A stretch of 64,000 nt of DNA, taken from positions 3,425,001 to 3,489,000 of the forward strand of contig JAZBRI010000008.1 in NCBI GenBank assembly GCA_036874045.1. The letters are read 5' to 3'. A program made the translations under genes and the position numbers. The notes under the pieces are model-generated. The model was not told the DNA's origin. It did not search any database and was given only the letters and a program-made list of their open reading frames with translations. Positions 1 through 64,000 of the stretch are shown here, in pieces. Positions within the stretch are counted from its first letter, which is position 1. Each line of letters starts with the position of its first letter. The DNA is from Cymodocea nodosa. Taxonomy: Eukaryota; Streptophyta; Magnoliopsida; Alismatales; Cymodoceaceae.

Positions 1-419
1 TTCTTAACCACTCACAAACCTCCTAACAGATGACCTTTTCTATATCAATCCGATGCACCAATAAACCACTTTACAAATTACAATGATGAAAATCATAACA
101 CCATTGTCAAATTAGACTTCTTTTTTTGGCTTAATCAGTTTATAAAACTAAAAAGGAGATGATGATGAAGAAAGACTCCTTCCATGTGCAATTCTACAAA
201 AAAACCCACGCACTCACGTCATTCGTGTTTCATACAACAGAATCATAGTTTACTATCATAGCACCGAACCAACAATGCAAAATCGAATAACTTCATTTTC
301 AGGCCCAATCAAAGAATTCACATAGCAAAAAAAAAAGAAAGAATTTACATAGCAATCAAAATTTGCCAATTTTCAAAGAAAGAGATTAAATTTTAAAAAC
401 AAAAATCAGAATCGCCTAC

Positions 420-655
420 CCACCGGGTCTTTGGGGTTCGGAAGACGACGAACTTCCGATGTTGGGCGTGGGAGGAGAAGGAAGGCGCGCGGTCTCGGTG
501 GGTGGAGGGATGGATCTTGTCTGGCCGGTGATGAAGGCAAGACGATCGGACCCTCGCTCGAGGATCTTCCTGCGCCTCGTCTCCCTCGCGCCCTGCCCCG
601 CCGTCTGTGCCTTTGTGTTCGGGTTCGCTTCCTCCTCCGCCATCTCCACCTCCAA
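420..655 (-). CDS. GET2: Partial first exon of a GET2/CAML-like tail-anchored protein receptor subunit
   Basis: The reverse-strand frame starts at Met 655 (or at the in-frame Met four codons later) and runs about 79 codons. An acidic N terminus is followed by a basic cluster, RETRRRKILERGSDRLAFIT, then a Pro/Ser-rich linker. A short Arg-rich N-terminal motif of this kind is typical of GET2/CAML receptor subunits, including the divergent plant GET2, where it contacts the GET3 ATPase that delivers tail-anchored proteins to the ER membrane. Reading stops at a TAG that overlaps possible splice donors (GTGGGT at 423 or GTAGGC at 419), so this is read as exon 1. The C-terminal membrane segments expected of the family would lie left of the window. 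No membrane segment is visible here, so the family call rests on the basic motif alone. Confidence 0.5.
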
Positions 656-2648
656 GAATCGGCTTTCCAGCTCCCGCGATTGTTCCGCTTTGCCTTCTCT
701 GCTTAACAGAGTTGTTGGGTCGGGTTTCGGTTTTAATTGTAGGGTCGTAAATAAGATCCGGATAAATATCCGTTTCGGATTAAATATTTAAATGAGATTA
801 GAATATTCCGAGTTGTAAAATTTTATAACTTTTTATTCTACCTGATTGTTGTTCTTATTTCACGTCTATACTTCTTCTTTTTAATTTATCACGTAAAATA
901 GTAAATGAAGAAAAAAATATTTTTATTTTTTTAAATTTTATATTGCATTAAATGAATATTTAAATTACATAAAAATAAAAATGCGCAAGAAAATACGCAT
1001 AAGAAAAAAAAATTACAAGATGGTCAAAAAATTAAACTCCAAGATTTCAATCTTGGCAAAAAAAAGCCTCCTTACCCATAAGTTTAGTTGATAATTCATG
1101 ATTCATTAATTGATAATTATTGTAATAATCCCATATCGAGATAATGAACATGAAATTTATGATTAATATAGTGTCAATATCAATTGATTTTAAAATAAAA
1201 TATTTTACATAATATCAAAATAGTGTTAGATCTTTTAGAAAAATTTCTGTAAAAGTAAAGATAGAATTGAACTTATATATACAAGGAACACTTACATTTG
1301 TTATCAGTTAATTTTAAGTTATAATTTCAACATATTATTAGAAGTGGTTCAAGTGCATTTAATTCTCTATACTTAAAAGATGTAAACAAATCATAAGTGC
1401 AGAAAAACGTTAGAAAAGTACTACATTAAGAAAAGGAATTGAATTTTATATATGATAAACTCCTTCATTCATTTTTAATTAATTAGAAATCAGAAATTTC
1501 AACGGAATATTATACCTGATACTGATTAATTTTAATATAAAATATTTCATAATAACCATTATAAACGGTCCGCAGACGCTATTTATAATATTATGGTAAA
1601 AAATCTCATTAACAAACAAATGGGTGGGGGACTCCCTTCCCTTCCCTTCCCTTCTGCTCTCTTCCTTCTCTTGGTTCCCATCCAACGCAGACGACCCATG
1701 TGATGATCCCTTCCTCACTGTCAGCGCTGAGAAGGATAAACCATTGCAGATCACGCACCATCCAATGCACCACCATCATCTGAAGAGCGCGCTTATTTTT
1801 CTGACGATGAGACGAGGCTTTGTTTGCTTCCATTGGTTGACTGAGATCCAGAATTCCTCCTTAATCTTAAACATATCCATCCTGGTTTTGATGCTGCTCC
1901 ATATTTGTTCTGCACTATATCAACATGTGCACCTTTCAAAGTAAAACGGTAATAAATCTTCCTCTTCCCTTTCGATGATGGCAGCATTTACCAGCAGTAC
2001 TGCTGCCTCAAGCTTTCTTTCTGTAATCATGTTCTCTGTCTAATCCATGTTCTCTCTGCACCATACCCTTCAAGTGCAACAATACTTGTTTACGCACACA
2101 CGCACGCATGATGATGGTGAAGAAGAAGAAGAAGAAGATGACGACGACGACGACCCACAGATGCCACCAATTAATTCTATGGACTTATTGAGCTTCCAGC
2201 GTGCACGTCAATCAATCTCAGGAACTGCAATATTAGTCTAGAGCTTGTATGAAAAATGACTCCAGAGTCTTACAGGATAAACCAATTTACCGTTGGGGTA
2301 AGATGAACAAGAGTTAAAAAGCCGAGGATTGAAGGGTTGTAGCTGATCTGCAGATTCCTCTGAACTGAAGCCATAATTTTTGCTCATGCTGGCAGTTATG
2401 TTGCTGTCAGAAGATGATTATATTAATCCGGTGTGGTTAATAAGATAATGAGATGAGACATTGGCGGCATTTAACACACTGTGGACTTGTCTCCTCCCCC
2501 CCCCCATGCTCCGATCACAGTGAGCTGCCAACTTGCCACTGTTGGCAGCATTCTCCAGACAGCACACACCAAACCCATCGGCCATTAAAAAGTTGGGATC
2601 TTTTTTGATTACTCCACACTCCATCAATCGCCACCACCGCCGGGAACA
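656..2648. other. Intergenic region between divergent genes
   Basis: AT-rich spacer between the reverse-strand GET2-like exon and the forward gene at 2649, so it must hold both promoters. It contains a CCCTT-type pyrimidine repeat near 1637-1655, a GAA/GAC trinucleotide run near 2117-2153 and a C9 tract near 2497. Several open frames of 60-106 codons are low in complexity and match nothing I recognise. I see no RNA gene or transposon terminus. Confidence 0.5.
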
Positions 2649-3115
2649 ATGGAGATCGGAGAAAGAGCACCACAGTCGCACCGGACCGCCAGGAGCGACG
2701 GGGGAGGAGGAAAAGGAGGAGACTTGTTCATCTGCTTCACGTCAAGAAGAAAGCCCATGAAGCTGAGAAACAGCGGCGGCACCAAAGGTACAGGATGCGG
2801 ACGATCACCGGCCACGTTCACCTCCAACACCGCCGAACCGTCCTCTCCGAAGGTGTCGTGCATTGGTCAAGTCCGGGTCAAGGCCTCCCGCAGGAGAAGG
2901 AAGACGGCGGCGGGGGGGTCGGTGTCGGCGATGAAGTCGAGGAGCAGGAGTGGGAGCTTCAGGAGAGCGGAGGAGAGGAGCCGGAACCAGAGCTGGGTGC
3001 ACCTGCCACTTGGAGTGGTGTGTGACGCCCTGAGGAACATCGGATCCGAGGTGAATTGTTGCTTCAGGATGAGGAGGCCTTGCTGTGGCGGGATGAGGAG
3101 GCCTTGCTGTGGTGG

Positions 3116-3146
<31 letters not shown>

Positions 3147-4427
3147 AGGAGCTGGTGGAGGTGCTGCTTGTGGAGGAAGAAAGAAGTGATGGTGAATGAG
3201 GTGGCGGGGGGGAGCAGGAGGAGTAGGGGGAATCGACTCGAGCTGGTTGCCGATGAGCTGCAGCGAGAACTCACCTTTCAGAAGAGAAAGAACGTCGACA
3301 TCGAAGACGAACCTCCAGCTCCTTGTGTTCCACCCAAGAATGCTTTGCTGCTGATGAGGTACGGATCTGATCCTTCTAGGGTTTCTGCTCTCCAGAGTAG
3401 ATTCAGGGTCGAAGAAGTTGACGTTGGCGGTGGTGACGAACATCCAACTGAAGAAGAAGATGAGGAGATCAAAATGATGGAGGCCCGGAGAGATGAGAAG
3501 GAGAGAGAAGACAAAGTGAGGTTTTGGCAGGAGGAGTTGGTGAATGATGCAAACTTGCGAAATGGTTCCACGTCGGAAAGCATGAACGCCTATGCTGCTA
3601 CTAGTGGTGATGGGGAGAACAGAGGAGAGGAGAAGAAGGAAGTTGAAGTGATGGCAATGGAAGAGGAGGAGGAGGAGGAGGAGGAGGAGGAGGAGGAGGA
3701 GAAGACGAAGAAGATGAAGAGTGTAGTGGTGGAAGAGGGAGGGAGGAGAAGCACGGGGAAGGATGGAGAGAGGAGGAGGAGCATCTCGAAGGAGAAGGTG
3801 ACGAGGACGACGTCGTACAGGGAGGGAAGGAGGTCAAGCTTCTCATCGGAGGGAGAGGCGAGGAGGTCAAGCTTCTCAGCGGAGAAAGAGGCCAAGAGGA
3901 GGTGGAGCTTCTCCTCGGAGAAGGAGTCGAAGGCGATCGCTCCGGCCGGGCAGATCTCAACGGCGAAAAAGGAGAAGAACGACTTGCCCGAATGCCTCTT
4001 GCTGATGATGTATGAACCCAAATTGTCGATGGAGGTGTCCAAGGAGACGTGGGTCTGCACAGCCGATTTTCTGCGGTGGCAGCCGAATCGCCGACGGCAA
4101 CAGCACAACGACCGAGAGAAAGCGAAGGCAGGGGTACAAGAAGACGCGGCGGCGGCGGAGGACAATAAGGTTCATGCGAGTGACGGTGAAAATGAGAAAC
4201 CAGACACCGATTCCGTCGCTAAATCACCAGCACGGGTCGCCGAGCCGAAGAACGGAGGAGGAAGCGAGGTGGGCGGGAAGGGTGTAACAGCGGCGGCGGT
4301 GCCTTTTGCATTGACACGGTGTAAGTCGGAGCCGACGAGGGTGGTGTCCTCGTCGTCGTCGTCCTCCGATGGATGTTTCTGGAAGAGCACGCCTCGGCTT
4401 ACCGGCGTGGCTGGGATCGGCTTCTGA
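2649..4427 (+). CDS. Intronless plant-specific acidic protein of unknown function
   Basis: A 592-codon single-exon gene ending in TGA at 4425-4427. Ordered blocks are typical of a plant-only family often annotated as uncharacterised or glutamic acid-rich: DLFICFTSRRKP (~25-36), SPKVSCIGQVRVK (~66-78), a PPKNALLLMR block (~228-237) leading to SRFRVEE, a LLLMMYEPKLSMEVSKETWV block (~450-469), and a C-terminal LTRCKSEP motif (~554-561). Between them lie a Cys/Arg stretch with a duplicated MRRPCCGG unit (~141-158), a poly-Glu run (~338-351) coded by a GAG microsatellite, and three Ser-rich repeats (RRSSFS type, ~394-424). There is no signal peptide or membrane segment. Base composition is much richer in G+C than the flanks. 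Function is not known; conservation of the blocks makes this a real gene. Large antisense open frames over it are shadows of its GA-rich codons. Confidence 0.8.
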
Positions 4428-5734
4428 GCGGCTCTGCTTTGGTTCGGCTTGTTTTTTTTTTTTTTTTTTTTTTTTTTGAAAAAAAACGTGGTTCTGTTTT
4501 TGCTTAGATCTGAATAGAAAAGATCTTGTCCTTTATATCCAAGAGTAATGGCCAATTAGTGAGCAGCTTTGGTTTGTTATTTATGGTGTTTTTTCTTTAA
4601 GAGAGAGAGAGAGAGAGAGAGGAAACAGTGGTTAGGGTTTTAAGGTTTATATTTGGAAAAATGTCAATATTTGGATTAATAAGAATAAGAAGGGCAAATT
4701 TTAAATTTTCATGGGTTTGCTATTTTTTTTATAATGACAATGACTTTGTTTTTAAAAAATAACAGAAAAAATGAAACTCTAAACTGTCAAAGTAAAAATT
4801 ATTGTAAATGTTCATTCTATGATATAAGTACGTTAAAATTTATGTTTTCTTTATAAATATTTATTTTAAATATAATTTTTTTTATTGATGGATTTTAAAT
4901 TGACATATTTAATTATAATTGTCTACGGTAACATTGAACCCAAAAAATAAAATAGCTTTTACCAGGTAGCGATGAAGAGGTGGGGTTAAAAGCTTGAGAT
5001 CCATCAGCCTTTTACTTACCCCTTGTACATGGTAACGAAGGAGAAGGTGAGTCTTCGCAATAATCTGTCCATTCAACCAGTGCTTGGAAATATTCAAATT
5101 CTTCCGAATAGAACAAGTCAATGTTGGTCGAGATCCCCTCTTCTCTCTTTTTTTTTTAATTTTTACGGGATTGTAAAACATTTGGATGTTTACGGCATCA
5201 AAAATCGAATCAGACATTGAAGGTAATTGATGGAATGTGAAAACGCCAGTTTCATATCATAATATTGATCCATCGATCACAGCTTGCATCTGTACATCAT
5301 GAAGTTGACTAAATTCCTTCTCTAATCTTCTGATTGTTCGACGAACAGGGTCAATGCAAGACATCTTAATCATTTTGTCAAGTGATTTTTCAAAAGATGT
5401 GAATGCATCAAACAAGAAAAAGAATCCTTTAGGGAGTTTTTGTTTGGATAATATTGAAACTAATGCACCACCGAAGTTTTGATGGTTAAGCTTGCATTGG
5501 TTGGCGCCAGCTGAATTGTGCGCAGCAAAGCCCGGGAAGACGAAAGGGACATGGACAGAGACAAGGAAAAGGAGTTGCAGACCATTAACTTCTTGCATGT
5601 CAAGTGACCGTTCTTCTTCCCCTGCTTTCCTTTTTATTCCATTTCTGACTTCCTCCGCTTTTTCTGAATTTCCTACCCTTTCTCCTTTTTCTCCAGCTTA
5701 AGTTACTGCCTGGATTTGCTGATGTATCGTGGGA
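4428..5734. other. Intergenic spacer with poly-T and GA microsatellite
   Basis: The 3' side of the 2649 gene has a T tract near 4451-4477 and a (GA)n run near 4601-4621 and is otherwise AT-rich. A pyrimidine-rich stretch near 5620-5699 ending CTCCAG looks like a splice acceptor tract, possibly of a 5' UTR intron belonging to the following myosin-tail gene. Confidence 0.4.
5257..5598 (-). other. Unrecognised 113-codon open frame, possible gene fragment
   Basis: The reverse-strand frame begins with a hydrophobic segment (residues ~7-26) followed by a mixed, non-repetitive sequence containing FEKSLDKMIKMS and DPVRRTIRRLEKEFSQL. The composition looks protein-like rather than low-complexity, so it could be a remnant exon, but I do not recognise the family and no splice-linked neighbours are obvious. 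It overlaps the presumed 5' region of the headless myosin gene on the other strand. Confidence 0.2.
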
Positions 5735-5794
5735 ATGGAAGGTTTGATCAAATGTGTGTCTTGGATTCATGTGCTGGTGGATGATAACCCAGTG
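5735..5794 (+). other. Candidate 5' coding exon of the headless myosin gene
   Basis: After a CTCCAG acceptor at about 5699, an ATG at 5735 opens 20 codons that end at a GTTAGT donor (5795) in phase 0, matching the phase-0 first myosin-tail exon at 6530. The encoded peptide (MEGLIKCVSWIHVLVDD...) does not resemble any part of myosin. If real, it is a newly recruited start that would give a protein of about 539 residues. This is inference from splice phase only. Confidence 0.3.
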
Positions 5795-6529
5795 GTTAGT
5801 CCCCCCTCTTTTTTTGTTTCTCTTGTATTTCTGTGGAATTTCCTCCCTTTCGTCTTCTGGGCCTTTCAGTAGATGACTTGTTGGATTAATCTTTGTTGAT
5901 GCATGTGCAGACTATTTTTCCTTGTTTAAGGCATCTTGTGTTTGTAGGCCAATTATTTTGTTGTTTCTTGTTTATATATGCTTTTCTTCTTCTTGTCTTG
6001 ACTTCTAAGTTCGGATTGTCTCCTTCTGACCTCCACTTTGGGAGAGTTTATGTTGGTGTGCCTGTGCAAATCGAAAAATATTTTTTGTTTGTTTAGAATA
6101 TCTAGTGTTTGAAAAACTATTGTTTGTTTGTTTTAGCTTATCTGAGCCTCTCCAGATGAAAAGTAGCATGATGATCATGATGGCTGCCATGTATGTAATT
6201 GTTGACTCAAATATGCAATTTTCGGTATTGTAATTGTTGAGCTTTTGGTTATAAACATAGAATTGATTTATTGTATCCATATCGCTTGGCTATAGGGTAT
6301 TGAATGGCGAATTCCTATTTTTATGCTCCTTCCATGCTTTTAACTTTGCACTAGTTTTTTGTACTATAGGTATGTTTTTTAATATCAACATGTATATTTT
6401 AATTTTACCAGTGGACATCATGAAAAGAATTTATTTTCTTATGTTTTCCTTCTAATGCCCATTTGAATATCAATATTAGCATTTGGATTCGGTTCATTCA
6501 TTGACTTTGTATGTGTTCATTGTCGACAG

Positions 6530-9500
6530 GCTAAATTACTTGCTCACAAAGATTATACACATGAGCAACGATTACAGAAGTCAGCAATCACTTGTCAACG
6601 TACTTGGAGAAGATGTATTGCAAGAAGAAAACTCAAAATCCTGAAATCGGTAGAAAAGATTACTAGAGACAAATTAGATTTTCCTTCCACTAAACAATGT
6701 TTATGAAACCTGGACTCATATCAGTGTTCCACATTAGGCTGCAAAAGAGGAAACAGTAGAAAAGCTTGAAAACAAAGTGGAGGACTTGGAGAGGCAATTG
6801 CAAATGGAGAAGAAACTAAGGGTAACTGAGTGCTATTTTTTAAAAAGAAACCTTCCTTGTTCAAGATGCCATAATTGGTGATAAGTGAAAGTGATTGTTG
6901 AGATTGTAGAATGAATTGGAAGTGTCAACAGAGCATGAAAGAGGATTACTGCTGGAAGCTCTGCATGGGATGCAACTTGAAATTGAAGAGGCCAACAATG
7001 TGCTTGATAGGGACATCGAAAAGATTGGCTTATTGAATGCAGAAATTGAAAGCTTGAAGGTACTGCTTTTTCAATTGCAAACTAATTGGAAGTAATTGCT
7101 TTTCAATGCTAGTCGTATTTTGTGTCCACTTCAAGCCTAGCAATTAGGTACCATAATGTGTGATCGTCACATCATCAATTCTTCAAAGTTTGTTCAATGT
7201 GGCAGTTTTCAGTGCTAATTCAACACATTATGATCTAAGCGCTAAATTTTATTTTTCTGATCTTGCAGGAAATGGTAATGCTAGAGCAACTTTCCTCAAC
7301 TGCAGCACTACAAACTTATGTTGAACTAGAGGACATGATTGCAGAATTGGTGCTACAAGAAAAGGATTTGGCCAGCCGAGCTGTACAAGTTCATATTGAA
7401 CTGCAGGAAAATAATTGTAACCTGGTCAATAAAATTCAAGATGCAGAGGAAAGAGTCCAAGAGTTTCAAGATTATGTTCAGAGGTTTGCACTACTTTACT
7501 AAATATTATTATAATTGGACTTAAAATTCATACATGGAAGTAAATTTGTGGTACTGAACCAATGAGGGGTACATGAAGCTGATCATATGATTTTGTTGTT
7601 TCTTGCTTATTACAGTCTTAAAGAAAGGTTGCTGAGGTTAGAGGCTGAGAAATACCATCTTCGTTGTGGATCATTTGAAGTACAAAAGACAAGTGATTTT
7701 CACCATATTATACAAAAGATTAGTACTTCTGTTGAGGTATAGACAAATTCCAGTTAGTATAAATTGCTCTTATGTCTTTTTCAAGGTTCTCAATTATCCA
7801 CAATTGCTACCGGCAAACTTGTCATTTGTCATGTCATTCATTACCTATATTCTAAAGTCCACACACATACTGATATACGGAGTATTTTTTTTCCAAGGCT
7901 CAAGAGGACAAGGGTCTATTATGCTATTGGTTATCCAACTCGGCAATGTTGTTGTTGCTCCTGCAATGCACATTGAAAGCAACTGAAGCAACCTGTAATG
8001 AATCTCCAAGCCAGAGACGTTCATTTTCATTCATTGGGAAATTATTTAGTGTAATCAACTATCTGCCTACTTTTGTCTTTTCCATTTAAGCTTCTCTTTT
8101 TAGATTTCATCATCAAGTATTTCTAATTTAAAAATTTCCAGGGATTTCATTTGGCTGCTGAAAATTCTGACTCTTCACATTCGGTCTTTGGAAGATCTGG
8201 TGAAATATGCCAAACTGATGATGAATATCCAGCTTCACTATTCAAGGAACAACTTACAGATTTCATTGAGAAGGTTTATGCTATGATTAGGGACAATATA
8301 AAGGCAGAGATACAGCCATTGCTACAACAATGTGTTCAGGTAACATAAGTTAGAAACGATATGTTAGATATAGGAGTATTTATTATCCTCTTGTTAAATG
8401 GGTTATTGGATATCCTTTTACTCTTAGATACTCCACCCATTATATATATACTTTTGCAACCCTAATTTGAGGTGAATGCTAATTTTCTCCCACAACACTA
8501 TAGTTTCGTATAAATCTTTTTGAATGGTGGTGAATAAATTGTTTCTGACATTGACACTATACAATCATATAAAGGTACACATTCTTATAGAAGGATAGAA
8601 ATGCCGACTTGTTTAAATTTCAGAAATACATAAAAAATATCACGAATCGCAAGCTATAAAATAAAACATATAATGTCATTTGTAGCCAATAAGATTCTGA
8701 GTTTCCTTCATCAATTTATCATGATTAGTTGACTTTTTGTAAGGTTACAATGATCATGACCTCAATTTCAAAAGCTAAAATGTTATCAGTATGTCAAATT
8801 TAAGGAGAATGTATGTGAGAATGGACTAAAGGATTGATTTGTGGTTTGTAGAATCTAAAATCATTAATATTATTTTTAGAGGACATGGAAGTTTTCAATG
8901 AAGACAATTAAGTCTGTAGCACCGTTCAGGTAAGATCACTTCTTCATTTTCCTTATGATGTAGGCTCCAAAATCATCTCTAGGAAGTTTGATGAAAGTAG
9001 CACCTACTCATTGGCAAAAGATTGTGAAGATTCTGCACAACAACTTGACAACAATGAGAATCAACTATGTAAGCCTCTTTAGCTCCCAACTATAATTCTA
9101 TGTCTTTTGGCTTAGGAATTTCTCCTCAAGCAATTTATATTTCAATCTGACAATATTTGAAATTCTTTGTCAAATTTTCTGTGCATGTCAGGATAACCTT
9201 TTTCACTCATCCATTATTCTTTTAGGTACCACCATTTCTAGTTCGGAAGATGTTTGGCCAAATCTTCTCCTTCATCAATACTCAACTTTTCAATGGGTTT
9301 GTCATCCATCAATATAGATAGATGCTAATTATGATATATGTTGGCATGTTTTCATAATTAAATTTTGGAGCAGTGAAGTTTGTTCTTGCCGAACTTTTCC
9401 AGTCTCTTTTCGCAACATGAAGCTTGCACATCAGTCAACAGTGAATTTTTAAAGGAAGGTTTGTCTGAGTTGGAGAACTGGTGTGATGATGCAACACAAG

Positions 9501-10510
9501 TGGTAAGTGTTGGAAAATCTATCTCAATATTATAGCCACCTCTTTGAATTTGTACCTAGATATTTTTCCTTTTTCAGTATGCATCTGGAGTTATGGAAGA
9601 GTTGAAACGTCTTCGACAAGCAGTTGCCTTTTTGGTATGCTTTTTATCTAACATTTGAAAATCTAACTCAAAATCATTTAATTATGAGTGGAGAGATCTT
9701 TAGATTTCATTGTATATATAAGTATAGTGCCCATATTTTGGCATGCGAAACTATTCCAATACTCTACTTCACTTGTAAAATCTTTTGGGTTGTACAACAT
9801 GAACTTATTTTTGGATATGACGGATGTATGAGGAATTGGACCTAGTAGAATATATTTTGCTCTAATACCATATTGAAATTTAAACATGTAAGTTAAAATC
9901 AATTGATTGTGAAGGAAGAGTCTTTCTTTGTTTACATGCAAGTCCAATTCTCATTTTTCTAAGGTGAGACTATTCTAGTGACATTGAATCATTGAACATC
10001 ATTTTCCCATCTTTGTTATAGACAATCCACAATTTTACAAATCAATCAAGGATTTTCGTCCTATCAATGCATCATCTTCATTTTCATTCATTCTGACAAA
10101 TCCCCATTTGTCTTCTTCCAAAATTATCTTCTAATTGTCTGTGCCCTCCGCCAGGAGCTCAACATACAAGGGTTGAGTAAAGTGAGTAATACAGACAAAG
10201 TGTACCATCGGAGCAGCTCTAGAGAAGTAGGATAGTCTATATCTTCATCTGATTTGCTTTCTCATCTTCTTCTTAATTGCTAAGAAATTCATTTTACTCA
10301 GCAGTCTTCAGCTAAGAAAACTTTGACAAGAGTGGACACAAAAGCTAGACAACTTTTCTTGCAGGATGATGATACAAGGTATGTCTTCTTGGTAGAATAA
10401 TTTTTTTTCCTTCATGTTCCAATGGTCTTTGCATCATTCCAGTGACCTTCCCCTCCTGTTTATGTAGCATACCATTCTCGGTGGATGACATCTCCCATTC
10501 AAGGACATAG
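6530..10510 (+). CDS. Headless myosin XI: tail-only gene (last IQ, coiled coil, dilute/globular tail)
   Basis: Fourteen exons join without a stop or frameshift: 6530-6649, 6738-6821, 6910-7059, 7269-7483, 7616-7736, 7898-8050, 8142-8339, 8964-9068, 9226-9296, 9403-9499, 9578-9634, 10155-10226, 10305-10378, 10468-10510 (1,560 nt, TAG at the end). They correspond in order to exons 22-39 of the full-length myosin at 12120-25229, and several have identical lengths (120, 153, 71, 97 and 57 nt). Content: an IQ-like segment (CQRTWRRCIARRKL), coiled coil, then the globular tail with [18 protein letters not shown] and LRQAVAFL. No motor exon precedes it. The fifth exon fuses the end of the coiled coil straight to a FEVQKTSDF block, dropping the equivalents of exons 27 and 28 and most of 29; exon 36 is also missing and the C terminus is shorter. 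Without a motor it cannot move on actin; it could act as a cargo-binding competitor or be a decaying copy. The 5' start is unresolved. Confidence 0.75.
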
Positions 10511-12119
10511 GAAACAATGTTAAATCTGATATTGAGGTTCCATCACATATTCAAGGATTCGTGTTTCTCATGCAGCATTTAGATTGGATTTTTGAAGGCT
10601 TGATTCAACTCCATTGTATCAATTGATGTTTTAAGTATTTCTGTGGCGAGGGAATTTATTTTTTGTAAATTATTAGGCATCTTTGTTTTGCCTTGTAGTC
10701 TTAAATTATCTTGTTGATATTGTATATTGTTGTTGTTGATTCAGCATATGCCATATGCGGATTTTGGGATATGCTGTGATTAATAATAAGATTGTAGGGT
10801 ATGCTGATGATTGGAAACTTTTGAATTTTTTTTTGAGGTCATCATTTTTCTTCAATCCTAAGACAGTGATTCTTGTTTATATTTGGAGTAAGTCCACAAA
10901 ATTGAAACAATGTTGGTTGTGAAATTTGTACAATGCTCTCTTCGTGCATAAATTTAAAAAAAATGAAAAATACTGATTCTGCAGTTGTTGGCCAGTCATG
11001 CATGTTTCTTTGTCAATAATTGAGATACAATATTTGTTTAAAATTGTAAACAAAAGGGAAAGTCGACATCAATTTCTCAACTGAATTCAATATAGAAATT
11101 ATAAATGAATATTTAATCAATTAAAACCTTGTCCACTAAAGCCATATCATTCCATGAATGTTCTGTGGATGCACATGCAGAATTGCAATTTGAATTCTGA
11201 GTTCACATTTAGAATTATCTAATTTGGCACTGCATTTTTTTCATATTCCCGAAAAATAACAATATGCAACGACCTTCTATGAACACAAAATGCATTTCTG
11301 TAAAAACAATACTAACTCATCTTTAGGCTGAACAAGTATCATGTGATATTATTTATGAGAATACCAAGCATGTTTTTTAAATGCCACATGCCCAAGTGAT
11401 TGCTTCAACATTTTCATGCATGTCATTGCAGACAAGAGGTATTTGTTTCTTGCAAGACAGTTCTTTTTAAAATCGAGAAACGGATGCAAAATGTTTCTTT
11501 AATAATATTGAGAAGGATCTATATTGAATGTGTGTATATGTGTCATTAACCATATAATATATATTTAAAGTGACAACCTTTGACCATGTTTTAAAGAACT
11601 TTAAATTATTTGATAGTTTCATTTTACTAATGTCGACCATTTTCTTAAGAATGCATGAGCAATATAAAATTTATTGTTTAAGGTCAAACCATCGCTAAAA
11701 GCTCATTCATCCAATCATCATGATCATCAAAGTGATGAGAATAATCAAGACATCAGAATACTAATTTCAAGTTGGACCAAGTAGAATATGTTATATCAAG
11801 GCCAACTCTATCATTTTTATGACGTGAGAAGGGCTTTTATGAAAATAATAAACATTTCTTTGAAACATGGTGTACAGGACATCATCTTTGTGAAGACCAC
11901 TAAGTGCAAGAGAGAGAGAGAGAGAGAGATGAAGATGAGGAGTGTAGAGAGAGAAGGGTCATAGAGAGAGGAAATGATTGTGAAATAGAGTAGGACCTTC
12001 TTTCTTATTTCTTCTTCTTCTTTTTTTTCTTCTTCTTCTTCTTCTTCTTCTTCTTCTTCTTTAGTCTTTTCATTCCTCCTCCTATCGAAAATCATCCTCC
12101 AAGTTTCCCCAAACAAGAA
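10511..12119 (+). promoter_or_regulatory. Promoter and 5' UTR region of the full-length myosin gene
   Basis: AT-rich spacer between the headless gene's stop codon and the start codon of the full-length gene. A (GA)n run at about 11908-11929 is followed by a long (TTC)n tract at about 12003-12061, less than 60 nt before the ATG, so the 5' UTR is probably pyrimidine-rich. No TATA position can be fixed without transcript data. Confidence 0.4.
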
Positions 12120-15100
12120 ATGGTAAGTTTCTTATTCTTCTTTTTCATGTTGTATGGGAACATTGAGTTTATCATTTGAAGTATCATGGACTTCAGTGGT
12201 TGTGAAGGAATTGTTAATCATTTTTTAAAATTTGTTTCGTATTTATCATGTCGTTCATCTATTGATGGAAGCCATGGACCCCAATTACTAGCGAAGGAAT
12301 CATATTCGTTGATTTTTGTTTATGTGTACCATGAGTTTGATGGCAGTTCTTTCTGCTATTAGCATATTGAATTATATAGTTTTTTTGTAAATCCCAATGA
12401 TGTGGGTTTATTTCTATAATACTCTTTGGGACAAGGTAACCAATGACAAAATCCTAGTTTGGAAAATTCAATCAGATACTCTCTTGTGCTTATCCAACCT
12501 ACATTGGTTATTGTTAGACAAATCTTTTTTTATTGGTTTTGATTATGTAAAACTTGATGATAAATATGAAATGATTTGTGTAGATTAAGTTTATTGTAGG
12601 ATATATAAATAAGTAAGACCAAGTAAGATTATAAACAAGGAAAATCAAAGAAGATCATCAAGGAAGCAAAGCTAAGGATCATAAATAAGAAAAATTAAAG
12701 ATCAATAGATGAAGATCATAAATAAGAAAAATTAAAGATCAATAGATGAAGATCAGGCAAAGAAAAAAGGACTTCGGACATTACACTTTATTACTTTCAT
12801 AAGGACTTGTATTATTGATGTATTTTGGGTTATCAAGTCTTAAGATGATCTCTAATATCCTCATATATGACACTTAAGAGTTCATATATACATTTAGAAA
12901 AACTGTTTAAAGTAATATAAATTGGAGTCCAACTTAGCATTTTCTCTGCTACAAAATTAGCATATCATTTTCTCGTAATTGGTATACCATTTAGTAAGCC
13001 AAGACTATAGTTCAACTCTAGAACAAAAATGGTATACTAGGTTTTTAAACCAATATACTGTTTTTGGATTAGAAGTGTAGCTGCTCTCTAGAGAAAAATG
13101 GTATACCAATTTTGCTACAGAGTGTTAAGCCATTTAAAAATGGCATACTATTTCACCTAATGATATACCAAATCATTTGACTATTAGACTCAATAGCATA
13201 CTGAATGATAAAATAGCATACCAATTTACCAGCCATTAAAAGAAATTTCTATTCGATACATATGCACTTATAGGCCACCAATCCCTAGATATGCACCTCC
13301 ATTGGCAACAAATTTCACAACAACTACTACAATCTCTTATTCTCTTTTATCCTATGTTATCACTCTTTCAGAGCAAAATTTACTTCTCCACTCTCCCACA
13401 AAGCACCACTAGCATCAGGAGCACTCATTGAAGAATCACTAGCATCAATCAAGTAAAAAGCAAGTGATCTGAAGCTTTTATGGTTGTAAGCAAAATACTA
13501 ACTTATCTCATCAAATTGTAGTGATGACTCTTTAGATTATGAGGAGGGAGAGCTTGGTGGTACACCAAGGACCTTGTGAACAATGGGGTTTGGCTTGTAA
13601 CAACGTCAAAATTAATGTACTGGGTTAAGTATAATACTTGAAGAGTAGACATAGTCTAGGTTGCAAGTGAACCACCATAACTTTAATTATAGTTTTTTGG
13701 TGTGGACTTTTGACTCTCTTTTATTCAGTTTCTTATTTTTATTGCATTACACTTATTGCATAAATTTGACGTATTTTTTATTTGTAGTTAAAATTAATTC
13801 ACTCTTTACTATTTACCCCTACTAGTAAAGTCAAACTATCCTAACAGTTATATTTTAAAAGCATGACAACTTCATTCTTGTTAGAGGATATATCTTAAAT
13901 AGTGTGTTGGGTAATTCTCCATTATAGCTTAGTTCAAAATTCATTCATGTCAAGGGATACATCTTATCTTCTGTATTCCTACTTTCAAATGATTCCCCTT
14001 TCATTCGACTTACATATTTATTCTGGAATATTTCTTCAGTAAAGTCCTTATTTCCCTTATCAAGTTTATTAAGGAAATGTTCCTAGGATCCTTTATTCTT
14101 TCATGTTCTTCTTCTCTTTTTACTCCTTTGTGTTCATGAGAAAGGATACAACTGTATTAAATATTTGATGATGTTTACCAACAAAGGTTTCATCTTTGAT
14201 TTATTTTCTCTTGAAACTTAATATAACAACTTTCCTTATTCTGATAAAAAAAGTAATTGGTCCTCATTGCTTTTGTAGTCCACTCCAGTCTACATTGTTG
14301 TGGGCTCTCAAGTGTGGATAGAGGATCCAGATTTTGCTTGGACAAGTGGAGAGGTTCTAAGTATTGATGGGACTAACATTCATGTGCAAACTTCTGATGG
14401 AAGAATGGTAGGTACTACAAATCTTTTTTCATCACATTTTGTTTATAATGAAATAATTAGAAAAGTTTATCAAATTGCATAGTTATAATTTATAACTTAT
14501 AAATTAGAGCTTTGTTACTTCTGGAATCATGCCCTTTTCTAATCACAAATACTTCAAAGTTTAATCATGGTGTAGGTTGTTATGTGTAAATTTGAGATAG
14601 GAAACAAGATGGGAAGAGTATTGACTCCTTCTGTATGGTGTAGAATTTTAGTTTACCACACCATTTGGTCTTCAATTATTATATGATATAATTGATTTGT
14701 CATGTTTATTGAGTATGGTAGGTTTGAGCAGCAATATTTTCTGTTGTAGTTAGTCAAGTATGGATATCTTAATATACATGATTATCAACCCATGTTCTCA
14801 AAAGAAAATAAGTCTAACGGTATGTCACAAAGTACAGCCTTGATGGCATTCGTATTTGCAATAATGCAAACATTTTTCTTACTTTACGACCCCCTCATGA
14901 GTGTAACCAAATGATATGGAAGTGACTTTTAGAAATTCTATATGTTAAAAATATGGAAGACATTGGGACTAGTTGGAAAAGGAAATTGAACCATAGATTA
15001 ATGGATAAGTATTTTCAGTGTCAATAAATATAGAAGAAGTTATATGACATTGTGGCAGTGCATTGAGCAGTGAAATTTAATTTTAGTCTCTAACTTTCTA

Positions 15101-18100
15101 CATCCATATAAATATGGAGTTGAATGAGCTTGAACAATGCTTCTGTGCAGGTCATTGCAGACTTGGCAACCACTTGTCCAAAAGATATTGAAGCATCACC
15201 AGGAGGCGTTGATGACATGACAAAGTTATCATATTTGCATGAACCTGGAGTTTTACATAACCTGGCCAGTAGATATGAATTAAATGAAATATATGTAATG
15301 TGACTATCATTGACATTTTTGAAGGGATACTTGCTAGGAAGAACGAACTTCTCTAAATATATTGCACTTTTTACATAACCTGGCCAGTAGATATGAAATA
15401 CATGTTATGTGCTTATCATTAACACTTTTGAAGGGATTCTTTTGAAGAAGCATGAACTTCTCTAAACATATATTGCATGCACACTCTACAACAAGGATTC
15501 TCCAATATTCCTTTCCAACACATCCACAACTAGGGTTCTCCAATATTCCTTTCGAACACATCATGTAACACATTTAAGGTATTTTTAGCAAAAAAATCAC
15601 TTAAAAACATTACAAACTTGCTAGGAACACACATGGATTTTAAAGGACAGTTTACTTACACAGTACTAAACTAATATATGATAGCTCTTCTGATAATTTT
15701 TATGTACATTTTATTGTTACAGTATCATGGCACGTATATATTGTATAGCTATTTGTTGTCATTCAAAAGTGTTATTATAAATATTTAAATAATATTTTTA
15801 AACATATTATTCATTTAATGTTGTATCTAAGTCAAGTTGTATTCTAAATTTTAGAAAATTATCAAATCTCTGATTCTGAATTTTGTTGTATCCAAATCCC
15901 CAAATCGTATCAGTGCTTCCTATGATTCTTGTTTCTTGTAAGATTAATATTTTGAAAAAACTACTTTCCAGACATACACTGGCAATATTTTGATTGCAAT
16001 AAACCCATTCCAAAGGCTACCTTATCTATATGATCAGCATATGATGGAACAATACAAAGGTACAACCTTGGGGGAGCTGAGTCCTCATGTTTTTTCTGTT
16101 GCAGATGCTGCATACAGGTATTTTTTTTGAAAACCTTATGATGTATGCTAACTTCTATATGTGTCTAAACTAATATGGCATACAAGTAGGGCAATGATGA
16201 ATGAAGGAAGAAACAATTCAGTCTTGGTTAGTGGAGAAAGTGGCGCTGGTAAAACTGAGACAACAAAAATGCTTATGAGATATCTTGCTTACATAGGTGG
16301 TCATTCTGAATCAGAAGGAATAACAATTGAGCAAAAAGTGCTGGAAGTAAGTTGAAGAAATCTAACTTGGTTAGTTCCCATTTTATTCATTTCCTTCACT
16401 GAAGTTCTTCATCTTCTGTGATTTTTTAGTTAATATTTCATTTCATATTCAATACAGTCAAATCCAATTCTTGAAGCATTTGGCAATGCCAAAACTATTC
16501 GAAATAATAACTCTAGGTAAGTAATTGAAGCAATTTTGCTGATTTTCTTCCAAAAGCATGGTCAAATGCAGACTTTGAAGCATTAACTTCTAGTTTTAGT
16601 TATTGATATGCTGCCTACATATCTAAGTTTTCCTTGATACAGCCAAATGTTGAAGTATTGACTCTCTCTTTTCCCCACCATGTACAAATTTGAAGTCGTT
16701 TTGGAAAATTTGTTGAGATACATTTTGACAATAAGGGAAGGATATCTGGGGCGGCCATAAGGACTTACTTGCTTGAAAGGTCTCGTGTTTGCCAAATCAA
16801 TAATCCTGAAAGAAACTATCATTGTTTCTATTTTCTTTGTGCAGCACCACCTGAGGTACATGAAATTCAATACTAGTATTCTCTCTTCCTTGATTAACCT
16901 TGGAATATGGATATGTAATTATTACAATATGTTGTCAGGATATTGTGAATTACAAAATTGGGCATCCTAGTGACTTCCATTATCTCAATCAGTCTATCTG
17001 CTATGAATTGCACAGTTCAAGTGATGCTAAAGAATATCTTGCCACTAAAAAGGCCATGGATACTGTTGGGATGAGTGGACAAGAACAGGTTGGTAAGTCA
17101 TTCATGTTCATCAGAAAAGATAATAAAGATATTTTGTTGCATTTGAGCATCAAAACATGAAAATTATAAGTTTCAGGAGGCAATTTTCAGAGTTATTGCT
17201 GCCATCCTCCATCTTGGAAACATCGATTTTGCAAAAGGAAAAGAGGCTGATTCTTCTGTTATCAAGGATGAGAAGTCAAGATACCATCTTGAGATCACAG
17301 CTGAATTACTTATGTATGTTCTATGTTTCATTTAGAACCAACATACATAGATATTATACCAACTATTTCGCAAGATATTTTGGTTACCTTCCCTTTGAAG
17401 TTGACTCTTTGGTAGGTGTAATGCTGAAGATTTGGAACATGCATTAATTAAACGTGTGATGGTAACACGAGATGAAATTATTACGAAAGCACTTGACCCT
17501 GCATCTGCCACTGTTAGCAGGGATGGTATAGCAAAGACTATATATTCTCGTTTATTTGATTGGTGAGATTCCTACGTCTTTGGTCTGAGGTTAAACCTAT
17601 GAATTATTGCTTTAAACTGAAAAGATGCTCCACCTATTTTTACATAATAGTCTAGTTTATGACTATATTATGACATCTACAGGCTGGTAGATAAAATAAA
17701 TGTTTCAATTGGACAGGATGCAAATAAAAAGTCATTGATTGGCGTTCTTGATATTTATGGTTTTGAAAGCTTTAAGACCAATAGGCAAGTCATTGTTGAC
17801 AAAGTCAATATTTCCAAGTTGTCTTTATTCATGAAATTTATTCATGTTGAAAATTGCATCTTTGGAAACAGTTTTGAACAACTTTGCATCAATCTTACAA
17901 ATGAGAAGCTTCAGCAGCATTTCAACCAGGTTTATTAGTCCAATGAAAATGATATGCTCTCAATTGGAATGATTGTTGTTAAATAGTTTTGATTTTTTGT
18001 ATCAAAATACAGCATGTTTTCAAAATGGAGCAGGAGGAATATGCAAAGGAGGAAATAAATTGGAGTTACATTGATTTTGTTGACAATAAAGATGTGTTAG

Positions 18101-21100
18101 ACCTTATAGAGAAGGTATTTAGCATATCATAGCATATTTTCCTGTGAAAAGTTTTATTTAATTATTTTGCACTTTCTACAAGACTACAAGTTGCTTCTAA
18201 GACAAGCCACTCTATAAATTCACAATATAGCAAAAACTGATATAATTGATGATTAAAAATGACATAAAAATATCAATGTATACAAAAGTAAAGATGTAGA
18301 AAATGATGAAATAGATGGAGGACAAAACACTCCCCAATCTTTAAACCATAAATATAATATAATAATTAATTAATTTTAAAAAAAGTATTTGCATTTGCGC
18401 TACTTTGATTCATTGTCTCATATGCCATACATGGATTTATTTTATTTTATATTAGTAGATTAATAAGGACATTAATTCCCTTTGCAGAAACCTGGAGGAC
18501 TTATATCACTTCTTGATGAAGCATGGTATGCATGTATGAGACTTTGATTTCTTTTGAAATCCATGATTTTTATGGATCTTTCATTACTCGCAAAATCTTA
18601 TAGATTTTCATAAACTTTCTTATTTAAGAAGTTGTCCTCTACAAGTAGAAAATAGCTTTCTCAACTTTCTTACTATTGATTTATGCATATACTGTAGCAT
18701 GTTTCCGAAGTCAACACATGAAACATTTGCCCAGAAGTTATATTATACATTCAAAAATAACAAGAGGTTTGTCAAGCCAAAGCTTTCACCCACCGATTTT
18801 ACTATTCTTCACTATGCAGGGAAGGTAAGCACAGTGACATTGTTATAACATTAATCATTTTCTGTGATGGTTTACATCTAACCATACCCTTTCTGATCAT
18901 TCTGTACAGGTAACATATCAGACAGATTACTTTTTAGAAAAGAATAAAGATTTTGTTGTACCGGAACACAATGAATTATTGAATGCTTCAAAATGCCCAT
19001 TTATATCCAGTTTATTTCCACCACTTCCATTGGGTTCAAAAAAGTCCTCTAAGTTCTCATCAATTGGTTCACGCTTTAAAGTTAGTATTTTTCTATCTCC
19101 ACTTTTTTGTTCATAGTTTATTTAATTTGAAATAGGATACATAAAGTCTGAGTTGCATAATATTCATCATGTGTATTTGTCTTTTGAAAAGGACAACATA
19201 AAAGAAAACATTGCAACTACAATGTTCTTTATCTAGAGAACAGACACTTGATTTAGAACTTGATCAATATGCTTCTTTGTGAATTAATGCTTATGTAACA
19301 TCATATTCCAGCTTCAACTTGCAGCACTAATGGAGACTCTAGGCACAACAAAGCCTCATTATATTAGATGTGTGAAGCCAAATAATGTTCTTAAACCAGT
19401 TATCTTTGAGAATGTTAATGTTGTCCAACAGTTGCGTTGTGCTGTAAGTACTGACCATTTTGAAACATGCATATTTTTCTTCAGGAATGCATGTTGTCCT
19501 TTTACACATGTTTTTATAGTTCATCATTTGAGTAGGGTGTTCTTGAAGCAATAAGGATAAGTTGTGCTGGATATCCTACTCGAAGGTCATTTTATGACTT
19601 CCTTCATCGCTTTAGGGTTCTTGCACCACAACATGTAGAAGGAGAGTAAGTTTTATATAGTTTCATTTTTGGAAAGAAATTATGTGACTTCAGGTTCATC
19701 ATTCAAGTGCTTGATTATAAAATTTATTTTGGATATTGTGTTAACAAGCAGGTATGATGACAAGATTGCTTGTCAAAAAATTTTGGAAGAAGTAGGATTG
19801 CAAGGATATCAGGTATCCTAAATTTCCATTAAATTAATTTTTCAATGGCATGCAATAAAATGGTATTGCGCTATGGTTGTTGATGATGGTGACATATGAG
19901 TATATTGCAATTTGTGAATTACTAACTAAAAGAGACCATGTACATGTCTTCATAATAATCTAATTTTGGATTATTGTGTTTGCTTTCAATAGTTATGTTG
20001 TATTATGTTTATCTCTAAAATAGTTGCTACAATTGTTATTTTAGTCATTTCATGATGTCAATTATGGATATGCTTGATAGATAGGAAATACTAAGATCTT
20101 TTTGAGAGCTGGCCAGACGGCATTGTTAGATGCAAGAAGAGCAGTAATATTAGGAAAAACAGCAAAGGCTATTCAAAGACAAATTCGTACACACATTGCT
20201 CGTAACAAATTCCTTGTATTGCGCAATGCAACAATTCTTTTGCAGTCTTTTTGTAGAGGTATATTCCTATTGGATGATTAGTTTATAGAAAATATATTTA
20301 CAGAAATATGTATTAATTAAGTTTTTATAATGTTCTTACTATAAACAAGTTCTTTAACTGGACTAGTTCATTTCCCCAATTGCTTACCATAAAAAGCTTT
20401 GTAGTGGTCTCATTTCATGCTACCTATATTATAGGTAGATTGGCTTGCAAATTGTTTATGAGCATGAGAAGGGAAGCATCAGCAATAATGATTCAGAAGA
20501 ATCATCGATATCATGTTGCCAACAATTCCTACATCATGCTTCGATCACATGCTATAACATTACAGACAGGTCTGAGAAGAATTGCTGCTCACAATGAATT
20601 TAGATTTAGAAAGCAAACAAGAGCGGCCCTTATTATTGAGGTAATTGCCTTTACCACCAGAACTTTCTTTTGTCTAAGAGCAAATCTAATGTGCAGCACC
20701 CTTAGTGGGCCCAAGAAAATTTTATTGTATGTAGTCTTACCTCAGCAAGTATAGAGGTTGTTTCCTAACAATAAAATTGGCTTAATTGTTTATTATAGTG
20801 CTTTATTTATTTGTCTTTCATGTATTTTTAAATTTAAGGAACATTTTCTGATATTTGATCCTTTTTCTGTTGTGCGTGGTATTGGCATATAGACTAAGTG
20901 GCGTTGTCATAGAGAATATTCATACTACAGGAATCTGCAAAGGGCAACACTTACTTGTCAATGTGCATGGAGACAAAGAATTGCAAAAGGAGAATTAAGA
21001 AAATTACAAATGGTATTTTGCTATTTTGATAAATCTTCTCTCATTGAAAACTCATTTAAAGGTTTATGCATAATAATCTCTTTCATTTTATCATTTTTAG

Positions 21101-24100
21101 GCTGCAAAAGAAGTAGGTGCTCTCCAGGAAGCAAAAGACAAACTAGAAAAGCATGTGGTGGAATTAACTCAGCAGTTGCAATTGGAGAAAAGATCAAGAG
21201 TAAACACAAATCCTTCCTAAGAGAAATAATATTTTCATGTCTTTTATATTAACTCATTGGCTACGTTCAATATTAACAGTTACCTTAAAATGTAGGCTGA
21301 TTTGGAAGAGGCAAGAGCAAGAGATGTAGCTAAACTGGAGGAGGCATTGTATATGATGCAGCTACAAGTTGAAAAAACTAATAAAATGGTTCATGAAACT
21401 CCTATTTTGGTTGAAGACACGCAAAAGATTTCTTCACTAACTACAGAAATTGACAACTTAAAGGTATACCAATGAATAAAAACATTTAAGTGTTATTTCT
21501 TTGCTATACTAGATAAAATAGCAAGATCAATATTCTATGAAACAGCAATGTTCTGTATGTCCACTGATGATTGTTGATTTAGGCAGTACGCTTGAATTGA
21601 ATATTTTACTCTATAGAGTTGTGCCATTGATGTAGAAAATACCTATCATCGTTTCATTACCTTCTACTTAAATGCTTTCTAATCATATTGGATGTGTTTG
21701 AGTAGAAATTTTGCTTTGTTATGATTCTTATGAGGCTTGAAGCCAGTTAAGTAACAAACTATTAACCACTAAGTATGACTTTCAATTAATGTCAACATCA
21801 TTATAAAAATTTTACAATTTCATGAACTCCATATGACAGCATTATTCTTTAATGGAAATGTGAGTTCTCAAAATTTACCTCGATTTTTATGGAATATGTA
21901 GCAATCATATCATTTTTACAACTTATCCAATTGGAATGGATGAATTTTTATTCCATTTATTTAAAATTCTTTAATGTGACTGTCTTGATCTGTATCATAC
22001 TTTTCGATGTGAAAGGAATTGTTGATCCAGGAAAAGAACTCCACAAGTGCAGCCCTACAAGCCTATGAAGGACTACAAGATAAAAATAAGAAACTAATCA
22101 AAAAACTTGAATATGCAAGGAAGAAAATTGATCAGATTCAGGATTATGTTCAAAGGTTCCTAACACTATACAATAATTATTTGCTTATCATTTACTAAAA
22201 CCTTGCACGTTTTAGTTATTTTAGCACTTTCATGTGAAACAAGTTCTTTAAGATTCTCTTGTTTCTTATCCTTATTAGCTTCAAAGAAGATATATCCAAC
22301 TTAGAATCAAAAAACCAAGTACTTCATCAACAAACTATTTCATTGTCAGAGCAACTTAAATCAGCTCTTGAACAGGTACTGTTTTTAACATGCTATTTTT
22401 CTTTGTTTTAAAAGAAACTGGTCCATTGGATTTATTTTCAAATAATTTTTTTTTTTGTTATTTCACATTTTGTTTCAGATAATACTACTTGAAAATGCAA
22501 ATCGTAATGATCAATCAAAGATAAATACTGTGAGTACACATTTTTCTAATAATTTTTTATGTGCACTTTTTAAATTGATTTTTAAAAGGATTTTTATATT
22601 TTCATTACATTACTTGATATTATATTGTAGATTTCAAGACCTTCATTATCTTACCTTAAAAAAGAGGGTGGACTAAGGTCACAAGTATCACTTAATAAGA
22701 GACAACAAGTAATTTTGCTTTTGTGGCAATTTCTTTACAATTGAAATATGTTTTTCTAAGTATTTCTCTACATGCATTTCACTTCATTAATCTAAATTAT
22801 CGTTTTTTAATTTTTACAGGAGGACTTGCTTATCAAATCCATCTCAAAGGATATTGGATATTCTGATGGAAGGCCGATTGCTGCATGTATCATATATAAA
22901 TCTCTTCTTCAAGGGGGGATACTTGAACATAGAACAAGTTTTTTTGATCGTATCATTCAAACAATTGGCTCTTCTATTAACGATGTAATGAAATTTCCCT
23001 TGTTCATTTTATAACCTTACATCATATAGACAAATTATTTCTTGTTGGCATTACTAATGTAGTGTATTATTCCCTTTACAAGGCCCAAGAGGATAATAAT
23101 GGTCTATGTTATTGGCTATCAAATTCATCCTTACTATTGTTACTTCTACAACATACATTGAAAGTAAGTGGAGCAGCACATATGGCTATCCATAGGATGG
23201 TATCAACTTCATCTCACTCGAGGAAATTACCTCATGTATGATGATTGCTTCCCTTAATATTTTTTGTTGGACTTTTATCAATTTGGGAACAGGAAGTACT
23301 TTCATTTTTTGCATTTAATTTATGTTTCTTTATGAATTATATCCAGAGATCATACTCTTCATCACTTGTTGGTGATCAGGTGGGGACCAGAAATAATGAG
23401 AAAGATCAAGTTGAAGCTAAGTATCCAGCATTACTTTTCAAGCAGCAGCTTACAGCTTTCCTCGAGAAAATTTATTTAATAATAAGAGAAAATTTGAAGA
23501 AAGATATATCCTCATTCCTAGCACATTGTGTCCAGGTACCTCTGGAGGTAGTATTTTTGTCATGTCATAAAATAAATAATGTTGGTCTTTACTACTTTAA
23601 AGGCCGACATATTAAAGCTGTGTATATTATGCTTTTTTTACTTTCTTTCCTTATATATGATTCACTGGGAGAGACAGGAAGTGTTTTGACATGAATACAC
23701 AACTTAAACATACTTTTAGAAGAACTCTAATATTTCTTTATAGTGTAGGCTCCAAGAGTATTTCAAGCAAAAAGAGTGAGATCACGTTCTCGTGTGAAGA
23801 CTATTGAACAACAAGCTTCGACAACTCCTTGGCAGGGTATTATTAGTATCCTAGATAATTACTTGGAGACAATGAATGCTAATTATGTAAGTCCTCCTTT
23901 TAAAATCTCCTTCTCATTCAGTCATGGAACTAAAGTAGATTTTCCATGCAAATATGATTACATTGGTCCATTCATGACATTGAAGCATCCCTGTTGTCTA
24001 GTATATGAAGAAATTCAGTTTATATATACCTTATCATAATTTATGGTTGAGTTCCTACCTTACTGTTTTCTTATGCCTGACAATCGTTTAGGTTCCTCCA

Positions 24101-25229
24101 TTCCTAGTACGTAAGATGTTCACTCAAATATTTTCATTTATCAATGTGAAACTATTCAACAGGTGTGCATTAAATTATAAAATTCAAATTTGTTTCTCAT
24201 ATCTTATATTGCATACTATGGTGCTCTTAGACTGATGGCTCCTTTCTACTATTTTCTATAGTCTGCTCTTGCGGCATGAATGTTGCTCATTTAGCCATGG
24301 TGAATACCTGAAAGAAGGACTATCTGAGTTAGAATTTTGGTGCAATGAAACAACACAAGTGGTAGAAAATGCGTTGTTATGATGATTTGTCATTCTTTGA
24401 ATAATCTAATATTGATTTATATTGTGGGTGTATAGTATACAGGTACAGCATGGAGTGAACTAATATATATCAGACAGGCAGTTGCCTTCTTGGTATATTT
24501 TCACATGGTAAACATTCTACAATTTACATTAACACGATTAACCACACATCTTCTTACAAATGAAACAGGTTACACATCAAAAGCCAAGAAAAACACTGAA
24601 AGAGTTAACCAATGACATTTGCCCCGTCAGTTTCTTCTTTTTTAATTGAAGTTCTTAGAATTCTTTGCATAGTATTTTTCCTGATGATTCTTTTCCTTTT
24701 GGCCTAATTGTTTAATCAGGATCTTGGATTACAACAATTGTACAGGATTAGTACTATGTATTGGGATGACAAATATGGTACTCACACAATCTCTTCAGAA
24801 GTAAGATTCCTATGATTACGTTAGCATTCTCGTTTTTACTTTATTCTGTTCTTCATTGCTTCTATTTTCTAAAATGTGATGTGACTGCAATGTTGAATCA
24901 TGGGTCACAAAGCAATCTATTATGTTTGATAGGTCATTTTGGCTATCAGAACTCTAATGAGTGAAGGGTCAAACAAGTTGGAAACTGGTTCTTTCTTATT
25001 GGATGATGATTCCAGGCAAATCATCTATGATTCATGATATTTATTCTATTTCATGTGCTACTTTCTGTACCTTCACTAATATTGTCTTATGAATTGCAGC
25101 ATACCATTTTCGGCTGATGAAATCTCCTGGACAGAAACGCCAACGTCAATCGATGTATCAGACATTGAACTCCCACCATTAATTCGTCAAAATTCAGGAT
25201 TTTCTTTCCTCACACCATGCTCTGAATAA
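12120..25229 (+). CDS. Class XI myosin heavy chain, full length, 39 coding exons
   Basis: Actin-based motor that drives organelle transport and cytoplasmic streaming. The first exon carries only the ATG (12120-12122) before a GTAAGT donor; exon 2 begins at 14279 ([14 protein letters not shown]-terminal SH3-like domain). Main later exons: 15151-15294, 15972-16117, 16190-16346, 16458-16516, 16696-16855, 16939-17088, 17177-17313, 17416-17562, 17683-17784, 17872-17929, 18013-18114, 18488-18525, 18698-18824, 18910-19080, 19312-19443, 19536-19645, 19752-19812, 20081-20258, 20435-20640, 20893-21012, then tail exons to 25100-25229. Coding length is 4,491 nt, 1,496 residues, usual for the class. P-loop GESGAGKT (156-163), switch I NNNSSRFGK (209-217), switch II DIYGFE (434-439), IQ repeats (~735-875), coiled coil (~880-1050), dilute-type globular tail (~1090-1496). 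All motor signatures are intact and no stop or frameshift is seen. Introns 11 and 38 appear to use GC donors. The XI subtype is not assignable by eye. Confidence 0.93.
12512..13846. mobile_element. Solo LTR of a SIRE-like Copia retrotransposon in myosin intron 1
   Basis: A 1,335-bp block starts TGTTAG and ends CTAACA, a perfect 6-bp terminal inverted repeat with the TG...CA ends of LTRs. It is flanked on both sides by GTTAT (12507-12511 and 13847-13851), a perfect 5-bp target duplication. Inside, GGTATACC-type palindromic words recur between about 12975 and 13230. The start (a 'ggttttgatta' stretch soon after the terminus) and these words recall SIRE/Maximus-type Copia LTRs. No coding sequence is present, so it is a solo LTR left by LTR-LTR recombination. 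The family assignment is from memory of the LTR style; the structure itself is directly visible. Confidence 0.88.
15251..15480 (+). repeat. Partial tandem duplication of the end of myosin exon 3 and its intron
   Basis: The segment TTTTACATAACCTGGCCAGT starting at 15251 (last 44 nt of exon 3 plus ~70 nt of intron) recurs at 15369. The second copy has lost the splice donor: the sequence after 'agatatgaa' diverges and GTAATG becomes GTTATG. It therefore lies silent in intron 3. A second short duplication follows (15494-15523 and 15533-15562, core TTCTCCAATATTCCTTTC). Confidence 0.75.
17785..17871 (+). other. GC-AG intron 11 of the myosin gene, 87 nt, open in frame
   Basis: Family conservation requires splicing between FKTN and SFEQ. 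The only donor giving this is AG|GCAAGT at 17785, the classical consensus for GC-AG introns; the acceptor is ACAG at 17871. The intron is 87 nt, a multiple of three, and has no in-frame stop, so retention would insert 29 residues directly after switch II. Confidence 0.8.
25016..25099 (+). other. GC-AG intron 38 of the myosin gene, 84 nt
   Basis: Coding sequence [15 protein letters not shown] is interrupted after TCC AG by GCAAAT and resumes after TTGCAG. The equivalent intron in the headless copy (10379-10467) starts GTATGT, so this GC donor is a substitution in one paralogue. Retention here would meet a stop codon within eight codons. Confidence 0.75.
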
Positions 25230-27993
25230 GTTCTAGAAAGAAGATGATTTTATGTAATCCTAGTCCTCTGTCGTCTCTCTCTCTCTTCCTCTTCTCTCAT
25301 TGAAATTCATAATCATCAAGTGATAAAAAATGTGTCTAGGTTTGTGTCATGCATGAGTTTTCATTCTTCTTAGATTGTTTCAATTAATTATAGAACTAAC
25401 ATCAAAATTATTCCTCAGGAGCATATGTATGTTTTACATGTTAAATGAAAAATACCATGAACCAAAAACCTTCCAATGATTGAACCGCTGACAATATTGA
25501 GTGTTTTAGTTATTTTGCAGTTGATATCAAAATGAGCCACATGATTAAACCTAGACTCTTGAGGATAGAGTTGAGGTGATTCAAGGTTATCACCTCTACA
25601 ACAACAAAAATTGTTCCCACAAAAACAACATGAAAATGGGGTGCATTTGGGAATGTGAGAGACTTAGGTTTTTCATGAAATGGGGTTAAACCAGCAAAGA
25701 AAGCTGGCAGAGCTACGACCAGCGGATGGAGAGGAAGGCACAGAGGTGCGATCTTAAAGGCAAAGCAGCAAGGTCAAGGATTTTAGAATTCAATTTCAAC
25801 AAATTCCAAATATACAAACACTCACTAAGGTACTCTACCTAAAACACCAAGTATTAGTTTAATGCAAAAAGTGAGAAAGCTTCTCCAGATTTCAATCTAA
25901 CAAGGAGTGGAAAAAGAATCTTTTACATTTTAAGCCATGGCTTGGTTTTACATTTACCTGAAAAAGCTAGCTTTTAGTGTCTTAAGAAGCTCAAAGTAGT
26001 GGTTGTATTGTTGATAAAGCAATGAATATATTTTTACAAAGTTGATAAAATAGAGCTTCTTAAAAAATTACCTTCACTTAGAAACTAAGAGCTTGTGCCA
26101 TCCAACATGAATGAATCATACATTTTGTAGTTAATGTTTATAAGGATCTTATCCTAATTCCTTTGAATCCTTTCTTTATAGAAAAGTTAGAAATCAAAAT
26201 GAGTTCATGCTCTAAGTCAAGTCACCCCTGTCTTTTCTTTGATTCTTTTCTGACAAGAGTGATAAGTCAGCATCCTTCCTTCCCTAGTAGCATATTTTAA
26301 ATTGAAGCTATTTCCTATTCTAAATGCAAGATTATCTGATATGTTCCACTACTAGGATCATGTGAGATCTATTCATTTAACAATGTTACATCAAATTATG
26401 GTTAGTTACAATTCTCAGACCCAGCAAGATGCCATACCATCATGATAAATTGGGAGCAATAAAAAGTCTAAAAGCCATATGTTTAAAAACAAATATTTAC
26501 CAAATCCACATTAAAATTTTCAAAATCCTCCACCATTATCATTATAATTGGAATACTTGCAATCAATACATACACATATATTCATATATGCATGTATGCA
26601 TGCACTACGTAGAGTTGTTTATATAAATTCTTTTCTTTTATATATTTTTAGTGGTGAATATGGCATTGTCTTCTTCACCCTTTTTCTTGTAAACAACATT
26701 AGTTGTCATACTCTTCACTTCAATCTCCACTTTTCCTCGAAGAAAACCATGCTAATTTACTCTTATTGACTCTCTTTTTTTATTTGGATGTTTGTGGCCA
26801 ATAGTTGTAAGGTAACCTACATAACATTGAGGTCCAAGGATCGAGTTCCAAGGTCAAATTTGAGTTGAAGAACTTTTTTCTTGAAAAAATATTGAGCAAA
26901 GATTAAGCATATAATCTAGGAATTAGAGGTAAACCTTTTAATGACTTGGGATGAGTGATGGTGCTTACTTTGTTAACTTAGACCTTGTTTGTACACATTT
27001 TTTATCAAAAAATAAAGTAACAGAAAATAATGAAAAATAGAGATGGTAAGATATGATAGGATATAATAGGAAATGCAATGTTGTTGTTTATATACTAAAA
27101 TAAATAATGGAAAACTAGGAAATAAGATGTTTGTATAGTTATAGGAAATGATAAGAAATTAAAAAACTAATAATTTTTAAAAAATTAAATAATAAATTAT
27201 TATAATCATACTTTTTAATATTACATTAATGTTATTATTTATTTTAATCTATTATACCTATAATATGTTATTTATTATTATAATTATAATTACTATATTT
27301 TAATTTATTATAATTATGTTGATAATTATATGTTATTTATTATATTATAAGTTAGTATCATTTTTTATTGCTTCCAAATAAGTGAGGTAGGAAATAGTGG
27401 AAAATGTTTTTTCTAATATAGGAGGAAACAACGAAAAAAAATTATCATTTCTGAATGAGTAAAATTTCTTGACTCAACTTTAACTATAAGTGTATAGTGT
27501 TTACAACATGTGATAAGTACAAGTCATTCTTCTACAGGGATTGCATTTATAATTTAGTTAATTACAATTAACATACTTTATAATTGACTAGTTAAACTAT
27601 AGCAATTACAATAACATTCAATGTAGAAATCAATTTAAGAATATAAATGTTTATTACAATTTTTTATTGCTTCCAAATAAGTGAGGTAGGAAATAGTGGA
27701 AAATGTTTTTTCTAATATAGGACGAAACAACGAAAAAAAATTATCATTTTTGAATGAGTAAAATTTCTTGACTCAACTTTAACTATAAGTGTATAGTGTT
27801 TATTACAACATGTGATAAGTACAAGTCATTCTTCTACAGGATTGCATTTATAGTTTAGTTAATTACAATTAACATACTTTACAATTGACTAGTTAAACTA
27901 TAGCAATTACAATAACATTCAATGTAGAAATCAATTTAAGAATATGAGCGTTCCATCACTTAGATGATTTACAATAGTTAACACATATATGCT
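25230..27993. other. 3' flank of the myosin gene and repeat-edge region
   Basis: A CT-rich microsatellite lies at about 25269-25300 just after the stop codon. The rest is AT-rich with no supportable gene. From about 27000 the sequence becomes extremely AT-rich and merges into the tandem duplication at 27361-27945 beside the retrotransposon. Confidence 0.4.
27361..27945. repeat. Direct tandem duplication, two units of about 290 bp
   Basis: The block beginning TTTTTATTGCTTCCAAATAA at 27361 repeats with an offset of 299 bp, with only a few differences. Each unit contains a stretch (AACTATAAGTGTATAGTGTT ... GTACAAGTCATTCTTCTACAGGG) that resembles the start of the neighbouring Athila-like LTR (ACTGCAAGTGCATAGTGTCT ... 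GTACAGGTCGATCCCACAGG). It is probably a decayed piece of a related LTR that was later duplicated. Confidence 0.75.
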
Positions 27994-30274
27994 TGTTTGG
28001 GTTTTCCTAGCACTACACTAGAAAAACTTGGATTTGCTACTTCTGATTTTACTTAGTTAATTTATCTTTATGCCTATTCTCTCTTTTAGAAGTAAACAAA
28101 CAACCTTTAATATAATTTAGATATTAATTTCAATTTGTACTTTAACTGCAAGTGCATAGTGTCTATTGTATCAGTGTGCAAGTACAGGTCGATCCCACAG
28201 GAAATTGCTGACGAACTTGAGAACTGTTCGTTTGTTAAAAATCAAATTTATATATTCAATAAGCTCTCCGTTGAATTACAGCTAACTCAATGGACTAAGT
28301 TCATTGAGTTATGGATAACTCAACGGACTAACCTCGTGGACTTAAGTTAACTCCACGAGCCTGCCTTTTCTTTTTAATACTGCTATTTACAAAGGAATTC
28401 GGCCAACCATTGGGCGATTCCACAGATTGTAAATAACATCAATTAAGCTCTTTAATGTTAGTTAACATTGGATTTATCATTGAGCAATACTAACATTCAA
28501 ATAATTCAAACAGTAACCATTAAAATCTTTAAGTCTTTTGAACGAACCAATTTCAGTAAACTGTAAAATTAAAACTAACATAAAACAATCACAACACTGA
28601 TATAGATAACATTAATCACGATACAACACTCAAATACAACATACAAACATAGATAAATTATTTTTGGTATTTTTGTTTTAATGTGAACATGGAAATAGGC
28701 GATAGGTGAAATGTAAAGTAATCTCACTTGACAGTAAATACTTCTGACACTACTTGCAATGCGATTACACCACTGAAAATTAAACTACTTACAATCCTGT
28801 CTCCTCTCCCTATAGAATCGCGAGTCCAGAATTGCAAGATGATCTCCTCTTTAGTATACAGGTATCAACCCGAAGCCAAGGCTAAAAGCTTTACGATCTC
28901 CTGAAATATGAGTCAGCGCTTGGTGAAAATGGCTTCCCTTCCCGTGACGCGATCACTCCTCACAGTGGTTGTCAGACATTGTGTTTGGCTCGGAATCGAC
29001 CCGACATCAGGCAAGTATCCTCACAGACCTCCGATGGTTGGTGATTGTTGTGGTGGTAACGATGGTTGGTGTGATACTTCAGAGAATCGCTGATACTGTC
29101 TGTAGAAAGCTCGGTGCTCCTCCTCTGTATACACTAGTCGTCCATCGATCACACACTTCTTCTTTTTTTCTTCTTTTCTTTTATATTTCTTCAGTAGTAA
29201 CTGCTTCTGCTTGAATGATCGGTTAGATTTCCTTCATTTATATCAACGACGATGATTTCTTTTCCCTGCGCGATTGAATTCCTGCGTGATACGTGCAAAC
29301 GTGATTTTTCCTTTCAACTGTCCTATTTCTACAACCGCTACAATGGCATATTAGAAAATATATAGTCCATGGAGTTACAGATAACTCAATGAACTTTTTT
29401 CGTTGATTTAACTATAAAACACGTGCATAAATTTAACTATCCGATGCTCAGGTGTATTTCGGATACTTATAAACTTAACTATCAGATTCAGTAATAAACA
29501 AATATTTTTATAATAAGAATTTTACCACGTGCAAAAATAACAACTTAAGTTTATAATGCTAACCTAACGCATTGACTTAGTGTTCAATATAGCAACTCAA
29601 TGCGTTTAGTTATGTTAACTTAACGAGTTAAACATGCGCACCTCACGTGATACAATACAACATTCGTAACTTATAATTTCACCACGTGTATAACACTAAC
29701 TTAACGAGTTTGTCTCTTCTTTTACTCACTAACTTAACGAGTTATTACGTGACCTATTTTAACCTTTAAGCCTTTAACTTAACGAGTTCTCACGTGACCT
29801 CTATACAAACAAAACTCTAATTTAACGAGTTGTCTAAACGTGCAATGTTCATGATACAGAAGATATAACTTTAAAACATATCATGCTTTTCAATAAAAAC
29901 ACACATTAACTTAATATTTAGCTAAATGAGAAATTAATGCAACGAAACGACTAGTTGTTAACTTCAGGAAATTTTCAAAACATAACTGCTTGGCAATTTA
30001 AACATAACTATCCGATACATATTCGGTCTGTTAAACATAACTGTCCAAAATATCAGAAAATTCGGACACTTAAGAATTTCACAACCTACAACTTATCGAC
30101 AGTTCATAAATGTACTAAATTAACATTAATTTCCCCAAATTAAGCAGATTCTTCAATTAAAGCATATAACAGTGCAATTATAACATAATGGCTTAATTCA
30201 TATATGATAAGCTAAATATTGTGCAATTAATCATCATTTAACCGTTAATAATATGCACTTTTTCATTCTAAACA
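27994..30274 (-). repeat. 3' LTR (left copy), about 2.28 kb
   Basis: The plus-strand ends are TGTTTGGG and TCTAAACA, imperfect inverted termini of an LTR. It is about 430 bp longer than the middle copy because of extra sequence around 29430-29830 in which the word AACTTAACGAGTT recurs many times. It contains the motif GCAAGTGCATAGTG...GATCCCACAGG near 28148-28203, characteristic of Athila-type LTRs, and paired dyads of the type CGTTGAGTTA-N4-TAACTCAACG. Confidence 0.82.
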
Positions 30275-30284
30275 CTTCTCCCAT
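30275..30284 (-). other. Polypurine tract of the retrotransposon
   Basis: The reverse strand reads ATGGGAGAAG immediately before the LTR start TGTTTAGAATG. This is the expected plus-strand priming site. A second purine tract (GGTATGGGGGGGAGG, 31576-31590) lies about 1.3 kb further inside. Confidence 0.7.
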
Positions 30285-33026
30285 ACCTAATTTTTGCTAG
30301 TCCCTTAGCAAACTAAGATCTAATTAATTGGTCTTTAAAAGTGCTAGAATTAATTCTTCCCCTTTTGTTTTTCTTCTGTTTAGCATAAAAATATATTCTG
30401 TATGTTTCAGTAATCAACCTGCAAATATACTTAGAATATATGTAAATTACATACCAAGTATATCATCATCATATAGGTGTTAATTATATTGTCGTTTGTT
30501 CTTCTTTTCATCATCTGTCATCTTGAATTTTCCAAAAAGATTTTTAGAAGAAATTTCAACAACATACGAATCAAAATACAATCTAATTCAATATGATTAA
30601 GACAAGTAGAATAAATAATTGTATCTCCATTAAACAACTTCAAAAGTCAATTCCAGATTCATATTTCAGCAATTCTAGATAACATAAAATATACTCGATT
30701 CATAAGATATCTGTATTTCACAAAACACTTGTATCTTTTTAGAAAAGTATATGTATTTTTTCTTTTCTTTTTTCGTACTTTAAAAGTTAATTTGACAAGC
30801 TTGAATCATATAAGAGCTTTCTAATGTACTCATGTAACGAGCTTACAGTCAACAATCCCAGATCTGATCAGGATCTTAGGTTGTCAGATTTTAAGAGTCT
30901 TTTTTTAGGTCAACAATCCTTGCATACCTATCTGCTTAAGTACAAAAGGCTCGTGATCAAACAAGTCAATAAACTCTCAATTTTTTATTATTATTTTTTC
31001 AATCAAAACTACAAACACAAAACAAAACATTAATCGCATACTATATATGTATGTATTTCATTAATACAGATGCAGTAAAACACTAATCTCATATAGTTCT
31101 ACTTCTATCATTTACTGAAAATATGAATCCATCTCAATAAGCTCATACTTTTTCTGTAGTTTAATAAGATCTACACATAAATCATTCTACAAGTTCAATT
31201 AGTCAAATTAGATGTATCTTTAATCATATGTGTTTCATTTAATCTAGAATTCACATCTCAGCTCTTTCAGGGCTTCAGATAATTTACTGATTTTTCATTA
31301 AGCATTCTGATTTCATTTTAAAATCGTGAAACTGTTAAACTCATGAAATTCAGAAAAAAAACATAAGATACTATATCTAGATTTAAATAAATAATAAATT
31401 CTATAGCATCTTATATAGCCTTCTAAATATAACATTCAAGTAGTTTATAAAAAAATTACAGTCTCAATTATCGGATAGTTACAACAAGTTCATAAAAATT
31501 TTCAATTTCCTCAAAACTTTGCAGTACTATTTTAATTTCTTTAATTAACAAATTTATATAGTTGTTACTTTAATTACCTCCCCCCCATACCTACATTTTG
31601 CATTGTCCTCAATGTAAAGAGTTTGACAATAAGTACAGTAATTGTAGCAGACATGAATAAAGTTTTGTTTGATTTAAAATTCAGGATAAGTAATTGGTTA
31701 CATACTTTGTTCCATTTGTATCTCCTTCTGCATATTCCGATTTTTTTTTGATTCAATCTGAAAAACTTTCCATTCTATAAATATTTGTTGTTGGATGAAG
31801 TTGAATCAGCTGCTTCTCCTTCCAGTTCCTCCAATGCTTTCTCCTTTCTTTTAAAAGTACTGGTAACTCGTAAATAACATTCTGTTTCATATATATACTA
31901 CGCATCCATAAAGTGAATAAATCTCGTTGTAAGAACATGTCTTGCAATGTGCATCGTGGTTCCTGTTTTTATGGGTACGTGTACCACTACTAATTTCAAA
32001 TTTAGGTAACCGCTAAACCGACGAAGTTTCGTTCGTGGTTAGAAGAATAACTGTTCTGCTTAATCCACGAACTAACCTCGTTGAGTTACATATTACTCAA
32101 CGGAACACAGTCGGTTACTGTTGCTAACTCCACGGACTAACTTTGTTTAATTACAGATAACTCAACGGAGTGACCTTATATTATATTACTGACCTCGTGG
32201 AGTTACGGTTAACTCAACGGTTACTTCGTTGAGTTAACACTTAGCAATAACTAAGTTTTACTCTCGTAAGTTCCTCTTTGTTCTTATTTTCTTTGTTTAT
32301 TCTGCTAACTGACATAAAGTTAAATCTATGTCATTAATGACTCATTTTGATTAAAATACATTTAAATCTAAACATTATATAAATATTTAACTTGCAGGTC
32401 ATTTTATGTTATGCATAATTTATATTTTATCTTACAACATACAAAAATTTTTAACCAGTTATCTTATCATTCAGCAAATTGTAAATCTGTTACATATTCA
32501 TTCATAAAGTTCCGCAAATTACTTAATTTTCAATAAATTCCATTCATTCTCACATCCAACACACGTATGAAAATTGCATCTGAAAAATTATTTTCATTAA
32601 TATGAATCAATTACAATACAAGTACATCATACAATTTCATACAATTTTACATAAGTAGACGAACAATACAATTTAATCTCTATGCCTAAGTTCATCTACT
32701 TCCTTCTGGAGTTTTTCTAATTGAAGTTCTAATTGATTAATCCTCTCTACAGCTCCTATAATTTCTCCAAAAGGTACTGCTAGTTCTGCAGCTACAAAAT
32801 TTCTGTATTCTTTCACTGAAATGGTTCTTGATCTGATCCTTTTTAATGTCTATTTAGTGAAATCGATACAGTCCACCATCAACAGTGGAATCAAATCTCC
32901 ATAAAATAATTTCTTCTTCATTGTTTTCAGCTTGGAGATAAAAACTGCAGACCAATTTATTTGGATCTTATTTACAACTGCATACATGACCCATTTGACA
33001 AATTGACTTATTTCTATGTCATGGCC
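30285..33026 (-). other. Long 3' untranslated part of the retrotransposon
   Basis: AT-rich, non-coding interval between the third open region and the polypurine tract. It contains the inverted repeat TTTGCTA...TAGCAAA near 30293-30312, a second purine tract at 31576-31590, and several CGTTGAGTTA/TAACTCAACG dyads between about 32078 and 32240. Short open frames here show no recognisable domain. Confidence 0.55.
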
Positions 33027-34620
33027 CTATCGTTGATAGACATTTTTAATAAGAATGTTAGCTACCATGTGTGCTTTACCATTTAAATGCTTCAATCTGT
33101 TTAATAATGGCACACCAGGATTGATAGCTAAACAATCCTTAATTTGCTGCTCAGTCCATTCAACTGTAGTTGTATCTTCCAAAATTTTTGTTCCTTCATT
33201 CTTTAAACCAAATATGTTGTGGAGAAGCTCTGGTGTTATCTGTACATCAGCTTCCTCCACATTTGAAATTAATCCTCCTTCTCTTTCTCTCAAATTTGTA
33301 TAGAAACAGGGCACTAAATTTTCATATACTGTATGCCCTCTTTCTTGAGATATAAATTGCAGTAGACCTTGGAATTCAAATAGATCTTTGATTTCTTGCA
33401 TTCCATACCAATTTACTGGTCTACTGTAAATAATATTGTAACCCCTTATTTCTTGGTATTTGGCATAAGCTTCCTGACTACAAAAATGTACTTCATTCAA
33501 AATTGTTGTTTTAGTCAGGTCAGGAAGGTGACTTTGTTGCTCCTGAGGGGTTTGTACTTGTTCTTCCTCTAGCATAGGCTGCATTTGGACATTTTCTTCA
33601 GATTCTTAGATTTTTGCTTTTGCTTCTGTCTGTGGTGGTGAGCCGGCAGAACTCTCCACTCTGTCTTGAATTCTTTCCATAATTTGCTGAAGAGTTTCTT
33701 GCTCTTCAGTGGAATCTGTGAAATTATTTTTGTCCAAATGGCTTCTTTCAGTCTCTTCATTTTCTACTCTTTCTTCTTCCTCCTGACTACCAATCTGTTC
33801 TATTACTGTTCTTTCTGATTCTGTAACAGATTGGGATGGAGTCATGGACAATTCAGTTTCTACCCTAATTTATGTTTCTTCTTGTACAGGCTGCAAACTA
33901 ATTTCAGCCTGATTTTTTCTTTTCTTTGCTCCTCCTTAGATTTGGATAGTAGGTTAATAAAAATTTGCTCCACAGGCCCTGTAAAAATTGGTACTTCAGA
34001 TTTAATTTCTTCATATTCAAGCACTTTTTCTTTTCCTTTCTTTTTTCTGATTAGTTGTGCTTGTTCTTCCTCTTCATCTTCTGAAATTAAATCTACAAAA
34101 ATAGGCTCTGCAGGCCTTTGAGCTATAGGTACTAGCTCTTCCTGTTTAATTCTTCCAATAATTACTGGTCTCGAAGGACCAGCTTCAGCTTCTTTTGTAG
34201 CATATCTAATAGCAGTTCTGGTAGTAGCTTCTTGATGCCGTTCCACTTTAATTTTATATTGGGCTTTTAACTTTTCTACAGCCCTCTTTTTGTACAGTGC
34301 ATCAAACACCAAGTGTGCTTTAGCTACTACCAAATCTTCTTATTCTCCTTGATTTTTTCCAACTTGAACTAGTTCTGCAAATTCTCTTATTTCTTCTTCA
34401 GTCGAAGGCCCCATCATTTCTGCTCGTGCCAATGGCTTAAATGGTGGAACTGAAGGTCCAGACTGCTGCTCCTCAGGAACAGGTCTTTCAGCAGTTGGTT
34501 CCTCTCGTTCTTCAGTTGCTTCTTCATTTTCTTTCCTTTCTTGCTCCCAGATCGCCCATTTAGCTTGTCTACAGATTCGTCTTTTGAACCAGAGCTGGGA
34601 CTTACGTTGGATTAATTCTA
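33027..34620 (-). pseudogene. Third open region of the Athila-like element (broken)
   Basis: Downstream of integrase, where Athila elements carry an additional (env-position) gene, there is a coding-like region broken into pieces at 34333-33860, 33851-33606 and 33584-33027. The N-terminal part is rich in Glu/Pro. The last piece has FYTNLREREGG and a VQITPELLHNIFGL block, resembling the 'putative plant transposon protein' domain found in many plant Gypsy elements. No signal peptide or membrane anchor is apparent, so a viral-envelope role is not supported. Stop codons interrupt it, for example near 34340. Confidence 0.6.
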
Positions 34621-35415
34621 GGGAACTACATTACTTGGCCTTATTTGTCTTTCCTTGCTTATAGTTATTTCTGTTGCTATTCTGATTTGTGTTTCCATTA
34701 TTTAAGGTATCTGTATACCACAATCTTCTAATATTTTTCTTAATCAAAAAAGTTCAGATTCTACCTTCTATAACTCTTTTTCTCTCGTTGTATTTCTAAT
34801 CTTCTACCTCGTGTGTCATTCTTCAGATTCTTTCAGAAACTGTGCGGTGTCCACTGCCTTTTCCTAGAATTCAAGCGTCATCTTCCTCATCGTGGAGTTA
34901 CACAATAGCACAGAATCGCTATGATTTCTACTGTTCTAGATTCTAAATGATTTACCGGATAATGCCCCTAAAACCCTAAGTTTTAGTTTAAATAAGCCTT
35001 AAGTTTAGGCGGGTAATCGGGTCATTTCCCGAACCAACTATTACTATTTTATCCGCGGTCTAACCTACAGTACTTCGTTGAGTTACAATTAACTCAACGG
35101 AATAAGCTCATTGACTAACTCAAGACTCAACGGAGTAAACTCGTTAAGTTAAGCGTAACTCAACGGACTTCTCGTACAAGCAAATATAATAATAAAAAAA
35201 TTACAGAGAATAGTTTTTCTGTTTTTTTACCGGTTTAACTGATACTATGTTTCGATAAAACCATTATTTTTTCTAAAAATTAATACAATTTTTTTTAATG
35301 TTCCGGTCATATCGATGGATCCAATCGGTTGAACCGCAACTATTTTTATGTTTTATATATATTTTTAATATTATTTTATATATATATATATATAAACATA
35401 AAAACTGATTTCTTA

Positions 35416-37011
35416 CTAAGTAAAGCTCGAGTAGTCCTCTACTCCGACTTCTTCTATAATTCCAAATGAGCTTTTTAGTGTTTTCAGAATAGGTTTAAGT
35501 CTTTGTCCATTTACTTTAAATATATTCTGATTTTTAGGATTTTCAATTTCAATAGCTCCATAAGGATAAACATTTCGAACTATGTAAGGTCCTACCCATC
35601 TAGATCTTAATTTTCCTGGATTGTTATGGAGTCTAGCCATATAAAGATATATTTCTTGTCCTATTTCAAAGCTTTTAGGAATAATTTTTCTATCATGCCA
35701 AAATTTAATTTTTTCTTTTTCTCTTACAGTCTTTGAATAAGCTTTATTTCTAAATTCTTCTAATTCAATTAATTGCATTTTTCTATTTTCATCAACTTGA
35801 TATAAATTAGTGTTCAGAGTTTTTAATGCCTAATAAGCTTTATGTTCTATTTCAACAGGTAAATGACAACTTTTTCCATATACTAGCCTAAAAGGTGACA
35901 TACCTAAGCTTGTTTTATAAGCAGTTCTATAAGCCCAAAGTGCATCTATCAATCTATTAGCCCAATCTGTTCTGGTAGGATTTACTACTTTTTCTAAGAT
36001 TAATTTAATTTGTTTGTTTGCACGTTCTAATTGTCCACTTGTTTGCAGATGATATGATGTTGCAATTCTGTGGTTTACTCCATATTTCTTCATTAAGGCT
36101 TCAAAACTTCTATTACAGAAATGAGTTCCTCTATCACTGATAATAGCTCTAGGTATTTCAAATCTATCAAATATATTTGTTCTTATAAATTGAATTACCA
36201 CTTTGTTGTCATTAGTTTTTGTAGGAATAGTTTCTATCCATTTTGATACATAATCCACCCCCAACAATATGTAATTAAATTGATTAGACATAGGAAATGG
36301 ACCTATAAAATCTATTCCCCACACATCAAAGATTTCAACCTCAACAATAGGATTAAGAGGCATCATATTCCTCTTTGATATTCTTCCTATTTGTTGACAT
36401 CTTAAACAACTTAAGCAATATTTGTGAGCATCTTTGAATTGTGTTGGCCAATAAAACCCACATTGCATAATTTTTACAGCAGTTTTCCTTGAACTAAAAT
36501 GTCCTCCACAAGCTTGGTCATGACAAAAAGACAATATGATCGGATATTCAGTTTCTGGAACACACTTCCTTAAAACCAGATCAGGACATTTCTTAAATAA
36601 GTATCGGTCTTCCCAATAGTAATATTTTACTCTTGAGAAAAATAATTTCTTATCCTGTCTATTCCAATCTTTAGGTGTTAAACCAGTAACTAAGTAATTA
36701 ACTATGTCTGCATACCAATGCATTGTATTGATGGTCATTAATTGTTCATCATGAAAATTATCCTTAATTTTAATATTTGATTTTTCTATTTGTAATCTTG
36801 ATAAATGATCTGCTACTACATTCTCACAACCTTTTTTATCTTTAATTTCTAGATCAAATTCTTGTAATAATAATATCCATCGGATCAATCTAGGTTTAGT
36901 TTCTTTTTTCTTTATTAGATGTTTTAAAGCTGAATGATCCGTGTATACTATTACTTTAGCTCCAATCAAATATGATCTAAACTTTTCTAAAGCAAACACA
37001 ATAGCTAATAA
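35416..37011 (-). pseudogene. Retrotransposon RNase H C-terminal part and integrase, broken
   Basis: The reverse-strand frame continues the reverse transcriptase. It shows the RNase H block [14 protein letters not shown], then the integrase zinc finger (H...H, C-x2-C in YCLSCLRCQ), and the catalytic core with all three acidic residues: D in [10 protein letters not shown] in [10 protein letters not shown] in GQLERANK. After a stop codon at 35830-35832 (TAG, where relatives have Trp) it continues to 35416 with a C-terminal domain containing LRSRWVGPYIV. The frame matches that of the upstream pol segments, so the break is by nonsense codons only. Confidence 0.85.
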
Positions 37012-38472
37012 TTATTTTTCAGTAGTTGTGTAATTAACTTGAGCATCATTTAAGGTTTTGCTTGCATAATGAATCACTCTAGGAGATTTTTCTATTTTCT
37101 GTCCTAATAATGCTCCTACAGCAAAATCAGAAGCATCGCACATTAATTCAAATGGATGGTTCCAATTAGGTGCTTGAATTATAGGAGTTAAAATTAAGCT
37201 AGTCTTAAGTCTAAAAAATGCTTCTTTGCAATTTTTATCAAAGTTAAATGGAACATCTTTTAATAGATTAGTTAAAGGTCTAGTTATCTTGCTAAAGTCT
37301 TTAATAAATCTTCTATAAACACCAGCATGTCCTAGAAATGATCTAATATCTTTTACTGATTTAGGTTCTGGTAGATTAGAAATTACTTCTATTTTAGCTT
37401 TATCTACTTCCAACCCTTTTTTAGAAACAACATGCCCTAAGACTATTCCTTGTTTAACCATGAAGTGACATTTTTCCCAATTTAAAACCAGATTTTTTTC
37501 CACACAGCGTTTTAATATTTGGTCTAAATTGCTTAAACACACTTCATATGAGTTGCCATATATAGTAAAATCATCCATAAATATTTCTAAAAATTCATCA
37601 GTCATTCCAGTAAATATGCCCTGCACACACTTTTGAAAGGTAGCTGGTGCATTGCATAATCCGAATGACATTCTTTTAAAAGCATAAGTTCCATTAGGAT
37701 AGATGAAAGTTGTTTTCTCTTAATCCTCTAATGCTACTGGAATTTGATTATACCTTGAATACCCATCTAGGAAACAAAAATTTTCTTGCCCTACTAATCT
37801 TTCCAGCATTTGATCTATAAAAGGTAAGGGAAAATGATCTTTCCTAGTCACAACATTCAGCTTTCTATAGTCTATACATACTCTCCAGCCTGGTTGAATT
37901 CTAGTAGGTATCAAGTCTTGACTTTCATTCCTAATAACTGTTAATCCTGATTTCTTGGGAACTACATGGATTGGACTAACCCATGAGTTATCAGAAATCG
38001 GATATATTATATCATTATCTAACCATTTAACTATTTCCTTCCTGACTACTTCCTTAAGGTTTGGATTTAATTTCCTCTCAGGAATTCTAACAGGTTTAGC
38101 ATTCTCTTCTAAATATATGTGGTGACATCATAAAGTTGAACTTAACCCTTTTATATCAGTCATAGTCCATCCTATTGCTTCTTTATAACTTTTTATTACC
38201 TCTTTTAATTTAGCTATTTGATCCTCTTTCAAATCTGAAGCAATAATGATTGGACAGGTCCGTTTATCTTTCAGAAATATATAGGTTAATTCAGGAGGTA
38301 AATGTTTTAATTCTAAATGCTGCCCATCAGAAGCTAGAGCTCCTAATTGAACATCATCATTTTTTAAATTAATTTCTTCCTGATCTCCTTCTATATTTAT
38401 GCTTTCACTTTCTTCTAAAGTTTCAGAATTGATTTGCCTATTTAATTCTTCTTGAATCACATCATCTAACAT
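37012..38472 (-). pseudogene. Retrotransposon reverse transcriptase, broken by stop codons
   Basis: One frame carries the linker block (AIGWTMTDIKGLSSTL), RT motifs (WRVCIDYRKLN; DHFPLPFIDQMLERL; FGLCNAPATFQ), the active site FMDD (IFMDDFTIYG), NWEKCHFMV, LGHAGVYRRFIKDFSK and the start of RNase H (PFELMCDASDFAVGALLGQ). These match the Athila/Tat branch closely. Stop codons at 38128-38130 (TGA), 37720-37722 (TAA, where relatives have Gln) and 37012-37014 (TAA, where Glu is expected) inactivate it. I see no frameshift. Confidence 0.88.
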
Positions 38473-38478
38473 ATCTCC

Positions 38479-38958
38479 TTAATACTCTAAAAAGTCTATG
38501 GTATGTAAGGACATTTCTAACTCCTCAAACCTTTCTGGTTTAAAAATATTTAATTGAGTATCCTCATTACCATATGCTAACTTCATTACTCCAGTTTTAC
38601 AATTTATAACAGCCCCTGATGTTGCTAAAAATGGTCTTCCCAAAATTAAAGATGTATCACTATTTTTATGCTTAATTTGTTGGGAATCCAAAATTACAAT
38701 ATCAATAGGATATATAAAATTCTTGATTTTAATTAAGACATCCTCTTTTTTTCCTCTAGGGTATCTTATACTTCTATCAGCCAATTGAATAACCGTACTA
38801 GTAGGAGTTAAGCCTTCTAATCCTAAGGATGCAAATATATCACTTGGCATAACATTTATACCTGCACCTAAGTCTATTAAGGTTCTTTCTAAAATGGTAT
38901 TTCTTATGGTGCATGATATAACAGGGATTCCAGGATCAGATAACTTTTTAGGAATTTA
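38479..38958 (-). pseudogene. Retrotransposon aspartic protease
   Basis: The frame contains the active-site block LIDLGAGINVMP (minus strand, just above 38850) and the downstream ILGRPFLATSGAVI motif of retroviral-type pepsin-like proteases. It is in the same frame as gag and RT but is bounded by stop codons near 38958 and at 38479-38481, so no mature polyprotein could be made. Confidence 0.8.
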
Positions 38959-39132
38959 TGGCAGAAATAGGTAACTACTTTGCTCAGCTAAAAAGACATT
39001 TCTAAGAACTTTTCGCTCTCTTTTCTTAGTACACTAATCCTTCAGAAATTTAGCACAAGGTGGCATATTCTGCAATAGATCTAACAAAGGAATGTTAACT
39101 TATATTTTTTCAAAAATTTCTCTTATTTTTTC

Positions 39133-40140
39133 TTATTTTTCAGGAATTGTTTGTTGTAATATTTCAGGATAGGGTGCTAAAGATTTTGATTTCAAAGACT
39201 TTTTTTCTTTTAGTTGATTTGTTTGATCATTTTTAGCTTCAATTGCAGATTCAGATTGTTCTTTAGTGATTTCTAGATTTTCAACTATTACATTTTCATT
39301 ATCATTTTGATTTTTACTCTTGTCCACCTTCATATCATTTTCATTTTGAGTTCTTGGTGGTATATCAGTTCCAAATCTTAATGTTACACATACATCTTCC
39401 AGATTTTCGTTACTTTCATGATGTTTTTGTATATCATTTTTGTGATTATGATCTTCAATTATTTTTAGTTTTAAAGTGCATTCTTTAAATTCTCTTGCAT
39501 TAATAATTTATGTTTGTTGTATATTTTGCAAATTATGCAGGTTTATAACATTATAATTTTCATTATCTTGTTGTAAAACTTGTATTTTCATTGCATTTTT
39601 GTCTAATGATTTTAATTTTGTTTCTAGATGATCTAATTTCATTGCATTCAATTTTTGATCAATTTTCTTTATGGCTTTTTCAGTTTCGTAAATTATATCA
39701 TGTTTAGGTTCTGAATATGCCTCCTTATAGTTTAATTGGTTGACTTCTTGTTGTTGACACACAAAGTATTCCAGTTTGTCCAGATTTTGCTCTATACTAT
39801 GCTCCAGTCTGTCATAGCTATCCCAAACTTTAGTGTCTCTCATCATATTATACATTCTATATTGACCATCAGTTGGGTAAACTATAGTATTCTCATACTC
39901 GGCTCTATTATATTGAGGATAATTCATTTGTTGTTCATGGGATCTATCAATCTGTAAATGTCTCAATTTCAAACAATCATAAATGTCGTATCTTTCAGAA
40001 TTGCAGAATTCACATATGCTAATTAAAGGTTTCAGAAATCTTTGAGCATAAGCATATGCCATATTCTCAATTACAGAAGAAAACACACAACTCTGACTAT
40101 TAAAATGAAACAGCTTTAACAATTGCTTATATCTATTCAA
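39133..40140 (-). pseudogene. Truncated gag region of the retrotransposon
   Basis: The open frame starts about 25 nt after the primer site and codes for a CEFCN...DC zinc-knuckle-like element within its first ~55 residues, then coiled-coil-like sequence. The capsid domain that normally precedes the knuckle in Athila gag is absent. Stop codons at 39508-39510 and 39133-39135 interrupt the frame, which is the same as that of protease and RT. Confidence 0.65.
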
Positions 40141-40162
40141 TTCAGTTCAATTCAATTCAATT

Positions 40163-40179
40163 CCCCGGCAATGGCGCCA
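40163..40179 (-). other. Primer binding site, tRNA-Asp type
   Basis: The plus strand reads CCCCGGCAATGGCGCCA, which differs at one position from the plant tRNA-Asp 3' end as I know it (CCCCGGCAACGGCGCCA). It sits 7 nt inside the middle LTR, as expected for a minus-strand element. tRNA-Asp priming is common in Athila elements. Confidence 0.8.
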
Positions 40180-40186
40180 TAAAACT

Positions 40187-42040
40187 TGTTCGTGTTTTCC
40201 CAACACTACATTAGAAAAACTTGGATTTGTTACTTCTATTTTTACTTAGTTAATTTATCTTTATGCCTATTCTTTCTTTTAGAAGTAAACAAACAACCTT
40301 TAATACAATTTAGATATTAATTCCAATTTGTACTTTAACTGCAAGTGCACAGTGTCTATTGTATCAGTGTGCAAGTACAGGTTGATCCCATAGGGAATTG
40401 CTGACGAATTTAAGAAATGTTTGATTGTGAACAATTCAAATTTATATTCAATAAGCACTTCGTTGAATTACAGTTAACTCAACGGACTAAGTTCGTTGAG
40501 TTATGGATAACTCAACGGACTATCCTTATGGACTTAAGTTAACTCCGCGAGCATGTCTCTTCTTTATAATACTACTAATTACAGAGGAATTCGGCCAACC
40601 ATTGGTCGATTCCACAGATTGTAAATAACATCAATTAAGCTTTTTAATGCTAGTTAACATTGGATTTATCATTATGCAATACTAACATTCAGATGATTCA
40701 AACAGTAACCATTAAAATCTTTAAGTTGTTTTGTACGAACCAATTTCAGTAAACTGTAAAATTAAAACTAACATAAAATAATCATAAAATTGATACAGAT
40801 AACATTAATCACGATACAACACCAACAATACAACACTCAAATACAATATACAAACAAAGATAAATTGTTTTTGGTATTTTTGTTTTGATGTGATGAGCGA
40901 AAGGTGAAATGTAAAGTAATTTCACTTGACAGTAAATACTTCCGACACTACTTGCAATGCGATTACACCACTGAAAATTGAACCACTTACAATTCTGTCT
41001 CCTCTCTCTATAGAATCGCGAGTCCAGAATTGCAAGATGATCTCCTCTTTAGCATACAGGCATCAACCCGAAGCCAAGGCTAAAAGCTTTACGATCTCTT
41101 GAAATATGAGTCGGCGCTTGGTGAAAATGTCTTCCCTTCCCGTGACGCGATCACTCCTCACAGTGGTTGTCAGGCATTGTGTTTGGCTTGGAATCGACCC
41201 GACATCAAGCAAGTATCCTCACAGACCTCCGATGATTGGTGATTATGGTGGTGATACGATGGTTGGTGTGATACTTTGAAGAATCGCCGATACTGTCTGT
41301 AGAAAGCTCGGTGCTCCTCCTCTGTATACACTGGTCGTCCATCGATCACACTCTTTCTTTTTTTTCTTCTTTTCTTTTATATTTCTTCAGTGATAACTGC
41401 TTCTGCTTGAATGGTCGGTTGGATTTCCTTCCTTCAGATCAACGACGATGATTTCTTTCTCCCTGTGCGATTGAATTCCTGCGTGATACGTGCAAACGTG
41501 GTTTTTCCTTCCAACTATCTATTCCTGCAACCGCTATAGTGGCATATTAGAAAATATATAGTCCGTGGAGTTATAGATAACTCAACAGACTTCCTTCGTT
41601 GATTTAACTATAAAACACGTGCAAAAATAACAACTTAAGTTTATAACGCTAACCTAACGCGTTGCCTTAGTGTATTTTCATGTAACTCAACGCGTGCAAT
41701 TATACTAACTTAACGAGTTATAACGTAAGTAAATCTACTAGCTCTCAACACGTGTCAACAACAGTTTAAACATAAAATAACATTCCGGAGAGTTACAGGT
41801 ATAACTATCCGATGCTCAAATGCATTTTCGGATACTTAAGAATTTCACAGCCTGCAATTTACCGACAGTTCATAAATGTACTAAATTAACATTAATTCCC
41901 CAAAATTAAGCAGATTCTTCAATTAAAGCATATAATAGTGCAATTATAACATAATGGCTTAATTCTCATATGATAAGCTAAATATTATGCAATTAACTAT
42001 CATTTAACCGTTAATAATATGCACTTTTTCATTCTAAACA
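40187..42040 (-). repeat. Middle LTR copy, about 1.85 kb
   Basis: The ends TGTTCGTG...TCTAAACA match the left LTR at both termini. The sequence has diverged more from the left copy than the right copy has, and lacks the AACTTAACGAGTT-rich block. Its outer edge (42040) abuts a gag fragment of another copy exactly at the LTR terminus, with no polypurine tract. Confidence 0.82.
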
Positions 42041-42600
42041 CATAACTTGTATTTTCATTGCATTTTCGTCTAATGCTTTTAATTTTGTTTCCAGATCATC
42101 TAATTTCATTACATTCAATTTTTGATCAATTTTCTTTATGGCTTTTTCAGTTTTGTAAATTATATTCTGTTTAGGTTCTGAATATGATTCCTTATAGTTT
42201 AACTGGTTGACTTCTTGTTGTTGACACACAAAGTATTCAAGTTTGTCAAGATTTTACTCTATACTATACTCCAATCTGTCATAGTTATCCCAAACTTCAG
42301 TGTCTCTCATCATATTACACATTCTATATTGACCATCAGTTGGGTAAACTATAGGATTCTCATACTCAGCTCTATTATATTGAAGATAATTCATTTGTTG
42401 TTCATGGGATCTAACAATCTGTAGACGTCTCAATTTCAAACAATCAGAAATGTCGTATCCTTCATAATTGCAGAATTCACATATGCTAATTACAGGTTTC
42501 AAAAATCTTTGAGCATAAGCATATGCCATATTCTCAATTACATAAGAAAACACACAACTCTGGCTATTAAAACGAAACAGCTCTAACAGTTGATTATATC
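42041..42600 (-). pseudogene. Gag fragment of a second retrotransposon copy
   Basis: The reverse strand carries CQQQEVNQLNYKESYSEPKQ and the block around CEFCNYEGYDISDC, colinear with the gag at 39508-40140 but diverged by roughly one residue in ten. It is interrupted near 42229-42254 and cut off at 42041 by the middle LTR. Like the first copy it lacks a capsid domain between primer site and zinc knuckle. Confidence 0.75.
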
Positions 42601-42624
42601 AATTTAATTCAATTCAATTTAATT

Positions 42625-42641
42625 CCCCGGTAATGGCGTCA
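42625..42641 (-). other. Degenerate primer binding site of the second copy
   Basis: CCCCGGTAATGGCGTCA differs from the first copy's site at two positions and lies 7 nt from the right LTR, confirming that a second 5' end is present. Confidence 0.65.
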
Positions 42642-42648
42642 TAAAACT

Positions 42649-43393
42649 TATTTGGGTTTTCCCAGCACTACATTAGAAAAACTTGGATTTGCTACTTCTG
42701 ATTTTACTTAGTTAATTTATCTTTATGCCTATTCTCTCTTTTAGAAGTAAACAAACAACCTTTAATACAATTTAGATAATAATTCCAATTTGTACTTTAA
42801 TTGCAAGTGCACAGTGTCTATTGTATCAGTGTGCAAGTACAGGTCGATCCTACAGGGAATTGCTGACGAACTTGAAAACTGTTCGTTTGTTAAAAATCAA
42901 ATTTATATATTCAATAAGCCCTCCGTTGAATTACAGCTAACTCAACGGACTAAGTTCGTTGAGTTATGGATAACTCAACGGACTAACCTCGTGGACTTAA
43001 GTTAACTCCACGAGCCTGCCTTTTCTTTTTAATACTGCTATTTACAGAGGAATTCGGCCAACCATTGGGCGATTCCACAGATTGTAAATAACATCAATTA
43101 AGCTCTTTAATGTTAGTTAACATTGAATTTATCATTGAGTAATACTAACATTCAGATAATTTAAACAATAATCATTAAAATTTTTAAGTCTTTTGAACGA
43201 ACCAATTTCAGTAAACTGTAAAATTAAAATTAACATAAAACAATCACAACACTGACATAGATAATATTAATCACGATACAACACTCAAATACAACATACA
43301 AACATAGATAAATTGTTTTTGGTATTTTTATTTTAATGTGAACATGAAAATGGACGATAGGTGAAATGTAAAGTAATCTCAATTGACATTAAT
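42649..43393 (-). repeat. Right LTR copy, truncated
   Basis: About 740 bp colinear with the left LTR (27994 onward), then unrelated sequence from about 43390. The terminal TG has become TA. Shared variants, for example GACGAACTTGA(G/A)AACTGTTCG and AATACTGCTATTTAC, link it to the left copy rather than the middle one. Confidence 0.78.
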
Positions 43394-45577
43394 TATGCAA
43401 AGAAGAATATATTTATATGTTATTATTTTTATACTATGGTTTTTAAATTATAAGATGAGACTTTTTTTTTTATGTTATGGTTTTTAAATTATAAGATAAG
43501 GATTTTTTTTAAGTTAGTTTTTAGATTACAAGATGATGATTTTTAAATGATCAAATATTACTTTGATTATGAAAGATGATTTTCATAAGATAATGATTTG
43601 CATGAGATGATGATAAAAGTAAGGAACTAACTCCTTTGCTCATTGAAGACACCATCAATAGACTAATCAAAATCAAATCTACAATAATGCCTTTAACAAA
43701 TTTGGAGGAATTATTTATTAAAATGATTAAAGACAAACTTATTTTAATAAAATTAAATTTGGAACTCAATGGAGTTCAAATGTTAACTCTTATTTTGAAT
43801 TGCATGCTTAATAATTAACCTTGATAGTTGTCAAACTACAAACATTTACAATCAATAGGAGAGATACATATGAAAATCAATGTATAAGTTAGAATTACTT
43901 AAAAATAAAGAAAATAAATAATAAATAAGATGTACAAAGATATGATGATGATAATGTGAAATGGAAGAATTACTTGATATTATGATGATGGATGAACTGT
44001 TTGATATTATTAACATTATAATATTTGAATTAAGATATGTTTGTAATTTTCAAATATTATTTGTAATAAATAATTAGTTATTTGATTGATTTTCTTCTTT
44101 TCCTTTCTGTCATGTGCTAACGTTTCTTAAAATTTTCATTTTCCTTTATGTTAGAATTTTCCGTTGTATACTAATGGCCTTTAGATTACATTTTTAAGGA
44201 TTTAATTAAAGATTAGTTAATTTAAGAGTCAAGTATTTTAAGGATTTAATTAAGGATAAGATTATGTTTTTTAATTGATTTAAAGATTAAGTGTTTTTAA
44301 GGAATTAATTTGGATGTTATAAGGATTATATTAAGGATGATATTAGAGGTTTTAGAGATTAATTATGTATTTTAGGGAAAAGATTAAACATTTTGTTAAA
44401 TATTAATTGATTTAAGAATTAATTTTTTAAGGATTTAGATGGTATAAGTATTTTAAGGATTTGATTAGGAATTAAAATTAATTGTTTTAAAGAATAAATT
44501 AAGGATTGGATTAAATATTTTAAGGATTTGATTTGAGTATCTTAAGTATTTAATTAAAAGGAGTGATGAGGTGATTTTTTAAAGATTTAATTAAGCAATT
44601 TTCTTGGTTGACTTAAGTTATTTGATTAGAAGATTAAGCATTTTTAATTAATAGTTAAAATAGGTGTTTTAAAGTATTTTCAATGATTTAGTTATACGTT
44701 TTAATTAATTAAAATGTATAATTTTTGTGTGGGTGATAAATGGTAGAAAGAGCCATAATAGGTGGGAGGGACAATTTTGGCTAATCGTGCAACTACTTGG
44801 AGGGGAGTTGATGACTAGCAAGATGATTTGGTTCTGTAACAAATAGTAGACTTAAAACATTCCTGATGAATGGTAGAGCTCAGCATAATCCAATAGAAGC
44901 TTTATTGTCAATCCAAAGTGAGGAAAGCCGTATCCATCATCAGAAGCTATTGTTGATCTCGGGCATCTTCTAAATGAGATCTCCACCATTACATCTACTT
45001 GGGACGGACAGAGATGAAGGAAATTCTGGCTACAGTTCGTATCATGGACAAGATGAGTTTTTAGTTACATTTGTCAAAGATTGTTGGAAAGGATGTTGCT
45101 GATTTAAAAGATTAATAAAAGAAGAAAATGCGGTAACTTGACATGGGAAAATGCATAAATATCATGGATGGGTGCGTGGGATTTAATAATTTTCCACGGC
45201 AAATGTTATGTTCAAGATAGTAAGTAGTATGTTAAATTCAATTTTAATATATTATTTTGTAATATTAGATGATAAATTATTTATGAAAAAAAATTAATGA
45301 CGTAGTTGAAACTAAAATACTTGTACGGTTAGATAGAATGAATTTCGTATATAATTTTTAAATAATCAGTATCAAAGGTAAATAAATCATCTTTATTAGT
45401 ATTAAAAACATATTACTATTTTTCTGTTTTTTTTAATGTTCTTCTGTCTTCTCGTGTGGTGCGCGTCCTTTTCCTCCTCGTTCCCACAACCCTCCTAGTT
45501 TCATACGAGGCTTTCCCAGGAACGACGAATTGGAAGGCACGGCCAGTGCCGCCGGGGGTCCAGATCAGGCGGGGGAG
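43394..45577. other. AT-rich spacer upstream of UGGT with a degenerate repeat array
   Basis: Between about 44190 and 44700 the words TTTAAGGATTTAATTA and AAGGATTAA recur many times in a loose array of about 20-40 bp periods. Further right (44740-45100) the composition is more even but no gene is supportable. The last few hundred bases must contain the UGGT promoter; composition changes sharply to GC-rich at about 45440. Confidence 0.5.
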
Positions 45578-48500
45578 ATGAAGGCTTCCCACTTCGTGTT
45601 GAGGAGCTTCACGCTCTCTGCCGTCTTCCTCTTCTTCGTATGCTTCGTCGGGATCGCGGTGTCTGCGGGGGAGAGCCGCCCGAAGAACGTGCAGGTCTCG
45701 CTCCGCGCGCAATGGCCCGGAACTCCGCTGCTTCTCGAAGCCGGGTATTTGTTAAAAACCTCACCTTTTTTTTTGTTTGCATCCTTTTTTTTTTCTTCCC
45801 CTTCTTCGTCCATCCGTCTGTCACTCTCAATTAATGGATTGAGTGTAAGAGATTGGATCTTTCAGGGAGATGGTCGTGTAGGGTGGAAAAGTTAGTATTT
45901 TTGTTCTGAATGTCCTATAGCTTTGTTTGTTTTCATGTATTAAGAGGTTGGAATGCGACGGCTGCTAACTTTTGTAAAGATTAGATCGTTGCGGAATCCT
46001 ATATTGTTAATCGTTTGCCATTGTAAATTTAACGGACTTTTTATCGAACGTCATGCCATGTTCGGAAAAAATGTTGGAGTTATCATTTGGTTTTGAGATC
46101 GAAAAAAATGAGTGTGTGCGCATTGTGGTTCTTCCTTTATGCAGGGAGTTGCTGGCTAGAGAGTGGAAGGGTCTGTATTGGGATTTCATTGATGCGTGGT
46201 TGATGAACGAGGGTGATTCTGGTGCTTCTACTGCTAGGTCTTGTTTTAAGAAGATAGTCGAGCACGGGCGCTCACTTCTGAGTGAGCAGTTGGGCTCGAT
46301 TTTTGAGTTCACCTTATCGCTTCGTGCGACATCTCCCAGATTGGTGCTGTATCGACAGTTGGCACAGGATTCTTTAGCTTCACTCTCTGCAGTGGATGGA
46401 TCTGTCCTGAAATCTTTTAGTGGTAATGTAACCAAACAAGTTTCATATGGACCCAATGTGCAGAAGCCTGAAGGAAGAACAACATTGACTAATCCAGCAG
46501 GAAGTTGTTGTTGGATAGACACTGGCAGTAAGCTCCTGTTTAATGAGTCAGAATTTCTCTCATGGATTGATGGCTTAGCTGAATCGTAAGCTGTTTTTTT
46601 TTGTTTTTTCTGTGGTGTATTTCCCTGATCTTCCTATTTTCATTATTTTACTTAGATTTGTGTTATACTATTATATATCATTTACTTACTGGCAGGTCAG
46701 GGGTTTCATCTTTGGATCAACCTGAACTTTTTGACTTTGATCACGTATATCATGGTACTAGTGTTAAAGGCCATGCCACCATTCTGTATGGAGCCCTCGG
46801 TACCAAATGCTTTAGGGACTTTCATCACCTTCTTGTTGAAGAAGCAAAAAAGGTCTGATCATCTTTACTCATTTGACCATTGTGACATTCTGAGTAACAT
46901 ATTTGTCTGTTTAACACCTTTTAAGGATAAAATATTTGTTGAGGTGAAAATATAAGTACAATGAAATCTTGTTATAAATCACAAACATCAAAGAACATCA
47001 ATATAACAAAAAAGAAATTAATTAATTATTTTTAGAAATTAATTGTCTGATAGATCAAACCAAATATGCTAGAAACAATAAAGATAACTTTTAATCGATA
47101 GAGGGATGATTAAGTCATCAATGCCATGATAGTGTCATACTAACATTGAAATAAAGTCTATATAGAATTAAAATGAAGGGTGTAGATTAAGAAAGTAGAT
47201 CTAATGATCAACATTTAAATATAATATATAATATTTATCAGTTTAAATTATATTTATCTAATGATCAACATACTAATAAAAAAATTAATAAATTTATCAG
47301 TTTTTGTTCTGATTTGGTTAACTGCACTAGGAACCAAAAACGAAACCTATCTTAATGGTTCTAGAAATAAAGAACTAAATTGAACCATAACATACTATTT
47401 AGCCATACTAAACTATCAGAAATGGTTTAGTTCAATTTGGTTAACTGGTTCTAGCTGAACAATGTGCAACCCTAAAAAATACATATTTGCCTTCATAATA
47501 CTGGTTTTAATGACATTTCTGCATCTGTTGGCATAAAAAAGAGATGCAAAAATTATATAGAAAATATAGAAATTTTTTTAGGAAAATCTGTTGCCGACCA
47601 TCTGCAAAGCATACAATTATCTGCAAAGATACAAATAATTGTGTTTTTTTAAAATTAACTGCTGTTTTCCACATTTGTAGTTTATCCTTTCTTCCTATGC
47701 TGGAATTTTAAAGTTTTGTATTGTTTCATTACTCAATAAATTTCCTCGTCTATATGTTTTCATACCAGAAAACTCACCACCTGCCATGATCTGAAATTCC
47801 AAACATTATTATTCATGCATTGATAGAGTCAAACTAAAATGTCAAACTTTCAGTTACAATATGAGGTGACATGTCTTAAATTTACAAATATCCTACATCA
47901 CAGCAGCATGGTGACAATTTCATGAATCCAATGAAAGCCTGAGGATTAACCATCAATGCTATAGTCTCAGTTGTTTTATTTCATTAGATATTTCTATGGA
48001 ATATCATCATGCAGACTCATCTTTCTGATGATCATTATTTTTTGATGTATATGTATCTATTTCCAGGAAATGCCGATTCTATTTTGGATTACCTTTTGAG
48101 TTGTGTTTACAATGATCTCCTGCTTCATTTTTGAGAAACTAACCATGGTATTTGTAGGGAACAATTAAATATATTCTCAGGCCTGTACTGCTGTCGGGGT
48201 GTAAAGCTGTGGGCAGCCATTGCAGTTCAGTTGGATCACTAGACACAGTTAATTTGGGAGGCTATGGTGTAGAACTTGCTTTGAAGAACATGGAATACAA
48301 AGCTATGGATGATAGTGCTGTCAAGAAAGGTCAGAAAAAACTTTCAAGATTTCAAATCTGGTGGTATTGTTATACTCTCCAATTCAGTGGTTTTACTTTG
48401 TTTCTCTGTATATCAACCCTGTCAATGTTTACAGGTGTTACTTTGGAAGACCCTCACACTGAAGATCTCAGCCAAGATGTCAGAGGATTCATTTTCTCCA

Positions 48501-51500
48501 AACTTTTGGTTTGTCTCCCTTAATCATTTGATTTTCAAATAATATGTACAAACATTTAAATAAACTATCCATGCTTAAAAATTGAATAATTTCCATAATT
48601 TCGTATCCACAGGATCGTAAGCCTGAACTGACATCTGAGATAATGGCCTTCCGAGATCATTTACTATCATCAACAGTATCTGACACTCTTGAGGTTTGGG
48701 AACTAAAAGGTATATATTGCCATTCAACCTACAAGGCTTATGTTGCAATTATTGTCTGATTGTGTCTTCAAAACAGATTTGGGGCACCAAACAGCTCAGA
48801 GAATTGTCCATGCTTCTGATCCCTTACGAGCAATGCAGGAAATCAACCAAAACTTCCCTGGCATTGTTTCTTCATTATCTCGTATGAAGGTAAACAAACT
48901 GCAAAGTATTTCATAAAAATCTTATGTAATTAAAAATTAACTACATTTTACCATGGGATTTTTACTCATACAAATAAGTGATTTATGGTACATGTGTGAA
49001 ATATGTGTTTGTGCATTAGGGACCTCTTAGGAATTATCAAGTAATTTTGTATCTTATGTCTTCTTAATGAGAATAATATTTCATTTACATATTGTTAATC
49101 ACATTAAATATATGCTTAAATATTCATTTTATTTATTATAGAAAAAGTAAAAATTTCATTGTACAATTCAATTTAAAAGAAATGGTAAATAATTTTGGGA
49201 TCCATGAAATAGGAACATGTTGATATTTTTTGATAGTTTATATTCATATTAAGGAGTATTATAAAATGTTAGACACTTTATCTAGGATTATTGTCATTTT
49301 GATATTTTATATTAATGTCTAGAAATTTTTAAATATTTTCTAAAAATTTTATATTAATGCCTAGGAATTTTAAAATAATTTCTAGACATTTTATATTAAT
49401 GCCTAAGTATTTTTATATATTTTCTAGACCTTTTATACTCATATCAAAGCTAGTTTCATGTGCATCTACCTATGGATACTTTTAGACGTATAAATAAGCT
49501 ACAAGTGAGAGGAGTGTTAGAAAAGTTTTACATTGAACATGAAAGGGATGAACCTAAGCTTATATTATGATGAATTTTTCTATTCATTGCTAATTGATTT
49601 TGTGTTAGGAATTTCTTATCCTAAACCTTTTAGACTATATCTAGATTATTGTCATTTAGACATTTTATGTTAATGGTTGGGAATTTTTAGGTACGTTCTA
49701 GGCATTTTATATTAATTCCTAGGAATTTTTAAATATTTTCTAGACCTTTTAGACTCATATCTGGGTGTATATAGATATGTAAGTCTTTTATACTCTTATG
49801 TAGAAGTATATGAAATGTTTCAATTATGAAGGGTGCATTCATGGGTAAAATGGGTATGTGTTTGACCAATTTGAATAGGTATAAGGTTGGTTTAGTTTGG
49901 CCATACCCCATAGGTTTGATCTGTGTATTTTGTGTAGGGAAAAAATTACAACTTTTGGTTGGCTTTGGATCTTGGTCAAGTATTTATTTCTCTTTTTCAA
50001 AATTTCATCTTGAGTTGAGACATGCCACCAATCCTCTGAGGCATCCTTTGTTCTAATTTATTTTTCCAAGGTGACCAAGAGATGATGCCCCTAGGACATC
50101 TCTTGGTATGTAAACCAAGGCAAACATTGGTGGTGTATCAGTATGATATGGTTGTTCAGTACATGGTTGATTCTTGTTGTCCAAAGGCATCCTAGTTGGT
50201 GAGGATTGGATGCTTGGTTGCTGGCATATGGTTGACATAATGAATTGGGGATGGCTGGGGGTTAGTTCCATGAGGAAGACAAGGCCATGCTAGTCTTGTT
50301 ACTCAAATGTAGAGAGAACTGAACTGCAGGTTGTTGGATGATGTTATGGCTTCAGTGTCGTCAAGGCTGAGGTTGTCATTGGTGGTGGATGAGGTCTGAT
50401 GGTTGCTGCAGTTTGGATGCTGTATGGGCATCATGGTTGGCTTGTTGCTGCACATGATCTGCACCAACAGAGGAGTTGGATGGAAACAGTTGTGTTGCAC
50501 CTCTGAGATGTTGGCAGCTGGAGATCCAACAGTGACAGAGCGAGGTGGTTGTTGGTGGCATTGTAACCAACCTCCAGGTTCTGATGAAGGCCATGGAAGA
50601 AAGAGTTGTCTAGTTCCCTTGGTTGTTGGTGATGGGTTTCACCTAAACTTGTCATCTCATGCCAACACATGCATGGGTGGTGCCAAGGCCAATACAGGTT
50701 GCAGGTCCCCACCCTTCATTGGCCATTATTTTGTCTGAATTTGGAAGTCTGAGATGGTGAAGTGGAGAGAATGCAAAGGGGAACAGCACATGGAGGAGGT
50801 TCTTGGTGAAGTTTCATGGGAGGATGAAGAAGGGAGGAGACAAAAATGACAAATGTGTGAGAGAGGGAAAGAAAGAAAAAACCCACCTTGGTATCTCCTA
50901 TCCTTTTATCCTTTGTCCTACTTTCTCCAAATCTGACACCTCTCTTCTCTCCCTTACTTTTCTCTCTTCTGATAAGCTCTCCTCCCAGTCACCCCTTTGG
51001 TTGTTTTTGTACATGCCATGATGATATAGGATGGGACAATGACAAGTCATGGCAATTAACGTCTCTTGTATTTATTGCTGGTATTCATTTTTATATTAAT
51101 CTAACCTTTACCATTATCATATAATGTCACCGTTGCATGCCATTCCACTTCCCTCACTCCATTTTTCTTTTTCCTTTTTTTGTTCTTTTCCTTAAAGCAT
51201 GGATATATCCATCTATGTAGAAAGATGCATCCTGCATCTTCCATTTTTACCTTATGGCATTCTTTTCCTCCTTTTTTAAAAAAAATGCATGGTTCTTGCC
51301 ATGAATATAACCTTGCTATGGTGACCAAATTTTTTGTGTGCCAACATTACACCCTAAAAAATAACATGATAATGTTAAATATTGTGATCTCTCTACCTGT
51401 TTATTGGGTTTTCAGAATATTTTGCTGATTTCTCTTATATTTTTCCACAGCTTGATGATTCAATTAAAGATGAAATTGTTGCAAACCAGCGCATGGTCTC

Positions 51501-54500
51501 TCCTGGCAAGTCTTTGGTGGCTCTGAATGGTGCTTTACTCAATATTGAGGATGTTGATCTTTACTTGTAATGCATTTTTCTTTTGTCCCACATGTCCTTT
51601 TTTACAGTTTTCATTGGGAAATGGATTTCCATTCTGGTAGTTTTTGTCTTGAGCAGTGGCGGCACCTTTGGTCTTCAATGTACATAGTTATGCTTATAAC
51701 AACAATAACAAATTGAGTCATAATTCCACTATATAGAGTCGATTACATGAGTTCTTTTCTTTCAAATATTTCTATTTATTTTTAAGTCTTTGGTTAAATT
51801 ATATAAATTTAAATCTTTTCTTATAATTCATAAGTAGTTTTACTTCAATGTTTATTTTTTCCTGAATGTATGTAAATTTCTGGAATCTTTCTGACTTGTT
51901 TCTGCACCCCTCACATTAAAGTGTAACTAGGCTAATTTGGATTGTTTTGCAAATAAAGTAATGGAAAGTTTTGTTCTAGTCTTTTACCTTTTAAGTTTCA
52001 CTTGAATCAGGTTTGTGTAGATCACAAAATCATTATAGGAGCTTTATATCACAATCTGGAAACAATCTGCCAACCATAACCCTGTTTGTCACTTATCCTG
52101 ACCCATGAAGAAGCTACAAATTGCTGCCACCAAAACATATACGTGAGCATGCATTCACATGAAACAGGCTTACTATGGTAAACTTCATGGTAGATGATGT
52201 TTCACATCATTCAAAGAAAGTCCTACAGTGTACTTTGGAGAAATAGTGGTATAATAGTACCACTCAATGCATGAGTTTTTGCATGGGAAAAATGGTGTTG
52301 AAACTGGAAAGAATGATTTATTGGTCTGGGATTGGTTTCTTTATCAGTGGGAGATTGTTCCAGAGTTTGGTAGGCCATTATGCCATTCTTTTATCTGATA
52401 GTTCCAGAGTTTGCTAGGCCATTGTGCTATTTTTTTTTATTTGGCCCTGTTTGAGTCCTCTTGTTCTTTCATAGTTTTATTGTGGTTTGATGTTATCTTT
52501 TCCCATGAAGCTAATGATTTTTCCCTGTTTGGAATTTTTGATAGACTGTGATGTAAAACTGTAAATCACATGACATTAAAAAGGTCCTTTTTTTGTATGT
52601 TGTGTGCTTATTTATTGTAATTTTCATTTATCTATCATTTTCAACTGCTTGCATTTTAGGTATATAGATTTTCATATACAGTTTTATTCAAAATTCTTAA
52701 CCTAGTATTTCATTGTTTTAGCTTGATGGATCTTGTGCATGAAGAGTTATCTTTGGCTGATCAGTTTTCAGCATTGAAGGTGATTTCATATGGATTGCTG
52801 CTTTCTATTTTGGTGCTAATTTTGGCAACTGTTGAAGATTGATACTTTTTTTTTCATTTTTAGATTCTTTTTATGAATACCATAGATGTTTTTTCTAACT
52901 GTCTGAAAGTGTTTCAGCTTCCTCAGAGTACAATTCATAAATTGTTAGCAGCACCACCTTCGCCTGAATCTCATGTAATTCGTGTTGATTTTCGATCTTC
53001 ACCTGTTCATTACCTCAATAACTTGGAGAAGGATGCTCTGTATAAGCGTTGGCGGAGCAACATCAATGAGGTGAATCAATTTTGTTATTTTCCATCAGTA
53101 GTCAGTAGTGTGATTCATTTCTACATATAACCAGTTGTCACATTTCTTAATATGTTAAAAATTTGGTAGGTATTGATGCCAGTATTTCCCGGACAGCTTC
53201 ATTATATCCGCAAAAATATGTTCCATGCTGTTTATGTGATTGATCCTGGAACACCTTGTGGAGCAAAGGTAAATTTTAATTAGTTGGTATTCTCTAACTT
53301 CTACTTTATGGTTGTATTAATCTTTGGGATAATTTTATTGAAACGGATTGTTTTGTTTCTGAATCTGTGCAGTCCATCGACACAATATTATCATTGTATG
53401 AAAACAGTGTTCCCATGAGGTTTGGGGTGATCCTTTATTCTTTGAAGCTTATTAAGGACATCGAATATAATGGTGGTGAGCTTCCAATAACTTCTGGAAA
53501 TAAGCAAGTAAATGAAAATACTGAAGATAGCTCTAGTTTGGTAATCCTCCTTATCATTCTTGACCCTACTTTGTTTTTCCACAAGGCTTGACAGTACATA
53601 CATACCGCTCTTACGAACTAAAAATCTAAAATATGTTAAAATTATCAATTATATGCTGGGTGGATTCAACCTTTTTGTCAATCTCACTCTTTATGGTGGC
53701 AGAGGACACATTTATTTGCGCATATTGTTGTATATAATTTTACTTGAGATGCAGATGATTTTTTTTCAGTTTCATGTGAACTTATACCAAAGTTATTAAG
53801 GCAAAGTCAGGGCAGCTTGGTCACCAAGCACCTAGGCATCAACTGGGGAATGGTTATGTGCTGATAAAAAATCAAGAAAAATATATATTCTTGTATTGTT
53901 CTTGTGTTGTAGCTTGCACCAATCTTCTGATAGTGCAAGGAAGGAATAGCTCCAAGAAGATTTCTATGCCTCACACTCCATGAGGATTGAAAGGACCCAA
54001 GCATGATCTTCTGCCAGTAGACCTTGTTTTGTCCCCTATCTTTCATTGTATGCTTTGTATTTGCTTATGTTCATCCTTTTTGGTATTCCACTACTGTAAT
54101 TGCTGGGCTATTTAGCTCTGCTGCTTATTATTCTAGTGCCTCACTGGAAGAATGCTCAAATGTGTTCTAGCAGATATTGCAACCTTGCAGAGGGGCATAA
54201 AGCCAAGTGTTCAACCAATGTTTTATCAGTTGGAAGTCATGCTTCCAGCATCTTTGGTGCTTGCAGAATACTGTTTTGGCCTTTTATAATATGAATTATC
54301 CCGATTTTGTTTTTCTTTGCATCAGTTTTTGACCTTTTCTGTTGATTTTTTATTTCCCTTTATCGTTCATAAGAGTTCTTTTATGACACCAATTAAAGTA
54401 TTTTATCTTTACATTTTTTCTTGTCACTAAAACCAATTTGTTGCCTTTTCAGGTAATTCAACTATTCCTTTATATTGAGGAGAATTATGGTGCTCAGATG

Positions 54501-57500
54501 TCTTTCCAGTTCCTAAGTAATGTATGTGTGCTTTAATATTTTTCAGGAAAATCAATTTACTTGTGTTTTCTATCTTGTCATACTTAGTATTAATTTTACT
54601 CTGATTGTTGGATGCTGAATTTTTATTTTTTCATGTTAATTTTAGGTGCAATTCATCTTTATTTTTTCTATTACTAGTTTCTTTCTACACAAAAAATGCA
54701 TTCCAGCCATACTTCACAGGGCCATACAGTGTTTTCCGTGTATAACTAGACATTGCCTAGGCACCTTGTGTTAATAATATATTTTTTTCAGAGCATATAT
54801 GTATGTAATTATATATTTTTAGGATAACATTTATATCAAAAATAAACTATAAGTAGGCTTAAGAAGTTTAAGGGTTTGTGCACTTAGATTTTGAATTTTA
54901 TAGAATTTGACAGAAAGAATTCAAAATTCAAAAATTTGTGCATATTCAGAAATTTGATGGAAATTAAAATTTAGGTGTTTATGTACATGACAGAATTGAA
55001 TGGAATTGAACAGAATTGATTTTTAATGAAGTTAAGTAACAAATTAAGGTAATTAGTAAAAATATAATTAATCAAGGAATTAATTACTTATGTTAATAAA
55101 TTAACATATTATTAAATTAAATCTTTATATATCATTTATCAATTAATTAAGTATATCATTATTTTATTTAGATCATCCTTGTATTCTATATAAAATTAAA
55201 TAAAAAATACAGAAATTCACATATCTTAGTTATATTACATATTTAAAATAACAAAAGGTAAATTATATTATTAAATTCTATATTCTATTTGAAGGTACAA
55301 AAAAAAGGTATATTATGATAAATATGCTCATTATGAAGTTTGTAATACTCTCATTCACGATCATTCTACATTGCATTCATGATATTTTCATGAAATTTAT
55401 CTGTAATTTCTTTCTTTTGCTTTTGTGTGTTGTTCCTAATAGTATTAACTATTTTATATTATCTTACATTTGTAGAGTCTTGAATTTGTACATCATGTTC
55501 ATCTTCTTGTAGTTCATTTTCAAGATTTTAACATAAGTTTGTTCTATTTGCTTTACAAATGAAGTTGTGAACTAAAAAACATGCTAACACTATTTTTTCT
55601 TGAGTTGTGAAAGGGAATGACATATATCCTCGTAATATTGTAAAACCATGTTTGACTATTTTAAATGTACATTCAATTACTGTCCTCAACTGCGAATGTC
55701 TATAGTTGGAGTTTTCCACTGCATTAGTTGGCTGTTGATTTTCTTTATATTCTGATAAGTGATATCGAACACCTCAAAATGAACATATAAACTCAAGCTT
55801 ATTTAGAAATCCAACATCAACTAAGTAAAATTTACCTGCATGTATTTGAATATCCTTTGAAATAAGTTCAATTTTGATTGATAAGTGAAATAAAGGTAGA
55901 TCATAAGTACTATACCTCGTGACACTTGTAAACCATTGCATTGACTTATCGTATTTTAAAGGAGTTGAGCATCAGCAGTTGAACCTTTTCACCCACTAAG
56001 AACATAGGTAAATTCCATATCAAAATCAAAGATTTTTACTTGTAGAAGTTGACAACGCAAAAGTTTGCAGAAGTCATTGAAGTCATGAGAAAAAGTCACG
56101 AAAGTCGTTAAAGGTGAAGCAATGGCAAGCGGACAACGAGTAGACTTTTGCCAAGAGCTTCGAGCATGGTAAATTGTTGGGAGATGTAGACTGGTGAACA
56201 ATGGTAAGCGGATGAGCAGATTGGCAAACGCTCTTTGAGCACGGTGGATTGGCAAGGCAACCATAGGTGATTTGGCTTGTGAGCATGATGGATTGTTGGG
56301 AGAGGCAGATTGTTTGGAAGCTTGTGGTAGTCAAAGGCATAACAATGGTGAGTAGACTGGCAAATGAGCTTTGAGCACGACGGACTAGCAAGGCAAGTGC
56401 AAGCAGATTGGTGAATGAGCTACAACCATGACAAACTCTTAGGAGAGGCAGACTGTTTGGAAGCTTGTGATAGTTGAAGGCACAACAATGGTAAGCGAAT
56501 TGGTGAATGAGCTTCGAGCACGACGGACTAGCAAGGCAAGCCTAGGTGGATTGACAAATGAGCTGCGACCATAGTGGATTGTTGGGAGAGGTAGATGAGC
56601 ATTAAGTTCGTGAGTGGATGATAGGGGCGTTTTGCAAGGCTTCCATGGGTAGAATTGCATTGGGTTCGTGAGTGGGAGAGAGCGAGAATTGGAAAAATGA
56701 ATTCACACCTTTTGGGTTGGGAATTCATTTTCCCAACTTTTACATGTTTTGGAATTCAATTTCTTTCCAAGGTGCATAAATACCTCATCATTTGGAATTT
56801 GATGGAAAAAATTTTCAATTCCTTCAAATTTCAAGCGCACAAACCCCACCTAAATATAATTATCACATCTAAGAGTCAAAACATAATAATGATTGATGGT
56901 ATTACTCATGAATGATAAAAGTTTAAAGATAGGGAACATCATGACATGCAGATGTAAAGTTCTACAAAAATTAAACACACCTAGCAATGAAAAATTCATT
57001 AAGACAAACACTATAAACAAATTCACTAATCCTTCATTTGTTATCATCATCCTCCATTATACTATCACACTCATTAAATTCAAGATACTCATCTTCCCCA
57101 TTTTCCTTGTCTATGATTCTTCTTCTTATGGTTGGACAACAGGTTTTTTTGCCTTTTCTTCTACAAGTGACAAGAATACCTCCATGCCCACATCCACAAG
57201 ATACTCCACCCCCATGGTCACATGCTTGAGAACTTTGAGTTGGAGTTGTACTTGCTCTTTTTGGACAAGGACAAGAAAAAGACTTTGATGCTCATTGTTT
57301 CACCAACTCCTGCCCAAGTAAACCCCTCCTCTCTATAAATGAATTCATTACGATCTCCTGGTTTTCTCATTAACTATTTGGAACCATAATTCAACTCATC
57401 AACATGAATGGGTTCAAAATCTTCATTGTTGTTTCTCAACTTCCTCTCTTGAAATCTTTCATAGAGGGTCTTATTGTACTTAATGAATATGAGCTTTAAT

Positions 57501-60500
57501 AATCTTTTGTGGTCCAAATTTGATATTCTTTTACTTTGAATCCATTAAAATTTAGAAAATAAACAAGTGTTAAAATATACTAATTATTATAAATTGTAAT
57601 ATACTAAAACATTGTAATCAATCTTTAATCCTTGCAATCTCAAAGGTGCTCTAGTTCCTCTTACAATTAGAGGAGCCAGAGGAGAGGTCACTGAAAGGGG
57701 CCATCGAGGAGAGCTTGTTGAAGTTGTAGGTGAGGCTATCAAATACTGCAAAAGATGGTGGCCAGTGATTTCTATTTTCTAGGGTTTTCTTTGTATTTTT
57801 TTTTAAGATTCTTGCAGGAGAGGTCACTTTTATTTCTAAATAACCAAGTAGTTTGAGGTCTTTTTCTACTTTTTGTTTCTTCTACATTAATTAATTCTCC
57901 TTTTCTAATTGGTATATCCTTTGGTCTCTTAAGAGTATTACCAAATCACTTAAGTCGATTTTCCTTTTATCTTATTTTCTATTGGTGCAACCAAGGTTTC
58001 AAAAATTGATTTGGATCGGTGATTTTTCGATATCACTTAGGATTGATTGATCATTTATCTAAGATCATGATTTTGATGAATTTTTTGAATGGTGGAAAGC
58101 CAGATTGGTCAATCTGGTGGAGGGTTCTTTGTTAAAGCCTCTACTAAAGGTTTTTCTATTGAAGCCTCCTTTCCTCTTTGCCAAACTACCATCATTGCAA
58201 CCTATTAGGGTTTTTGGGTGGGAAGAGGATGAATGAAGGAGAGGAGGGGGTGAAACACGTGAAAAAGGTAAAGAAAGAGAGAGAGAGAGAGAAGAAATAC
58301 ATGAAAAAAGGGAGAGAGAAAGAAAAAAATAAAAACAAAGTGAAGGGAAGAGAGAAGAAAAAAAAACATAAAAATTGTATTTAAAAAAATTGGTGGAAAT
58401 ATTAAAAAATCAAAAAATTACCAATTTTTTATTTTTTTAAAAAATTATGTTAGCTTATGAATAACATCCCTCTTTTGTCTATTGCATTCTCAGAAACTTT
58501 ATTTTTTATTTTTTCAATTAATTCATATAAGATTTTTTTAAAAGATATTAACTACATTATAGGAATAAAAATTTATAATTTACTCTAAAATCTTATAATC
58601 GATAAAATTTTTAATGATGGAGATTATGGAAATTCTCTCACACTATGCATAATCTTATTAATTTGTATTCTATGTATTAATTATAACTTGATACATAATC
58701 TACTAAAATGTAACTTGATAAATATTGAACTACAACTTGGATTCTATTGAAATATAATTTAATATATATTGAAATGTAACTTGGTTTCTATTGAAATATA
58801 TTCTAAAATATATTAAAATGTAACTTGGATTTTATTAAAATGTAAATTGATATATATTGAAATATAACCTAAATTTTAAATCATTTGTCATTATGAGTTT
58901 TTTTGGTTATTTGGACATGATTTAAGATTTTTCTCATGTATGTGTTTATTATATTCTATCTAATTGATATTTTATGTATGATAATGCCTAGAAAATTTAT
59001 TTAGGTATTTTATATGTTTATCATAGCTTGCTTTGTCTTATCATTGACTTTTAATTTGAAATTTGGAGTTTTTTGGTCATTTTTACAAAAGTATTGTGTT
59101 TTCACTATTATGATTCTTGATTTTCAATATGTTTCCTTTTTCTAGATGACCGATACAATACCGATATTTGAGACTTTATGTGCAACTCTTATTTTGTTTC
59201 TAATAAAATTATTTTTACTTATCTCTCATGCTATTACTACTCATCTATTTAAGCATTTGCATGTCGATAGTACTAACTTTTTGTACATGATTATGCTTTA
59301 CAATCTAGTATTCTAAATTATAAAGTATAGCCACGAGAATGATGGTTTTATAGAATTTTCCTTATAATATTAATTTTAAGGGTATTCTCTTATCATTTAA
59401 TAATCCAGAAATATTTTTTCATTTCATTTATCCTACTTTAATCTTATGGATAACATCTTCTATAAATTTTCAATTTCTACTTGTTATAGATTCAACATCC
59501 AAGTATTTAAAAGTCTTTTATAAATCTCATGACCATATAAATATATATCTTCATCATTATTCATGTTTTTATTGTATCTATACCTTGTATATTTAGTTCT
59601 GACCTACTAAATTTAAATTGTTTTGAACTCTAACGTATCTTTTTATAATTTTAATTTGGAACTAATTTCTATTTTATTCTCACTAACTAAATTAATGTCA
59701 TCATCAAAGAGTATACATCAAGTTATTTCTTTTTGAATTTCCTTAGTTATTTCAACCATAATTAAGATAAATAGGTATGGACTTAGAGAGGACTTTGTGT
59801 AAACGTCTTTAATAAATGAATAACACAACATCAAAAATTCAAAACATTAAATAAATGTGATACCATACATTATAAAAGTGATCAGAATAGTATGTTGGAG
59901 TGGATGACATTGGAGAAAGAGGAGGCTGCGCTAGAGAGTAGAGAGGACTGTTGAACTTGAGAGGTTGTAAGATCGATCAGAAAAGTCATCAGTGTCTTGG
60001 AAATCATGGGATGAGGCTGCTGGAGGTCTGGAGTTTGCCAAAGGAAGCTGTCAAAGGTTTGGAATTCACTCTAGGAGACCACCGAATATCTGAACATCAC
60101 CATGGACCCATCTCTCATAAAAATATCACTGAGGACCTCCCCGAAGGAAGGGGCTGACAAATGTAGAAGTTGGTGGAATGGGAAGGAATTTCTAATTTCC
60201 CTTAAAACAGTGAATCTCTTCAAGGAACCATAACTGGATGTCTAAATGCTCAGATATCTTAAAACACCTAACTGCCTAGGTGGATACCTCCATTATAGCA
60301 TTTATAGATAGGTGGCTTCTTCTACCTCTCATCTAATAGTTAAGATAATTTCTACTTTTATCTAATAGTCTAAATATCTTCATTGTATTGGCACTAAATT
60401 CCACTTGCGTAGACACATTCTCCACAATGGCTAACCCTTTGCAGTAATTGTATTTTTTTTGTGGAAACAATCATCACAAATTTTGTGTTTTCAAAGTTCC

Positions 60501-63500
60501 AAAAACACTTTCACTGTCACAACTCCTCTCCTACTCCCATCCTGCTCTTGCCACCATAATCATTGAGTTGAAGGGCAACATTCAAAGCTGGAAGAGTTAT
60601 TCACCCTCACCATGTTCCACTACACTAGTGCACATCTTTCCCTGAAGAACCCTGGATCAGCTTGTCTATACAATCCATTGTTTATTGTGCTGCCGTCACT
60701 GAGGATCCACCCTCTCACATTCTGCACATTTCTCCAGTTGAACACATGCACAGGGGAGTGGTGTGAGTGTCTCCACGACAGGATTCTCACGAAGCTTTCC
60801 CAGGTCGTGACCTCCAGGAATTGCAGTGAGCTGCTTCCAAGCTCAACAAGGACTTACGACACTGAGAAGCTTATCAGAACATGGGTCACTTAGTGAAACC
60901 TCACAGGCTAGTGCCATGAAGTTCATCCATCAGATTTTGGTCCTTGTGCAAGCTTTTGGATGAACTTCCCTAAAGCTAGTTCACAACTTAAACCATTATG
61001 TTATGCAGAAGATTTTAAATGGAAGGATTACTGCCCCATGGTCGTCTGGCATCCTGCAAATATTCCAGGTTCCCTGTAACTGTATAATTTCTCATCTTGG
61101 TTATTTGTTCACGGCCAAGCTTGCCAATAAACTAGGTTGGTCATTCCATTTAGCAATATTTTCTAATCATGCATGCTTATGATCAATGAGACTTATAAGT
61201 CAAGTCAAATCCTGAGAAGTCTTTCAAAAGATGATAGATTCTGTGATATCAAGCTTTTTGGGTCATATAACAACTTCCACTGAATGATGCAGAAAAATGT
61301 ACACATTCTCCTATATTGCAGAATTTTATTCAAAAGCCAAGTTTGGAGTGTCGTGTTCGAATTTTTTTTTTTAACTTGATAAATTATGACTGTTGGTATT
61401 ACAATGTTTCGAGATGAAGAAGCTAATTGTAATGATGTTAGAGAATAATTCTATATTATATTTTACATGACAATTATTTATATCTTTCAATCTCATTTAC
61501 AGTCAACCACCTGTGCAACACATAGGTTACAAGCTAGTATCTATGAAATTGGGTCCATGTATTGCTCAATGGATGGAAAATTATATCTAATTAGGTACCG
61601 ACACAAAGTTGAGATTAGAATACCTAAAGTCCTATTTCTTATACTTATGTCATTTATACTTGTACAAGTGTACAACATCCACTGCTCAAAAAAACGTGTA
61701 TGAAATGACATATCTTTGTTTTGAATGATTAGTTATTGATAGTGATTTTTCTCACCATTTGAAATGTCTACCTTTATTTATATATGTTTTACCTTTAGGA
61801 TTCATGTTTATGAAGGGTTGATAAGTTGTTACAGTTGACTATCTAGCATTAACCCTCTTTCTTGGCTTAGATTGTTGTTTTATTTGCACATGTTTTATGC
61901 ACAATCCTTTCCTTCATGGACATAGAATTTTATCCAATTATTCTGTAAATTTACTTGATAATTAATGTGTTAGATGTCAAATTTCAACAGTTAAATAGGT
62001 TATCTGGCCTTTCTGAAGATCTTACGGAGGTCCTTGAAGTGCATCATGTTGAAGAGGCATTTGTTAAAACATTGGTGTAAGCTGTGCTTGCTTTATGTTT
62101 GTACTGTAGTTCTGTAATAATCTACATTGAGATTATCAATTCACATGATGATTCTTTTGTAAAATTACCTTTCATGTCCTCTGGTTTAACTTGCCCATAA
62201 TGTTTTTCCTTTGACTGATTGAGAATGTTTGCAGGTCAACGGCAAAAATTCTACCACAGGAAATATTGCTTCAACTTCAAAAAGATTTAAGATTCAAGTA
62301 TGAGGCAGAGAAAAACACACTTTCTGTCTTTAAGCTCGGCCTGTCTAGTCTTCACTGCTGCCTATTGATGAATGGCCTTGTTACCGATGCCACTGAGGTT
62401 TTTTTTCTTGTGCATCCTTGCATGCAATGTATTTTATGTACTCCCTGTAGAAGGATAAGCTTGCTTACAAGTTAAAATTTCTACATTTGATGCAAAAATT
62501 GCGCAGCTTTTCTATATGAATGTTCAAGGTTCATGTCATGGGAATTGATTTACTACATAGGTTATAGTTTGTAAATGGTTTTATTATAATATTATTCAGG
62601 ATGCCTCTATGGATGCCATTAACGAGGAGCTCCCAAGAATTCAGGAAAAAGTTTATTATGGGGAAATAAATTCAAATACAGATATATTGGAAACATTTCT
62701 TTCTGGTGGCAGTTATAAACGTTATAACCCACAGGTAAACTTAAAACACCTTTCTTTAACAATTTAACTCTCACCTTTTTGTGTGGTTTAATTGGTTATG
62801 AACTGTAGATTGTTGGTGAAGGAAAGGGCAAGAAAAAGTTTATTTCACTGTCTCCATTGGTTATTGGGAAGGAGTCTGTGCTTGGTGATATCACCTATCT
62901 TTATTCTCATGGAGGTAAGCAGTAACAAGATGAGCTGCTGCTCAAAAAAGGTTAAGCTGAACTACAATTAGCTTAGAAGTTTATTCAAGACAGTTGGCAT
63001 CAATGTTTGACTTTTATTTTTTTCATTTTAGCTGGCGATGAGTTAAAGCCAGTGACCCATCTTCTTTTAGTTGATGTCACATCAAGGAAAGGATTGAGCT
63101 TGGTTCGCGAGGGAATACAATATCTTGTTTGTATTGTGCTGTGCATTTAAGTTATATTACATTATTATTATTATTAATTTTGCTACTTATTGGTGCCTTG
63201 TTCTAATGCAGATTAAAGGAACAAAAAGAGCTCGACTTGGTGTTTTATTCAGTCTCAACAGTGATGTTGTGTCACCTGCTTTACTTTTTTCAAATGTTTT
63301 CAATATTACTGCGTCCTCATTCAGGTATGCTTCTGCAATGAAGTATTTTATTTTCCTTTTAAAATTAGTTGCTTCTTTTGCTTGCCTTTTCTCATTTTGG
63401 TCTACTTTATTGCTTTCATGCAGTCACAAAAAAAAAGTTCTGGACTTCTTAGATCAGCTTTGTTCTTTCTATGGGGATAACTTTGTACATATGTCAGCAC

Positions 63501-63634
63501 TGGATGGAGAAAATTATACGTTATTTACAGAAAAAATTGTTGAGCTAGCAGAGACAAATGCATTGCCATCAGAAATCTATAGAGAAACACTGTCCAACTT
63601 AACTGTAAACCAAATTAAGAGCCATTTGGATAAG
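45578..63634 (+). CDS. UGGT: UDP-glucose:glycoprotein glucosyltransferase, N-terminal 931 codons (gene continues right)
   Basis: ER-lumen folding sensor that re-glucosylates misfolded N-glycoproteins for the calnexin/calreticulin cycle (EBS1 in Arabidopsis). The start ATG at 45578 is followed by a signal peptide (hydrophobic ~11-28, likely cleavage after VSA) and [20 protein letters not shown]. Twenty exons: 45578-45744, 46145-46585, 46696-46852, 48158-48329, 48435-48508, 48613-48709, 48777-48889, 51451-51566, 52722-52779, 52918-53070, 53170-53268, 53373-53540, 54453-54521, 61991-62076, 62235-62397, 62600-62734, 62809-62914, 63032-63126, 63212-63324, 63424-63634. All phases join (2,793 nt). 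Conserved blocks include [56 protein letters not shown] and RFGVILYS, all in the thioredoxin-like folding-sensor region. The GT24 catalytic domain is beyond the window. No stop or frameshift is seen. Confidence 0.95.
46853..48157 (+). other. UGGT intron 3
   Basis: 1.3-kb AT-rich intron. I see no gene or transposon terminus in it. The donor is GTCTGA, a weak GT donor. Confidence 0.5.
49300..49765. repeat. Degenerate tandem repeat in UGGT intron 7
   Basis: Units of roughly 45 bp with the core TTTTATATTAATGCCTAGGA ... TTTTCTAGAC recur at about 49303-49450 and again at 49650-49760. The intron (48890-51450) is 2.6 kb; its second half (50050-50760) is richer in G+C but has no recognisable product. 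Confidence 0.6.
50074..50107. repeat. Perfect 11-bp inverted repeat in UGGT intron 7
   Basis: ACCAAGAGATG and CATCTCTTGGT are separated by 12 nt. It marks the left edge of the G+C-richer segment. No matching terminus was found on the right, so its origin is unclear. Confidence 0.6.
51690..51835. mobile_element. Probable RTE-type LINE 3' end fragment in UGGT intron 8
   Basis: The string AACAACAATAACAAATTGAG followed by TCCACTATATAGAGTCGATT and ACATGAGTTC resembles the conserved 3' end of plant RTE LINEs (CAA-rich tail, then a ...CCCAC...GGGTCGGCTACATG... block). Only the terminal ~100-150 bp is present and it is degenerate. Confidence 0.45.
52353..52445. repeat. Two-copy short direct repeat in UGGT intron 8
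   Basis: GTTCCAGAGTTTGGTAGGCC at about 52358 recurs about 44 bp later as GTTCCAGAGTTTGCTAGGCC, followed by similar CATT-TGCCATT/CATTGTGCTATT sequence. Confidence 0.6.
55528..55850 (-). pseudogene. Harbinger transposase (DDE_4-type) C-terminal fragment
   Basis: The reverse strand reads [12 protein letters not shown], then a GVRYHLSEY block and [19 protein letters not shown] ... [11 protein letters not shown], the C-terminal nuclease signature of plant PIF/Harbinger transposases. A TGA codon just before GVRYHL (where relatives have Arg) breaks it, and the N-terminal half is missing. Confidence 0.75.
56150..56610. repeat. Minisatellite of about 150-160 bp units inside the Harbinger element
   Basis: Three diverged direct repeats share the words TTGTTGGGAGAGGCAGA, AGCTTGTG(A/G)TAGT, ACAATGGTAAGC and GAGCACGACGGACTAGCAAG. 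They fill the space where an autonomous element would carry its Myb-like gene or the transposase N terminus. Confidence 0.65.
56854..59200. other. Middle of UGGT intron 13, no gene
   Basis: AT-rich sequence with a purine-rich Lys/Glu-coding low-complexity tract at about 58200-58380. Between 58690 and 58870 a unit of about 38 bp (ATTGAAATGTAACTTGGATT type) repeats four or five times. A forward frame at 56893-57288 is open but unlike any family I know. Confidence 0.5.
59210..59800 (-). mobile_element. Decayed RTE-type LINE reverse transcriptase fragment
   Basis: The reverse strand can be read, with several stops, as [20 protein letters not shown] ... [15 protein letters not shown], then IKVG...KNISGLL...RIPLKL and [14 protein letters not shown]. 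This order matches the YADD-box region and thumb of plant RTE LINEs. The catalytic FADD appears as FDDD. The fragment is truncated at both ends and is not functional. Confidence 0.65.
59801..61990. other. Right part of UGGT intron 13, no gene
   Basis: Mixed-composition sequence with open frames at 60448-60645 and 60612-60893 that have no recognisable motif. The segment 59880-61000 is less AT-rich than the flanks and may be an old retroelement piece, but no terminus or domain could be found. Confidence 0.4.
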
Positions 63635-64000
63635 GTATTAATTTTGATCTTTTTTATGCTCATTTATGCAACACCCCTTATGTTTGTGTAGTGGGTGCAT
63701 TTATGCACAGACCGAATTGCACAGATTTGCAGGATTTACATGAGCTATTTGCATTGGATGAATCATGGTTCATGTATCTTTTTTTAATTTTAAAATAGGA
63801 ACCACTTTTGTTTTACATGGTTTCTTGTTTGTCTTTTTTTCACAATGTTTGTGATTTGATCCATCAATAGACTTGATTTAGGGGAATCTTAATGTATCCT
63901 CTCTTTTACATGCATGCATGCATGTTATGGAGAGAGTACATTAAGATTATAATATCATACATACATGTGGCAACACACTTGTACATAATATTGTAATGTA

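Follow-up and report, generated by a model that had tools for sequence, protein, structure and literature searches.

Headless Class XI Myosins and Motorless Tails in Plants

Two types of headless plant myosin have been described, 11E2 in Arabidopsis thaliana and 11E4 in all Poales (PMC3850447). The Arabidopsis gene, also called HDK or Myo11E2, is a partial duplicate of XI-K (11E) that consists of tail exons only and stands in tandem with its parent. It is a recent copy (72% identity) with no IQ motif and two new 5′ exons; it kept the coiled coil and the DIL region but has lost the ‘unique region’ encoded by exons 27 and 28. It is expressed and reportedly has no discernible phenotype (PMC3850447). 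A headless copy in Eutrema, whose 5′ end is undefined, was judged most probably a pseudogene in the same work. The Poales gene Myo11E4 is a headless monocot tail of XI-K type, strongly diverged from its parent (48%); it carries three IQ motifs and a 40-residue N-terminal extension, has lost the first part of the coil, and is reportedly not in tandem with 11E3 (PMC3850447).

Motorless tails are also known in other forms. Rice Os01g40200 is called Headless, and a short transcript of maize O1 comprises the coiled coil and DIL region without the motor (PMC3935558). Engineered myosin XI tail constructs, likewise motorless, are dominant negative and block the movement of organelles and P-bodies (PMC8153422). 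Searches of open-licence papers turned up no headless class XI gene beyond Brassicales and Poales.

The locus described here lies in a stretch of 64,000 nt (the window) of plant nuclear DNA. It contains a headless myosin tail gene, gene A (6530-10510, plus strand, 14 exons, recognised by homology to the tail of B), and, 1.6 kb downstream on the same strand, a full-length XI-K-like myosin gene, gene B (12120-25229, 39 exons, 1497 aa). Like Myo11E2, gene A is a partial XI-K duplicate in tandem, built of tail exons only, and it has no counterparts of B exons 27 and 28, a parallel loss if both 39-exon genes are numbered alike. Unlike Myo11E2, it is old (46% identity to B), has kept one IQ motif, and its globular tail is reduced at both ends. 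This tandem likeness is one of arrangement, not of shared descent. With Myo11E4, gene A has in common that it is a headless XI-K-type monocot tail strongly diverged from its parent, whereas the loss of the first coil part and the reported location away from 11E3 set the Poales gene apart, as may its three IQ motifs and N-terminal extension. The grass headless sequences aligned here, unlike A, have a full globular tail, and on the whole tail they did not group with A; these grass proteins of 744-792 aa and rice Os01g40200 presumably represent Myo11E4. Maize O1 differs in that its headless form is an alternative transcript of a full gene and not a separate gene, while the engineered constructs differ in having an intact globular tail and in being overexpressed.

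Gene A is a real headless XI-K gene of an already published kind, unusual in its age and apparent independence. We consider it somewhat probable (about 0.55) that A is an old motorless tandem copy of the ancestor of B, long protein-coding, whose product is a non-motile tail that damps or redirects XI-K motors.

The Full-Length Neighbour

Gene B is complete, running from an ATG at 12120 to a TAA at 25229 without internal stops, and the DIYGFE motif is in place. The best PDB match of its tail is Myosin-17 (E 3.5e-138), and the named entries among 120 relatives listed are mostly myosin-17. Both the relation to XI-K and the tandem order with a complete myosin downstream, as given in the original prediction, are thus borne out. 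The best relatives of B reach about 67% identity overall. Its motor is 77-79% identical to the XI-K motors of Elaeis, Zostera, Vitis and Dioscorea, whereas the Dioscorea motor is 88-93% identical to the other three, which marks B as fast-evolving. Part of a conserved coil hinge has also been lost in B.

Further downstream, 20 exons (931 aa, open) were traced of part of a gene for UDP-glucose:glycoprotein glucosyltransferase (UGGT; 45578-63634, plus strand), which has large introns and whose best relatives are only 62% identical. With UGGT at that level, an unsampled and fairly fast lineage would explain part of the divergence of B, and for the same reason the absence of orthologues of A says little.

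Exon Structure of Gene A

The 14 exons of A, with GT/AG borders, join into 521 stop-free codons followed by TAG. The borders were chosen to follow the frame, and they coincide with those of B. One-to-one pairing with B exons holds for 12 of the 14, five of them equal in length and seven differing by multiples of three, with matching phases; the exceptions are exon 5, which is a fusion, and the last exon. Intron positions and phases are therefore shared with the full-length gene. Aligned with the tail of B over 631 columns, gene A is 35% identical (306 bits, E 1e-95), so the homology is not due to chance. The encoded content is the last IQ motif, a coiled coil, and a reduced globular tail with a DIL core, a coiled-coil and DIL tail homologous to XI-K in which the globular tail is incomplete. 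The Pfam DIL profile (PF01843) matches A with 51 bits against a cut-off of 24 and covers 80 of its 105 positions. A visual reading and homology to B identify the IQ motif in exon 1, and no Pfam IQ match was obtained in A or in the tail of B.

Exon 1 (6530-6649) encodes this last IQ motif and the start of the coil, and has the 120 nt and the phase of B exon 22 (20893-21012). The coiled coil continues through exon 2 (6738-6821; B exon 23 is longer by 15 nt), exon 3 (6910-7059; the site of a deletion common to A and B) and exon 4 (7269-7483), which exceeds B exon 25 (22016-22155) by 75 nt. By eye, the extra 75 nt seemingly represent an old internal duplication of 25 residues. In exon 5 (7616-7736), the start of B exon 26 (22279-22375) is fused to the end of B exon 29 (22820-22984), so that the linker exons 27 and 28 are gone, as are the first helices of the globular tail. 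The globular tail follows in exon 6 (7898-8050; 153 nt, as B exon 30), exon 7 (8142-8339; B exon 31 is shorter by 9 nt) and exon 8 (8964-9068; B exon 32 is longer by 33 nt), and reaches the DIL core in exon 9 (9226-9296; 71 nt, as B exon 33), which extends over exon 10 (9403-9502; 100 nt, as B exon 34) and exon 11 (9578-9634; 57 nt, as B exon 35). A counterpart of B exon 36 (24569-24625) is absent after exon 11. Exon 12 (10155-10226; B exon 37 is longer by 9 nt) and exon 13 (10302-10378; B exon 38 is longer by 6 nt) form a degenerate C-terminal part of the globular tail, and exon 14 (10468-10510) ends in TAG after IPFSVDDISHSRT. All these exons lie on the plus strand. When the A introns, including 7484-7897, were searched for B exons 27, 28 and 36, no remnant exceeded the level of shuffled sequences.

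The Missing Motor and the 5′ End

No motor domain is encoded by the exons of A or found in 1-6529. A tblastn search of the window with B as query, allowing E up to 1, gave no match below 6545. When 19 B exons (14279-20258) were aligned with 4440-6529, with 30 shuffles each, none stood clearly beyond the shuffles; one exon scored 24 against a shuffle maximum of 23. The motorless architecture expected from the initial reading of the locus was confirmed in this respect. The preceding IQ exon of B (20435-20640) likewise shows no resemblance beyond shuffles in 4440-6529. As to the three IQ motifs of Poales Myo11E4, the exons found in A hold one.

No in-frame ATG was found in exon 1. A speculative 5′ exon could lie at 5735-5793 (plus strand), where an ATG opens 20 codons that end in phase 0 before a GT; the basis for this candidate is its open frame together with a donor site that is weak (4 of 7 positions). 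The missing start codon would fit the idea that A belongs, as the tail, to a full gene with its motor in another place, through misassembly, trans-splicing or unseen exons. We regard this as very improbable: no homology to the motor turned up in 1-6529, the open frame at 2649-4427 is unrelated, and the adjoining neighbour is complete. That frame, on the plus strand, is intronless and comprises 592 codons; it is GC-rich and Arg/Glu-rich and carries simple repeats. A resemblance of the region upstream of A to the promoter or tail region of B was rejected, as only short matches were obtained (best E 0.085 and 0.013, respectively).

The C-Terminal End and the Reduced Globular Tail

Directly after the TAG of A, at 10511-10600 on the plus strand, an out-of-frame remnant of the class XI C-terminus can be read, SDIEVPSHIQGFVFL. 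It matches the conserved pattern SDIE.P..I...GF.FL, and for each of three references 0 of 500 shuffles reached its score. Since the C-terminus can still be read past the TAG, but out of frame, the last exon of A has undergone a frameshift that cut it off; this frameshift may be of recent date, may be tolerated, or may stem from a sequencing error. B matches the crystallised XI-K tail (7kfl, 395 residues) as far as residue 392 of the latter, just short of the C-terminal end. The change therefore appears, on sequence grounds, to remove only the C-terminal extension past the end of the crystallised tail, and it looks recent.

Against a model of a canonical tail (P0002; mean pLDDT 68; best PDB match XI-K 7kfl, TM 0.90 on target), A is without the C-terminal helix and those predicted at 288-308, 320-331 and 609-616, has kept the helices between 342 and 601 apart from a portion of 490-521, and is degenerate at 622-657. 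At invariant tail positions, A has kept 41 of 53 and B 50 of 53. Yeast class V tails have a C-terminus that folds back onto the start of the domain (PMC3850447), and for this reason the loss of both globular-tail ends in A may be read as linked. The heptad score of the A coil, a crude home-made measure, is as high as that of B.

Age and Selection

The duplication is old, with a pairwise dS between A and B of about 1.1 (1.06 by ML, 1.24-1.26 by NG86, 0.75 by LWL85); this dS is near saturation, and all selection statistics come from A and B alone and depend on exon borders chosen to follow the frame. The comparison of the tail with its paralogue, proposed at the outset as a check, gave by NG86 a dN of 0.42 and an omega of 0.33 (0.22-0.45), with higher pairwise values by other estimators (0.44 by ML, 0.51 by LWL85). 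Identity over aligned codons is 46%. In a simulation that let A drift neutrally and held B at an assumed omega of 0.25 (d 0.4-0.62), the NG86 omega would be 0.52-0.54 and the identity 0.38-0.25, compared with the 0.46 observed, and an omega of about 0.5-0.7 for A itself fits that identity. Constraint is uneven along the gene: the best-kept segment is the middle of the globular tail (omega interval 0.08-0.41, with 102 of 500 bootstraps undefined), and the last 60 residues are poorly constrained (0.20-0.93). Under neutrality (d 0.53, 486 codons), about 27 stops would be expected in A and none is observed. These statistics suggest that A has evolved fast but not neutrally, under weak purifying selection for most of its history.

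The original prediction had argued from an open frame of 519 codons against a neutral old pseudogene. The argument is upheld by the missing stops and the NG86 omega; the frame itself stands with 521 codons, qualified by the 3′ frameshift and by an exon 1 that lacks an in-frame ATG. A related explanation is that A was once a functional headless gene and turned into a pseudogene recently. The frameshift ahead of a still recognisable but decaying C-terminus, the first exon without a start codon and the long branch of A all point that way, and the Eutrema copy, with its undefined 5′ end, is a precedent (PMC3850447). However, no stops and no frameshifts occur upstream of the last exon, although a neutral drift of just 0.05 substitutions per site gives about 5 stops (P(0)=0.01, 400 simulations), and the frameshift could be tolerated or a sequencing error. 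We consider recent pseudogenization unlikely, yet the most serious of the competing explanations.

Gene A could also act as RNA or DNA, as a transcript or as a promoter element of B, and not as protein. Such a role has been argued for the short transcript of maize O1, where immunoblots did not detect the predicted headless protein (PMC3935558), but the codon-level constraint and the kept frame of A make such a role improbable.

Origin of Gene A

A search with A among proteins of 0.55-1.75 times its length (7997 scored) brought up 75 with E no higher than 0.001, many of them grass proteins that look headless and are about 750-790 aa long; no close orthologue of A was among the 75 (at most 47% identity over the matched part). 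In whole-tail trees built under a site-heterogeneous model, with few non-K class XI sequences, A and B are sisters with support of 99/97 (38 rows) and 98/94 (36 rows). Their branches are both long (1.7 for A and 0.73 for B in the 38-row tree), so attraction is possible.

A deletion in the coiled coil is common to both genes: 24 conserved columns are lost in A and 18 in B, from the same start. The deleted stretch, the conserved KEREAARKAIEEAPP, is filled in 20 reference XI-K sequences, in a headless-looking Platanthera sequence and in the four grass headless sequences printed; the Zostera XI-K sequence is one residue short there and otherwise filled. At conserved columns changed in both members of a pair, A and B show the same residue at 19 of 59, compared with 2 of 28 for A and the grass headless proteins and 9 of 71 for A and Platanthera; the remaining pairs gave 9/39 (B and grass headless), 15/77 (B and Platanthera) and 9/57 (Platanthera and grass headless).

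Orthology of A to the Poales headless myosins, by one old monocot origin, would agree with their similar overall architecture. On the whole tail, a grouping of A with the grass headless sequences is rejected (AU p 0.0007), while on the globular tail alone, where no starred branch supports the joining of A and B, it is not (p 0.123). When B and Platanthera are left out, gene A has no firm place in the tree, and the grass headless proteins likewise stand away from grass XI-K, on weak branches. Elsewhere, grass headless proteins stand beside grass XI-K (96/92 in the 38-row tree, 98/93 in another), and the deletion shared by A and B is absent from the grass sequences examined. A common origin with the grass genes is disfavoured, and we find it improbable. 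The sister relation, the shared deletion and the whole-tail rejection together favour an independent birth of a headless XI-K gene within the lineage of this plant, as had been suggested; the phylogeny of the globular tail proposed with that suggestion joined A to B and left the alternative at p 0.12.

The Platanthera guangdongensis protein (P0059) is a headless, very diverged orchid XI-K-like tail of 702 aa on a branch of about 2, and possibly represents a further headless origin or a gene-model fragment. Constrained groupings gave p 0.044 for A with Platanthera, 0.006 for all headless sequences together, 0.056 for Platanthera with grass headless, and 0.25 for Platanthera with orchid XI-K.

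Among the grasses, the headless Eleusine coracana protein P0033 and the full-length XI-K P0112 have near-consecutive locus tags (QOZ80_1AG0022080 and QOZ80_1AG0022100) and longest contigs of equal length, and are probably close together, although Poales headless genes were reported not to be in tandem with 11E3 (PMC3850447). In the 16 grass headless proteins checked, part of the N-terminal extension is moderately hydrophobic (Kyte-Doolittle maximum of 0.55-1.54 over 19 residues), a possible membrane anchor.

What a Motorless Tail Might Do

The history best matching the preferred reading, an old protein-coding tandem copy, would begin with an XI-K-type ancestor of B in which the coiled-coil deletion came first and which was then duplicated in tandem. 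Within the lineage of this plant, gene A would next have shed the motor together with most of the neck exons, and would have lived mostly as a protein-coding gene under weak purifying selection, as the A-B statistics indicate. Its predicted product, one IQ motif, a coiled coil and a reduced globular tail with a DIL core, could pair through the coiled coil or bind a subset of tail partners, and in this manner might damp or redirect its neighbour B or other XI-K motors.

Myosin XI tail fragments can form unproductive dimers, compete for cargo sites or inhibit motors. Competition by the globular tail is favoured, as overexpressed coiled coils alone have a weak effect, the dominant-negative effect coming mainly from the globular tail (PMC8153422). 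The free globular tail inhibits constructs of the myosin XI MYA2 with a Ki of 0.5-0.8 uM (PMC8873201). Since the globular tail of A is cut at both ends, it is a poor candidate for plain cargo competition; the proposal that it competes for cargo receptors is weakened accordingly, although the DIL core is kept. What the constraint pattern leaves is probably either coiled-coil pairing or a DIL core that binds a subset of partners. Positions of XI-K residues said to couple tail and motor were set aside, because the numbers gave the expected residues inconsistently in six related proteins.

If the preferred reading is true, A adds an independent, old and long-kept headless XI-K gene beyond Brassicales and Poales, the groups named in PMC3850447, and the recurrent birth of motorless XI-K tails becomes a testable pattern. 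As its frame survived a dS near 1, A offers a natural case for what a myosin tail does without a motor, a question that the Arabidopsis copy, reported to have no discernible phenotype (PMC3850447), leaves unanswered. A broader and rather doubtful proposal is that XI-K myosins have repeatedly shed motorless tails, often adjoining their parents (in Arabidopsis relatives, Poales, this lineage and perhaps orchids), and that the two tandem copies here, both evolving fast over a long period, have become a pair of motor and non-motor, the reduced tail acting by coiled-coil pairing and not by cargo competition.

Other Features of the Window

Ancestral synteny of XI-K and UGGT was considered and set aside, as the named matches lie on different chromosomes in Eleusine (1A and 2B, which differ in subgenome too) and Asparagus (C06 and C10). 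In a quick 17-row tree, the UGGT falls with monocots (97), beside Wolffia (76), on a long branch. Between B and this gene lies a repeat nest (27992-43194, about 28-43 kb), in which blocks of 289 and 300 nt occur three times, spaced about 12.2 kb and 2.5 kb and 81-96% alike; by eye, it resembles a minus-strand LTR retroelement with a partial second copy.
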